A stretch of 49,360 nt of DNA from a virus, in IMG/VR virus record IMGVR_UViG_3300034198_006960, positions 1 to 49,360 of that record. One strand, written 5' to 3'. Both the position numbers and the translations under genes were made by a program. Shown here piece after piece: positions 1 through 49,360 of the stretch; the stretch's first letter is position 1, and each line of letters begins with the position of its first letter. The notes under the pieces were generated by a model. It made no database searches. It saw only the letters and a list, made by a program, of their open reading frames with translations, and was not told where the DNA came from.

Positions 1-134
1 AGCAGGGTTTCCATCTGCATAAAATGTTAAAGGAATATGATGCTTTTATCGGTGTGGATCCTGTCAGTCAGGATACCTATTTGGAATTTACAGATTCAGA
101 ATCCATGATGCAGTTTGAACTATCATGGAGTTAA
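1..134 (+). CDS. C-terminal end of a small unknown protein, FxLSW family
   Basis: Only the last 43 codons are present, read from position 3 to the TAA at 132-134; the start lies outside the window. The product is unknown. Its end, YLEFTDSESMMQFELSWS, resembles the ends of two other proteins here: ILRFKDHSDMLRFQLSWC (gene at 11662-11916) and VIRFANPAHLIKFQLSWS (interrupted copy at 13220-13471). I infer a small paralogous family with an aromatic/hydrophobic C-terminus. A strong terminator follows about 60 bases downstream, so this is probably the last gene of its unit. No function is suggested by sequence. Confidence 0.6.
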   Translation, partial: QGFHLHKMLKEYDAFIGVDPVSQDTYLEFTDSESMMQFELSWS

Positions 135-195
135 GACACTATTAAATTAATAATGACCTATATCATTTGCATTGGACAGGGTGGAGCACAGACAC

Positions 196-227
196 ACTCT
201 CCCTATGGATTTCATAGGGAGAGTTTT
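196..227 (+). terminator. Intrinsic terminator
   Basis: A perfect 12-bp stem (196-207 pairs with 213-224) has a 5-base loop GATTT and runs into a TTTT tract at 224-227. It lies 62 bases after the stop of the partial first gene and fits a rho-independent terminator for it. Confidence 0.85.
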
Positions 228-654
228 CATGTGTTTGGCATAGGGCCTCACCAGACTGAATTTGCAGGCAGTGTGTTTGATCACACGGAGGTGGTTGCTC
301 TGTACCTCTCATACCTGAACATCTCGAACCTTGAAGGTTCAGCAGCGGCATAGCACATGGGGATTTCAGTCACCTTTCATGTGCTCCTGATCCTTGACAG
401 TGACCATCAGAGGGATCCATTGTTAACAAAGTGCATCACACTTTGGAGATAATTTATATTCCGGGTTCGCACTGAGGAGTTTTTGGTCATGGCACAGCGG
501 GGCATCCCGGTCGGTATCAGAAATACCATTTGTTTGCGTTCCTGATGGAGACCATCCCTTCCGCCTGTGGGCACTGTACCACAATATCTAAATCTGTATA
601 TGAAGTCAGCATACTGCCTCATGTGTTTGCAGATCAATCGTATCATGACAATAA
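228..654. other. Gene-poor stretch with no convincing gene
   Basis: About 430 bases lie between the terminator and the promoter of the next gene. Short open frames exist on both strands, for instance 407-646 on minus, but none has a ribosome binding site or protein-like composition. There are small inverted repeats (AAAGTG/CACTTT near 429-444 and GGTATC/ATACC near 512-525). A TTGACA occurs at 394-399 without a -10 at proper spacing. A minus-strand near-match to the T4 late element lies at 451-458. A small untranslated RNA is possible but not shown. I found no tRNA cloverleaf. Confidence 0.5.
451..458 (-). promoter_or_regulatory. Possible T4-type late promoter element on minus
   Basis: The minus strand reads TATAAATT, one base from the T4 late -10 TATAAATA. 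No convincing minus gene follows it, so it may be chance or may drive a non-coding RNA. Confidence 0.25.
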
Positions 655-662
655 TCTAAATA
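655..662 (+). promoter_or_regulatory. Possible T4-type late promoter element
   Basis: TCTAAATA differs by one base from the T4 late consensus TATAAATA. It lies 25 bases before the ATG at 687, leaving room for a short leader with the ribosome binding site AGGA. The same variant occurs upstream of the fibre gene at 28190 on the minus strand. Confidence 0.45.
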
Positions 663-686
663 TACATTACATGATCAGGATACACT

Positions 687-1712
687 ATGAGATATAACTT
701 GTTAGTCACAGAAGGTGGATGGGCCACCACAGCCACTCAAAACACTAAAATCACACCTGTGACCATAAAAGAAACCATGCAAATATTGCGTGAATTGGTC
801 ACACAATTCAACACATGGCTGTCACACAATTATCCTGATGTGGGTGAAGTTAAGGTGACAACTCCCACCGGAAGTGGATATTACCATCTAACAGACGATC
901 CCAACAAGGAATATGGTGACATTGATGTGCAGATGGTGGCTGCCAACCCATGGAAAATGGGACATGCTAGCTATACTGCAAATTGGAACTCATTGTGGGA
1001 TGTGTGGGTCAAACAGGAACAGCCTGTGCAACTGGATCAAGAACATGCCAAACCTGGTCATCCTTTCCTGATCGTTCCTGAGCATGGTCTAGTACAAGTG
1101 GATTTCATGTGGCAGGAACCTGAAAAACAACTGTGGGGTTTGGTGAGAAGTGTGCCACCACCTGGTATAAAAGGTTTGATTCATGGCAACATGTTCAGTG
1201 TGTTGGCTCAAATCATGGGCATGAGCATGCAGTATGGTGGAGTGCAAGTGAAAACCCAAAAGGGAGAACCTGTGAGCTTCAGCAAGCAGAAGGATGTCCA
1301 GTTGCACACCATCACTCATGACCCTGATCGTATGTTTTGGGACTTGTTGGAATTTGTGAGTGGCAAGCCAGTTTCTCAATTGCACATGAATCGCCTGATT
1401 AAGAACACATCAGGAATTCGTTTGCCCAGAGCAGATGTTACAGACATGATTGAAGGCATCAAGGGACTAGCCCAAGCATTTGAAGATAACCATTTGTTTG
1501 GAAACAAATATTTGCGCAAGTATGGGAACGCACAAGAGTTTTTGACCACTTTTTGGAAATTATACAGCCAGAAGGCACAAGAAGAACTTAACAACCCCAA
1601 AAGATTGAAAGCTGAAACACCTGCTGCCAAAGCCAGAGCTGCCAGGGATATAGATGCTATTACTAAAGGCCTTGCACATGTACATGGTATTTGGACCCGC
1701 ACTCACATTTAA
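687..1712 (+). CDS. Putative nucleotidyltransferase-like protein (Pol beta-type fold)
   Basis: The product has 341 residues. A glycine/serine pair near 62-64 (TGSGYY) is followed by GDIDVQM at 77-83 and VQVDFMW at 136-142. This order (GS, then hDhD, then a third Asp on a strand) is the signature of Pol beta-type nucleotidyltransferases, with D78, D80 and D139 as candidate metal ligands. The region after about residue 160 is helical with a Lys/Arg-rich C-terminal part, as in a nucleic-acid-binding arm. The start is set by ATCAGGA upstream of the ATG, behind a late-type promoter element. The substrate is unknown: tRNA or RNA end modification, or aminoglycoside-type transfer, cannot be separated by eye. 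The fold call is a motif inference and moderately sure; the gene itself is very likely real. Confidence 0.7.
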   Translation: MRYNLLVTEGGWATTATQNTKITPVTIKETMQILRELVTQFNTWLSHNYPDVGEVKVTTPTGSGYYHLTDDPNKEYGDIDVQMVAANPWKMGHASYTANWNSLWDVWVKQEQPVQLDQEHAKPGHPFLIVPEHGLVQVDFMWQEPEKQLWGLVRSVPPPGIKGLIHGNMFSVLAQIMGMSMQYGGVQVKTQKGEPVSFSKQKDVQLHTITHDPDRMFWDLLEFVSGKPVSQLHMNRLIKNTSGIRLPRADVTDMIEGIKGLAQAFEDNHLFGNKYLRKYGNAQEFLTTFWKLYSQKAQEELNNPKRLKAETPAAKARAARDIDAITKGLAHVHGIWTRTHI

Positions 1713-1720
1713 TTGTGTGA

Positions 1721-1748
1721 TTGACACATTCCATTATGTGCCTATAAT
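1721..1748 (+). promoter_or_regulatory. Sigma70-type promoter
   Basis: TTGACA (1721-1726) and TATAAT (1743-1748) are both perfect, with a 16-base spacer. It lies just after the stop at 1712 and upstream of the GTG gene at 1773. It lacks the TGn extension seen in most promoters of this window. Confidence 0.75.
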
Positions 1749-1772
1749 TAACATGTTGCAGGAGATTCATCA

Positions 1773-1940
1773 GTGACTTCATTTCTGTTTGCGTTTGGCT
1801 TAGTAAATTTACTCACTCCTGTGGTGCTCATGAACACAGATAATTCTGATTATGATTTAAAACAACGATTACTCATGCGTAACATGTTCATAGGAGGTGT
1901 AAGCCTTATGTTTATATCGTTGATTCTGGCTTGGATGTAA
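1773..1940 (+). CDS. Small membrane protein, two transmembrane segments
   Basis: This 55-residue protein starts at GTG. The start is supported by AGGAG at 1760-1764, about 8 bases upstream, and by a consensus promoter just before it. The sequence has an N-terminal hydrophobic segment (about residues 3-20, FLFAFGLVNLLTPVVL), a polar charged loop (NTDNSDYDLKQRLLMRN) and a second hydrophobic segment (about 39-55, FIGGVSLMFISLILAWM). It is therefore a probable hairpin-type inner-membrane protein. Phages often encode such peptides to alter host membrane or exclusion functions, but nothing here indicates a specific role. It was found by reading GTG starts and is easily missed by annotation. Confidence 0.65.
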   Translation: MTSFLFAFGLVNLLTPVVLMNTDNSDYDLKQRLLMRNMFIGGVSLMFISLILAWM

Positions 1941-1952
1941 TGTTTTAATTCC

Positions 1953-2237
1953 ATGTGGTTAAAAATAAAGACATACTGGTTGGGCGCATGGGCATACATC
2001 ACACGCCAGGACTTAGTGTATGTAAAAGCTAATGGCCCTTTTAGTAATACATGTGTCATTCATGTGAAGATTGCACACAAGAAGTTTGACCCCTTTGAGC
2101 ATGGTGAACTACCTCTTATAATCAACATGTATGGTTCTAGGGAAACACTATTCCCTGATGGCACCACCAGTCATGGTGACAAGTGGTGTTATGTGAACCT
2201 GGAAAAGAGAATGGCTCAACGGCTGAGCTGGTCATAA
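1953..2237 (+). CDS. Unknown 94-residue protein
   Basis: The frame starts at ATG 1953, 12 bases after the membrane-protein gene, and ends just before the next frame. No good ribosome binding site is visible, so it may depend on translation of the gene before it. The N-terminus is aromatic and basic (MWLKIKTYWLGAWAYITR) and could lie at the membrane. The last 45 residues resemble the C-terminal part of the following gene: GSRETLF, then DKWCYV, then LEKRMAQRLSW match the order GSIRLM, then SAWCYI, then QLQTQLQLSYW there. The two may be diverged copies of one domain. Function unknown. Confidence 0.55.
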   Translation: MWLKIKTYWLGAWAYITRQDLVYVKANGPFSNTCVIHVKIAHKKFDPFEHGELPLIINMYGSRETLFPDGTTSHGDKWCYVNLEKRMAQRLSWS

Positions 2238-2273
2238 ATGCCTCACTTAATTCTTCAAAAAAAGGACTTGGAA

Positions 2274-2777
2274 ATGAAGAACCACTTGAAGGGCAGTTTG
2301 TACATTTTGATCTTGGGCATAGCAGGGGGACTTTTGGGCCATTTTTTCCCGCTAGTTCTGATCAGTATCATATTCATGTTTATGCTCTATTTAAGTATTC
2401 GGTTGTGGGCACTTTGTAATTTTGAACGGTATGAATCATGTGTGAGGATTTTGGCATCATTCACAGGACTTACTGCTGTGCGTGTGATGGATTATAACCA
2501 TAACGTAATTTACACTTTGGTTCAGCAGCAAGCCGACGGTGCATATACTGGGCATCACAATTATGTACTCAAATTGGGTAGTATCAGATTGATGCAAAAT
2601 GGTTATGTGGATCCTGAATGTGATAGTGCATGGTGTTACATATGGCAGCCCATAAATCCACAGTTGCAAACTCAGTTGCAATTGTCATATTGGGACACTT
2701 GGCCCAACTGGGATTCATGGCTCTCTATGGATCATCTACAAATGGTAGCCCAAAGACGTACCCACTCAAGCATATAA
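2274..2777 (+). CDS. Membrane-anchored protein of unknown function
   Basis: I place the start at ATG 2274, preceded by AAGGACTTGGAA, rather than at an in-frame ATG at 2238 that lacks a binding site. The 167-residue product begins with KNHLKG and then two hydrophobic segments (about residues 6-22 and 24-45), followed by a soluble domain of about 120 residues rich in aromatic residues (several WD and YW pairs near the end). The soluble domain shares a short pattern (GS...WCY...LSYW) with the preceding 94-residue protein. It is probably an inner-membrane protein with its C-terminal domain on one side. Function unknown. Confidence 0.65.
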   Translation: MKNHLKGSLYILILGIAGGLLGHFFPLVLISIIFMFMLYLSIRLWALCNFERYESCVRILASFTGLTAVRVMDYNHNVIYTLVQQQADGAYTGHHNYVLKLGSIRLMQNGYVDPECDSAWCYIWQPINPQLQTQLQLSYWDTWPNWDSWLSMDHLQMVAQRRTHSSI

Positions 2778-2822
2778 CTTGTAAAAAACACAAATATTTT
2801 ATATAATGCTCCTGATAACTGA

Positions 2823-2850
2823 TTGACTGCCACCTTACCCATTGTATAAT
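2823..2850 (+). promoter_or_regulatory. Sigma70-type promoter
   Basis: TTGACT (2823-2828), a 16-base spacer and TATAAT (2845-2850). It lies in the gap after the membrane-protein gene and upstream of the sugar transferase. An AAAGGAG at 2861-2867 follows but is some 40 bases from the transferase start; it could serve a very short leader frame. Confidence 0.65.
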
Positions 2851-2904
2851 GGCTGAGCAGAAAGGAGTCTTCTGGGTCTGTGACCATGGTGGCCACGCTA
2901 GCAG

Positions 2905-3534
2905 ATGTCAGGTTCCATGATCACATACTATCAATTTAAACGTGTAGTGGATGCCACCGTTGCAGGGTTAGCTCTACTTTTATTACTGCCCTTCATGCTG
3001 CCCATCATGTTGTGGATCAAACTGGATGGGGGTCCCATATTTTACGGTCATACTCGTGTGGGTAAAGGACACAAGCTGTTCAAATGCTGGAAGCTGAGAA
3101 GCATGGTGTGTGACAGCGATCAATTACTAGCCACATATCTGCAACAGAATCCCCAAGCTGCTGCAATGTGGACTCATAGTCGCAAGCTACCACATGATCC
3201 CAGAGTGACTGGGGTGGGTAAATGGCTGCGTAAAACCAGTTTGGATGAACTACCACAACTGTGGAATGTGATCAGAGGTGACATGGCCATTGTGGGCCCC
3301 AGACCTGTCACCAGTGCAGAGCTTACAGAATATTATCACTTTTATGCAGACTGTTATACTAGCGTGAGACCTGGCATCACAGGACTTTGGCAGGTGAGTG
3401 GCAGAAGCAAAACATCATATGATCAAAGAGTCATGCTGGATGTGAAGTATGCTCATGCGCATAATTTCCAGATGGATCTGGCCATCTTGTGGAAAACACC
3501 CAGAGCAGTGCTCATGAGATCAGGTGCATACTAA
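2905..3534 (+). CDS. Undecaprenyl-phosphate sugar phosphotransferase (bacterial sugar transferase family)
   Basis: The 209 residues cover essentially the catalytic core of the monotopic phosphoglycosyl transferase family (PF02397; PglC, WbaP and WcaJ C-terminal domain). Such enzymes transfer a sugar-1-phosphate from a nucleotide sugar to undecaprenyl phosphate at the inner membrane, the first step of many surface glycans. Visible landmarks: a hydrophobic re-entrant helix at about 18-38, RVGKGHKLFKCWKLRSM at 51-67, DPRVTGVGKWLRKTSLDELP at 98-117 with the Asp-Glu dyad D114/E115, GDMAIVGPRP at 125-134, and PGITGLWQVSGR at 156-167. An in-frame TAG just upstream (2899-2901) excludes a longer protein; the start is ATG 2905 or 2917. 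All key motifs are present, so it should be active. It is an unusual cargo for a phage. Confidence 0.93.
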   Translation: MSGSMITYYQFKRVVDATVAGLALLLLLPFMLPIMLWIKLDGGPIFYGHTRVGKGHKLFKCWKLRSMVCDSDQLLATYLQQNPQAAAMWTHSRKLPHDPRVTGVGKWLRKTSLDELPQLWNVIRGDMAIVGPRPVTSAELTEYYHFYADCYTSVRPGITGLWQVSGRSKTSYDQRVMLDVKYAHAHNFQMDLAILWKTPRAVLMRSGAY

Positions 3535-3594
3535 CGCACATAGTTTGGTTGCAGAACCTTACTAGGGGGTAATAGAATTTATCACAAAAAACGG

Positions 3595-3622
3595 TTGACA
3601 ATTCATGTGTGCATGTTATTAT
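3595..3622 (+). promoter_or_regulatory. Strong extended -10 promoter
   Basis: TTGACA (3595-3600), a 16-base spacer, then TG-T-TATTAT (hexamer 3617-3622). The predicted start of transcription, 7 bases after the hexamer, is position 3629, which is the A of an ATG. Confidence 0.8.
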
Positions 3623-3628
3623 GCACAC

Positions 3629-3823
3629 ATGAAGAACAGACACACAGTGCGTTCACAGCGTCGTCGTGCTAGCACGTGGGCTCAACCTGCATCCCAAGCA
3701 CCCACGTTCTGCAGCCATGCAATGAAAACCACTGGCACACACAGTTTTAGCTGGGCCAGTTACAGTCTGGTTGCGGATTACAATTGTGTATCCACACTGG
3801 ACTCTGATAACGATATTGGTTGA
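3629..3823 (+). CDS. Small basic protein of unknown function, possibly from a leaderless mRNA
   Basis: A 64-residue frame starts at ATG 3629, exactly at the predicted transcription start of the promoter at 3595-3622, and has no ribosome binding site. It ends with a TGA that forms part of the -35 TTGACC of the next promoter, a layout shared with clear genes in this window, which supports it being coding. The N-terminus is strongly basic (VRSQRRRAS at 9-17) and the rest is rich in Ser, Thr and Ala with two Cys. No family is recognised. The alternative is a small RNA from this promoter with a chance frame. Confidence 0.5.
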   Translation: MKNRHTVRSQRRRASTWAQPASQAPTFCSHAMKTTGTHSFSWASYSLVADYNCVSTLDSDNDIG

Positions 3824-3847
3824 CCACCTGATTAACTGTGTTATAAT
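3820..3847 (+). promoter_or_regulatory. Strong extended -10 promoter overlapping a stop codon
   Basis: TTGACC (3820-3825), a 16-base spacer and TG-T-TATAAT (3842-3847). The TGA stop of the upstream frame (3821-3823) lies inside the -35. Confidence 0.85.
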
Positions 3848-3874
3848 CACCACATAGAACAAGGAGCATACACC

Positions 3875-3997
3875 ATGATTGCACGCACTTTTGACGCGGT
3901 AAGTTACCTTAATGCGGTCCAAAAGGCCCGCTCCATGGGCTTGTTTGGTGATATTGTGCCTGTGGCACGCAACATGTGGGTGTGCTGGGCAAACTAG
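3875..3997 (+). CDS. Small early protein, 40 residues, unknown
   Basis: ATG 3875 has an ideal AAGGAG at 3861-3866, 8 bases upstream, and its own strong promoter just before. The product has 40 residues (MIARTFDAVSYLNAVQKARS at the start, ending MWVCWAN) and stops at TAG. It looks like a short amphipathic helix (LNAVQKARSMGL) followed by a hydrophobic end. No family is recognised. Dedicated strong promoter plus strong binding site suggests a highly expressed early peptide, the kind phages use to bind and redirect host proteins; that role is inference only. Confidence 0.65.
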   Translation: MIARTFDAVSYLNAVQKARSMGLFGDIVPVARNMWVCWAN

Positions 3998-4010
3998 CAG
4001 AAAAAACTGC

Positions 4011-4038
4011 TTGACAGCGTGAGTGATTGTGTTATACT
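4011..4038 (+). promoter_or_regulatory. Strong extended -10 promoter
   Basis: TTGACA (4011-4016), a 16-base spacer, TG-T-TATACT (4033-4038). It lies in the short gap between the 40-residue gene and the AT-hook gene. Confidence 0.85.
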
Positions 4039-4063
4039 GACCACACAAAGCAAGGAGCTACCA

Positions 4064-4504
4064 ATGAGCAATAACATGGAAATGCTGGTTCGTTTGGGTC
4101 GTTTCATGATCACCCACGCTCCTCAGTTTGCAGATGATGCCACGTGCAACCGCTGGGCCCGTGCTGGTCAGTTGCTGACAGGTCTGGGCATGCCCTTTGC
4201 GCCCAAGCTGCGTGAGTTTGATGTGGATGATCAAAATGTTGTCAAGGAGGCTGCCGCAGTCATGGCGGGGCGCAATCAAATGCCCCCCAAGCTGCAATTC
4301 CATGAACCCACTGATCCCAAGCGCACTCGCAAGGCTCGCATGACTCGTGTGATGACCAAGCCTGTGATCAAGGTCACCAAGACACGTGAAGTAAAGGCAG
4401 AACGGGTCATGCAGGCTGATGCAACCAAGCGTCGTGGTCGTCCGCCTGGCAGCAAGAACAAGCCCAAGGTGGTGGTCAAGGCTACTCGCACTAAGGTATT
4501 TTGA
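4064..4504 (+). CDS. AT-hook-containing basic protein
   Basis: The start is ATG 4064, placed 6 bases after AAGGAG and downstream of the promoter at 4011; frames extending further upstream would begin inside the promoter. The product has 146 residues: an N-terminal helical part (1-70), then a long Lys/Arg-rich tail that contains the AT-hook core RRGRPPGSK at 123-131. AT-hooks insert into the minor groove of AT-rich DNA, so the protein probably binds DNA or nucleoid; the N-terminal part may bind a partner. It may act early in takeover of host or phage DNA. It overlaps the next frame at TTTTGAGAG. The family of the N-terminal part is not recognised. Confidence 0.75.
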   Translation: MSNNMEMLVRLGRFMITHAPQFADDATCNRWARAGQLLTGLGMPFAPKLREFDVDDQNVVKEAAAVMAGRNQMPPKLQFHEPTDPKRTRKARMTRVMTKPVIKVTKTREVKAERVMQADATKRRGRPPGSKNKPKVVVKATRTKVF

Positions 4505-4515
4505 GAGAAATTATT

Positions 4516-4779
4516 ATGGGGGATGTGATTCCAGTTGACTTTGCTGCATTGCGTGCCAAGCGTGACAAGCGTGACAATGTGATCAGTTTGTCACAAACTC
4601 CCACGGGGGTGAATGTGGCACAAACTGCCATGTTACGTTTGTGTGAGATGCAGATGAGCACAACTGAATTCACAAAACTAAGTGCCGCAGTCCACGATTA
4701 TGAAGTTTATTCGCAATCAGGTACACACACCCAACTGTTGGTGGATGTATACCAAATGCTGGAGGGTTTTGGATCATGA
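4516..4779 (+). CDS. Unknown small protein
   Basis: Start taken at ATG 4516, with a weak GAGAG upstream near the end of the preceding gene; translational coupling is likely. The 87-residue product begins MGDVIPVDFAALRAKRDKRD, a pattern (hydrophobic strand, then a basic helix) also common in small phage proteins, and contains a helical C-terminal half (TTEFTKLSAAVHDYEVYS). It overlaps the next gene by ATGA (4776-4779). No family is recognised. Confidence 0.65.
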   Translation: MGDVIPVDFAALRAKRDKRDNVISLSQTPTGVNVAQTAMLRLCEMQMSTTEFTKLSAAVHDYEVYSQSGTHTQLLVDVYQMLEGFGS

Positions 4780-4925
4780 ACATTTATTGGGACTCTGACG
4801 CTGATACCTGGATCATGGTATGGTCTGATGGTGCAGAATATGTATTGCGTGCCCGTGATAGAGTGGAAGCTCAGCAACTGGCAGATGCAATGGAAGAAGA
4901 TGAAGGGATTTTGTATGAGGAATGA
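4776..4925 (+). CDS. Small acidic protein, unknown
   Basis: A 49-residue frame overlaps the preceding stop by ATGA and has GGAGG at 4761-4765 ten bases upstream. The product is strongly acidic (MNIYWDSDADTWIMVW at the start, MEEDEGILYEE at the end) and could be a small beta-alpha fold or a nucleic-acid mimic; this is not testable by eye. Coupled to the two preceding genes and transcribed from the promoter at 4011. Confidence 0.6.
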   Translation: MNIYWDSDADTWIMVWSDGAEYVLRARDRVEAQQLADAMEEDEGILYEE

Positions 4926-5009
4926 TGGAACTAATTGGGCTCTTTAGGCTTATGCCAGTAACATAATGTCTGTACAACAAGTTTTACATTTACATGAGGA
5001 AAAGTCATC

Positions 5010-5234
5010 ATGTCATATACAGTGGAAATTTCACAAGAAACTGCAGACTGTGTTCACATTGCAGTGTTGAAGTCCAGCTTACAGGGTCTGCGCATGGATA
5101 TTTCTAACTTGCAATACAGAACTGACCTTAAGGATTATGAGATGGAAGATCTTGCAAACTTTATACAGCTGGAGCAAGCATTCACCACAGTGATCAGATA
5201 TTATACCACTCCGGATATGTGGCATCTGATCTAA
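5010..5234 (+). CDS. Unknown small helical protein
   Basis: ATG 5010 follows TGAGGAAAA, a good binding site. The 74-residue product is predicted mostly helical (VLKSSLQGLRMDISNLQY, then MEDLANFIQLEQAFTTVIRYY) with a heptad-like spacing that suits dimerisation. It overlaps the likely translated start region of the next gene. Function unknown. Confidence 0.65.
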   Translation: MSYTVEISQETADCVHIAVLKSSLQGLRMDISNLQYRTDLKDYEMEDLANFIQLEQAFTTVIRYYTTPDMWHLI

Positions 5235-5242
5235 ATACCAAC

Positions 5243-5857
5243 ATGGACATAGTGGAATATAATGTGATTGGTAGCAGTGTGCGGCTGGATGAAATTCCTC
5301 CGCACTTGAGAAAGATGAAACTTTTGGGCCGAGGGGCCACCACTCTGGCCTTTGAAAAAGATGCAAGCACTGTGGTGCTGTTCACCAGGGACCCAATCAA
5401 GCTGGATTGGTTGGGTCATGGATTACGCATGGTGCATGATTATCACATCATCAATCCTGTGAAAGGTCATCACATCAGAGGCATGAGCAACCAACCCTTG
5501 TATCAGGTCACCATGCCCAAACTGTATCCTTTGAACGCAGCCAATCGCAAGCTGGTAACAGATGAGATGCGCAAGTTCACTCAGATCACACAGAAGGTGG
5601 GACTAAACACACATGCCAAACACACTTGGCCGCAGAAGCTCAACCAGGTGATTGATGCATACACCACTCAACATCCTCACAGTGTGGTTTTACCCCTGTT
5701 GGAATGGCTCATGAATTATGACCCTGACCAGTTTTACATGGACATGGGTGCCAGGCAGTTCAAGCAATCACTCAATGGTGACCTGGTGCTGCTGGATCCT
5801 GTGGTTAGTAAAGAGCTCTTGGACTTACTCAGATCAAAGTTTGCAGCCTACAAGTGA
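5243..5857 (+). CDS. Protein-kinase-like fold protein
   Basis: Start taken at ATG 5243 (204 residues); a GTG at 5219 in frame is possible but would overlap the gene before. The layout resembles a compact protein kinase: a glycine-rich loop LLGRGATTLAFEK at 27-39, strand TVVLF at 43-47, a hinge-like stretch YQVTMPKLYPL at 87-97, a catalytic-loop-like YMDMGARQF at 165-173 and LLDPV at 183-187 in place of DFG. D167 and D185 could be the catalytic and metal-binding Asp. The usual Asn five residues after the catalytic Asp is replaced by Gln, and no clear VAIK Lys is seen, so it may be a pseudokinase or a diverged small-molecule kinase. Its 3' end overlaps the convergent glycosyltransferase gene by 10 bases. 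Confidence 0.6.
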   Translation: MDIVEYNVIGSSVRLDEIPPHLRKMKLLGRGATTLAFEKDASTVVLFTRDPIKLDWLGHGLRMVHDYHIINPVKGHHIRGMSNQPLYQVTMPKLYPLNAANRKLVTDEMRKFTQITQKVGLNTHAKHTWPQKLNQVIDAYTTQHPHSVVLPLLEWLMNYDPDQFYMDMGARQFKQSLNGDLVLLDPVVSKELLDLLRSKFAAYK

Positions 5858-6573
5858 ATATCTGGTAGATAATTTGCATCATGACACATGTCATGAAAGT
5901 TTGTTTGTTCACAGTCTGCATACGCTGTGCCTCCACCTCGTTGTTCTACAGCCAGTACAGGATACACACAAGCAGTTTTGCCTTGTTTTGTGATAATCCA
6001 GTCTGCATTATATGTGGAATTTGTTTCCAACACCTGCGTGCCCCATCCAGTATCATGACCATACATGCTGACCAGCCATTCTGCATGGGATCTTTTCATC
6101 ACATACATTTGAGTACCATACACATTGAATGGGTAGTCATGTAATGTGAAAACCTGGTTCACTTGAGAATACTTTGACTCAATATGATGCAGGGGATAAG
6201 GCGTCAAATACCCCAACATGCACAAGTCCAGTTTACATAACTCAAAATCTATCATGATTTTGGGTAATTGGTCATCTATGTCACGACGGATCAAGATGTC
6301 ATCCTCCATGCACATCACATACGGGGCTGTGCCCTCCTGCACATAAGTTTCCAACATGGCCATGTGACCTTGCATCACACTCCATGCATGTGGATCCCAT
6401 CTGTTACGGTCGAGGGCTTGTGAAATTTGAGCTGGTGTGGGAGCCCTCACACTAAGTGCAACATCCACACCTTCCCACATTCTCACATGCCATCCCAATT
6501 GTGCAAACTTGTGCATCATGTGCAGTCTTTTCTGAGGATTTTTATATGTGAGGCAGAATTTGTCTATGTGCAT
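5848..6573 (-). CDS. Glycosyltransferase family 25 (LPS-type)
   Basis: The 241 residues match the GT25 layout: a start MHIDKFCLTYKNPQKRLHMM (family proteins begin with a strand and then N..R...M), WSVMQGHMAML at 64-74, and the metal/nucleotide-sugar motif MEDDILI at 89-95. GT25 enzymes add hexoses to lipooligosaccharide in Gram-negative bacteria. A tyrosine-rich middle and a TGWGTQVLE segment near 175 are typical of the acceptor side. It lies downstream of the DUF454 gene on the same strand with a 46-base gap, suggesting co-transcription. Together with the sugar transferase at 2905 it suggests alteration of host surface glycans or glycosylation of phage material. Confidence 0.88.
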   Translation of the reverse strand: MHIDKFCLTYKNPQKRLHMMHKFAQLGWHVRMWEGVDVALSVRAPTPAQISQALDRNRWDPHAWSVMQGHMAMLETYVQEGTAPYVMCMEDDILIRRDIDDQLPKIMIDFELCKLDLCMLGYLTPYPLHHIESKYSQVNQVFTLHDYPFNVYGTQMYVMKRSHAEWLVSMYGHDTGWGTQVLETNSTYNADWIITKQGKTACVYPVLAVEQRGGGTAYADCEQTNFHDMCHDANYLPDIHL

Positions 6574-6619
6574 GTTGTGAATAGCCTATACTTCATGCGC
6601 ATGCACAGTCAATATGGGT

Positions 6620-7036
6620 TTAAAACCAACCCAGCTTTTTACCTGTGTGCACACGGGCATCAGCCTCTTCAGGTGTGTGGGGAAACCTCCAAGCCCAAAT
6701 TGCAACCAGAAGCATGATCAACCCCATGCCCACAACCAACCAAAAGTTGCCTGTGGTCATCCACAATGTGATCAGGCTTATGTCCATGGTGATCACCATC
6801 ATCCACTTGGCTCTGCGAGGTACCACTCTCTTCTCCTGCCAGTTGCGCAGGAAAGGACCAAACAGCTTGTGGTTCATGATCCAGTCGTGCCATCTTTTGT
6901 TGCTCTTGGCAAAGCAGAAGGCTGCTGCCACAGCAGGTGTGCTCCAGGGTATGCCAGGGGTCACGATGCCAATATATGATATTCCCAAACAGATCATACC
7001 CAGCATAAACCAAAGAGTCTTTTTAAACTTTTCCAT
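6620..7036 (-). CDS. DUF454 (YbaN-like) inner-membrane protein
   Basis: The 138-residue protein carries the clear DUF454 signature: GIVTPGIPWSTP at 23-34, AAFCFAKSNKRWHDWIMNH at 38-56, FGPFLRNW at 59-66 and PRRAKW at 73-78, with hydrophobic segments at about 8-26, 78-94 and 98-116. The start is taken at ATG 7036 because the family begins just before the first membrane helix; an earlier in-frame ATG at 7099 would add 21 atypical residues. No strong binding site is visible. The biochemical role of DUF454 is not established; in bacteria it is an inner-membrane protein. Its place upstream of the GT25 gene suggests an envelope-directed pair. Confidence 0.85.
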   Translation of the reverse strand: MEKFKKTLWFMLGMICLGISYIGIVTPGIPWSTPAVAAAFCFAKSNKRWHDWIMNHKLFGPFLRNWQEKRVVPRRAKWMMVITMDISLITLWMTTGNFWLVVGMGLIMLLVAIWAWRFPHTPEEADARVHTGKKLGWF

Positions 7037-7139
7037 GCGATATTTATGTGAAAACACAACGCTAGATGCGATTGACTCCTGTGAGTGCCGCTGGTGCAAA
7101 TGCTGTGATTAACACTTGGTCATAATCTCACATTATGCC

Positions 7140-7167
7140 TTGACATGATGGTCTAATGTGCTATCAT
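7140..7167 (+). promoter_or_regulatory. Strong extended -10 promoter
   Basis: TTGACA (7140-7145), a 16-base spacer, TG-C-TATCAT (7162-7167), upstream of the RNA ligase gene. Confidence 0.85.
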
Positions 7168-7195
7168 ACAGCATAAGATAAGGATCGTGAACAAT

Positions 7196-8473
7196 ATGAG
7201 CACTTTTTCGTGTCCGCTGGTGCGTGTGGCGTCTGTACAGGATCACGTCAATGCGGATCGTCTTTCCATTGTCAAGCTGGAAGGGTTGGGCTTCGTGTGT
7301 ATTTCTGCCAAGCTGGCAGATGGCACTCCTCGCTACAAGACGGGCGACTGGGTGGTTTACATTCCCAGCGCCGCCATTCTGCCGGAATACCTGCTCAAGG
7401 AAATGGACTTCTGGAATGCCGAAACTCGCAAGGGTATGCTGGCAGGCAGCAATGGTGATCGGGTAAAGCCTCTCCGGCTGCGAGGTATTTTTAGTGAGGG
7501 GTTGCTGTATCCAGCATCAGTCACTGTGAATGACAACACAGAGATGATGCCCGAAGGTTATCTGCGCCGCTACTGGCAAGTGGCCCTAGGAGAAAGCGAT
7601 GGCGAGCTTTTGATGCGCATCGTGCGGCTCATGCCCGTGAACAAGTTGGAGGCTGTGGAGAGTATTGCCGGGCGCGATATGAGCGAACGTCTGGGCATCA
7701 CCAAGTGGGAGCCCACCATCCCTGCTGCCATGGCGGGAGAGGTGGCCAACATGATGGAACATCTCATCAAGTATGATTTTGAGCGTATGGAACGGTGTCC
7801 TAACATGTTTGAACTGGGCGAGCAGGTGACTGCCACAGAAAAACTTCATGGTACCAACATGTGCATCACTTGGGTGCCTGACATCACACATGAGGAAATG
7901 TTCGGCACACAGGGCAACATCCTGGTGAGCAGCAAAGGCCTGGGTGCTAGTGGCCTAGCATTCAAGAACAACGATGCAAACGCTCACAACCTGTATGTGC
8001 GCACCCTGCGTGATCTACTCTCAAATGGATTTGAGCAGAAGTTGGTGAGCCTTGTGGGCATGCTTACCCAACCCAAGCAGTTGGAGATCACAACTGCACT
8101 GCCTGTGCGAATTTGGGGAGAGGTTTTTGGTCAGGGTGTGCAGGACTTGCATTACAGCACCACCAAGCCAGAGTTTGCAGTGTTTGATGTGTGCATTGGT
8201 GAACGGTGGCTCACAGATGCAGAACTTGCACAGGCTTGTGTGCATCTGGGAGTAAACAAGGTGCCGCTAGCCTACAAGGGGCCGTTTGATTTGGCAGCTC
8301 TGGAGGCTGTGCGAGATGGTGCAACCATGCTGGGTGGTGCCAACATGCGAGAAGGTATTGTGGTGCGCAGCGAGAATCTGGAACCACATGCCCTCCATGG
8401 TCGCCGCATTGCAAAATTCATTAGCCCCGACTACCTGACACGCAAGAGTAAGAATCAGACAGAATTCAATTAA
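7196..8473 (+). CDS. RNA ligase, Rnl5/DRB0094-like
   Basis: The 425-residue protein has the two-part layout of the Deinococcus DRB0094 RNA ligase group: an N-terminal domain (about 1-160) likely to be OB-fold-like and a C-terminal nucleotidyltransferase domain. Motif I is TEKLHGTNM with the adenylated Lys at about 216. Motif III is FAVFDV, motif IV EGIVVRS and motif V AKFISPDYL, all in order. It seals 3'-OH/5'-phosphate RNA ends using ATP. AAGGA lies 11 bases before ATG 7196; a GTG at 7187 is too close to that site. The gene stands alone behind a strong promoter and its codons are richer in G/C at third positions than the structural genes. With the second ligase at 15405 and the end-healing protein at 22497 it suggests RNA repair. 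Confidence 0.92.
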   Translation: MSTFSCPLVRVASVQDHVNADRLSIVKLEGLGFVCISAKLADGTPRYKTGDWVVYIPSAAILPEYLLKEMDFWNAETRKGMLAGSNGDRVKPLRLRGIFSEGLLYPASVTVNDNTEMMPEGYLRRYWQVALGESDGELLMRIVRLMPVNKLEAVESIAGRDMSERLGITKWEPTIPAAMAGEVANMMEHLIKYDFERMERCPNMFELGEQVTATEKLHGTNMCITWVPDITHEEMFGTQGNILVSSKGLGASGLAFKNNDANAHNLYVRTLRDLLSNGFEQKLVSLVGMLTQPKQLEITTALPVRIWGEVFGQGVQDLHYSTTKPEFAVFDVCIGERWLTDAELAQACVHLGVNKVPLAYKGPFDLAALEAVRDGATMLGGANMREGIVVRSENLEPHALHGRRIAKFISPDYLTRKSKNQTEFN

Positions 8474-8477
8474 CCAG

Positions 8478-8492
8478 TTGTGATGATCACAA
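8478..8492. promoter_or_regulatory. Palindrome next to the Nudix promoter
   Basis: TTGTGAT-G-ATCACAA is a perfect inverted repeat with one central base. It lies directly between the ligase stop and the -35 of the next promoter. It could be an operator or a weak transcription stop; a TG-rich background makes chance possible. Confidence 0.35.
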
Positions 8493-8495
8493 TAT

Positions 8496-8523
8496 TTGAC
8501 TTATGTGCACCCTAGATTAAACT
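8496..8523 (+). promoter_or_regulatory. Probable promoter
   Basis: TTGACT (8496-8501), a 16-base spacer and TAAACT (8518-8523, 4 of 6). It keeps the spacing of the stronger promoters but has a weaker -10 without TGn. It would drive the Nudix gene and the four genes after it. Confidence 0.5.
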
Positions 8524-8546
8524 TAATCGTATGGAAACACATTACG

Positions 8547-8996
8547 ATGAGTAAAAAAATCAGTGCAGGTATAGTGATCACAGACGGTGATCATGTGTTA
8601 GTGGGTCATGTGACCAATCATAGACATTGGGATATTCCCAAGGGTGGTATAAACCAGGGTGAACCACCTTTGCAAGCTGCAATTAGGGAGTGTATGGAGG
8701 AAACAGGCATTCAAGTGCCTGTTTCTGAGTTGCAAGTTTTGGGCATGTATGCATATAAACCCAAAAAGGATCTCATGTTGTATTTGTGGTGTGTGAAACA
8801 AATGCCTGACGCAACCACACTCAAATGCGATAGCAAATTCACAAACACTAAAGGCATCCAGCAGCCCGAACTGGATGCATTTGCATGTGTGAAATGGGAA
8901 CAGATTTCGGAATATTGTCAGCCTGACTTGGTAAAAGTCTTAAAAATATTGGAGAAAAAAGCACGTGACACAGCTAAAAAACACTCCCTCACATGA
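8547..8996 (+). CDS. Nudix hydrolase
   Basis: A complete Nudix box fits GX5EX7REXXEEXGU exactly: G33, E39, R47, E48, E51, E52, G54 and I55. Nudix enzymes hydrolyse nucleoside diphosphates linked to another group, such as oxidised nucleotides, ADP-sugars, dinucleoside polyphosphates or capped RNA ends. The start ATG 8547 (149 residues) places the first strand KKISAGIVI where the family begins; the preceding bases give a short leader from the promoter at 8496. The substrate cannot be predicted. In this context, cleaning of nucleotide pools or of RNA 5' ends is plausible. The 3' end overlaps the next gene by 32 bases. Confidence 0.92.
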   Translation: MSKKISAGIVITDGDHVLVGHVTNHRHWDIPKGGINQGEPPLQAAIRECMEETGIQVPVSELQVLGMYAYKPKKDLMLYLWCVKQMPDATTLKCDSKFTNTKGIQQPELDAFACVKWEQISEYCQPDLVKVLKILEKKARDTAKKHSLT

Positions 8997-9231
8997 AGAA
9001 CTTCATGCAGCCCTACAAACCAATGTGGTGTGTGTGAACTTCAGGAAGGCAGATGGGTCTGTGAGACACATGAAGGCCACTCTGCAAGAGCATTGTTTGC
9101 CAGAGTTCCGCTCAGAACAACCACGCATGGAAAAGAGTAGTCAAGTATTCCGTGTATGGGACCTGGAGAAGCAAGCATGGCGCAGCTTCAGGACAGACAG
9201 ACTGGAGTCATGGGAAATCCAAATCCCATGA
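8965..9231 (+). CDS. SH3-like beta-barrel small protein (DUF2693-type)
   Basis: An 88-residue frame starts at GTG 8965, with GGAG ten bases upstream inside the Nudix gene. The pattern VVCVNFRKADGSVRHMKATL, then LPEF, then QVFRVWDLEKQAWRSF and LESWEI matches small phage SH3-like proteins of the DUF2693 type, which appear in many large phages and read as a compact beta barrel. Their role is not established; nucleic-acid binding or transcription modulation has been suggested by fold only. It overlaps the next gene by ATGA. Confidence 0.75.
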   Translation: MTQLKNTPSHEELHAALQTNVVCVNFRKADGSVRHMKATLQEHCLPEFRSEQPRMEKSSQVFRVWDLEKQAWRSFRTDRLESWEIQIP

Positions 9232-9578
9232 CTGATTACACAAATGAAGATTACCTAACACCCACAAAGGTTAGTTACTGCATCACTGCACCAGAAGAGG
9301 GGTGGCCCATGGTGGATCAGATTCCTGATCAGCTAACGCCCATTTTGCGCCCTATTGCAGAAACGTTAGCCATGCTGGATGGGAATGCATTCTTTAGTGC
9401 AAAGAATGATTGGTACACACAGTATCTACCTGAGGCATTTGTGTTGTTCATGGACAATGGCGGAACATTGGGTTGGGCTGGGCAAGCATGTTGGGTCACA
9501 GATCTCAATCATGAGAATGCAGAAGTGGCCCAAGCATATGAAAACTGGCGCATGTTGAAAAAGTTATATCGACCATGA
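9228..9578 (+). CDS. Unknown protein, 116 residues
   Basis: ATG 9228 overlaps the previous TGA. The product is acidic and aromatic-rich (EEGWPMVDQIPDQLTPI in the N-terminal half, FVLFMDNGGTLGWAGQACW in the second). The second half looks like two short strands with a Gly-rich turn. It ends in an ATGA overlap with the following gene, so the four genes from 8547 to 9823 form a coupled unit. No family is recognised. Confidence 0.65.
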   Translation: MTDYTNEDYLTPTKVSYCITAPEEGWPMVDQIPDQLTPILRPIAETLAMLDGNAFFSAKNDWYTQYLPEAFVLFMDNGGTLGWAGQACWVTDLNHENAEVAQAYENWRMLKKLYRP

Positions 9579-9823
9579 ATGAAATGTTTGAAGACAGCTT
9601 GAATGCCTTACACAAGAATTCAGGGTTTCATGTGGACCTACTGCTGACTGATGCATGTGTTCAAGAGTATTATGAACAACGACAAGCACTCTTTAAAGCT
9701 AAATCTCAAGCCGTACAAGATGCTATTGCACTGATTGAACAAAAATATCAAGTGGATTTATGGCAGCTTGAGCAAGAGTATGCAGTGTATGTGAGCATGA
9801 TCACACCTCAAAAGGATGCCTAA
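9575..9823 (+). CDS. Small coiled-coil protein, unknown
   Basis: Starts by an ATGA overlap. The 82-residue product is almost entirely helical, with charged and Gln-rich repeats (YYEQRQALFKAKSQAVQDAI, IEQKYQVDLWQLEQEYAVY) that fit a coiled coil of about 45 residues. Probably a dimeric accessory protein. Function unknown. Confidence 0.65.
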   Translation: MNEMFEDSLNALHKNSGFHVDLLLTDACVQEYYEQRQALFKAKSQAVQDAIALIEQKYQVDLWQLEQEYAVYVSMITPQKDA

Positions 9824-9826
9824 CAC

Positions 9827-10978
9827 ATGGCAGAAGTCAGAACAATTATCCCAGAAAAACTTTATGTGGGTCTGGGTCATCAATCACGCACCAGCCATCC
9901 GCTAGCTGCCCTAACCGCGTGGGGAACTGATGCTGCAAGTAAGAACAGGATGCAAACTGTACAGAGTCACAGCAAACAAACCTGGTGCATGGATAATTCC
10001 CCTCAGTGGGGCATTCGTATTGCAGGTGCAAGTTACAAAGATGAACTGTTCATTCAGGACCCCAGGGGATTCAGTGTGAGTGCGGGCACCGCTAATGTGC
10101 TGTGGCTCATGAAAACATGCACTGTTGTGGATGGTGTGATTCAAGCCCCATGTGTGTGGGCCAGAGTGAGTGGACGAAATACATTACTTGTGGTAGGCTC
10201 CCAAGCTCATGACCTAGCCATCATCCAGACTCGTGTGGCCAATAGCAAAGTGAGCATAAAACAAGTCAGACTGGGAGATTGGATCACACTACAGAATGGC
10301 ACGCAAGGTGTATATATGGGTAAATTCCACACCCTCATGTTTGATACAACCATGGGGTGGCGTTCAAACCAAGCCATGGAGAACCGATTGAGTGTGGATG
10401 GTGCCACTAAAACAGTGTTATGGCAACCTAATGTGAAGCGTGCATGGATGCCCAAGCATTACCAAACTCTAATGTTTTTGAGTAATCCCACTGTGGCTGA
10501 ACACACACCGCATGATCATGTTTACACAGATGTTCAAGCTGAGCTCAAGGTTAATGAACTTTTAAATGATGCAACTTGTGATGTATCTCGCAACCTTAGG
10601 GGCTATAATTATGGCAGGGTATTGTATGCCACACGCAAGGTGCCTGAGTTGGATAAGTTGATCATCCAGCCAGAATCCACTGTGTGCATGACTGCAGATG
10701 AAGCAAGTGCAATGCCATATAAAATGCATTACAGTGAGAATGGCATAGATTTTTGGATGTGGGGCAGCACAACTCGTAATGGTGTGGTCAACTTGTTGGA
10801 ATGGGACAAAGTTGCGTTGAACCAAAACCAGCTTAGAGTGCGGACCACAAAAAAAACGTCAGGTTTTCATGAGAATAATACTAAAATTTTAGATGTTAAT
10901 CAAGTGTTGGGTAATCTGTATGTGATGAAATCCACTTATGTGAGCAGTCTGGGTAACAAGCTGGAAGCCTGTATCTAA
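9827..10978 (+). CDS. Unknown protein, 383 residues
   Basis: ATG 9827 follows the previous stop by three bases, suggesting coupling. The sequence is beta-rich: strands in AVVDGVIQAPCVWARVSGR-type segments and a KOW/SH3-like stretch (VRLGDWITLQNGTQGVYMG near 162-180). There are no membrane segments and no catalytic motif that I recognise. The upstream partners are small early-type proteins, but a virion or nucleic-acid-binding role cannot be excluded. The gene is clearly coding by length and composition; the function is unknown. Confidence 0.7.
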   Translation: MAEVRTIIPEKLYVGLGHQSRTSHPLAALTAWGTDAASKNRMQTVQSHSKQTWCMDNSPQWGIRIAGASYKDELFIQDPRGFSVSAGTANVLWLMKTCTVVDGVIQAPCVWARVSGRNTLLVVGSQAHDLAIIQTRVANSKVSIKQVRLGDWITLQNGTQGVYMGKFHTLMFDTTMGWRSNQAMENRLSVDGATKTVLWQPNVKRAWMPKHYQTLMFLSNPTVAEHTPHDHVYTDVQAELKVNELLNDATCDVSRNLRGYNYGRVLYATRKVPELDKLIIQPESTVCMTADEASAMPYKMHYSENGIDFWMWGSTTRNGVVNLLEWDKVALNQNQLRVRTTKKTSGFHENNTKILDVNQVLGNLYVMKSTYVSSLGNKLEACI

Positions 10979-11175
10979 CCTCTGCGAACAGTCCAACCAA
11001 GCAGGTAGCACCTTTAGTCCTTTGTTTGTGATGTTGATGGATGATTAAAAGGGTGTGGTATTGGGTATTTGTACAGCTACCTGTATGGGTACAGGTGATT
11101 GGATGGTAGTAATGGGAGCTAGAGTCATAGCAGGTATTGGTGGGGGGTATGCGTGAGTATGTCAGCAGAAAGTTG

Positions 11176-11203
11176 TTGACAAACGCATCAAACATGCTAT
11201 CAT
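11176..11203 (+). promoter_or_regulatory. Strong extended -10 promoter
   Basis: TTGACA (11176-11181), a 16-base spacer, TG-C-TATCAT (11198-11203). The 197 bases before it (10979-11175) hold no convincing gene, only two overlapping tiny frames (one of 22 codons starting MIKRVWYWVFV). Confidence 0.85.
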
Positions 11204-11228
11204 GCACATACAGAACAAGGAACCCATC

Positions 11229-11603
11229 ATGCTGTCAGATGATGTCAAGGTGTTGCAAACTGCTGGCCACCAGCCTGCTGCAAGGGTGTTTGCAGATCTG
11301 CGCGAAAATCAGGCACATGCTCTGCATACACATGCAGACTTCTTTCAGAGTTTTGTGCACCAGGACAAGGTCACACAAGTTAAACAAATTGTGGAAGCTT
11401 TCTTCAAGGTGCGCAAGGGCATTTATGTGAACCGTCGTGCTAACCGGGGTCAGCCCTTCACTGTGATCAAGGTGGACAATCCGCAATTCCCACGCATGAG
11501 TGCAAAGCAGATTGACGCCCAGTATCGTGGACCGCTCAAGGCCCTGGGCGTGGAAATTATCTTTTCAAAGGCCAGTGATTCATACTTATACAGGATCAAA
11601 TGA
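11229..11603 (+). CDS. Unknown small early protein, 124 residues
   Basis: ATG 11229 lies 6 bases after AAGGAA and about 26 bases after the -10 of its promoter. The product has a His-rich helical N-terminal half (RENQAHALHTHADFF) and a basic middle (VRKGIYVNRRANRGQPFTVI near 61-80), followed by a strand-rich end (ALGVEIIFSKASDSYLYRIK). The basic, Gly/Arg-containing segment suggests nucleic-acid binding. No family is recognised. The downstream gene at 11662 lacks its own evident promoter and may be read from the same transcript. Confidence 0.7.
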   Translation: MLSDDVKVLQTAGHQPAARVFADLRENQAHALHTHADFFQSFVHQDKVTQVKQIVEAFFKVRKGIYVNRRANRGQPFTVIKVDNPQFPRMSAKQIDAQYRGPLKALGVEIIFSKASDSYLYRIK

Positions 11604-11661
11604 TGCACTGTGTTCAAAATACGTGCTGCATGATCCATATGTTTGATCGGAATTAGATCAC

Positions 11662-11916
11662 ATGTTACCTGGTATTTCTTGGCATGCACTTTTGCCTTAT
11701 GAGGTTGTGCTTGGTAATAGTTACTGGAGTAAACACAATATGATTTTGGAATGGCTCAACACGCACATGTCACCAGGTGTGCGAATGAAAGGGTTGATAC
11801 CCCAGGATCCCAACCATATACATGTGCGTTATGCACATGATCACTTTTATAATTATATTATTTTGCGTTTTAAAGATCATTCAGACATGTTGCGTTTTCA
11901 GTTGTCATGGTGTTAA
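11662..11916 (+). CDS. Small unknown protein, FxLSW family, intact copy
   Basis: This 84-residue protein aligns over its full length with the interrupted frame at 13220-13471: YEVVLGNSYWSK with HEIMLNSKYYTK, ILEWLNTHM with MFSWLLVHV, and ILRFKDHSDMLRFQLSWC with VIRFANPAHLIKFQLSWS. Its C-terminus also matches the partial gene at the window start. It is mixed alpha/beta, basic to neutral, with no motif I recognise. The 68 bases right after its coding end are duplicated after the second copy. Upstream, only a weak GGA precedes the ATG, so translation may be low. Function unknown. Confidence 0.7.
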   Translation: MLPGISWHALLPYEVVLGNSYWSKHNMILEWLNTHMSPGVRMKGLIPQDPNHIHVRYAHDHFYNYIILRFKDHSDMLRFQLSWC

Positions 11917-11979
11917 TAGCATTAGGTCTGGCTTAAAGTAATAACATGAGAAACAAGTTGTTGACAACCAGTACACACA
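11912..11979 (+). repeat. Direct repeat, copy A, with a damaged promoter
   Basis: These 68 bases match 13467-13534 without gaps and with 6 differences by my count. The repeat runs from the stop codon of the paralogous gene through a TTGACA at 11961-11966. In this copy the sequence after the repeat diverges, and CATAGG stands where copy B has the -10 TATCAT, so the promoter is probably inactive here. Confidence 0.8.
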
Positions 11980-12072
11980 AGCCATAGGGCTATTACACAT
12001 GTTAAATACTGGCATACATGAGATAAAATTGGTTTTGTGCCAGAATCTCACCAACCACATAAGGAAATCACT

Positions 12073-13134
12073 ATGGATGCAACTTTTTTCCGCAAATATG
12101 CCGACATCATTCAGGCTGCTCACACAAGTCCTCTGCAAGAAGCAGATGATGCACCTGTGAGTCAAGCAGAACTCACCAATCTGTATAAGCAGGGCAAACC
12201 TGTTCACTTTGTAAAGAACACTCCAGTTGCGCTGGTGCCCTTCCAACAGCTGGAAAAATTGGTGGGAGATCAGGCAGCTGACAAGATCAAACAGCTAGCA
12301 GGTGCTGTGGACAAGACCTCATATGACCAAGCCTACAAAGATAATGGTTATGTGGTGTTCCAGTGGAACAGCAAGGACAATTCACCAGATATCTATATAG
12401 CCAATCCAAATGTGGTCAAGAGCAAATATGTGAAGTTCATGGGTCAACTGCCCTCAGATGCCAAAAGCCGCAGCAAGATCCCCAGCTTGGTGGTCATGCA
12501 ACATTTGAAGGTGGATCCCAGCCGCATGCCCTTTTATGTGAAAGTGGTTCCTGTGGAGATGGTGCATGTGGATGATTTGGGACTTGCAAACAAGACCATT
12601 CAAACCAATTGGGGAGAACAAACAGTTCAAGCAGGTGGATACTTGGTGCGTGAGGAAAATGGCCACATCTACACAGTGGCTCCAGATGCTCAAGGTTTAC
12701 CCATAGGTTATGTGAAGGCTGGAATTAATGAATCCACAACAGGCACAGGCAATCCTTTTGATTTACCTGCCCGTGATCCTTTTTGGCTTTATATGGTCGC
12801 TGATGTGCGGCAGACTAAAGAGGGCGCATTTACTATGGATATTATCTTCCGGGAAGGGTTTAATAGCAATCCATACAAGATGGGAGAAGTGGTTTATACT
12901 AGCAACGCTAGCCAACCCAGCCTATCAGGGAAGTTATCAAGGTGGGTTAACAGGCAAAAACAAGAGCATGATATCCACATAACAGATCCAAATCATCCCT
13001 TGATGAAAATAGTGCAAAAAGCAGTTGAAAGTTATATGGATAGCAAGGCAGCAAGTAAAAACAGTCTATCGTCTATCTCTAATAAGCCAAATAATCCCAA
13101 TTACGATCCAAATGATTTTAGTAACAGAAAATAA
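12073..13134 (+). CDS. Unknown protein, 353 residues
   Basis: ATG 12073 follows AAGGAAATC; upstream in-frame codons lack a binding site. The N-terminus MDATFFRKYADIIQAAH resembles the helix at the start of several marine phage structural proteins, which is only a hint. The middle contains QAGGYLVREENGHIYTVAP, similar to the small PGDYG-type domain. The C-terminal tail (about the last 40 residues) is low complexity, rich in Ser, Asn, Pro and Asp. There is no clear promoter beyond a GTTAAATA element at 12001-12008 that loosely resembles a late promoter. The gene sits between the two copies of the FxLSW family and the repeat. Function unknown; a virion role is possible. Confidence 0.65.
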   Translation: MDATFFRKYADIIQAAHTSPLQEADDAPVSQAELTNLYKQGKPVHFVKNTPVALVPFQQLEKLVGDQAADKIKQLAGAVDKTSYDQAYKDNGYVVFQWNSKDNSPDIYIANPNVVKSKYVKFMGQLPSDAKSRSKIPSLVVMQHLKVDPSRMPFYVKVVPVEMVHVDDLGLANKTIQTNWGEQTVQAGGYLVREENGHIYTVAPDAQGLPIGYVKAGINESTTGTGNPFDLPARDPFWLYMVADVRQTKEGAFTMDIIFREGFNSNPYKMGEVVYTSNASQPSLSGKLSRWVNRQKQEHDIHITDPNHPLMKIVQKAVESYMDSKAASKNSLSSISNKPNNPNYDPNDFSNRK

Positions 13135-13164
13135 ATGCGCCTGGACTTAAGGTCCGCCTCAATG

Positions 13165-13192
13165 TTGACATTATATGAAACTCCAATAACAT
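13165..13192 (+). promoter_or_regulatory. Promoter candidate overlapping a hairpin
   Basis: TTGACA (13165-13170), a 16-base spacer and TAACAT (13187-13192). The -10 is part of the left arm of the inverted repeat at 13180-13213. The predicted transcription start is near 13199, in the loop. Confidence 0.5.
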
Positions 13193-13213
13193 AGTAAAAC
13201 ATGTTATTGGAGT
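13180..13213 (+). promoter_or_regulatory. Inverted repeat covering a ribosome binding site
   Basis: A perfect 13-bp stem (13180-13192 with 13201-13213) has an 8-base loop. The right arm holds GGAG (13209-13212), the binding site of the frame at 13220. RNA read through from upstream would hide the site; RNA started at about 13199 would lack the left arm. No T tract follows, so it is not a terminator on plus. Confidence 0.7.
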
Positions 13214-13219
13214 GCCAAC

Positions 13220-13471
13220 ATGCCTGATTTAGAGAGCCCGTTCAAACATCTCACACACGAGATCATGCTGAACAGCAAATATTATACCAAGAGTTCTCAA
13301 ATGTTCTCCTGGCTGCTGGTGCATGTGGGATCTGGTCATGCCTATGATTATACCACACCCAGGTAAGATTACTCACAACCCGTATGGCATGCATATCAAT
13401 TATTTGGTAACATTGTGATCAGATTTGCAAACCCAGCACATCTGATCAAATTCCAATTGAGCTGGAGTTAA
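13220..13471 (+). pseudogene. FxLSW family paralogue interrupted by an in-frame TAA
   Basis: ATG 13220 has GGAG seven bases upstream. The frame runs 48 codons to TAA at 13364-13366 and then continues in the same frame for 34 codons to TAA at 13469-13471. Both halves align with the intact protein at 11662-11916, and the total length (83 codons) nearly equals its 84. So a single nonsense codon splits an otherwise full-length paralogue. The truncated 48-residue product may still be made. TAA, TGA and TAG all end other genes here, so a changed genetic code is not indicated. Read-through, an assembly error, or true decay are the options; decay is simplest. Confidence 0.75.
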
Positions 13472-13534
13472 TAGCATTGTGCCTGGCTTAATGTGATAAC
13501 ATGAGAAACAAGTTGTTGACAACCAATACACACA
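13467..13534 (+). repeat. Direct repeat, copy B, with an intact promoter
   Basis: Matches 11912-11979 without gaps (6 differences). It follows the interrupted paralogue as copy A follows the intact one, so gene and downstream promoter were duplicated as one unit. Confidence 0.8.
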
Positions 13535-13543
13535 TGTTATCAT
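13516..13543 (+). promoter_or_regulatory. Strong extended -10 promoter
   Basis: TTGACA (13516-13521), a 16-base spacer, TG-T-TATCAT (13538-13543). The -35 is inside repeat copy B. Confidence 0.85.
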
Positions 13544-13564
13544 TTGTAATAAAGGACAGTTAGC

Positions 13565-13774
13565 ATGAACCAGCACTGTAAAAGTTGTGTGCATCATCAT
13601 GATGCAGGTCACACCCAGACTGCTCCCGCCCATATGCGCAAATATAACGACTGGTGCTGCAAGTTGGGCAAGCATGCGCCCATGAGTGTGGGTCATTGCA
13701 AGCTCATGAATCTCAAGAGCACTACTGATTCTGCTGGAATAAAGTGGTTGACAATCAGATCCACCATGCTATAA
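13565..13774 (+). CDS. Small Cys/His-rich protein, possible zinc binding
   Basis: ATG 13565 follows AAAGGACAGTTAGC, a good binding site behind the promoter at 13516. The 69-residue product has C5 and C8 (CKSC), a His cluster HHHDAGH at 10-16, CC at 31-32 and an HC pair near 44-45. These could hold one or two metal ions. The last dozen codons overlap the next gene's promoter, and the stop TAA lies within its TATAAT. No known family is recognised. Probably an early protein. Confidence 0.65.
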   Translation: MNQHCKSCVHHHDAGHTQTAPAHMRKYNDWCCKLGKHAPMSVGHCKLMNLKSTTDSAGIKWLTIRSTML

Positions 13775-13775
13775 T
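13748..13775 (+). promoter_or_regulatory. Strong extended -10 promoter, inside the preceding gene's end
   Basis: TTGACA (13748-13753), a 16-base spacer, TG-C-TATAAT (13770-13775). It shares the block TGCTATAATGCACACATAAC with the promoters at 14802 and 15353. Confidence 0.9.
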
Positions 13776-13800
13776 GCACACATAACACAGAGGATCACAC

Positions 13801-14034
13801 ATGTTCAATTCAAACCCACGTGGTAATAAACTCCAGGAGAGTGACTTTGATCGTAGCTTTCGCCGCACAGGCATGTTCATGAAGTTGGCATTTGTGTTGA
13901 TCGCTACACTGGTACTTGTTACCATGACTACAGGTGCATATATGGGCATCACTTGCTACACCAGTGGGGACCCCAACCACATGGCCTGCTTCATGATCAG
14001 CGACCGTGTGGAAGTGGGTGTGCGTGCTCGGTAA
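13801..14034 (+). CDS. Small single-span membrane protein
   Basis: ATG 13801 lies behind AGAGGATCACAC and a strong promoter. The 77-residue product has a polar basic N-terminus (about 1-24, with FDRSFRRTG), one transmembrane helix (about 26-49, MFMKLAFVLIATLVLVTMTT) and a C-terminal part with two Cys (ITCYTSGDPNHMACFM) that would lie in the periplasm by the positive-inside rule and could form a disulfide. Early expression of such a protein suggests action at the host membrane, for example exclusion of other phages; this is inference. Confidence 0.7.
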   Translation: MFNSNPRGNKLQESDFDRSFRRTGMFMKLAFVLIATLVLVTMTTGAYMGITCYTSGDPNHMACFMISDRVEVGVRAR

Positions 14035-14042
14035 AATAGTGG

Positions 14043-14070
14043 TTGACATGCTCCCTGATCATGCTATAAT
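14043..14070 (+). promoter_or_regulatory. Strong extended -10 promoter
   Basis: TTGACA (14043-14048), a 16-base spacer, TG-C-TATAAT (14065-14070). It begins nine bases after the stop of the membrane-protein gene. Confidence 0.9.
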
Positions 14071-14096
14071 GCACCCGTAAAGGAACGAAACCACCC

Positions 14097-14798
14097 ATGT
14101 CAAAGATCGCAGTAAATCATAAACCTGCTCTAGAGGCATCTAAGGCTGAGCAACACAAGATGGCTCTAGCAGCCCTGGATATGCTACCTGCAGCTGAGAA
14201 GAATAAACTGCTGGTGGAAGCATCTCAGCTCAAATCCCGTCCAGCCACAGTCAAGGACACCAAGCACTTGTGGAAAAAGTGCAAGGGTGGTTACCACAGT
14301 ATTACAAGGGAGGCATACCATATTGCTGTTATAAATCAATGGACTGTGCAAGCATTGATATTGGCTGATGGTTATCGAACTGAAACATTTAGTGTGGGAG
14401 ACCATGTTGCATTCTGCTCCTTTGAGCTTGACGCATGGCATACCCATAACCTGGGCCATGCATTGGGTTATGGATTCAGTGTGATATCACAGATCAAATC
14501 AAACGGTAATATTGTGTTGGAAAACTCTCTAGAATTCTCGCGTCAAGGTAGACAGGTGGACGGGCCCAATGGACTGATCCTTTATGAATTTGTTATCAAT
14601 AGTCCGCTCCTTAAAGAAGGACCTCGTGAAGGTTATATTATTAATAATAACATGTACGTGGTGTATGTGCCTGATGGTGATAACCAAAACTGCAACACCA
14701 CACATCAAGATCCTAGAGTTGTTGATTTACAGTGTGACACTGTTACAGATGAATGGGCAGATAAGATCTCCATCATTTCACAAGTCAGCTATAATTAA
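14097..14798 (+). CDS. Unknown early protein, 233 residues
   Basis: ATG 14097 follows AAAGGAACG and its own strong promoter. The N-terminal 60 residues are helical and charged (KAEQHKMALAALDMLPAAEK). The rest is beta-rich with a run FSVGDHVAFCSFELDAWHTH near 99-118 and an acidic C-terminus. There are no membrane segments. The two parts differ in flavour: the first third uses G/C-rich codons like other early genes, the rest is more A/T-rich, which may reflect a domain fusion. No family is recognised. Confidence 0.65.
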   Translation: MSKIAVNHKPALEASKAEQHKMALAALDMLPAAEKNKLLVEASQLKSRPATVKDTKHLWKKCKGGYHSITREAYHIAVINQWTVQALILADGYRTETFSVGDHVAFCSFELDAWHTHNLGHALGYGFSVISQIKSNGNIVLENSLEFSRQGRQVDGPNGLILYEFVINSPLLKEGPREGYIINNNMYVVYVPDGDNQNCNTTHQDPRVVDLQCDTVTDEWADKISIISQVSYN

Positions 14799-14801
14799 CA
14801 G

Positions 14802-14829
14802 TTGACAACACATACAGTCATGCTATAAT
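14802..14829 (+). promoter_or_regulatory. Strong extended -10 promoter
   Basis: TTGACA (14802-14807), a 16-base spacer, TG-C-TATAAT (14824-14829), followed by the conserved GCACACATAAC. Confidence 0.9.
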
Positions 14830-14861
14830 GCACACATAACGGAACGCGATGGAGCACCAAA

Positions 14862-15356
14862 ATGGCAACCACCTTAGGTGAGAACAGTATTACAGGCGAT
14901 CAGATCCTCTTTGAGGACATAATAGGTCATGCCTATGAGAACTTCAAGAACATGGATGCTGGAGTGCTCCTGCGTAAAATGGTAGCAGACGGGGTGATCC
15001 AAATGGATGCACTGGTTGAAAAAGCCATCAGTGTCAAGGGCAAGCTCAAACGGCAAAGTGTGGAAGGTCGTGACTTTGTGGATGGATCAGATGCTAAAAA
15101 GGCATTGACTCAGCCTCTAATCGAAAAGTATTCGCACCGTCGCGTAGCCACAATCCGAAACATAGAGGGTAAGCATGGTGCTCTGCGAATCATTGTGGCC
15201 GAGACCTTGACGGGCAAGACATACTACTTCAAGGTTCCCAAGAACAAGTATAAGGGGTTGCGCTGCATCCGCATCTACTTTAATGCGGATGGTACACCCA
15301 AAGACGGCAAGTGGTTCCAGTATAGGTGCAGTACTTTTAAGCAACTTTGTGCTTGA
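14862..15356 (+). CDS. Unknown early protein, 164 residues
   Basis: ATG 14862 follows GATGGAGCACCAAA and a strong promoter. The N-terminal half is helical; the C-terminal half is beta-rich and basic (RRVATIRNIEGKHGALRIIV, then TGKTYYFKVPKNKYKGL). The alternation of strands with E/K pairs recalls small nucleases or nucleic-acid binders, but no catalytic motif is certain. The stop TGA (15354-15356) lies inside the -35 of the next promoter. No family is recognised. Confidence 0.65.
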   Translation: MATTLGENSITGDQILFEDIIGHAYENFKNMDAGVLLRKMVADGVIQMDALVEKAISVKGKLKRQSVEGRDFVDGSDAKKALTQPLIEKYSHRRVATIRNIEGKHGALRIIVAETLTGKTYYFKVPKNKYKGLRCIRIYFNADGTPKDGKWFQYRCSTFKQLCA

Positions 15357-15380
15357 CAGTGGGTCTAATCATGCTATAAT
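15353..15380 (+). promoter_or_regulatory. Strong extended -10 promoter overlapping a stop codon
   Basis: TTGACA (15353-15358) contains the TGA of the preceding gene. A 16-base spacer and TG-C-TATAAT (15375-15380) follow. Confidence 0.9.
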
Positions 15381-15404
15381 GCACACATAACAGGAGATAC
15401 CCAC

Positions 15405-16592
15405 ATGGTGTACAGCAACCGTATCGAGGATTATATGGAAGCCATTGCAGGCTGTGATGCATTCTTTGTGGCTGATCGCGACTATGGACGCATTATCAAC
15501 TATCGTCAGATGGGCAATGATGTGTTCCCTGATCCTGCTGTGGCTCCTGATGAGGCAACTGCTCGCCTGTGGGGCTTGCGCCGCCAGTGCCGTGGTATCA
15601 TATTTGACCTGGCAGGCAATGTGATCAGCCCTGGGTTTGAGAAGTTTTTTAATTTGGGTGAACGCACTGAGACTCTGCTGGAGAACATTCCGTTTGATGT
15701 GCCGCATGTGATCATGGAGAAGCTGGATGGCAGCCTGATTCGTCCTGTGCCCATGGCGGATGGTGGCTATCGTCTGGGCACCAAGATGGGTCTCACGGAT
15801 GTGGCTGCACAGCCTGAGGCTTGGCTGCGTGATCATGCAAACTATGATGGCATGATCAGGGACATGCTGGGTCAGGGTCTGGTGCCCCTGTTTGAGTGGT
15901 GCAGCCGCAAGCAGCGCATCGTGATTGACTACCCTGAAGACCGTCTAGTGCTGCTGGCTGTGCGTGATGTTCGCACGGGTGAATATCTGCCCTTGAACAT
16001 GATGCTGGAACTGGCTGTGGAGTATGGTGTGGAGGTGGTGCGTCGCTATGAGGGCACGCCTGACAGCATGCAGCATCTCATGGAGGAGACCCAGGGCATC
16101 CTGGACCAAGAAGGTTGGGTGGTGACCTGGCCCCATCTGCGAGTCAAGATCAAGGGCGAATCATATTTGCGTATTCATCGCACCAAGGAGAATCTTGTGC
16201 GCGAGAACAACGTGATTGAGATGATCCTTGACGAGGTTATAGATGATGTGAAGCCATTCCTTCACAAGGATGATTTACTGCGCCTGGAGTCTTATGAGAT
16301 TGCGTTCTGGCACGGTATCAATGCAACTGTTCACGCTTGGTCAGCCAAGCATAAGGCAGTGTGTGAGACGTATGGTGAAGATCGTAAGGCATTTGCTCTT
16401 GGTGAGGCATCCAACATGGATGGCTTCATGCGTGCTGCTCTATTCAAGGCTTGGGCAGATACACAGTTTGATTTTTATGAGTATTTGATTGATGTTCTGA
16501 AGAAGAGCATCAGCACCCAGACCAAGGTGGATGCTGCAAGGTACTTGTGGGGCGGTGTTACTTGGGCCCCACAGGAGATGTCAGATGACTGA
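15405..16592 (+). CDS. RNA ligase, T4 Rnl1-like
   Basis: The 395-residue protein has the T4 RNA ligase 1 layout: RQCRGIIFD at 60-68 (upstream motif of the family), motif I MEKLDGSLI with catalytic K106, then FEWCSRKQRIVIDYP (motif III region), EGWVV (motif IV) and VKIKGESYL (motif V), followed by a helical C-terminal domain. In T4 this enzyme rejoins tRNA cut in the anticodon loop by a host nuclease. AGGAG lies nine bases before the ATG, behind the promoter at 15353. The C-terminal third (about 260-395) is long enough to be the tRNA-specificity domain. Its 3' end overlaps the convergent GIY-YIG gene by 12 bases. Confidence 0.93.
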   Translation: MVYSNRIEDYMEAIAGCDAFFVADRDYGRIINYRQMGNDVFPDPAVAPDEATARLWGLRRQCRGIIFDLAGNVISPGFEKFFNLGERTETLLENIPFDVPHVIMEKLDGSLIRPVPMADGGYRLGTKMGLTDVAAQPEAWLRDHANYDGMIRDMLGQGLVPLFEWCSRKQRIVIDYPEDRLVLLAVRDVRTGEYLPLNMMLELAVEYGVEVVRRYEGTPDSMQHLMEETQGILDQEGWVVTWPHLRVKIKGESYLRIHRTKENLVRENNVIEMILDEVIDDVKPFLHKDDLLRLESYEIAFWHGINATVHAWSAKHKAVCETYGEDRKAFALGEASNMDGFMRAALFKAWADTQFDFYEYLIDVLKKSISTQTKVDAARYLWGGVTWAPQEMSDD

Positions 16593-17405
16593 ACAATGTT
16601 GGGCGAGAGAGAACATCTCGCCCAACTCTTCTTCTGAATAATATTTTTGTACTGTGAGGATGTTTAAGGAAGACACTCTTTCTTTTTTAGCCCTGTTTAA
16701 CAGCTCTGAAGTTATAGGCATCCTGTAATGCTCTATTATCTTCATTACTATTTTGGCAAATTTCTTCTTATTGCGTTTGTATATGGCTTCAGGAGTCTGA
16801 CATGCATTCATAGTTTGATTATAAGAGTTTTTAGCCTTTCTGGTAGCCACTCTTTTTGCTATAGCTTCATCTGACCATCCGTTATCAATAACATGTTGAG
16901 CCCCTTTTAATCCTGACTCTCTTGCAATGAGTTTGGCAGTAGGAGTTTGTGCATAATCTCTTAAGGACTGTTTTACTATTTCTGCCTTGTCTACCCCCAA
17001 TCTCTCGTGTAGAGGTCTGCGCTGTATAGCACTTATCCTTGATGACAGTTCTGGACCAGGATTGATGAACCCTTTACCACCGTCTGTCATGTTGGTGAGG
17101 GTACCTGTGCCCAAATCCAGTCTACCATATTGCTTAATGAGCTCCTGCTCTTTAGCATACGCAAGATCCGGATCTTGACTCTCAAATACTATCTCAACCA
17201 CGTATGCACCGCTAGATGCAATGATATCTCTAATTCTGGACAGCTTCCAATAATTGGGATGTTTTCCCAGTTTACGTTTGTTCATCCATGCATTATACTC
17301 TTTAAGGTGGGTATAGGGACGTTTAGGATTTTTGGCAAATCCAATATAATACGGTAAATTGACAAAAGGATCTACCAATTGGTAGACCAAATAGGTATGA
17401 CTCAT
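16581..17405 (-). CDS. GIY-YIG homing endonuclease
   Basis: The 274-residue protein begins with the GIY-YIG domain: YLVYQL at 5-10, PYYIGFAKNPKRPYTHLKE at 18-36 with the conserved Arg, KEQELIKQYGR with the catalytic Glu and LTNMTDGGKG with the conserved Asn. The rest is basic and helical and should be the DNA-recognition part. This resembles free-standing Seg-type enzymes of T4. AAGGAG precedes the ATG on the minus strand, and a perfect late element TATAAATA lies about 64 bases upstream. Its C-terminal residues EMFSLAQHC are encoded by the hairpin that ends the convergent RNA ligase transcript. No intron is evident. Confidence 0.92.
   Translation of the reverse strand: MSHTYLVYQLVDPFVNLPYYIGFAKNPKRPYTHLKEYNAWMNKRKLGKHPNYWKLSRIRDIIASSGAYVVEIVFESQDPDLAYAKEQELIKQYGRLDLGTGTLTNMTDGGKGFINPGPELSSRISAIQRRPLHERLGVDKAEIVKQSLRDYAQTPTAKLIARESGLKGAQHVIDNGWSDEAIAKRVATRKAKNSYNQTMNACQTPEAIYKRNKKKFAKIVMKIIEHYRMPITSELLNRAKKERVSSLNILTVQKYYSEEELGEMFSLAQHCSVI
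16598..16633 (+). terminator. Intrinsic terminator after the RNA ligase
   Basis: A perfect 11-bp stem (16598-16608 with 16616-16626) with a 7-base loop is followed by TCTTCTT. It lies six bases after the ligase stop and inside the last codons of the opposite-strand endonuclease gene. Confidence 0.75.
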
Positions 17406-17468
17406 GCTGAGTGCTCCTTATAAGCGTTTAGAGTGGGTGGGTGTTGGTAGCACCGCGATCCACAACTA

Positions 17469-17476
17469 TATTTATA
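17469..17476 (-). promoter_or_regulatory. T4-type late promoter for the endonuclease
   Basis: The minus strand reads TATAAATA, a perfect match to the T4 late element, about 64 bases before the endonuclease ATG. Confidence 0.65.
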
Positions 17477-17485
17477 CAAAGATAA

Positions 17486-17513
17486 TTGACGGAATACGAT
17501 CATATAGTAGTAT
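17486..17513 (+). promoter_or_regulatory. Probable promoter
   Basis: TTGACG (17486-17491), a 16-base spacer and TAGTAT (17508-17513). It is weaker than the others. It is back to back with the late element of the endonuclease and upstream of the gene at 17547. Confidence 0.45.
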
Positions 17514-17546
17514 GAGGTCATAAGATAGATCTGTGGGAGATGAGTG

Positions 17547-17951
17547 ATGACACAAAAGCAACGGTTGCTCACACATGACAGTGGATATCCTGCCCAAATG
17601 AGATACAACTGGGGGTATGCACCCTGGGTGATTGAGTCTTGGGCAAAACAAAGCAAAGAAACTGGTGCTGATAAGCGTGCAGCTATTATCAAGCAGAACA
17701 TCTTGCAGCACATTAAGAAGTCAAAAGAGAACAGGATCATGTCTGTCATACAAGAAGAATTCAACTACGTGGTGGCCAGGAAGTGGGCGCCAGATGACCC
17801 TATTACTGACTTGTGCATTTACACTTATGGACATCAAATACAAAAAGGCACCCTGGCAGATGCTCAAAGGTTTTTGGAATATGTGCAATCAGGTGCTGAT
17901 GAAAAGGAAGAGTATCACATTTACAAAGTATCTTATGAGAAATTAACATGA
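17547..17951 (+). CDS. Unknown protein, 134 residues
   Basis: ATG 17547 has GGGAG seven bases upstream; an adjacent GTG at 17544 is an alternative. The product is mixed helical and basic in the middle (KRAAIIKQNILQHIKKSKEN) and ends with strand-like EEYHIYKVSYEKLT. It is the first of four genes joined by ATGA overlaps up to 18998, which suggests they are made together. No family is recognised. Confidence 0.65.
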   Translation: MTQKQRLLTHDSGYPAQMRYNWGYAPWVIESWAKQSKETGADKRAAIIKQNILQHIKKSKENRIMSVIQEEFNYVVARKWAPDDPITDLCIYTYGHQIQKGTLADAQRFLEYVQSGADEKEEYHIYKVSYEKLT

Positions 17952-18421
17952 CAGAACATCCTACAAAAAACAAAGTGGCTCTTAAGCTAGAGCAGGCTGC
18001 TAAGAATTCGCCATATTCCCTGGAAAAAGACAATTACCAGATGGCTGTTGATGAGATCCGTAGGCTGCAACAGCTGGTGGATGCCTCGCATGAATGCCAA
18101 GCAAACAGGCAGGATGCTGCTGCATATTGTGAGAAATGTGGTAGACATTTGGGTGAAGGCCGTGGAAAATATGGACCCTACGTGAGGGAGGAGATACCCC
18201 CAATAACCACCGACGACATAGGGGCGCACGGAGACACCCACGGCGGGATATTCTGGGTTCGTGCCACGGACGGCGGCTGGCGATCTTCAACCCCGGGCGA
18301 GGCTTGTGACGAAATCAAGCGACTGCGGGCGGCGTTGAAAAATATATCCACGGGTCTTGCGGTTATGGCCCACAAGCCCAAACCTTCCGCAAAGCCCTCT
18401 CACGTGGAGGGGAAGTCATGA
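17948..18421 (+). CDS. Mosaic protein of unknown function with a foreign-looking 3' half
   Basis: The 157-residue product has a CxxC pair (AYCEKCGRHL near 60-69) that could bind zinc. It also has two copies of a similar helix: DEIRRLQQLVDA in the N-terminal half and DEIKRLRAALKNI in the C-terminal half. The coding DNA changes sharply near 18170: the first part has few CpG, as is usual here, and the second part (18175-18417) is dense in CpG and in G/C-ended codons. The second half probably came from a different genome by recombination within the gene. It is ATGA-linked on both sides. Function unknown. Confidence 0.65.
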   Translation: MTEHPTKNKVALKLEQAAKNSPYSLEKDNYQMAVDEIRRLQQLVDASHECQANRQDAAAYCEKCGRHLGEGRGKYGPYVREEIPPITTDDIGAHGDTHGGIFWVRATDGGWRSSTPGEACDEIKRLRAALKNISTGLAVMAHKPKPSAKPSHVEGKS

Positions 18422-18678
18422 GCCACACAGCAAAAGACCAAGCTGAGATAGTGAATACTCAGGATGTGGCAGATCTGGGCGAGACTGAAATCAAAGTGTA
18501 TGACGGTGTAATTTGGCATGCAGATGAATCTGATTCATGTGTGAGAATCTTCCGTGGACACATGCAGATCATCAAGGCACCCAAGCGAGACACTCCTTAT
18601 GAGGAATATTGGCCCACTCCAGAGCAACTCACATGGATGTTGCAAGTGCTCAACCAAGCGGAAATGTCTCGCTCATGA
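18418..18678 (+). CDS. Unknown protein, 86 residues
   Basis: Linked by ATGA to the genes on both sides. The product is acidic with a beta-rich core (EIKVYDGVIWHADESDSCVR, then MQIIKAPK) and a helical end (TPEQLTWMLQVLNQAEMS). Composition returns to the window's normal after the foreign-looking stretch. No family is recognised. Confidence 0.65.
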   Translation: MSHTAKDQAEIVNTQDVADLGETEIKVYDGVIWHADESDSCVRIFRGHMQIIKAPKRDTPYEEYWPTPEQLTWMLQVLNQAEMSRS

Positions 18679-18998
18679 GCAGTAAACATGACATGCACAC
18701 ACAATTTGAATCTGACTGGAGAGCCAGAATTACCAAATACACAACTTTATATCAACAACGCATGAATCATACATACTTGAACGCAGATCTTTTTGTGAAT
18801 CCAGTCACGAACCTCCAAGAGGAGAAGATCTCCGTCATGCAGGTGGAGATTGCAGAACCTGATCTGGATGCCATGATCAGACAACTAAAAGATGCAAATT
18901 GGCATGTACTTATTCAAAACAAATATCCTCACCTGCGTGCAGCTTACCTGGAATATCTCACACTTGTGCACATGACTGTGGATCAAGATTCATTTTGA
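18675..18998 (+). CDS. Unknown protein, 107 residues
   Basis: ATG 18675 overlaps the TGA before it. The product is helical, with a likely long helix FESDWRARITKYTTLYQQRM at 10-29 and a second half with alternating charged and hydrophobic residues. The stop TGA (18996-18998) is part of the -35 TTGACA of the next promoter. No family is recognised. Confidence 0.65.
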   Translation: MSSKHDMHTQFESDWRARITKYTTLYQQRMNHTYLNADLFVNPVTNLQEEKISVMQVEIAEPDLDAMIRQLKDANWHVLIQNKYPHLRAAYLEYLTLVHMTVDQDSF

Positions 18999-19022
18999 CA
19001 CCTGTTTGAGATATGTTATTAT
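18995..19022 (+). promoter_or_regulatory. Strong extended -10 promoter overlapping a stop codon
   Basis: TTGACA (18995-19000), a 16-base spacer and TG-T-TATTAT (19017-19022). It drives the AAA+ ATPase gene. Confidence 0.85.
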
Positions 19023-19059
19023 ATGTTCATATTAGTAATTAACACAAGGACCTGATCTC

Positions 19060-20133
19060 ATGTTACGCAATCAAATCCTGGACACCAGTTTCAATACAGA
19101 AGGTCATTCCCATGCGGTTGTAAGCAGTTTAAATCACAAGTTTTGGCAGGAATGCACAGCCTCCGAAGTGGTGAGTGTGCGCTTTGAACTGGACACCAAA
19201 GGCACAGAGCTGGAAATGTTCCACAAGATCAAGCAAGTGTGTTTGAATTTGTTTCCCCAAACACTAACACAGGGCAACTTTATTGGTTCCAGTGAGTTTT
19301 ACGTACAAGCAGGAAATTTGGTGCTTGTGCAAGTCCGAAATGGATCTTATCGCAAAAACCGTTCAGGTATCTGTGAGTATGCCATTGACATCATGGGCGA
19401 TGAAGTTAATGTGCATACAGTGCAGGCACAAATTGAACACATCATGCGCAGCAAAAAATTGGTAAAGATCAGTTGGCATTATCTGACCAATCGTGGCACA
19501 GACTCTGCCAGTTTGCATGTGACTGGACTCAACCAGCATATCCGTGATGAGTACTATCCTTGGTTCAAGCAGGGCGTGGCTGAATTTATTAAAAGTTACT
19601 TTGACAACCCTGCTGCTGTGTTGGTGCTGTATGGCCCACCTGGCACAGGCAAGACCAGTTTCTTGCGCCATCTGTTGCTCACGCAGGGCGTGAATGCCAT
19701 GGTCACATATGATGACAAGGTACTAAACAAGGATGAGTTTTTTGTGAACTATCTGACTGATCAAGATCATGATGCACTCATTGTGGAAGATGCAGATGTG
19801 TTTCTGGCACCGCGTGAAGATGGTGAAAACACACTCATGAGCAAGTTCTTGAACGTGAGCGATGGACTCATTAAGATCATGAACAAAAAAATGATCTTTA
19901 CCACCAACATCACACAGCTAAACAAGATTGATGCAGCCCTTCTACGCCCTGGTCGTTGCTTTGACGCAGTGGAATTTCGTGAGTTGACACCTGTAGAAGC
20001 TGCATGTGCTGCCCAGGCAGCAGGGCAACCTGAACAAGATTGGGGCTCACAACGTGCATGGAGTTTGGCTCAGCTGTTTAATGTGGGGGAACAGTCTAGT
20101 CCCACCAACCGGTTCCGTATGGGGTTTAGCTAA
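19060..20133 (+). CDS. AAA+ ATPase
   Basis: The 357-residue protein has a unique N-terminal part (1-150) and a classical AAA module: Walker A GPPGTGKT at 192-199, Walker B ALIVEDAD at 239-246, sensor 1 TTN at 281-283 and the arginine-finger region LLRPGRCF at 294-301. The RPGR element and overall order resemble the BCS1/FtsH-like classic AAA clade more than clamp loaders or helicases. It probably works as a hexameric ring that remodels a protein or complex. AAGGA precedes the ATG by about 9 bases. The partner is unknown; the small gene just downstream (20159) may be related. Confidence 0.85.
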   Translation: MLRNQILDTSFNTEGHSHAVVSSLNHKFWQECTASEVVSVRFELDTKGTELEMFHKIKQVCLNLFPQTLTQGNFIGSSEFYVQAGNLVLVQVRNGSYRKNRSGICEYAIDIMGDEVNVHTVQAQIEHIMRSKKLVKISWHYLTNRGTDSASLHVTGLNQHIRDEYYPWFKQGVAEFIKSYFDNPAAVLVLYGPPGTGKTSFLRHLLLTQGVNAMVTYDDKVLNKDEFFVNYLTDQDHDALIVEDADVFLAPREDGENTLMSKFLNVSDGLIKIMNKKMIFTTNITQLNKIDAALLRPGRCFDAVEFRELTPVEAACAAQAAGQPEQDWGSQRAWSLAQLFNVGEQSSPTNRFRMGFS

Positions 20134-20158
20134 TGCATGATCATACACAGGTAATCAC

Positions 20159-20362
20159 ATGCCCGTGGGATTAAAGGTAATGATTGATGAAAATAGACCC
20201 ATAGCTTTCTGGGACAAATTTTTGGATGCACAGGAATCCCATGAGAACATGGATAAAATATTGGCCAGATGGGGTGCACACACCAATTGGGACGATTGGT
20301 CAGATCCAGTATGGTTTACTGACCAAGAGTGCCTGGCTGCCTTTTTATTAGCATGGTCATGA
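20159..20362 (+). CDS. Small acidic protein, unknown
   Basis: ATG 20159 follows ACAGGTAATCAC. The 67-residue product is acidic and Trp-rich (FWDKFLDAQESHENMDKILA, WGAHTNWDDWSDPVWF), mostly helical. It lies 25 bases after the AAA+ gene on the same transcript. Function unknown. Confidence 0.6.
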   Translation: MPVGLKVMIDENRPIAFWDKFLDAQESHENMDKILARWGAHTNWDDWSDPVWFTDQECLAAFLLAWS

Positions 20363-20427
20363 ATAACCCACATAACCCTGGTGTGGTGGTATACACAGTG
20401 ATGAAAACCCAGGAGTCTCAAGTATAA
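20359..20427 (+). CDS. Possible 22-residue peptide
   Basis: This tiny frame starts by ATGA overlap with the preceding stop. The product (MNNPHNPGVVVYTVMKTQES and two more residues) has no known relative. The 166 bases after it up to 20593 hold an A10 run near 20442 and a small inverted repeat CTAACA-TTT-TGTTAG next to the end of the minus gene, but no gene I can support. Confidence 0.25.
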   Translation: MNNPHNPGVVVYTVMKTQESQV

Positions 20428-20593
20428 AGCAGAGCACTGGAAAAAAAAAAGGAAAATCTACCAATCACAGGCAAATATGATGAGCCATCAGGGTAGTTGT
20501 GGGACTACCATTACTGTCATATGTCCAACACCTACAAATACTCATTCAAGCATGAGGATCATTCTGCATGGTTTATACTAACATTTTGTTAGA

Positions 20594-22135
20594 TCAGTCA
20601 CGTGCTTTTTTGGCCCTGCCCAATGCCTGAACATCTTTAACAGTGGGGTCGCGCACATCACGAGCGCCTGCTTTCACAATCTTACCCACTTTTTTGTCTC
20701 TGATTGCTTTCTCTGCCTTAGCAGGTGTTGCAAATGAGTCTCCTGTCATTTTGTCCACAATCTCACCATCTTTGGTCATCTCAAAACGCTCATCACCTGC
20801 CAATTCTTTTAATACCTTACCCATTTCCACGATATTACGGAATACAGGCTTACCTGAAGGATCTTCCACCTTCAAACGTGCCTTCACCAGCACACGATCA
20901 GGTTTGCCTGCTTCATGTACAACCACTGTGGGTGTTTGTAATGAACTTGAACTGGTCTTGATGCTGCATTCCAGGTCCACATCCTTCAACTGTTTTTCCA
21001 AATTTTGAAAGTTTAACTGGTCATATCCCGCAATAGTGGGTGCATTTTTGAGGGCCACCAACACCACGTCATTTTCTGCACCTCTAGCAAAATGTTGGAT
21101 ACCACGGGCCAAGTTGATGACAAAGTTGGCTTCTTTACTTGCACTGGCTGCTTTCAGTTCTGTGTTGATTTGATCCTTGACCCAGAAATATGCTGAACTG
21201 GCTGCCTCCACTGGCGAGCCAGTGTCCCATTCCCTTTGTATGGATACTGGTAGTGAAACACCAAACAGTGTGTGCATGAATTCTTTTATGCTGTCAAAGC
21301 TGGTACCATACTTTTGACCAAATTGTTCCACATCAGATGCTTTCAAGCTAATGTTCAGCTTGACTGGCTTGCCATCAATCTTGACCCTCACATCCACCTT
21401 GGTGCCAGTTTGTTCACTCATACCATCACTTATGATTTCCACAACATTGGAATCGGGGTCATTCAGGATGTGGTCAATTTGATTTTGTACCTGTTTATTC
21501 TTGTTACTGAACAATTGTGCGCTCTTGAGAGCACCAATATACCCTGATCTGTCCTCACTCATGAGTGCATCCATGCTCAGCTTGTCCAGTTTGATTAACA
21601 GTTTTACTTTGTTACCATCCACAGTTTTGGTATATGTGGCCTTTCCAATGGGTGCCTTCCTGCCCTGCTGAATATATTCCAGTTTGCCGCCTTGTGTGTT
21701 GTGCTTGATAGCATCAAGAATCTTAATAATGTGCTGTTCTCTCACAGGTTTATTGTTGATAAACCTGGCTGTGAGTGCCACCCCCAATAGGCCTTCTGCC
21801 AAGTTACCCACATTGTAGCCCTTTGCACCAGCGCCACCACCAAACTCAGTGGTCTTCTTCAAATTGCCAATGGCCATGGTTCGACCGTCCAGCGTGCGTA
21901 TCTGAATCTTGCTGATCTTTTCTCCAGCCAACAACCTATCAAAGACTTCTTTTAATTCATCATGTGTTTCAGGGTCAATTAATATCTGTTCGCCTGTGTG
22001 TTCCACAGTGAACGGAGTTTGTTCCTGTACCATGTTCAGGAACTTTTGTATACGCCAAGGTCGTTTAACTAATGCACTTGCATCCAGCCCTGATTCCATA
22101 ATTGTGTGTGATGCGGTCAACTGCTGTATTCTCAT
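20594..22135 (-). CDS. Probable late or virion protein, 513 residues
   Basis: The start is ATG 22135 on minus, preceded about 54 bases upstream by a perfect late element. The protein is large, soluble and charged. It contains a Gly-rich stretch TTEFGGGAGAKGYNVGNLAE at about 95-114 followed by GLLGVALTARF, a pattern I associate loosely with structural proteins of marine T4-like phages, and a Lys/Arg-rich C-terminal 70 residues. There are no membrane segments and no catalytic motif I can name. Late promoter plus size suggests a virion component or a packaged protein. The name is inference; coding status is sure. Confidence 0.65.
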   Translation of the reverse strand: MRIQQLTASHTIMESGLDASALVKRPWRIQKFLNMVQEQTPFTVEHTGEQILIDPETHDELKEVFDRLLAGEKISKIQIRTLDGRTMAIGNLKKTTEFGGGAGAKGYNVGNLAEGLLGVALTARFINNKPVREQHIIKILDAIKHNTQGGKLEYIQQGRKAPIGKATYTKTVDGNKVKLLIKLDKLSMDALMSEDRSGYIGALKSAQLFSNKNKQVQNQIDHILNDPDSNVVEIISDGMSEQTGTKVDVRVKIDGKPVKLNISLKASDVEQFGQKYGTSFDSIKEFMHTLFGVSLPVSIQREWDTGSPVEAASSAYFWVKDQINTELKAASASKEANFVINLARGIQHFARGAENDVVLVALKNAPTIAGYDQLNFQNLEKQLKDVDLECSIKTSSSSLQTPTVVVHEAGKPDRVLVKARLKVEDPSGKPVFRNIVEMGKVLKELAGDERFEMTKDGEIVDKMTGDSFATPAKAEKAIRDKKVGKIVKAGARDVRDPTVKDVQALGRAKKARD

Positions 22136-22188
22136 GTGTGGATCCCTTGTCTTAGTTATACAGTATGTAAAGTGACTAAATGTGAAAA

Positions 22189-22200
22189 TATTTATAAATA
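22189..22200. promoter_or_regulatory. Bidirectional T4-type late promoter element
   Basis: TATTTATAAATA is palindromic in its core. It gives a perfect TATAAATA on plus (22193-22200) and another on minus (22189-22196). Plus serves the membrane-protein gene at 22234, minus the 513-residue gene starting at 22135. Confidence 0.65.
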
Positions 22201-22233
22201 GGCGTAAGGCATGCGTTATGTGGAGGCTCTACA

Positions 22234-22437
22234 GTGTGGTTCATCAAAACAATTACCTTGGTCATAATGCTGTTTGTGATCTTCTGGATTAGTGGGTATA
22301 TGGCCACTTGGGTGTTCAAGCTAACTGGTTGTATTTGGTCTGGTTCAGCTATATTTGGGGTTCTTATGGTGACCAGTGGACTAAGCCTTGCACTCACAGA
22401 ATCGTGGGCATGGTTCATTGACCTTATTGGTTACTAG
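22234..22437 (+). CDS. Small membrane protein, two transmembrane segments
   Basis: A GTG start at 22234 is strongly supported by GGAGG at 22222-22226. The 67-residue product has two hydrophobic helices (about 4-27, FIKTITLVIMLFVIFWISGY, and 37-55, SGSAIFGVLMVTSGLSLAL) joined by a short polar turn. It follows a late-type promoter. A small late two-helix membrane protein is the shape of a holin or spanin-like lysis factor, but no lysin gene is next to it in the window, so this is a guess. Function not assigned. Confidence 0.65.
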   Translation: MWFIKTITLVIMLFVIFWISGYMATWVFKLTGCIWSGSAIFGVLMVTSGLSLALTESWAWFIDLIGY

Positions 22438-22462
22438 TATGAGACCAATCTTCACATATAAG

Positions 22463-22490
22463 TTGACTGTAATGTGTAATCTGCTATGCT
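22463..22490 (+). promoter_or_regulatory. Strong extended -10 promoter
   Basis: TTGACT (22463-22468), a 16-base spacer, TG-C-TATGCT (22485-22490). The predicted start of transcription is 22497, the A of the next gene's ATG. Confidence 0.75.
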
Positions 22491-22496
22491 ATATGG

Positions 22497-23615
22497 ATGG
22501 AAATTCAATTACACAGTTTAATTTTGTTATGCGGGCCTGACTTCTCCGTGAAACATACATGGGCCCAGAATAACTTCTGTGCACATGAAATAGTAACACA
22601 TGCACATGTTTCACACACATTAACTGGTCATATAACCAGTACCATCAACAGATCTGAAATACGTGAAGAGATAAAACATCAGGTGCGGCTCAGACTCAGC
22701 CTAGGTCAACAAGTTGTGTTAATCCTGGATCATACATCTCACGTGGATGTACATCCGTGGGCAGATTTATGTGACAGTCTGGGCGCCAACATGTATGTGG
22801 TGCTATTCAATCAAAAACTTACAACCAGTTGTGTACCCTGTATACGTGCAGAACAAGTGCAGTTTACTAAACTGTGTGTGCAAAAAATACTTGCTGTGGG
22901 AGATGTGCATGGAGATTATAATGCCATGAAAATGGCTTATGATCATGCACAAAGAAATAACTTGCATGTGGTTTGGTTGGGGGATGTTGTGGATTATGGT
23001 GATCACAATCTGAAATGTGTTCATTTGGCTTACCAGAGTGTGAAAAACAGACAGGCACACATGATTTGGGGTAATCATGAGAGAAAGATTGGTAAGTGGT
23101 TGGATGCTCACATGGGCTCACAATACAGAGGCAGAATGAGTGAAGCCAACCAGAAAACCATAAGAGAAATTGACAGCCTGGCTCCTCACCGCCAACAGCG
23201 GTTCCTGAGTGCTTGGAAATTCTTAGAGCAAGCAAGCTATCAAGTATTGCATTTGGGCGCATGGACATTCACCCATGGAGCCATTCATCCAGATGCAGGG
23301 CAGCAGAATTCACACAGATTGCACGGTGTTGCTGGGGAGTGGGCATACTTTGGCGAGGTTCACAACCAAACACCAAACACAGAGGGTTATCCGCAACGAT
23401 GCTGGAATTGGGTGGACCAATTACCCCCAAATGCTAAAGTGGTGGTGGGGCATGATTGGGTAGATCGCGCACACATGCAAGTGACTGTGAAAACAGGCAT
23501 CCAAGGTGCACAAGTATGGTGTGTGGACACAGGGTCCAGTAAAGGCGGTCATTTGAGTGCACTGGAAATTGATTTAAACACAAATAAATGGGAGACTAAG
23601 GTGTTCACACCTTAA
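22497..23615 (+). CDS. Kinase-like plus metallophosphoesterase protein (Pnkp-like RNA end healing)
   Basis: The 372 residues form two domains. Residues 1-125 read as a P-loop kinase: a strand SLILLCG at 7-13, a degenerate Walker A GPDFSVKH at 13-20, a basic helix, and VVLILDHTSHVD at 73-84 like the hDxT of polynucleotide kinases. Residues 130-372 are a calcineurin-type phosphoesterase with GDVHGD at 135-140, GDVVDYG at 162-168, GNHE at 192-195, an FTHGAIH and a VVGHDW motif, then VDTGSSKGGHLSAL. Bacterial Pnkp has this kinase-phosphatase order and heals cut RNA ends for ligation. The phosphatase looks complete. The kinase P-loop departs from GxxxxGK[ST], so it may be weak or lost. The ATG coincides with the predicted transcript start. 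Confidence 0.85.
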   Translation: MEIQLHSLILLCGPDFSVKHTWAQNNFCAHEIVTHAHVSHTLTGHITSTINRSEIREEIKHQVRLRLSLGQQVVLILDHTSHVDVHPWADLCDSLGANMYVVLFNQKLTTSCVPCIRAEQVQFTKLCVQKILAVGDVHGDYNAMKMAYDHAQRNNLHVVWLGDVVDYGDHNLKCVHLAYQSVKNRQAHMIWGNHERKIGKWLDAHMGSQYRGRMSEANQKTIREIDSLAPHRQQRFLSAWKFLEQASYQVLHLGAWTFTHGAIHPDAGQQNSHRLHGVAGEWAYFGEVHNQTPNTEGYPQRCWNWVDQLPPNAKVVVGHDWVDRAHMQVTVKTGIQGAQVWCVDTGSSKGGHLSALEIDLNTNKWETKVFTP

Positions 23616-23625
23616 ACATTTACGC

Positions 23626-24207
23626 ATGAGCCACACATTAATCTTGAACAAAGACTACACACCGTTGGCTGTTGCTCCGTTGAGCACAATTAATTGGAAA
23701 GAAGCTGTAAAATTGGTTTATCTTAACCAAGTGGATGTACTTGAGTATTATGACAATTGGTTTGTGCATAGTCCCAGTGTGACCATTCAGATGCCCAGTG
23801 TGTTGGTGAGCAGGACATATGTGAAAACTTCCCGGAGTATCAAGTTTAATAAGACCAATCTGTGTATTAGAGATGATTTCTCCTGTCAATATTGTCAAAA
23901 GAAGCTAGAGCAGAAGCTACTCACTGTGGACCATGTACAACCCAGGTCCAAGGGAGGTAAAACCAATTGGAACAACGTTTGTTGCGCCTGTTCCAGGTGT
24001 AACACTCACAAAGCCAACCGTGTTGATTGGAAACCCATTAGAGAGCCACACAAGCCCACTTATGGGGAATTGTTGGTCAAGGTCAAAAATATGCCTCTAC
24101 AAATTCCTGATGAGAAATGGGCACCATACTTGGGGTGGCCCCCTCATTTGGTGCATGTGAAGAAAAACCCTTATAATATTATTGACTACAACGATCAATC
24201 TGACTAA
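23626..24207 (+). CDS. HNH endonuclease
   Basis: The 193-residue protein has an N-terminal domain (1-75) followed by a standard HNH nuclease: zinc pair C87/C90 (FSCQYCQKK), catalytic DH at 102-103 in LLTVDHVQPRSKGGK, NWNNV at 114-118 and the second zinc pair C122/C125 (CSRCNTHKANR). It resembles the McrA/HNH group often seen free-standing in phages, as homing endonucleases or as nicking enzymes in packaging. No split gene or intron is visible next to it, so the role is open. It follows the Pnkp-like gene by ten bases and is likely co-transcribed. Confidence 0.92.
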   Translation: MSHTLILNKDYTPLAVAPLSTINWKEAVKLVYLNQVDVLEYYDNWFVHSPSVTIQMPSVLVSRTYVKTSRSIKFNKTNLCIRDDFSCQYCQKKLEQKLLTVDHVQPRSKGGKTNWNNVCCACSRCNTHKANRVDWKPIREPHKPTYGELLVKVKNMPLQIPDEKWAPYLGWPPHLVHVKKNPYNIIDYNDQSD

Positions 24208-24214
24208 AGTCAAT

Positions 24215-24222
24215 TATAAATT
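24215..24222 (+). promoter_or_regulatory. Possible T4-type late promoter
   Basis: TATAAATT differs from the T4 late element in the last base only. It lies 18 bases before the ATG at 24241, just ahead of GAGGG. Confidence 0.5.
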
Positions 24223-24240
24223 AAACTTGAGGGTATAAAA

Positions 24241-24438
24241 ATGGATACCACTTCCCCTTCACAGGGTATCAGTCTGCAAGATCTACAAAACGTGTTGGTT
24301 GTGATTGATCTTGCATGCTCCAGAGGAGCAATTCGTGCCCCTGAACTCACCACAGTGGGTCAGTTGTATGATAGAATTCAAAAATTTGTGCAGCAAAGCA
24401 CACCAAACGCCACACAGGAAGGATCACAAGATGTTTGA
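24241..24438 (+). CDS. Small unknown protein, 65 residues
   Basis: ATG 24241 follows TTGAGGGTATAAAA. The product contains LQNVLVVIDLACSRGAIRAP near 17-36 and VGQLYDRIQKFVQQ, a pattern that I recall from small conserved proteins of marine T4-like phages next to structural genes; the function there is also unknown. It overlaps the following gene by 8 bases. Confidence 0.65.
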   Translation: MDTTSPSQGISLQDLQNVLVVIDLACSRGAIRAPELTTVGQLYDRIQKFVQQSTPNATQEGSQDV

Positions 24439-25144
24439 AGGTATGTTAAAACACACTGGAATTTTAAATAATACAGGTAAGAATGTGGTGGTAGCCTTCA
24501 TGCGTCTGCCAGAAGATGCAGACCATGCACTAGTTATTGACACAGATGCACTGCCTGACATGTTCAACGAGTCACTGCGTAAGGTTGTGGAAAGTGTGGA
24601 AGGACAGAATGCTAAGAATTTAGCAGATGTGTTGGCCCGCCGCATGAGCCCAGATGGTTCAAACACCACCATGCTACAGAAGTTTCACATGGCCAATCGT
24701 CTCATGAAGACACCTGTTAATAATGTGACCATGACGCCCAAGAGGGGTGTCAGGTGGCCTTTGACTGATGTGATTGCTGCAATGGAATCGGACACAAGTG
24801 CTCCACAAGGATTTGATGATTTGGATCCAGAGACCAAGGCATCAATTGCAGCTGAAGTTAAAAAGTTTAACATGCATGCTCACAACACAGAAGGCGAGAC
24901 TGTATCAGGTGTAAAGGGTGATGCTAGGGCACTGCTGGAAATGGCCCAACTGCTGGAATCAGACGCTCAGAGCAAGAGAGAGCAAGCCTACCGTATGGAC
25001 CCTGGTTTGCGTCCCAAGCAAGTTAAAATGACACCAGTCACTGAGACTGTCCAACAAGATGATTTGACCATGTCAACAGGATTTGATAGTGGACAACAGC
25101 CTGTGCGTACCAAACGAGCTACAAAAAAAGCAGCTGGGGGATAA
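24431..25144 (+). CDS. Unknown protein, 237 residues, probably structural-associated
   Basis: ATG 24431 follows GAAGGATCACAAG. The N-terminal part (NVVVAFMRLPEDADHALVID near 19-38, then DALPDMFNESLRKVVESVEG) is strand-helix; the middle is charged; the C-terminus is Lys-rich (KRATKKAAGG). I associate this layout with a conserved protein of marine T4-like phages of unknown role, which is recall and not proof. Late expression is likely through the element at 24215. The following gene has a hairpin over its binding site, so it may be controlled separately. Confidence 0.6.
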   Translation: MFEGMLKHTGILNNTGKNVVVAFMRLPEDADHALVIDTDALPDMFNESLRKVVESVEGQNAKNLADVLARRMSPDGSNTTMLQKFHMANRLMKTPVNNVTMTPKRGVRWPLTDVIAAMESDTSAPQGFDDLDPETKASIAAEVKKFNMHAHNTEGETVSGVKGDARALLEMAQLLESDAQSKREQAYRMDPGLRPKQVKMTPVTETVQQDDLTMSTGFDSGQQPVRTKRATKKAAGG

Positions 25145-25153
25145 GCATTTAGG

Positions 25154-25191
25154 ACCTCACCCTGTTAAATATGGTTATATCAGGGTGAGGT
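25154..25191 (+). promoter_or_regulatory. Inverted repeat covering a ribosome binding site
   Basis: A perfect 11-bp stem (25154-25164 with 25181-25191) encloses a 16-base loop. The right arm holds GTGAGG, the binding site of the gene at 25197. GTTAAATA at 25164-25171, a weak late-type -10, would start RNA near 25177, before the right arm only, leaving the site free. No T tract follows. Confidence 0.65.
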
Positions 25192-25196
25192 TCCAA

Positions 25197-25568
25197 ATGG
25201 CCAAACGTAAAACTCCTGAGGATCTAGAATGGGAACAGATCTTCAGTGCACTACAATTCGATACAGAACCTGATCCCAAGTACATAAAACAGGCAGTAGT
25301 GGAAACTAAAACAGGTAAAAAGTTCAAACTGAACGGAACCGAATTCCACCATGTGATGGCTCAAGAGCGTGAAATGGACCCAGAACATGCAGCCATTGTG
25401 AGCTGTAAAATCACATTAGATTTTAACAAGATCAAAACAGATGTAAACCGTTTTGCACATGCTCATTTAGTAAAGAGTGCCAAGCGCCATGCATATAGTA
25501 AAGCACAACTCAAAAGCAGACGCATATTAGCCAAAGCATGTGCAAAGCCTCCTGTCAATCCTGGTTGA
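25197..25568 (+). CDS. Basic protein of unknown function, 123 residues
   Basis: The start is ATG 25197, 6 bases after GAGG and just past the hairpin; in-frame codons further upstream lie within the preceding gene. The product is basic (MAKRKTPEDLEWEQIF at the start, VKSAKRHAYSKAQLKSRRIL near the end) and probably binds nucleic acid. A central SCKITLDFNKIKTDVNRF segment is strand-helix. The stop TGA (25566-25568) is inside the TTGACT before thyX. No family is recognised. Confidence 0.65.
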   Translation: MAKRKTPEDLEWEQIFSALQFDTEPDPKYIKQAVVETKTGKKFKLNGTEFHHVMAQEREMDPEHAAIVSCKITLDFNKIKTDVNRFAHAHLVKSAKRHAYSKAQLKSRRILAKACAKPPVNPG

Positions 25569-25583
25569 CTTAGCATGGAATTC

Positions 25584-25619
25584 CGCTCAAACTACCTGAT
25601 ATGAAAGGGAGTTTGAGCG
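25584..25619 (+). promoter_or_regulatory. Inverted repeat covering the thyX ribosome binding site
   Basis: A 10-bp stem (25584-25593 with 25610-25619) continues inward after one mismatch. GGGAG (25607-25611), the thyX binding site, is in the right arm. TTGACT at 25565-25570 plus a 16-base spacer puts a weak -10 (TCAAAC) in the left arm and a transcript start at about 25599 in the loop. Confidence 0.6.
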
Positions 25620-25620
25620 A

Positions 25621-26550
25621 ATGACGCATTGGAGTGAAGTTGAACAGAGTTCAGCATATGTGAAGGTGCTAGACCATGGATTTGTGGGTCTAGTGGATGT
25701 TATGGGTGATGATTCCTCCATTGTGCAGGCTGCCAGAACATCTTATGGCAAAGGCACCAAGTCAGTGAGTGAGGACCGTGGATTGATCCGGTATCTAATG
25801 AAGCACCATCATACGAGTGTTTTTGAAATGGTGGAGTTCAAGTTCCACATCAAGCTGCCCATCTTTGTGATGCGCCAGCATGTGAGACATCGCACAGCCA
25901 ACCTGAATGAATACTCTGGTCGATATTCAGTAATGACTGATGAGTTTTATATTCCTGAGCAACATCGTCTGCAATCACAAAGTGTGCTAAACAAGCAGGG
26001 TAGCGGTGCACAACTGGGAGGTGCAGAGCTGGAGGCAGTTCATGATCTGATCAAACACATGAGCACCGAAAGCTATAAGTCATATCTGGCACTGATTAAT
26101 GATCCACAATCTGAAGATTATTGGCCTATAGACGGTCGCCAAGGCCTAAGCCGTGAACTGAGCAGAATCATCCTGCCCCAGAACAACTACACAGAATGCT
26201 ACTGGAAGATTGATCTCAAGAATCTGTTGCACTATATCAGGTTGCGAGCAGATTCACATGCCCAGTGGGAAATTCAAGAGTTTGCAAGAGCCCTGGCTCA
26301 GTTTGTTAAGGCACAGTGCCCTATTGCGTTTGAAGCATTTGAAGACTACATGGAACACAGCATGACCATCAGCAGGCTGGAAAAGAACCTCTTGCAGGAT
26401 GTGATCAAGAGCAGTAATCAAGCTGGCATAAGCTTTGAGGAATGTTATTATATTATGAAGCAATCAGCTGATAATCTTGCTGTAACATACGGCATGAGCA
26501 AGAGAGAGCTAACAGAATTTGAAACTCAGTGGCAGCTTACTGCATCATGA
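25621..26550 (+). CDS. thyX: Flavin-dependent thymidylate synthase
   Basis: The 309-residue protein has the ThyX signature RHRTANLNEYSGRY at 89-102 (family RHRxxSxNxxSxR), preceded by HHTSVFEMVEFKF and followed late by LRADSHAQWEIQEFA, the FAD/dUMP-binding helix. ThyX makes dTMP from dUMP using methylene-tetrahydrofolate, FAD and NADPH. The serine of the classic motif is replaced by Ala (RHRTA), which occurs in a number of ThyX proteins and is worth noting. Its binding site sits in a hairpin, so translation may be timed. The 3' end overlaps the convergent tail-operon end by 6 bases. A phage copy boosts thymidine supply for replication. Confidence 0.96.
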   Translation: MTHWSEVEQSSAYVKVLDHGFVGLVDVMGDDSSIVQAARTSYGKGTKSVSEDRGLIRYLMKHHHTSVFEMVEFKFHIKLPIFVMRQHVRHRTANLNEYSGRYSVMTDEFYIPEQHRLQSQSVLNKQGSGAQLGGAELEAVHDLIKHMSTESYKSYLALINDPQSEDYWPIDGRQGLSRELSRIILPQNNYTECYWKIDLKNLLHYIRLRADSHAQWEIQEFARALAQFVKAQCPIAFEAFEDYMEHSMTISRLEKNLLQDVIKSSNQAGISFEECYYIMKQSADNLAVTYGMSKRELTEFETQWQLTAS

Positions 26551-26904
26551 CTTTATGCTGAGCGCTGCCTGTTGACGTTTTAGTTCTAGTTGATGATACT
26601 CTGAATCTGTCAAACTTGTGTTTACACCCAGGTGTTGTTGTCTTAAATGACGCAATACCTGCCAGTCTGTATTCTGCAAGAATGCTTTGGCTTGTGCATT
26701 CTGCGCAGCTTGTTCCTGAGTTCGTAATACATGATCAGGCATAGCCTTTACTGAGCTGTCCAGGACGTCAAAATAATGTGTACGATCGTTCAGTTGTTTG
26801 ACTTGATCTTGTGTAATCTTAACCACCTGTACTGTGGAGGGTACATGGGGTTCATAATTCAAAACTGATACAACTGTGTTGTTTTCAATGCATACGTATG
26901 TCAT
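26545..26904 (-). CDS. Probable tail fibre assembly protein
   Basis: Start taken at ATG 26904, with GGAAAT upstream at the end of the fibre gene; 119 residues. The C-terminal half (FLQNTDWQVLRHLRQQ, then TSLTDSEYHQLELKRQQAA) follows the pattern of small tail-fibre assembly and chaperone-like proteins, in which a TDW.V.R core precedes a helix. It is last in the tail operon, directly after two fibre genes, where such chaperones usually lie. The N-terminal part is strand-rich. The function is inferred from pattern and place. Confidence 0.65.
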   Translation of the reverse strand: MTYVCIENNTVVSVLNYEPHVPSTVQVVKITQDQVKQLNDRTHYFDVLDSSVKAMPDHVLRTQEQAAQNAQAKAFLQNTDWQVLRHLRQQHLGVNTSLTDSEYHQLELKRQQAALSIKS

Positions 26905-26906
26905 TT

Positions 26907-28190
26907 TTATTTCCAAATTGCCAAAAAGTGTGCTGAAGGAGGTAAGCGTTGTTCGGTGTTTAGTATTGTGACCCTCACTCTGTCTGACAATACTGCGAAA
27001 TCACATGTTAGTGTATCATTAATGTCCACAGTACCGTCAAAGTAAATGTATGCAATACTGGGTATAAAAGCTATCAAATTGGACATCACCTTACCCACTG
27101 GTGGGTACACATCAAAGTAATTATTAGTAGGATAGGTAGTTTGCAGTCTGCCATATGCAAACACCAAGTTATCCACATACTGTTTGGTGGCTGCATGTAA
27201 TGCAGCTGATGGGTCAGCGTTCAAGGTAAGAGTACCTGTCATGGTATCTCCTGCTTTGTTAACAGGTGTATAAGGTAACCTGGCCACATTCAATGTGCCT
27301 GTGCTCACATTTGAGGCATTCAAATAATATGCAGGCAATTGACCTCCCAACTGTGATGCATTACTAGCTGATGTAGCAGTTGAGGACAGTCCATAAATGT
27401 TTGTAGCATAAATGTCTTTAAATGGTAAACCAGAAGAACCCAGACTCACGTTAGTATTCAAAGGAGTGTTGGATTGATCCAATCTCATCCATGAGGCAGC
27501 TGGTATGCCGCCTAAATTTAAACTGTTTGTGGCTGTTGTGGCTTGTGCAACCACGCCTTGCAATACAAATCCAGGTTCCATGTTGAGACCAGCTCTTATC
27601 ACAGTGGGTGTGAATCCTGGTATTGCGCCTGAATTGGTAATAAATGACTCACCGCTCCATACAGCTATCACATTACCTTGCACACTCATCCTAATAATAC
27701 TGTGATCAGTACCGTTCTCGTCTGCCACTTTAAAAACTTGAGAGTCAGTATATGATATTTCGGTGCCTGGCACAGGTACAGGATCACTTAGATCACTTGC
27801 ACCCATGGGACTTAACAGTTTCCATGTAGCAGTGTTATCATACACAAACAGTTGTTTTTTACTCAAATTATAAAACAATTGGCCCACTTGAGCCACAGGT
27901 GGAAATTGGGTGCCTGTTATGGTTTTACCAGTATTGATCCATGACCCGCCGTTCCACACCTTTAACTCTTGGTTGGAACTGTCATACCAAACTTGTCCTT
28001 GTATGGGGTTAAGAGGTGGTGTGGCTCCATAGAAGTGTTGCAGCATCCACACCAAGTTTTCCACAACCACTTCACCATAAGGTTTGTAATCGCGTCCAGG
28101 CAACCTCAGACTGGTGGCTGTATTATTAACAGTTTTGTCGTTGATGCCCACCAGTTGGGAACCATTGTAGTTGTTTATGATATACACCAT
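26907..28190 (-). CDS. Tail fibre protein, paralogue 2
   Basis: The start is ATG 28190, after AAGGGCTTCTCAC; 427 residues. The N-terminal domain (VYIINNYNGSQLVGINDKTV, LPGRDYKPYGEVVVENLVWM, PPLNPIQGQVWYDSS) is the same as in the neighbour at 28246-29631 and in fibres of marine T4-like phages. It probably attaches to the baseplate. The C-terminal region holds the common fibre repeat GDTMTGTLTL...ALHAATKQYVDNL and a divergent tip, which should be the receptor-binding end. It is transcribed with the tail operon and perhaps from its own late element at 28224-28231. Confidence 0.88.
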   Translation of the reverse strand: MVYIINNYNGSQLVGINDKTVNNTATSLRLPGRDYKPYGEVVVENLVWMLQHFYGATPPLNPIQGQVWYDSSNQELKVWNGGSWINTGKTITGTQFPPVAQVGQLFYNLSKKQLFVYDNTATWKLLSPMGASDLSDPVPVPGTEISYTDSQVFKVADENGTDHSIIRMSVQGNVIAVWSGESFITNSGAIPGFTPTVIRAGLNMEPGFVLQGVVAQATTATNSLNLGGIPAASWMRLDQSNTPLNTNVSLGSSGLPFKDIYATNIYGLSSTATSASNASQLGGQLPAYYLNASNVSTGTLNVARLPYTPVNKAGDTMTGTLTLNADPSAALHAATKQYVDNLVFAYGRLQTTYPTNNYFDVYPPVGKVMSNLIAFIPSIAYIYFDGTVDINDTLTCDFAVLSDRVRVTILNTEQRLPPSAHFLAIWK

Positions 28191-28223
28191 GTGAGAAGCC
28201 CTTATGTGCACGCACCTTTTGTA

Positions 28224-28231
28224 TATTTAGA
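28224..28231 (-). promoter_or_regulatory. Possible T4-type late promoter
   Basis: The minus strand reads TCTAAATA, one base from TATAAATA, in the 34-base gap between the two fibre genes and about 34 bases before the second fibre's ATG. Confidence 0.45.
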
Positions 28232-28245
28232 TGATCCACACTCTG

Positions 28246-29631
28246 TTACCTGTATGCTCTCACTCTCATGCTCCAATTATCAGCAGTGAGCACCATGGAG
28301 GTGCCATTTGTTTGCACATACACACCTGGGCTATCTGAACCCACATAGATGAAAACCTGTGTGGTAGTTTTCTTAATGGCTACGCCATTGTTTGCAGTTA
28401 TAGAGTTAGCACCTGGACTGATCTCTATCACATCATCAATCACATAACCACCTTCTGGTACTATGTTGATTAAATCCACAGTAACAAATCTGGGCAAACC
28501 ACCCAAGCTGTGTGTGAGTGGATAAACACCATTTGCAGCAATAATAAATCTACCACTTTCATAAACATTTAATAATAAACTGTCCACATATTGTTTAGTT
28601 GCAGCATGTAAGGCTGTTGTGGGGTTTGCAGACAAGGTGAGCATGCCTGTCATGGCATCACCAGCTTTATTAAGGGGAGCATATGGTAGTCTGCTCACAC
28701 TCAGTGTGCCTGAGGTAATATTAGTGGCATTCTGGTAGTAGGATGCCGCTTGTCCATTTAGCTGGGTGGAATTGGTGGCTAGTGTGGCTGTAGCAGCCAA
28801 TGTGGCGGTGTCTGCTAATATGGCGTTAGTGGCTTTGCCCACAAACTGGGTAGCATACACTTTAGTATAAACTTTACTACTGCTGCCCAAACTTCTCAAA
28901 TTATTAGCATCTGGTTCATTACTCAGATCCACACGCATGTATTTGTTGGGTGGTAGACCACCAAGTGCATTACTGTTGTTACTAACAATTGCTCTGCTTG
29001 CTGTGCCCACTATATTAAAGTTGTTGCGCAGATTTATTCCAGGCTGGATGGGATCTGTAAAATTGGTTATATTGGAATTAAAACTTTCGTTAGATATAAT
29101 GGCCACCAATATGCCCTTAATCACCAATCTCCATATGGTTCTGGGTGTATTGGTGACATCCTGTATTTGCACAACTTCCCAAGCACTGTGTGGTGGCACA
29201 CTGGTGTTGGGGGGATCTATGTCATTAAATGCACCCTGAGGGGCTAATAGCAAGAATTTATTTGCTGTCGCATCCCACACAAACATTTGACGCTGTGTGG
29301 TGTTATAAAACAGTTCCCCCATGCTGCCTGTCTCAGGTGTATCAGGCCCAGATTGCGGAGTACCCACTGGCAGCCATGTTTGTGTGCCACCATTATAAAC
29401 CTTCACCAACTTGAAATTAGTGTCATACCAAGTTTGGCCGGATATGGGGTTACTGGGTGGTATTCCTTGTGCAAAGTTTTGTAGCATGTACACCATGTTT
29501 TCCACCATGGTTTCTCCATATGGACGATAGTCTCTGCCTGGAAGCTTGATGCTGGTGGCAGAAATGTTCAAGGTGCGATCTTGCACATTGACCAATGGTG
29601 TACCGTCGTAATTGTTGATCAAATATGCCAT
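28246..29631 (-). CDS. Tail fibre protein, paralogue 1
   Basis: Start at ATG 29631 or the adjacent ATG 29634, both after AAGGA; about 461 residues. The N-terminal domain (AYLINNYDGTPLVNVQDRTL, LPGRDYRPYGETMVENMVYM, PSNPISGQTWYD) matches paralogue 2. The middle has Ala/Thr-rich repeats, and GDAMTGMLTLSANPTTALHA with KQYVDSL precedes a tip of about 120 residues that differs completely from paralogue 2. Different tips on a shared base suggest two receptor specificities or two fibre segments. Confidence 0.88.
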   Translation of the reverse strand: MAYLINNYDGTPLVNVQDRTLNISATSIKLPGRDYRPYGETMVENMVYMLQNFAQGIPPSNPISGQTWYDTNFKLVKVYNGGTQTWLPVGTPQSGPDTPETGSMGELFYNTTQRQMFVWDATANKFLLLAPQGAFNDIDPPNTSVPPHSAWEVVQIQDVTNTPRTIWRLVIKGILVAIISNESFNSNITNFTDPIQPGINLRNNFNIVGTASRAIVSNNSNALGGLPPNKYMRVDLSNEPDANNLRSLGSSSKVYTKVYATQFVGKATNAILADTATLAATATLATNSTQLNGQAASYYQNATNITSGTLSVSRLPYAPLNKAGDAMTGMLTLSANPTTALHAATKQYVDSLLLNVYESGRFIIAANGVYPLTHSLGGLPRFVTVDLINIVPEGGYVIDDVIEISPGANSITANNGVAIKKTTTQVFIYVGSDSPGVYVQTNGTSMVLTADNWSMRVRAYR

Positions 29632-29641
29632 CATCGCATCC

Positions 29642-30229
29642 TTAAACTGTTTGCACTCTGAGAGTGTACACCACTTCAATTTCTCTGTTCAAACTCTTTT
29701 GCACAGGATTGTGCACCAGATGGGTTATGAGTAACCCTTCATTCAGATTTGCTGCGCGGGTCTTTAAACCCAGCTCGTTAAAGATGTATGGGCTGTTCAC
29801 GTCTGTTGCAGTATCAAAAGCATCTTGTCCAGCAGGTTCAGCAGCACTCAACAAGCATGTGATAATGATATCTGTATATAATGTGCCTGGCAGATGGCTG
29901 ACACGTATGAAGTTATTGTTGGGATCTGTGTTCAACGGACTAAGATTATTGATCACCTTGTAGTATGTTTGGTTATACAATTGAGCATCTGAACCCACCA
30001 CATTGGGAGGCAGGTAGCTCACAGTGCCTGTGCCACTCACCACAGCAGCACCATTCCCAAACACCATCTCATGAATATAACCTTCAGGTTGATAGGCTGC
30101 ACCAGCAGCAAGTGCCACACTAAAATTTTCGTAATTTATGGCATTAAGTTGAGATACGAACACTTCTTGTGTGTGTGGATCTCTGATCCGCACATGACCC
30201 ACGATCTTGTGCAAAGGGGTTTCCATCAT
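29642..30229 (-). CDS. Baseplate/tail accessory protein, 195 residues
   Basis: ATG 30229 (or the next codon, also ATG) follows AGAGGAAGCTAACAC. The N-terminus KIVGHVRIRDPHTQEVFVSQ followed by LNAINYENFSVALA resembles the short protein encoded just upstream (SHVVIRDAQTKQTLVNK). The remainder is a beta-rich domain with a Gly/Val-rich segment (GNGAAVVSGTGTVSYLPP). By place (after the baseplate genes, before the fibres) it should be a structural or fibre-connector protein. Similar short proteins with the VxIRD motif occur near tail genes of T4-like marine phages, by my recall. Not assigned further. Confidence 0.7.
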   Translation of the reverse strand: MMETPLHKIVGHVRIRDPHTQEVFVSQLNAINYENFSVALAAGAAYQPEGYIHEMVFGNGAAVVSGTGTVSYLPPNVVGSDAQLYNQTYYKVINNLSPLNTDPNNNFIRVSHLPGTLYTDIIITCLLSAAEPAGQDAFDTATDVNSPYIFNELGLKTRAANLNEGLLITHLVHNPVQKSLNREIEVVYTLRVQTV

Positions 30230-30232
30230 GTG

Positions 30233-30379
30233 TTAGCTTCCTCTTTTGTTAACAAGTGTTTGTTTGGTTTGTGCATCACGGATGACCACATGACTGCTCA
30301 CAATCAGTGTTTGTTCTTCCAGGTTGTGGTTGGTGGGGGCAGTAGTAACCCCCTCCTTGTTTGTTGCGTTTAAAATCAT
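30233..30379 (-). CDS. Small tail-operon protein, 48 residues, paralogous to its neighbour
   Basis: The frame starts at ATG 30379, with AGGTAA upstream, only 8 bases after the stop of the giant gene, and ends 4 bases before the next start. The C-terminal half SHVVIRDAQTKQTLVNK aligns with GHVRIRDPHTQEVFVSQ at the start of the 195-residue protein that follows. So the small protein looks like a stand-alone copy of that N-terminal domain. The tight spacing and good binding sites support it as a real gene. It may cap or nucleate the same assembly. Confidence 0.75.
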   Translation of the reverse strand: MILNATNKEGVTTAPTNHNLEEQTLIVSSHVVIRDAQTKQTLVNKRGS

Positions 30380-30386
30380 GTGTTAT

Positions 30387-33300
30387 TTACCTGTGTCTGG
30401 TGCCTGGTTCTGCAATCAGGAACGCAGTTTGTGGTTCAGCAGAGTATTGAATCCCCTGATCACCGTATGGCCAAATATAACCAGCTGGAATCTCCTGATT
30501 CATACTAGCATCCTGAACCCATGTGCCTGATTTGTGGCTCACGGAACCACTTGAGATACTGTTTATGATGTTAATCATGCACACATTACGATCCCCAGGT
30601 GGTGGGGTATAATTGACCAGATCTGTTTTTATGAACTTGATGTAGGTACCAGGTACCACACTGGGTGGATCTTTTATGATGTTATAGTGTACCCCTTTCA
30701 CTTGTTCCAGGCCATTTACTTTCACAATAGGGGAAGCAAACTCAGTAACATATAGTGTGGTTTCTCCATCACCGTTATGGAACTCTGTGACCAAATCACT
30801 AAAGATTCCTGTGCTAGTGCCCATGGAACCTCTACGCAACCCACTCAGCTTTACACGGTTCGGAAAAACCTCATTAGCATCAGGTTCTGCCACAGTATAC
30901 TCAATTCTTTCTGAATTGACCCAAATTACACCAGGATTCTGCACGGTGGCCACAGGTAGCTTGGCACCATCCTGTACCCAGATGTGATCCTCCTGCCAAG
31001 TTATTGTATCAGTCAACTTTGTATATCTGCTATCACTCAGTCTGTAGAACTTGGTATCACCATATATGTTCTCAAACATTCTGAACGCCACAGGTGGTTT
31101 TACTGGTTCACTAACCACATAATACATGAGAACTTTTGTCCCTGATGTGTGTACTGTGTGGAATTTCACCTGCACTTGATCTGCAACTTGTACAAATGTA
31201 TAGTCCCAGACCTCAGATTGTTTTATACCATTCACGTACACTTGTACTGATCCAAAGTCGCTAGGCATCCTGCTCAACACATACATTGCAGGAGATGTAC
31301 CTGTAAATCTGTCTTGTGCCCATTTCACACTGCTGTCCTCCTGAAAGGTGATCACTTGTACCTGATCAGCACCAGATAGTACACCTGACTGGAATACTAC
31401 CTGTTCATCTGTAATCACATAATCCAGGTTGGGAGTAACTGTGTCCACAATTTGAATTAGTATGTCACTGAGTGCAGCAGGGGTATACTCAACATCAAAT
31501 TTAATTTGTGAAGTGGTGGGGAATGTGTATGCAAAGTTGGCTTGTAAAACACCATTTATCCAAACTTTCACCATGGTGTCCGGATCAGACACTGTGGTGT
31601 TCAGATTCCATTCAGTTTGAACCCCGTCTCCTTGAAATCTACGATACTCAGGGCCGCGGATGAGTATGCCGTTTACAAACACCTGGCTGTTTAACCCTTG
31701 TGGTGCAGAGTACAGAGGGGCATATTCCAGATCATAGGATAGATTGGGTAAATCCAATACTAGTGTTTGAACCCTCTTCAAGCTGAACAGACTGCTGTTG
31801 AACACACTTGCGATCACCACGTCGCCCACTTGAGGTATAAAGTCCAACACAATATTGCGTGGATCTCCAGAGTCCACACCCCAGGAAATAGTTGTGGCCC
31901 CATTGTATGTAACCCATACTGTGCCCACATTAGCAGGGTTATTCAATTGAATTCCGGATGTTGCGCCGTCACCATGCAAAGTAACTTGTTGTTGAATGTG
32001 TGCTGGAGTCATGTTCAGTTGTATGTTCACACCTTCGCTTACACCACCACCCGCTGCAATCACGCTCATCTGGGTCAAAGTTTGTGGATCTTGTGCATAT
32101 ATGCCTCGTTTACTCATAAACACTTGTGCAGCTCCCCAAACAGGCACCAGCTCAGCCTGCATCCCCAATCCAGCAGTAAACCAATCATCTATGCCCACAC
32201 TCAAGTTGGTGTAGTAGCCTGCTTGAACAATCTCAAGTTGGTCAATCACGCCTCTTAGGCCAGCTTGATTTTTGATTTGTGTGACTTGCAAAATGAGTGT
32301 TTGTGTGCCTGTGCCATACTTGTACAACAATTTATCACCCACTGCATAGTTTTGACCACCCTGCACAATTGAGATAGCCACAGCCTTTACAGCAGTAACA
32401 GCAGCTTGAGCAAGCTCACCTGTGGGTATGATGGACCCTGTCAATGTGATCAGGTCAAACAATTGATATCCTGAGCCTGGATTAGCTACAGCCACAGTGC
32501 CCGCACCCTTGCTGGCCCCTCCCCAACCCAGTTGTTGTATGTTCACCTTGCCCACAGCAGGTGTATTCACAAACACCACTTGGGGATATTGATAATTAAT
32601 CACATAATCTGCTGTGACACCATGAGTTTTGAGTTCACCGTTTACAAACACCCACAGTTGTTGATCTTCTGTTATGGGTGCCGGGAGTGCAAAGTGAGTG
32701 CGTACACCATCACTGTCAAATACCTGATTGTGCATGATGCCTTGACCACCAGTTCCAGCTGTATACACATCATATATGAGATTGGTTCTGGGCCAAACCA
32801 TCACAAGCTCCTCAGGATGGCCACCTTCCAGATGGGGTCTGTTCAAACCAGCACCATCAATTGTGGTATCTAACAATGTGGCCAATGCAGGATTGAATGT
32901 TTCGCCCTTTTCTATAACCCACACATTGGGTCTGGGCTGCACAGGATGTCCAGGCGCAACTGTGAACTTGATTTGATCACCGCTCCATCTTACTGTGACA
33001 CTGGCTTGGATACCTGTGCCACCCATAACAGGCAATACTCCCATAACAGGGGCAACCAGATACACCCCAGGCTCTTCCAGAGAGATCGAAGTTATGGCTC
33101 CCAGTGTGGTTACGCCGGTCACTCTAAATTTGGCTTGTGAAACATATTGACCGCCCTGTGCAATCAGTATGTCGTTCATGGAATAACCTAATCCTTTATT
33201 GCTTACTAATACTTGACTGATCTGATTGCGTATGATCCAATCTTGTGGAGTGAACACTTTCCTACCATCCACCCACACTTGTAGTTCTGTGGGTTGCTGA

Positions 33301-36300
33301 GGAGGTTGTCTTAACATGAACTGGGTTTCAGTATTATTACCCACAAACAATTGATATTTGAGATTTTGTCCGCTGTTCACATTCATATCAGAATCAGTGT
33401 CTTGTTGATTAGTATAGTCCCAACCTTTTACATCATCCCACGCATTGGCATCCCATGCATCTGAAGTCAAAAATTGCTTGCCACTCAAACTGGTCAGTTT
33501 ACTTTCGCAGCCGCTTATGAGGCCTGGAGCCTGCGCTGAAGGTTGATCTCCTGTGGGCATGTAGGAGTCAGATATACGTTGTGCTGCACCTGTGGGCGCT
33601 TGCCAGGCCACAGTTTTCCAGTCTTGCATGGTGTTAGTGTTGGACACCTTCTGGTACCATACCCATGTCTGCACTTGGTCCACGTATACTCGCACTGTGT
33701 ATCCCACACCCACAGGTGTGTTGATAATGTTTAACACTTGTGTTATATCATAAATGGTGTTTGCAATCTCACCCTCATACTCCAGACCCCATGTGATGAA
33801 ATCCCAATTAGCAAGTCCTGAACTCTGCAACTGATTGCGAGTCATTAGTGTGTAACCAGGGGCTTGTACCTGGATCAATGTGCCCACTAGGATATTATTA
33901 TTCAGTATTATTCCCAGCCATGCACTCAAACTGTTACAAGTTATATCCACTTGAGTGGATGATGAATACCCTGGAGAATAATACACTTCAGGTGCACATG
34001 CAACTCTGTCATAAATCATTCGGGTGCGCATCTGTCTCACCAACTGGGGGTTCAACACATGATTCTGATACCATGCTGTGTATCTGGCATCTGTTTGCAA
34101 AATGACTTCATCTGCAGGAACTTGTTCATCCAGTATTCTCACGCCCTGATTAACATCTGCATAAGGTGGCTTATCAAAATCTGAATACACTCCTGTGTAT
34201 GTTTCAGATGCTTTACGCCAATCCACAAATGATCTCACCTTCACATGGTAAGGTTTTATTTCATTTACATATGCAATAAGTGAATTTATATTATTCTCAG
34301 TGTACAATTCAGTGGGTGCTAGAACTTCTGCAAAGCCACGCAAGTTGATGAAACTGGTTTTGAATGCCCAATCCACAAACCGTTGTTCTGCAAACACCTG
34401 ATTCACCAGCGCAAACATCAATTGATTGGGCTCATTCACGGAACTATCAATTTTCAATAAACCTTGTGTGCCCAAGGCATTGACCCACAATCCTTTCCAA
34501 ATCTGTTCAAACTCTCTACGAGTGTCATATTCAGCACCCAGGATCTCAACACCAAAACCTTGTGCACCAAATCCCAAATTATTTGCAGCATAGTTCCACA
34601 GATTGTCTTTGAGTGTTAATGTACCAGACTGCTTGCCTACTAATCTCCATGTTTTGGATGCAGGCTGCACACACTCATATAAAGCCCATGTGTTGTTGCC
34701 TGTGTTTATTACTTTGACCACATCTCCTGTGACAAAGGACAAAAAGGCATCTCTGGCCACAAGTGTTTCAAATTCATAATCCCACAGCGAGCTAGAACTG
34801 TACCCTGTATAATACCAATCTGTGATATCCCAAGTGGTTTGGGTGCGATAAGTTTGGCTTTGGTACAACTGCCATTCTGCTTGTGAGGCTCCCACATTCT
34901 GCCATGTCCATATGGTCCATTTGTTCATGTTGGTGACATCTGCGCCCACCAACACCCTGCTACCAAATGGCAGGGTGTAATCCAGATCATAAAGTGCTTT
35001 CATATTATCCACTCTCTTCACCCACAAGGGTTGCGCCACACCTTGTTGCCACACAATCTTATCGGTGTCCAGCAGTTGCACACTGGGATTGGTCTGATTC
35101 CATGTGGTGCCAGCCTGTGTTACACCCTGAGTAACTGAAACCTGTAAGCTGGTCCAAATCTGACCAGGGGTACTGAGTTCTGATACTCGTTGTACACACC
35201 AACTTAATAATGTGTCACTTGCAATCACTTGGTCTTGGGAATACAGTTTGCGTATAGTAGGGCCAGCAGTGGAATTACCTTGGCTCAATAAGATATAAAC
35301 ACCTATTTGAGATTGAACTACTTGAGACATCAAATAAATCTTTTCATTGACAGTTATTTCCCTGCTGTCCACAATCAAGGGACCAGGTGTTATGATAACA
35401 GGATCTTTATCCTGCTCGATCAATAGTGGTATATTGCTATTAACTATCACAACTCCGGCGTCCACCACCATATAAATGCCATTCTCAGCTAATGGATCAT
35501 GTGCGGGAATAACAGGGGACAGTGCATGGGTCAATTCATTCTGATTCTTGATCAGCATGGTTTGGCCTGCTCGTAGTACCAAACCATCCAATACAAGTGC
35601 CCCGGGTTGTGCAGATAACAATTGTGATATTCCTGTGTCATTATCCAGTTGTAGATATGCATTCAGTCTGCCAGATGTGCTATCTGTTTCCTCATAAGGA
35701 GTAGTAGCAACTATCACTGCATCATGGACATTTGTGCGCGCAGGCTCTGGTTCCTCACTTTGAAAGTAGGGCAGCCAGCTTTGCCGGCCAGGATCACTCA
35801 AGGGTGGCTGTGTGCTTGCGCCCAAGAACTGATTAACCAGTTGCACCACAGTGCGTCTGCTTTGTACTTGGTCCACAAACGTGCCCTGTCTGGGTCTAAT
35901 CAGTACGCCTTGTGATTGCAACTGCCTGAGTGTGGGATCCGGTAATGGATTACCATATGCATCATATTCATACAAACTGGCACCCAGTTTGTTCCACAGC
36001 CAGTCAGGTGGTGAACTTCTGGGATCATTTTGTGCAATCAGGTCAAATTCTCTGTGCACCGTTTCCACATCATATTTGTTAAACCATTTGGTCTGCCATA
36101 CTGTTTGCATGCCATTAAGATAAGGCCCCACATTGCCTATGAGTGTTTGTTTTTTACTAATAGGTGCCCACCAAACGATACCCAAGTTTTCAGGTGCTGA
36201 TAATGAGGTGGCAATCACACTCGTGCTAATTTGTCTGTTTGCTGTTGCAGGCACTGTGGTGCCATTCTGTGTCCAAAAGTAATAAATGGTTTGCAACTGG

Positions 36301-39300
36301 CCAGTGGCTGTCTGTTGCAGTCTGCTCACATAGGGAGGGTTGGCTTGTTCGATTTCACCGGAAGCGATACCAGGGGAGCCAATTGATGTGAGGTCTGCGC
36401 CCGAGCGTACAAGATTTTGCCATGATGCAGGCGGCACAGGGCTTCGTACCCATTCATAAACGTCAATGCTTGTGCCTGGCGCAATTCTGCCCCAGTTTTG
36501 GCGGCGTTGATTATCTGATCCAGTTTCATAATCCAGGTACCTTGTTGTGCTCAGATCCCACCATACTTGACCCACTTGTGATTCCCCCCATGCCTGGGGA
36601 GCATTCACTCCATATGTGAATGTGGGGTCCACAGTGTATTGTGCAGGATCATATGCAGTTTTATATGTTATTTCTGCGTCTATGTTGCCAGGTATTCTGT
36701 TTTTTACAGGATCCCATAGTGCTACTATTTGTAGGGTTTGCAGTGATGTTAAGTCATACAGTCTGCTTTCTTGTATGTAACTCAAATCAGTTTTATAATT
36801 TTCTGTTCTGTACTCAAACCAGTTCCTGCCGCTGCTGATATAGATTTCCCAAGGGGTTGTGGCATCACCGTCAATCCATGTCAAATCTCCAGATTGGTAA
36901 CCCTGCGGTGGTGTGGACTGATTTCTAGCGATGAGAGTGGGGAACCTCATACTGAAATACTGCCATACTGTGCCACCTGAACCTGTGCCGGTGGTGCTCA
37001 TGCCAATTACAAACGTGGTGTTATCCCACACTGTGATAACTTCAAATGTGTCATTGATGTTCACACCAGCATTGACCACACCATATATGACCACCATGTC
37101 CCCTTCTTTCAAGCCATGATCCTTGGTGCTTGTCACAATAGTTTGGGTGTTGTCTCTTGCATTAGGTTGTGTGCTGAGAACACTCCACTCACATGCACAC
37201 AGCTTGTACACATTCCATCCACGTTTGGGATCAATATACTGCCACACTCGTTGACCTGGCTTGATCATGCTCACAGTAGGGTCTGCCAGCACTTGTGACC
37301 TTATGCGGGCATATAATGATTTCAACTCAGCTTTATCTACAGCAGTGTAATTTACATCTTCCCTGATCACAGGACCAGCAGTAGGCAAATCACTCTTTAA
37401 ACTACCATATGAAGTTCGCAGCTTGAACTCGGACAAATCACCATAGCTGTTGACAATTCTTACATCATTTTTCACAATAGTAACTTGATTATCACTTAAT
37501 GGATCACTGTCTTCATTGCTCAGCAATGCGACTAGTTGTGGATTGCTAGTCACTTGATCTTGTGGTAGTATTACATCCAAATTGTTCAAGTCTTGGTCAT
37601 ATCCATATTGACCTGCTCTGAATGCCCACTCCTCAAAATAGTAAAACTCTTGTTCAGGTTGGACCACTTGTGTGTTCCTGAGCAGTGCATCTATGCTCAC
37701 ACTAGTACCCTTTTGGTGGATCATGCCTTGATAAAACTGGAATTCCGCACTGTTGTCCAGCAACAGATTGGTCAAGTAGGTTCGGGGTTGATATGCAACT
37801 TGATGCTGAGCCAAAAGTTGTAAATTGCGTGGTAGGGCCTGACTTATGGAACTGGTTTGTTTATTTTGATCAAATGGTATGCTTAAATCAATTTCAAATA
37901 TCTTCCTCAAGTCATCCACAGTTTTTTCTAGGTTGGGGATAATTCTGTTGTTCACCACCAGATTGTTCCCCAGCTGACTCACACTTTGTGTGACCAAATA
38001 ACCTGGGGCTTGCATCCTGCCCTTCCAATCTAGAGTTCTATACCCAAACAGTTTGAATCTTGCCTGACGTTGATTGAGTACAGGATCATAGACCAAATCT
38101 CCAAACACTGTTTTGTTGTTGAATATGAGTGCATGTTCCAGACTGGTCGTATAAAGTCTGATCCCGTAAATGCCTTGGTCATTGAGCACTTTGATACTGA
38201 TGTCATCCTCTATTCGCAAAAAGTCCAAATTGGCCAAGCTGATAGGATTTCCCAGTCTATCCAAAACACTGTGAGTACCTTGCACCAAACCACCAATGTG
38301 TTGAATGATACCAAAATCAGTCTTGAACTTGCACAAGGTGGCAGCTGGACTGAGAGTCATGTAGGTGCCCGCAGCCCAAGGACCCTGGCTCCAATACAAG
38401 AACTCTCTAGCACTCAGACTCCAGTTACGTGGGCGGCTGGCTGTGGAATCATATTCATCAAACTGCCATCCTGCCGCTTCCTGTGCTCTGCCCAAGCTGA
38501 TCAGGAAGTCATACACCTGTTGGCGAGTTTGAAAAACAGTACCATAGGGCACAATATCTGTTTTGTTGAGTCCCTGTTTGTATTCTGTAACTTGTTGGTT
38601 TTCCACAACCACAGTTTGCTTGGCACCTGTGATGCGGCTGGGTATGATTTCAAAATAAGGATCTCTAGCATCATAACCAATCACTCGCCAACCCTGATTG
38701 CGCCCCAAGAATTCCACCAACACACCAGTGTACACATATTCTTTAATGCTGGCACTCCTCAACAGCTGACAGATCACATCTTCTTGGGGCAACAACAAGT
38801 TGTCTGTGTTGCTGAGTCCAAATGAATCCACCAATGTTCTGATGTTTTGTCCATCTGTAAAACCACCCATTTTGTGGATGAGGTTCACACCTGCCCCTCT
38901 GATCAGATTACCCAAATACGTTGTGACACTTCGACTGTCAGACACCAGCTTCTCACTGATCCAGTGTTGAATACCACAACTGCCATGGTAAGTTTCTGTG
39001 CTGTTTAAGCTGGGGATCAGGCTGGGATTCTCTCTGTGCATCACACACGATATGACAGGTGTGCGTGTGAGTGTGTTACTTAGCACTCGTTGTGAATATG
39101 TTTGATCCTCAAACAACTCAATCTGTCTGACTCCATCCCACAAATATTCCACAAATGCAGCAGGTCTCATCAAATATGCCCATTGTGACCAAAGCTGATC
39201 AGCATCCACGCTGGTGAGCCACACATTTTCCATGGGACTTCTGTCACCAAACTTCCAATCTGCCGCAGCTTGTGATTGAGAGGGCAGCTGAGTTATAATC

Positions 39301-42300
39301 CCAGCATCAAACGGTGCTAGTAATTGTCCTGCATCATTCACAGGCACATATTTGCTCAATCCTGGTCTGGCCCAGTCCACATGTGTGCCAGCTCTACCAC
39401 CCTGGCGAATCACACCTGCCTCCAGGTCTTGCCATAATTTTAGGTTGCCACGAGTATATGGTGCAGTACCATACTCACTGTCCCACCAGGTTGGCTTCTG
39501 ACTAAAGCCCAGCATTCTCCAAGGTGATGCATGAGGTTGATCTGTGTCATAATAATAAAAATAGATACCTCTCCATGAACCAGGCAACGATTGTTGGTCT
39601 TGGTCTGTTGAGCTGCCATAATTCCATGAGAAAGGATCACTTATGTCAAACGTGGTGTTCCTGAGAGCATCCACTTGATTCATGGTGAGCCATCTGTTCC
39701 AAGCAGGTGCTTGCAATGTGGTAACGTCTGACCTAGTGTAACTGGTAACACGAAACTTACCACTAAGTTGTGTTCGCACATCCAGGTCAGGCACATGATC
39801 CTCCATGGAATACTTCACAGGTAGGCTGCCATATTGCAATTGTTCAAACAGTAGCCAAGCTTTAGCTACAGGATGAGTCAATTCTGACACATTTGTGGTC
39901 ACACCTTGTGTGTTCAAAATCTGTCCCATGGGTTCATTATTGTAGTCACTCAGCACGCACAATGCTCCATTGTGGCATCTTAGTGTGAGAGGTGAGCCAG
40001 GCTGGCTTAAATCATAAAAAACTGTGGGCACGTATGCACTCCATGCCCCCAATCTGGTAGCACTTGCAGGTACCCATGTGGGGTTCACACTCTGTTGTGA
40101 ACAGTATGCCCCCAAGCTCAAATCAAATCCTGTATTGACCCATGCACTAGCCCTAGTCTTGCCCAGATTGATTTGGCGCAGTGCCCTGTCCAACCACAGT
40201 TGTGGATTATCCGAACCAGTGAGTGCTTGGTTATTATACACATTCCAAAGCGCATTTATAAATTTGTTATAAAAGCGCAAGTATTCTGTTTGACTCCACT
40301 GCATGGCCACCATGGGATCAGTCACACTCTGACTACCCTCAAAAGATTGACTTTGATCAATACCATTCAATGCCATCAATTTGAGCATGCTGGCTCTGTG
40401 CTGTAGAATCACTGTGCCTCTGCCCAACTGTTTGGGTGAATCTCTCCAGTTGTTGGCACCACTTGCTGTGCCTGTGAATCCTGTTTGATTGCGGATAACG
40501 CTTTGGCCGTGGGGCAGCATGTCTGCTAACATGAATTGTGTTACAACTTGATTGTCCGGGTTGGCTTGCAAATTGACAGGAATTTCAAAATATCCATCAC
40601 GAACCTGATTGTGCACTCCCGCCCATGTGCCCACTTTAATAACAGTCTGCGCAGCAGGTTTTTCTTTCAATTGAATTGTGTTATTCAGCACTGTATACTG
40701 AGTTTCATTCAATAACGTGCCACCCACCTGAACAATAATATTGGGTGTACCTGTTTGTGTAAGCGCAGGCATTTGATCAATTGCAAATATGGTTTCATTA
40801 TTTGTGACCACATATTCATTTATCACATATTGTTTTGTTAATTGATCACTCAAAAACCAATTATTCACATACTGTGTTTGATCTGAAAATGTTTGCTGCC
40901 AATAATAGTAACCAGGAACTACAACTAGATCTGTATTTTGATAATATGTTACTTGTATCTGTGTACAAGTAACATCAAACACATAATTACGAGCACTTGC
41001 AGAATCCACATCTGGCGAAAATCCCAGCACAGGATCCACAGGCAATGCTGTGTTCTGCCTGTAGCTGAGCAAACTGCTTCCTGCAAAGTTACTGTTAGGA
41101 TATGAAACTGGATCTGCTAAATTTGTACCCACAGAGTCAAACAGCTCAAACAATGGGGCTTGGTTTATGGTGGCCACATACTCTTGTGAATCTGGGAGCC
41201 AATTGGGTAGTAACTGCCTGCTTTGGCCTCTCACCCATTTTGTGCCTGTGAAATACCAATTGGTGCTTACATTTTCATAATAGGGCTCATTTAGGCCTGT
41301 GTCGTTGGGTTTATTTCCTTGTAATATAAAAATTACACTTCCAGGTGCGCACAATCCGGACTCTGATGTGATATCTGTGATCAGACTTAGTGTGACTTTT
41401 CCATCCACTCTCACACCACTCACTTGATACAGTCTGTTGTTTAAATTGGTATCTATAAGATTGGTAAACAACACGATTTGTCCATCGTCCAATCTCACAT
41501 TGTCCACTAACACATTTGTTTGTCCAATCACACTGTCCAAGTTGGTACGTTTTGTGTCCACTAAATTGACATTGGTCAGGAATTGAGTACCAAAGTTCCA
41601 CAATGGGATAGAATGATCAAATTCCAATATGGGACGTTGTGCAGTAATAATAGTACTGTAACTCTGATCTGTTTTACTGATCACCAACACCTGTTTGTGG
41701 AACCATCTGTTTGTTTGACTCCACGGATTACCATTTGGGCTGCCTCGGGCTATTGTCACATATGCAGGTGTTTCATTTAACCCTGCACTGTCCCAGGTGG
41801 TGCTGTCCCAGGCTGGTGGAGAATCCCATGCCAAGTTGGGTTGTGTGAATTCTGGCACTAATCTGATGCGTGTACCCACACCTTCCACAACATATACTTG
41901 GGATCGAATCTGGACGTTTATGTCTTGTGTAAACTGTACTCGTAAACCTGATGTGAACACAACTGTGGCGTTATCTTCTTGCACACCACTGATTGCAAAT
42001 TTGATGTGACCCTCGTATGTGTATGTGCTTCCAGTTTGGATTTGTGCACTATTGGTCTCACTCAACAGCAGAATCAATTGGGGTCCTGTGGCCATCCACA
42101 CATATTGAGTGTAATTGATCAGTTTGTCCATGTCCACAGGGAGCCCGTAACTGTAATACTCACCTGTAAACAGTCTGTTATGGTCATTAACCAGTGCACC
42201 CTGCCATCTGAGCTTGTTAATCAGATCATCATACGCCAACACATGGGTGATCTGATTGTTCTGTGTGTTGCGACTCACCATACCTGGTTCCACCTGGTAG

Positions 42301-42503
42301 TTCAGTCTGTCTGGAGTGGATTCAGGGACCCGGGCATCAAGGTTGGGATTATATGTGCTCAACAGTTGGCCCACATATGCATTCACATATTCCACTCTAT
42401 CTGGCTGGAACATGTTGTCTGCTGTGGCTGCAAAGAACTTCTTCAACACATCTGTTTGTAATACTTCAGGTAGGAATTCACTAATTCTGCGAGTTTCACT
42501 CAT
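30387..42503 (-). CDS. Giant baseplate/tail protein, 4038 residues
   Basis: One continuous frame of 12.1 kb follows the gp6-like gene by one base; ATG 42503 has GGACAGATG upstream. In T4-like phages gene 7 (baseplate wedge initiator, about 1000 residues) takes this place, but I see no clear gp7 motif, so the name rests on order only. The long N-terminal and central part is rich in Trp, Gln, Asn and Tyr, without membrane segments. From about residue 3070 to 3830 at least five similar blocks occur, each with a V.VNG-type strand (LQVWVDGRKV, LWVFVNGELK, SQVFVNGILI, VKVWINGVLQ, VQVYVNGIKQ) followed by an aromatic strand pair. These look like tandem beta domains. It is probably a virion protein extending from the baseplate. 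Confidence 0.85.
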   Translation of the reverse strand: MSETRRISEFLPEVLQTDVLKKFFAATADNMFQPDRVEYVNAYVGQLLSTYNPNLDARVPESTPDRLNYQVEPGMVSRNTQNNQITHVLAYDDLINKLRWQGALVNDHNRLFTGEYYSYGLPVDMDKLINYTQYVWMATGPQLILLLSETNSAQIQTGSTYTYEGHIKFAISGVQEDNATVVFTSGLRVQFTQDINVQIRSQVYVVEGVGTRIRLVPEFTQPNLAWDSPPAWDSTTWDSAGLNETPAYVTIARGSPNGNPWSQTNRWFHKQVLVISKTDQSYSTIITAQRPILEFDHSIPLWNFGTQFLTNVNLVDTKRTNLDSVIGQTNVLVDNVRLDDGQIVLFTNLIDTNLNNRLYQVSGVRVDGKVTLSLITDITSESGLCAPGSVIFILQGNKPNDTGLNEPYYENVSTNWYFTGTKWVRGQSRQLLPNWLPDSQEYVATINQAPLFELFDSVGTNLADPVSYPNSNFAGSSLLSYRQNTALPVDPVLGFSPDVDSASARNYVFDVTCTQIQVTYYQNTDLVVVPGYYYWQQTFSDQTQYVNNWFLSDQLTKQYVINEYVVTNNETIFAIDQMPALTQTGTPNIIVQVGGTLLNETQYTVLNNTIQLKEKPAAQTVIKVGTWAGVHNQVRDGYFEIPVNLQANPDNQVVTQFMLADMLPHGQSVIRNQTGFTGTASGANNWRDSPKQLGRGTVILQHRASMLKLMALNGIDQSQSFEGSQSVTDPMVAMQWSQTEYLRFYNKFINALWNVYNNQALTGSDNPQLWLDRALRQINLGKTRASAWVNTGFDLSLGAYCSQQSVNPTWVPASATRLGAWSAYVPTVFYDLSQPGSPLTLRCHNGALCVLSDYNNEPMGQILNTQGVTTNVSELTHPVAKAWLLFEQLQYGSLPVKYSMEDHVPDLDVRTQLSGKFRVTSYTRSDVTTLQAPAWNRWLTMNQVDALRNTTFDISDPFSWNYGSSTDQDQQSLPGSWRGIYFYYYDTDQPHASPWRMLGFSQKPTWWDSEYGTAPYTRGNLKLWQDLEAGVIRQGGRAGTHVDWARPGLSKYVPVNDAGQLLAPFDAGIITQLPSQSQAAADWKFGDRSPMENVWLTSVDADQLWSQWAYLMRPAAFVEYLWDGVRQIELFEDQTYSQRVLSNTLTRTPVISCVMHRENPSLIPSLNSTETYHGSCGIQHWISEKLVSDSRSVTTYLGNLIRGAGVNLIHKMGGFTDGQNIRTLVDSFGLSNTDNLLLPQEDVICQLLRSASIKEYVYTGVLVEFLGRNQGWRVIGYDARDPYFEIIPSRITGAKQTVVVENQQVTEYKQGLNKTDIVPYGTVFQTRQQVYDFLISLGRAQEAAGWQFDEYDSTASRPRNWSLSAREFLYWSQGPWAAGTYMTLSPAATLCKFKTDFGIIQHIGGLVQGTHSVLDRLGNPISLANLDFLRIEDDISIKVLNDQGIYGIRLYTTSLEHALIFNNKTVFGDLVYDPVLNQRQARFKLFGYRTLDWKGRMQAPGYLVTQSVSQLGNNLVVNNRIIPNLEKTVDDLRKIFEIDLSIPFDQNKQTSSISQALPRNLQLLAQHQVAYQPRTYLTNLLLDNSAEFQFYQGMIHQKGTSVSIDALLRNTQVVQPEQEFYYFEEWAFRAGQYGYDQDLNNLDVILPQDQVTSNPQLVALLSNEDSDPLSDNQVTIVKNDVRIVNSYGDLSEFKLRTSYGSLKSDLPTAGPVIREDVNYTAVDKAELKSLYARIRSQVLADPTVSMIKPGQRVWQYIDPKRGWNVYKLCACEWSVLSTQPNARDNTQTIVTSTKDHGLKEGDMVVIYGVVNAGVNINDTFEVITVWDNTTFVIGMSTTGTGSGGTVWQYFSMRFPTLIARNQSTPPQGYQSGDLTWIDGDATTPWEIYISSGRNWFEYRTENYKTDLSYIQESRLYDLTSLQTLQIVALWDPVKNRIPGNIDAEITYKTAYDPAQYTVDPTFTYGVNAPQAWGESQVGQVWWDLSTTRYLDYETGSDNQRRQNWGRIAPGTSIDVYEWVRSPVPPASWQNLVRSGADLTSIGSPGIASGEIEQANPPYVSRLQQTATGQLQTIYYFWTQNGTTVPATANRQISTSVIATSLSAPENLGIVWWAPISKKQTLIGNVGPYLNGMQTVWQTKWFNKYDVETVHREFDLIAQNDPRSSPPDWLWNKLGASLYEYDAYGNPLPDPTLRQLQSQGVLIRPRQGTFVDQVQSRRTVVQLVNQFLGASTQPPLSDPGRQSWLPYFQSEEPEPARTNVHDAVIVATTPYEETDSTSGRLNAYLQLDNDTGISQLLSAQPGALVLDGLVLRAGQTMLIKNQNELTHALSPVIPAHDPLAENGIYMVVDAGVVIVNSNIPLLIEQDKDPVIITPGPLIVDSREITVNEKIYLMSQVVQSQIGVYILLSQGNSTAGPTIRKLYSQDQVIASDTLLSWCVQRVSELSTPGQIWTSLQVSVTQGVTQAGTTWNQTNPSVQLLDTDKIVWQQGVAQPLWVKRVDNMKALYDLDYTLPFGSRVLVGADVTNMNKWTIWTWQNVGASQAEWQLYQSQTYRTQTTWDITDWYYTGYSSSSLWDYEFETLVARDAFLSFVTGDVVKVINTGNNTWALYECVQPASKTWRLVGKQSGTLTLKDNLWNYAANNLGFGAQGFGVEILGAEYDTRREFEQIWKGLWVNALGTQGLLKIDSSVNEPNQLMFALVNQVFAEQRFVDWAFKTSFINLRGFAEVLAPTELYTENNINSLIAYVNEIKPYHVKVRSFVDWRKASETYTGVYSDFDKPPYADVNQGVRILDEQVPADEVILQTDARYTAWYQNHVLNPQLVRQMRTRMIYDRVACAPEVYYSPGYSSSTQVDITCNSLSAWLGIILNNNILVGTLIQVQAPGYTLMTRNQLQSSGLANWDFITWGLEYEGEIANTIYDITQVLNIINTPVGVGYTVRVYVDQVQTWVWYQKVSNTNTMQDWKTVAWQAPTGAAQRISDSYMPTGDQPSAQAPGLISGCESKLTSLSGKQFLTSDAWDANAWDDVKGWDYTNQQDTDSDMNVNSGQNLKYQLFVGNNTETQFMLRQPPQQPTELQVWVDGRKVFTPQDWIIRNQISQVLVSNKGLGYSMNDILIAQGGQYVSQAKFRVTGVTTLGAITSISLEEPGVYLVAPVMGVLPVMGGTGIQASVTVRWSGDQIKFTVAPGHPVQPRPNVWVIEKGETFNPALATLLDTTIDGAGLNRPHLEGGHPEELVMVWPRTNLIYDVYTAGTGGQGIMHNQVFDSDGVRTHFALPAPITEDQQLWVFVNGELKTHGVTADYVINYQYPQVVFVNTPAVGKVNIQQLGWGGASKGAGTVAVANPGSGYQLFDLITLTGSIIPTGELAQAAVTAVKAVAISIVQGGQNYAVGDKLLYKYGTGTQTLILQVTQIKNQAGLRGVIDQLEIVQAGYYTNLSVGIDDWFTAGLGMQAELVPVWGAAQVFMSKRGIYAQDPQTLTQMSVIAAGGGVSEGVNIQLNMTPAHIQQQVTLHGDGATSGIQLNNPANVGTVWVTYNGATTISWGVDSGDPRNIVLDFIPQVGDVVIASVFNSSLFSLKRVQTLVLDLPNLSYDLEYAPLYSAPQGLNSQVFVNGILIRGPEYRRFQGDGVQTEWNLNTTVSDPDTMVKVWINGVLQANFAYTFPTTSQIKFDVEYTPAALSDILIQIVDTVTPNLDYVITDEQVVFQSGVLSGADQVQVITFQEDSSVKWAQDRFTGTSPAMYVLSRMPSDFGSVQVYVNGIKQSEVWDYTFVQVADQVQVKFHTVHTSGTKVLMYYVVSEPVKPPVAFRMFENIYGDTKFYRLSDSRYTKLTDTITWQEDHIWVQDGAKLPVATVQNPGVIWVNSERIEYTVAEPDANEVFPNRVKLSGLRRGSMGTSTGIFSDLVTEFHNGDGETTLYVTEFASPIVKVNGLEQVKGVHYNIIKDPPSVVPGTYIKFIKTDLVNYTPPPGDRNVCMINIINSISSGSVSHKSGTWVQDASMNQEIPAGYIWPYGDQGIQYSAEPQTAFLIAEPGTRHR

Positions 42504-42504
42504 G

Positions 42505-45500
42505 TCATCTGTCCATTCTCAATTCAGCAGGAGTAAGATTGGCCACCACTTGTACGTCTGTGACCCTGGCTGCACTCAAAAATAACTCATCTGGTGCACA
42601 ACTTATTTCAAACAAGTCCCCAAATTGGCTTGTGCCGTTAGTGGGCACAATAACCACAGTGCTCACTAAAGTGGCCATTTGTTGATGGATAAATGCCACC
42701 AATTCTGTAAAGTAAAAGCTTTGACCAAAACTCCAGTTTGCAATATCAAAATATGTGTCCACAGCCTGAATCACTCTGCTCTTTATTTCACTGTCTGTGA
42801 TACTGGAACCAGAAATTTTTATCACCTTGAATATGCATCTGAGTTCAGGCATTGCCTGATCCCCAAATAATAGTTTATACTTGACTGGATGCCAAATCAT
42901 TTGATCAGTCATCATTTTATATTTGTTAAACTCCTGAAAGGTTTGTCGTAAATCTTCAGAATAAGGAGGCATGGGCTCAGGGTCTTGTGGTCTGCCCTTG
43001 GTGATCCAGTTTCTCATATTTGTATCATATGAACTGGTGAGCACATACATGTCTATAACATTTTGTACAGCAGGATCTATTCTGCGTTCTCTGCTTGCAT
43101 AATGCTGCCAACAGTAGTTTATGGAATTTCTGCCTGTGCGTGCTTTGTATATTGTGCTCACATCCAGCCAAGCTTGTGGTGCCTGTGCCTTGTATTTCAA
43201 AAACACATTTGGTGAAATCACATAAATCACATCACCGTCTGCATAGGTGTTCACTGTAGTTTGTGATACAGCAGATGGTACTTGGTTGAGAAGATTGTAT
43301 GTGGCTTTCGCGGCAATCCCAACCTCTTGCCTGAGCGGAGTTCGAGTTGGGAGGTGGGTGGGTTTCCAATACTGATAACCTGACTCAATGATCTTCTCCC
43401 AAAACACCAACTGTGTACTGCTCACCAACTTGTCAAATGCTTCAGGATCATCTATGATATTGTCTTGGTTGTTGTCATAAAATTGCAATTGTACCTGGTT
43501 GGGCTCTTGGTACCCGTCTGTGTATTGTGTTTGTGATTGCAGCAGCCAGCGTTGGTCTTCAGGTAATGCTGACTTGTTTATGTCTGTGTTATACCTGAGG
43601 ATTCTGATCTGGTCTCTTTGGCTAGTGAGTGTGAGTGCATCCACTACTGGTGTGGAATTCACAAAGTAAAACTTTACGTCACTCACACTTTCAAACATGT
43701 AACTGAGACTGCGCATGGTGACAACCCAGCCTTGGTTGGCTTTAAACAGGAATTGCAACAACCAACTGGCATCCAAGTTGGCCTGAGTTGTGTCTCCCTG
43801 ATTATCCAGACTGAAGTCAGCATCAATGGCTAAATCCACATTGTCAATTATTTTCCATGTGAGTGTGGATTGGTCATATCGCATGCCAAAGTTTTTACGG
43901 CTGTTTAGTGCAGTTGTGAGAGCACTTGTCTCTGCATCTGTGAGTGAAACACGCAGAGGAGGAATGGACACCCATGCAGGGGAACCTGTGATCACAGACT
44001 TACTCAAGAGCACACTAAAGACTCCCAATTGATCTGTGGATTCATTCACAATGGCTGCCCAGTTACCATATGGCACCTGTGCCTGAGTTTCTCCTGGATT
44101 ACCAAATGCCACCAAACTGCCTGTTGTGAGGCCCTTGGACAAATCTGGCAGAAACACATTCACAAACTCACCTTGACTGGCATTGGGCACACTACCACCA
44201 GTCACCTTCCATGTGGTGTTCACATTAAACTTGGGAAATTCGCTCAGATAAAAATTACGTAATCCAGGGTTAATAGCTTGTCCTTGTTTTGTGCCGGCGA
44301 GTAATGGTTGTATACGATTTTGAATGATCTGATTGGTGTTTAAATTGCCTGCAAGAGGAATGTTGATGGTTTGGCTTGTGTAGTCTTTGTACATGATACC
44401 ATCATCACTAAACACTTTGGTGTTAGAGTATTCACCTGTGGGATCAGTTAACTCCAGGTATCTGCTTTGTCCGCTGTACACCCTGTTCACAGCTCTCAGT
44501 TTAAGAGCTTGGCTGTTTTGTAGTGGGAACAGATTGTAGTCTTCACCGTTCACCATTCTGTTTTGTGTGTAAAACACAGCAGGTGCCCTAGCACGTATGG
44601 AGTCTGTGGTCTCCCTGCTCAAACTGTTAGCCACAGGGTATGTGAGGCCAAACGTGAGATTCAAGCTGTATGTGTTGTTAGTAGTGTCCACATACCCCAG
44701 AGTTAACGCTTGGCCCTGTATATCCTGTGGTTGAATGGTGTATGTGAGGTTGTTGCTGGTGCGATAATACACACGTATTCTGCCAGTGGGAATATTACCA
44801 AAATTTCCATCACCAAATCTGATGCTGATGGCATCTTGACCATTTAAATCTCTTGTGATCACTTGGTAAATGTCTCTGGTCAGTCTGTTCACATTATTGT
44901 ACACCAAGTTACTGGCAAATATGGCAGGTACTTTTGTCCAATCCAGTGTGGGTATGCCTGTGTCTGTGACAGATTGTACCCATACATCTGATTGGTTAAC
45001 ATTAATGGCTGTCAAATCTATAACTCTGTTAGGTATAGCAGAGTCCAGAATAAAGTCTGCATAAGCCAAGGTGCCTTGCTTGAACAACACAAAAAATCCT
45101 GTGTTAGCACTTGCATTACCGTTTCCATCATTTCTGTACAACATGCTCCAGTTGTTGAACACATTAGGGGTCTTTTCTTTATAGTAGCCAGAAAAGTTAC
45201 CTGTGAGTGTGCTCAAAGTGGATTCAGTGTCAAAGTCTGAATTGCAAAATTCAAACTGCATGGCGGTGCCGGACACCGTAGAGTTAAATGTGTAAGATAA
45301 TGTGCTGGTATTAGTGTTGTTCAGATCATATCTTTCTGCCAGCACTGTGCCAATCTGTGTGCTCTTGACTGGGTCACCAAAGGGGTTAGTGTTCACAAAC
45401 GCAGCATTTAACACCAACACAAACTGCTCCAGCCAATCAGGATTGTTGGCATCGTTCCACAGCACCAGTTGATTACTCAAGTTTTTACCATTGGAATCAA

Positions 45501-45888
45501 ATATGGGTTGGCTGGTTCGCACACTTTGTAATTTGACCAGCCCTTGACTGGTCAAACATCTGCGAGGAGTGTAGCTCAAATAACGTGCCAGTCTGAACAC
45601 ACTCTCTCTACGAGTGGCGGTGTCCATGAAATTCTCTCGCACATTCAGATCCATTCTGAATGCCAGACTGCCTGCTAGGTAGGCCAACATTTCGATAATG
45701 GCCACAAACTCTGAGCTTTCAATCCAGTCGTTGAAGTCTTCTGGGTAGTTGACCCTCAGATAATCCACAAGGGCCTGGCGCACTGTATCATAATCATACG
45801 CGGAAAAATTTATGAAGTTGAATGCTTGGTATATGACCTGCCAGTCTTGACTGGCAAACAGTCTGTTTTGTCTTAAGGTTTCACTCAT
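42505..45888 (-). CDS. Baseplate wedge protein, gp6-like
   Basis: The 1127-residue protein has the gp6 beginning: YDYDTVRQALVDYLRVNYPE, DWIESSEFVAIIEMLAYLAG, FRMDLNVRENFMDTATRRES and RLARYLSYTPRR, typical of the wedge protein that forms the iris-like ring of the T4 baseplate inner ring. T4 gp6 has about 660 residues, so this one is much longer, with the extra length mostly in the middle and C-terminal part. It overlaps the gp25-like gene by ATGA and precedes the giant gene by one base. The family call is firm for the N-terminal 150 residues. Confidence 0.92.
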   Translation of the reverse strand: MSETLRQNRLFASQDWQVIYQAFNFINFSAYDYDTVRQALVDYLRVNYPEDFNDWIESSEFVAIIEMLAYLAGSLAFRMDLNVRENFMDTATRRESVFRLARYLSYTPRRCLTSQGLVKLQSVRTSQPIFDSNGKNLSNQLVLWNDANNPDWLEQFVLVLNAAFVNTNPFGDPVKSTQIGTVLAERYDLNNTNTSTLSYTFNSTVSGTAMQFEFCNSDFDTESTLSTLTGNFSGYYKEKTPNVFNNWSMLYRNDGNGNASANTGFFVLFKQGTLAYADFILDSAIPNRVIDLTAINVNQSDVWVQSVTDTGIPTLDWTKVPAIFASNLVYNNVNRLTRDIYQVITRDLNGQDAISIRFGDGNFGNIPTGRIRVYYRTSNNLTYTIQPQDIQGQALTLGYVDTTNNTYSLNLTFGLTYPVANSLSRETTDSIRARAPAVFYTQNRMVNGEDYNLFPLQNSQALKLRAVNRVYSGQSRYLELTDPTGEYSNTKVFSDDGIMYKDYTSQTINIPLAGNLNTNQIIQNRIQPLLAGTKQGQAINPGLRNFYLSEFPKFNVNTTWKVTGGSVPNASQGEFVNVFLPDLSKGLTTGSLVAFGNPGETQAQVPYGNWAAIVNESTDQLGVFSVLLSKSVITGSPAWVSIPPLRVSLTDAETSALTTALNSRKNFGMRYDQSTLTWKIIDNVDLAIDADFSLDNQGDTTQANLDASWLLQFLFKANQGWVVTMRSLSYMFESVSDVKFYFVNSTPVVDALTLTSQRDQIRILRYNTDINKSALPEDQRWLLQSQTQYTDGYQEPNQVQLQFYDNNQDNIIDDPEAFDKLVSSTQLVFWEKIIESGYQYWKPTHLPTRTPLRQEVGIAAKATYNLLNQVPSAVSQTTVNTYADGDVIYVISPNVFLKYKAQAPQAWLDVSTIYKARTGRNSINYCWQHYASRERRIDPAVQNVIDMYVLTSSYDTNMRNWITKGRPQDPEPMPPYSEDLRQTFQEFNKYKMMTDQMIWHPVKYKLLFGDQAMPELRCIFKVIKISGSSITDSEIKSRVIQAVDTYFDIANWSFGQSFYFTELVAFIHQQMATLVSTVVIVPTNGTSQFGDLFEISCAPDELFLSAARVTDVQVVANLTPAELRMDR

Positions 45889-46280
45889 GGGTTGGTACTT
45901 TCCACATTACGACGGTCAAAATCCACACTAAATGCATCCACAAAATTAAAAGGAGCATAAAACAAATTCATTTGCAATTGAATGCCATGGTCTAATTCCA
46001 CCAAGTTGATGCTTTGTAATTGCACCCTATTGTCTGTTTGCACTATGGAGGTGGCATCTTCCACTATCAACGTGACCACATCTGTGGTCATGGGCTCAAA
46101 CAAAAGGTCCCAAATTATGCTACCAAAATCAGGTCTCATGACCCGTTCTCCTTTACGAGTATAAAAGTGGTTGACCAGATCTCTTTTGATCAATTCCAGG
46201 TCTGTCCATTGTGTTTGTTTAATGCTGGCATCCACACTGCTGTAGCCAACAAATATTCGGGTTCTGGGTGTATTTGCCAT
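45885..46280 (-). CDS. Baseplate wedge protein, gp25-like
   Basis: The 131-residue protein matches the gp25 family: LIKRDLVNHFYTRKGERVMR near 30-49, PDFGSIIWDLLFEP at 50-63 and a C-terminal half of strands ending FSVDFDRRN. In T4, gp25 joins the sheath to the baseplate wedge. It is the first gene of the minus tail operon. Upstream on minus, GCTAAATA lies only 8 bases before the ATG, too close for a normal late promoter, so the operon's main promoter is not clear from sequence. Confidence 0.93.
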   Translation of the reverse strand: MANTPRTRIFVGYSSVDASIKQTQWTDLELIKRDLVNHFYTRKGERVMRPDFGSIIWDLLFEPMTTDVVTLIVEDATSIVQTDNRVQLQSINLVELDHGIQLQMNLFYAPFNFVDAFSVDFDRRNVESTNP

Positions 46281-46364
46281 GTGTGAATATTTAGCTTGAG
46301 TAATATGTACAGTTTTTAATCAGATTCATTGACTATTCACACTGTGGTCACTCAAACTGTGATC

Positions 46365-46838
46365 ATGGAAAAAAGTCATTTATCATACTGCGACATTCAC
46401 ACACATGTGAAAATGTTGGCGTTTAAAATTCAGGCCAGTAACTGGATGCCCTCAGTTATTGTGGGAGTGAGCAGGGGTGGCATGTTGCCTGCCACATTAC
46501 TCAGCCATTCATGGCGATTACCCATGAAGGCATTAAATGTGAGTTTGCGAGACAATGCTAAATTACAACCTGACCATGCTGTCTGGTTGGAAGAACTAGT
46601 CCAGTCCGGTAAACGGGTACTGGTTATGGATGATATCAACGACAGCGGCGCCACCATCCATTGGATCAAACAAGATTGGCAAAATCGTGTTCCTTCTGCA
46701 AGCTTCTCTGACCATGTGCGTTTTGCAGTGTTATTAAACAAATCCACTAGTACTGAATCACCAGAATATGTGGCCAAGGAAATATCAACAGAAAAGCTGG
46801 AAACTTGGTGGATATTTCCTTGGGAACATCTGGAGTGA
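46365..46838 (+). CDS. Phosphoribosyltransferase-fold protein
   Basis: Start taken at ATG 46365 (157 residues). SVIVGVSRGGMLPATLLSH at 30-48 is the second PRTase strand and loop, and VLVMDDINDSGAT at 85-97 is the PRPP-binding motif. The order and length match the xanthine-guanine type of purine PRTases (Gpt-like), which convert a base plus PRPP to a nucleotide; the specificity cannot be read from sequence. The N-terminal 25 residues are shorter than usual hood sequences. It lies divergent to the tail operon. A nucleotide salvage role alongside ThyX is plausible. No strong promoter is visible: a TTGACT at 46329-46334 lacks a -10. Confidence 0.85.
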   Translation: MEKSHLSYCDIHTHVKMLAFKIQASNWMPSVIVGVSRGGMLPATLLSHSWRLPMKALNVSLRDNAKLQPDHAVWLEELVQSGKRVLVMDDINDSGATIHWIKQDWQNRVPSASFSDHVRFAVLLNKSTSTESPEYVAKEISTEKLETWWIFPWEHLE

Positions 46839-46880
46839 TCTTTCTATCACAGTGAAATGGATGTGGTATGTTTTTTTGGA

Positions 46881-46908
46881 TTGACATGCATACAACCTGT
46901 GCTATCAT
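46881..46908 (+). promoter_or_regulatory. Strong extended -10 promoter
   Basis: TTGACA (46881-46886), a 16-base spacer, TG-C-TATCAT (46903-46908). Confidence 0.85.
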
Positions 46909-46934
46909 GCACTCACACAAACAGGAGTATGCCC

Positions 46935-47087
46935 ATGACCCATGAAGATCAGCTGATTGACATGTGTGACTCCCTGAAAATTGCGCTGGATATCAACTAC
47001 TTGCGCGGCACAGTCACAGTGGGCCGCAAGAAGTTCCAGAGGGTGGAAGCTGCACTCACACATGTGCAGCACATAAAATCACGTTGA
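46935..47087 (+). CDS. Small early protein, 50 residues, unknown
   Basis: ATG 46935 lies 7 bases after AGGAG; an ATG at 46929 is too close to the site. The product begins MTHEDQLIDMCDSLKIALDI, then LRGTVTVGRKKFQRVEAAL, so an acidic helix is followed by a basic strand-helix. It has its own strong promoter. No family is recognised. Stop TGA at 47085-47087. Confidence 0.65.
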   Translation: MTHEDQLIDMCDSLKIALDINYLRGTVTVGRKKFQRVEAALTHVQHIKSR

Positions 47088-47101
47088 CCTGAAAATATGG
47101 G

Positions 47102-47129
47102 TTGACTACCTGAGTGATCATGTTACACT
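47102..47129 (+). promoter_or_regulatory. Strong extended -10 promoter
   Basis: TTGACT (47102-47107), a 16-base spacer, TG-T-TACACT (47124-47129). Confidence 0.8.
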
Positions 47130-47155
47130 GCAAATCCAAACAAGGAGCGTGCATC

Positions 47156-47347
47156 ATGTCCTACAAAATCCAGCTCAGCCCCGCCCAAATCCATGCCATC
47201 TGCGCTGCCCTGGAGCAGACGCCTCCTCAGCCCAATCCTGCGCATGATGAACACACTCGCCAGGAAGTGGACATGCTCTTGCATATGTTTCAAGTCACCC
47301 TTAAAGAGCCAGAAAGTGCCCACATGCTGCATGGGTTTACCCTGTAG
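47156..47347 (+). CDS. Small early protein, 63 residues, unknown
   Basis: ATG 47156 follows AAGGAG by 8 bases and a strong promoter. The product is helical (SPAQIHAICAALEQTP, then HTRQEVDMLLHMFQVTLKEP) with a proline-rich linker in the middle, and ends with TAG. No family is recognised. A stem-loop follows its stop. Confidence 0.65.
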   Translation: MSYKIQLSPAQIHAICAALEQTPPQPNPAHDEHTRQEVDMLLHMFQVTLKEPESAHMLHGFTL

Positions 47348-47361
47348 CATGCCTATTATTG

Positions 47362-47394
47362 GCGTATCCAAGCCCATATACAGCTTGGATACGC
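47362..47394 (+). terminator. Stem-loop after the small early gene
   Basis: A perfect 12-bp stem (47362-47373 with 47383-47394) has a 9-base loop. It is followed by TATCGTAATC, which is not a proper T tract, so it may be a weak terminator or an RNA-stabilising hairpin. The next promoter begins 22 bases later. Confidence 0.55.
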
Positions 47395-47415
47395 TATCGT
47401 AATCTCTAAAAAGGC

Positions 47416-47443
47416 TTGACTAGTCCGTGTAGTGTGTTATACT
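47416..47443 (+). promoter_or_regulatory. Strong extended -10 promoter
   Basis: TTGACT (47416-47421), a 16-base spacer, TG-T-TATACT (47438-47443), upstream of the HARP-like gene. Confidence 0.85.
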
Positions 47444-47467
47444 GCCCACATGAACAAGGAGAGCAAC

Positions 47468-48193
47468 ATGCAGAACTGGTGTGTGGATCCTCAAGGGACT
47501 ACTGCTGAACGCATGATTATGAATTTGGCAGGTGTCTGTAACGGCGCTGCCACATGGGATGGCGCTGGGTTCAGCAAGCTGGATACGGCATTTGGCCACA
47601 GCCTGGCTGAACGTGCCCAGCAAGGGCGTGCTTGGACAGAGAAGCAAGCCAAGGTTGCACTGTCCTTAATTGCGAAATATCGCCGCCAACTTGGGGGCGA
47701 AGCTGTGATCCGCACCTGGATGGAACGCCCTGTGTTTGCCATGATGCCTTTGAGTGATGCAGAACGCAAGCAAAAGGCAGTGGGTTTACGCAAGGTCACC
47801 AGCGAGGACAAGACTGCTGTTTTCACTTTCCCCTATGATGCTGGACTGGTGGCCGCGCTCAAGGGACTCCGTGGGGAGCACAAGGGCCAAAAGTATTGGA
47901 GCAGCTGGGACGGCGCTCACAAGCGTTGGACCGTGCCGGTGAATGAATCCAGCATTCAGCAGATCATGACCTTGGCACGCGACTATGAGTTTGAAATCGA
48001 AGAACGTTTTGAAACCTATTACAGCCGGGTAATGGTCAAGCTGGAATCTGTGCAGGGGGCGGCTGAGGAGAGCCGGGTTGTCACCACCCTGGGTTACGAA
48101 CAGGCAGTGGCAGTGAATGATGGCATGATCACCATCACACACACAGATGCCAGTGTGCTGGCTGAATTCCAGGAAGCTCTTGCCAAACTGTGA
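47468..48193 (+). CDS. HARP-like domain protein, separate from its helicase
   Basis: ATG 47468 follows AAGGAGAGCAAC behind a strong promoter; 241 residues. A central region at about 118-178 (FTFPYDAGLVAALKGL, KYWSSWDGAHKRWTVPVNES, IQQIMTLARDYEFEI) resembles the HARP domain of SMARCAL1-type proteins, where it precedes an SNF2 motor and helps it anneal or recognise forked DNA. The N-terminal region has GRAWTEKQAKVALSLIAKYR, a helix pair seen in plasmid and phage proteins. Here the HARP-like module and the SNF2 motor (48290 onward) are on separate neighbouring genes. The HARP assignment is by pattern and needs profile confirmation. Confidence 0.7.
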   Translation: MQNWCVDPQGTTAERMIMNLAGVCNGAATWDGAGFSKLDTAFGHSLAERAQQGRAWTEKQAKVALSLIAKYRRQLGGEAVIRTWMERPVFAMMPLSDAERKQKAVGLRKVTSEDKTAVFTFPYDAGLVAALKGLRGEHKGQKYWSSWDGAHKRWTVPVNESSIQQIMTLARDYEFEIEERFETYYSRVMVKLESVQGAAEESRVVTTLGYEQAVAVNDGMITITHTDASVLAEFQEALAKL

Positions 48194-48194
48194 T

Positions 48195-48219
48195 AGTGTG
48201 GCAGAAATGCCACACTTTT
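48195..48219 (+). terminator. Intrinsic terminator
   Basis: A perfect 9-bp stem (48195-48203 with 48208-48216) has a GAAA tetraloop and is followed by TTTT. It begins two bases after the stop of the HARP-like gene, and the next promoter starts 15 bases later. Confidence 0.9.
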
Positions 48220-48234
48220 CCTTTGAAAAATTGG

Positions 48235-48263
48235 TTGACAGGGTCCACCACTAGTGCTATAGT
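48235..48263 (+). promoter_or_regulatory. Strong extended -10 promoter
   Basis: TTGACA (48235-48240), then TG-C-TATAGT (48258-48263) with a 17-base spacer, the only 17 among the strong set. Confidence 0.8.
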
Positions 48264-48289
48264 GTGCTCACAAGACGAGGAGACTGTGG

Positions 48290-49360
48290 ATGTTGGAATT
48301 TACTGCTAGCCCTGCTCGTGTTCGTGAAGCCACCAAGCTGGCCTATCGTTATGGCATCCAGATGAACCCAGGCGTGAGTGACTACTGGCGCCACCTTCCT
48401 CGTGCTGTGACCATTCCTGGGTTTGCGTTCACCCTCAAGCCCTACCAGGCTGAGGGTGTGGCCCATCTTGAGAAGTGGGACGGTAATGCGCTTCTCGCAG
48501 ACGAACCTGGCCTGGGCAAGACTGCACAGGTGATGGCATACGCCTACAAGAACGACCGCTTCCCCATGTGTGTGATCCTGCCCAAGACCTTGCTGCTCAA
48601 CTGGCGCCGTGAAATCACCCTCATGCTGGGCACTCAGCTTAAGGTGCTCATTGTGGGCTTTGTGCCCAGCAAGCGTCGTGAGGTGGAACTGCTCGCGCAA
48701 TATCCTAATGTGCACTACAGCAAGACTCCCCGTGCAGGGTATGATGTAACCCTGATCAATTATGACATTGTGCATCGCAACCTTGATGCTCTGGAACACA
48801 TCAAGTATGAATATGTGGTTTGCGACGAGAGCCACAAGATCAAGAATGCCAAGGCTCAGCGCACTGGTGCCATCTTGCGCCTTGTAACGGGCCGTGAGGA
48901 TGTGAAGGGCAAGCGCAACGAGTGGCGAGTGTTGCATGATGGTGTCAAGCGTGTGACGTTCTGCACAGGCACGCCAATTGTAAATAGGCCTGCAGAGCTG
49001 TGGACCACAGTGAGCACCATTGCTGCTTGGCATCCTGAGTTCGCCAACTTCTTCAAGTTCGCCACCCGTTACTGCAACGCTCATCGTGGGCGCTTTGGTT
49101 GGGACTTTAGCGGCCACAGCAACTTGGACGAGCTGAATGAGCTGCTCACAGACACCATCATGATCCGCCGCCGCAAGGCAGACGTGCTCAAGGACCTGCC
49201 TGCCAAGACCTTTGTTACTGTGCCCTTGGAATTCGACCGGGCAGAGTATGATGCGGTTGCCAAGGCCTTTGAAGGTCGCGGCGACTGGAAGCAGGGCATG
49301 CAGACGCTCATCAACTATGGTGGTAATGCTGCCAAGAGCGATGAGGCCATTGTGGCCATC
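48290..49360 (+). CDS. SNF2-type helicase/ATPase, 3' end outside the window
   Basis: ATG 48290 follows GAGGAG; the first 357 codons are present and the frame stays open to the window edge. Motifs: LKPYQAEGVAHL at 49-60, Walker A DEPGLGKT at 71-78 (motif I), LPKTLLLNW at 97-105 (motif Ia), DESH at 179-182 (motif II), FCTGTPI at 224-230 (motif III) and the RRRKADVLKDLPAKT segment late in the first RecA-like lobe. This is an SNF2-family double-stranded DNA translocase of the SMARCAL1-like type; it does not show the usual N-terminal HARP domain, which the preceding gene appears to supply. Probably acts on stalled forks or recombination. Confidence 0.93.
   Translation, partial: MLEFTASPARVREATKLAYRYGIQMNPGVSDYWRHLPRAVTIPGFAFTLKPYQAEGVAHLEKWDGNALLADEPGLGKTAQVMAYAYKNDRFPMCVILPKTLLLNWRREITLMLGTQLKVLIVGFVPSKRREVELLAQYPNVHYSKTPRAGYDVTLINYDIVHRNLDALEHIKYEYVVCDESHKIKNAKAQRTGAILRLVTGREDVKGKRNEWRVLHDGVKRVTFCTGTPIVNRPAELWTTVSTIAAWHPEFANFFKFATRYCNAHRGRFGWDFSGHSNLDELNELLTDTIMIRRRKADVLKDLPAKTFVTVPLEFDRAEYDAVAKAFEGRGDWKQGMQTLINYGGNAAKSDEAIVAI

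Follow-up and report, generated by a model that had tools for sequence, protein, structure and literature searches.

The DNA analysed here, referred to throughout as the window, is a viral record 49,360 bases long. At the locus of interest an upstream open reading frame (ORF) is followed on the same strand by a TTGACA hexamer, a hairpin that encloses a Shine-Dalgarno (SD) sequence, and a small interrupted ORF of which an intact paralogue lies further upstream (Table 1).

Table 1. Coordinates of the features at and around the hairpin, with the basis of each assignment
Feature	Position	Strand	Basis or remark
Intact 84-aa paralogue of ORF 13220	11662..11916	+	without such a hairpin
Upstream 365-aa ORF	12037..13134	+	transcripts would read into the hairpin; no family match
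-35 hexamer TTGACA	13165..13170	+	sequence; 16 nt 5' of a TAnnnT hexamer
Left arm (anti-SD arm) ACTCCAATAACAT	13180..13192	+	mechanical repeat search and direct reading
Predicted -10 TAACAT, weak, no TGn, within left arm	13187..13192	+	sequence
Loop agtaaaac, 8 nt	13193..13200	+	predicted transcription start at about 13199, from a 6-nt discriminator after the -10
Right arm ATGTTATTGGAGT, holds the SD	13201..13213	+	mechanical repeat search
SD GGAG	13209..13212	+	7 nt 5' of the ATG at 13220
48-codon ORF	13220..13366	+	TAA at 13364-13366; frame runs on to 13468 as 83 codons

Hairpin and predicted promoter upstream of ORF 13220

The two arms of the hairpin are complementary at 13 of 13 positions, and the folding energy of 13180-13213 is -16.0 kcal/mol. 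An earlier note on this DNA had described a perfect 13-bp stem with GGAG in its right arm ahead of the ATG at 13220, and this description is correct to the base. Folding of the read-through RNA gave an unpaired probability of 0.00 for the SD, which is thus fully paired. For native RNA starting at 13199 the corresponding value was 0.27-0.97, and with starts from 13196 to 13201 GGAG is mostly free. In native RNA the first two G residues of GGAG still pair in part with bases around the start, which counts against the masking model. Perfect stems of at least 9 bp that cover the SD in front of an ORF occur four times in the window compared with 0.075 times per shuffled window, and no such stem of at least 11 bp was obtained in 40 shuffled windows. 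A search with the Rfam 15 structured RNA families gave no match at the gathering score anywhere in the window, and an exact search of viral contigs for the 13180-13213 hairpin found no other copy.

The arrangement TTGACA-N16-TAACAT places the predicted +1 at 13199, confirming the layout given in the earlier note, in which TAACAT follows a 16-base spacer and lies within the left arm. TAACAT matches TATAAT at four of six positions, and the two hexamers together match consensus at 10 of 12. The -10 is weak: the TGn present on nearly all other promoters of the phage is absent here, and a profile built from the phage's own promoters scored the 13165 site poorly, ranking it 3897th. The T4-type late promoter TATAAATA was not found near 13165-13200. 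The predicted inner promoter at 13165-13192 is a weak sigma70-type site and not one of the late class.

About 15 TTGACA-N16-TATAAT promoters are present in the window, at 1721-18995 and 46881-47416 and all on the + strand. Most carry TGC or TGT before the -10 and a GCACACATAA-like sequence after it. At the promoter at 3595, a perfect 13-bp palindrome (3602-3633) spans the -10, and the predicted start coincides with the ATG at 3629, so that the message may be leaderless. A GIY-YIG homing endonuclease gene (16584-17405, - strand) has a T4-late-like TATAAATA upstream at 17476.

Other SD hairpins were also seen. One of 11 bp (25154-25191) lies over the SD of ORF 25197 and is identical in the related contigs G003 and G004. 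A 14-nt hairpin with a single mismatch (25584-25619) masks the start of thyX and is kept in the same two contigs. In the distant relatives L013, L017 and L018 a different hairpin (CAGTATCTA / TAGATATTGGAG and variants) lies over the thyX SD, and its changes are one-sided and pair-keeping only. No sigma70-like promoter was found in 25154-25191 or 25584-25619, and for that reason these are ribosome-site hairpins of another sort. The earlier claim that three genes share one layout therefore holds for a hairpin at the ribosome site and fails for a promoter inside it, which among the three is predicted only at 13180-13213.

The interrupted gene and its variable segment

When ORF 13220 is read past its stop codon it is 30% identical to the diverged 84-aa paralogue, and the TAA at 13364 breaks the frame; the designation "interrupted paralogue" in the earlier note is thus justified. 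An intact 83-aa homologue with 69% identity is found at L003:5001-5249. The dN/dS of the frame was 0.32 before the stop and 0.24 after it. Since constraint is similar on either side of the TAA, the interruption is recent, is a sequencing error, or is tolerated. The product matches no Pfam or PHROG family, and its predicted fold gave no convincing PDB match, only uncharacterised phage proteins being matched. No intrinsic terminator was found on the + strand from 12037 to 13220, which makes read-through from upstream plausible.

Direct repeats of about 78 bp (11896-11973 and 13451-13528) bound a segment consisting of the 365-aa ORF, the hairpin and the interrupted paralogue. In the nearest relative, G004, which is 98-99% identical around the segment, the first paralogue is joined directly to position 13451 across these repeats, and at the first repeat G003 carries different DNA. 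The hairpin is absent from both of these nearest relatives and from the intact homologue in L003. Because it is unique to this contig, evidence must come from other genes. With the frame cut by a stop codon in this genome, the hairpin may today act on no more than a 48-aa fragment or a gene in decay.

A search for relatives via the upstream ORF (12037-13134) gave one close contig, and one via ORF 14097 gave none. No close phage DNA was found in GenBank. The best GenBank phage matches of the baseplate protein are the giant phages Atu_ph07, Phosso, fENko-Kae01 and GAP32, and the best match of the window's ThyX is Atu_ph07.

Recurrence of the layout in related and cultured phages

In the window and nine related contigs, all TTGACA-like/TATAAT-like promoters followed by an SD and a start codon were gathered, and 154 were left after removal of near-copies. 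The stretch from -35 to +1 was compared with its own SD leader for perfect complementarity, and promoters swapped among leaders served as the control. Perfect matches of at least 9 bp were found for 4 of the 154 promoters, whereas swapping predicts 0.08 (permutation p<1e-4); leaving out the case in the window gives three against 0.09. The four cases are 13220 of the window, G008 178184, and G011 258595 and 62889. The proteins encoded at these loci show no relation to each other, and the layout thus recurs at unrelated genes of related phages. Among these 154 promoters no case was found when the stem had to lie outside the SD, nor when either of the two 28-nt stretches preceding the -35 was used instead. 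At G011 62889 the promoter is of full consensus and the left arm directly follows TTGACA. G008:178184 and G010:5021 are orthologous leaders (proteins 69% identical) in which a 10-bp stem is kept while the loop has diverged.

The more distant contigs G012-G014 gave 0 cases among 32 promoters, too few to provide more than little power. Over the whole set, promoter-leader pairing energies did not differ significantly between own and swapped pairs; consequently, any excess is the tail of a few promoters and not a trend. A second, weak case in the window, at 46935, was dropped because it is not kept in G004. Pairing of the spacer with the first 28 nt of the ORF gave one pair of at least 10 bp (p=0.04), which was judged to be noise.

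The test had been framed after the window's case was known, and it was run with the procedure unchanged on cultured phages: GAP32 (whole), fENko-Kae01 (360 kb) and Atu_ph07 (first 400 kb), with 117 promoters. Four matches of at least 8 bp were found compared with 0.34 expected (p=0.0003), and two of at least 10 bp compared with 0.04; the upstream control gave zero, and the excess was not significant when G-U pairs were allowed. Scanned regardless of promoter, Atu_ph07 has 12 SD hairpins as opposed to 0-1 in shuffles. The earlier note had proposed a genome-wide scan for repeats that hold the binding site, and such repeats are enriched both here and in the window. In nine of the 12 hairpins a -35-like hexamer (TTGA, no more than one mismatch) lies at a distance that places the start in the loop. 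For 35 non-redundant hairpins from all phages, exact TTGACA or TTGACT stands at that distance in 13; the rate at other gene starts of these genomes, taken with identical geometry, predicts 5.2 (p=0.0007). This strict definition, with real gene starts as the control, replaced a looser definition of the -35 that had given a control rate of 21% (p=0.003).

The Atu_ph07 leaders 178035, 179532 and 311914 have the promoter frame and the loop in common, and their stems differ by two compensatory double changes; pairing within this leader family has thus been kept by compensatory change. A leader family of Atu_ph07 (MF403008.1) at 71992, 178059, 179558 and 311939 shows TTGACAttattttt..TATAAC and the loop TCGAAACG with differing SD stems. 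The window has a single clear case; most other genomes have one or two, and Atu_ph07 has up to nine. The device is not "general", contrary to the earlier suggestion: few genes use the layout, which was seen at 4 of the 154 promoters first collected and, as a clear case, only once within the window.

Interpretation and known systems

We believe that the locus is probably a translational insulator acting at the RNA level, like those of T4 gene e and I-TevI but with an inner promoter predicted to be sigma70-type. In a message reading through from 12037-13134 and beyond, the 13-bp hairpin would form and GGAG would be paired, and ribosomes could then not start the small gene. The left arm contains the -10 of the gene's own promoter and some of its spacer, so a message from this promoter would start in the loop near 13199; lacking the left arm, that message would be open to ribosomes. 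Translation of the small gene would on this view depend on its own promoter alone. That this promoter is active, where it starts, and that read-through and repression take place are predictions from sequence. Masking of the SD together with a start in the loop, as the earlier note had it, is supported by geometry, by folding apart from the partial pairing in native RNA, and by recurrence beyond the swapped and shifted controls.

The same layout could act as a timing switch, in which the inner promoter fires later than upstream ones, leaving the gene silent early and open late, as for T4 lysozyme. It equals that of T4 e, I-TevI and mobE, whose inner promoter is late (PMC3014915, PMC2988022), and the -10 is unlike those of the phage's common promoters, making another class conceivable. 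Against this, the phage's promoters ordinarily have TTGACA and a 16-nt spacer, TATAAATA occurs three times in the window, about the expectation from base composition, and the cases in relatives have plain TTGACA/TATAAT-like promoters. We regard such a switch as unlikely, and the "timing" of the earlier note goes beyond these results: the inner promoter, being weak and sigma70-type like the phage's other promoters, indicates no change in time, and expression from the own promoter only is the safer and simpler reading. A DNA operator, with a protein dimer on the 34-bp palindrome over the -10 and start repressing the promoter, perhaps by autoregulation, is rather improbable. Perfect symmetry spanning -10 to +15, the overlap of the 3602-3633 palindrome with a promoter, and the ability of phage homing enzymes to repress their own promoters (PMC2988022) would fit it. 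However, the half-site is not repeated in the window (seven matches within two mismatches, 6.7 expected), arms at other genes share nothing beyond the anti-SD core, and enrichment around promoters is limited to SD-covering stems. These results disfavor the operator put forward as an alternative in the earlier note, though the palindrome may be a single autoregulatory site.

It is also quite doubtful that the hairpin is a relic with no present role, having arisen as a perfect inverted duplication when template switching or recombination affected a variable segment beside a decaying gene. Such an origin would suit a segment that is present in this contig between 78-bp direct repeats and absent from the nearest relative, and a gene with a premature stop, but it does not account for a stem that pairs without mismatch precisely at the SD and has a suitably spaced -35, or for recurrence at other genes. 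Least credible is an intrinsic terminator of the upstream gene that overlaps the next ribosome site by chance. Several Atu_ph07 look-alikes are followed by T-runs, and the hairpin there may also stop transcription; the stem at 13180-13213 is followed by GCCAACATG, without a T-run, which excludes a terminator at this site, and the terminator scan omits it.

Beyond the single locus, we suggest, more tentatively than for the insulator itself, that promoter-embedded anti-SD arms could be a recurrent and independently evolved form of insulation in Atu_ph07/GAP32-type jumbo phages, the window holding a recent instance. If so, selected small genes of these phages would be translated only from their own sigma70-type promoters, and stems would arise gene by gene under a constant promoter frame. 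This would be a general means of tying a gene to its own promoter where genomes are packed with read-through transcription.

The masked lysozyme start of T4 is a textbook case, linked to late promoters and to a small number of genes. In the transposase leaders of IS10/Tn10 and IS200, folding of messages that enter from outside promoters conceals the transposase start. Those leaders guard a mobile element against outside promoters, whereas no transposase is present at 13220. In T4 gene e (lysozyme) a hairpin masks the SD on long transcripts, and promoters in the 5' arm give messages without that arm (PMC3014915). The SDs of I-TevI, I-TevII, I-TevIII, segB and Aeh1 mobE are masked in longer transcripts and unmasked by way of a proximal promoter (PMC2988022). 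Insulation of this kind is established or presumed for T4 gene e, I-TevI, segB and Aeh1 mobE, the best-studied cases having late promoters (PMC3014915, PMC2988022). Like gene e, the 13220 leader hides the SD in a hairpin with a predicted promoter in the 5' arm; unlike that lysozyme gene with its late promoters, it has a sigma70-type site and precedes an uncharacterised interrupted gene. With the I-TevI/segB/mobE group it shares an SD predicted to be masked in longer transcripts and a predicted proximal promoter, although those genes encode homing endonucleases and the 13220 gene matches no family. Closest in design are the Atu_ph07 leaders 178035, 179532, 311914, 104252 and others, which likewise have TTGACA, a left arm over or beside the -10, the SD in the right arm and a start predicted in the loop. 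They differ from 13220 in their genes and stem sequences, and in that several have the T-run after the stem and could also terminate. The T4-like trick would thus be found here with ordinary promoters, at different genes and in several giant phages, cultured ones included.
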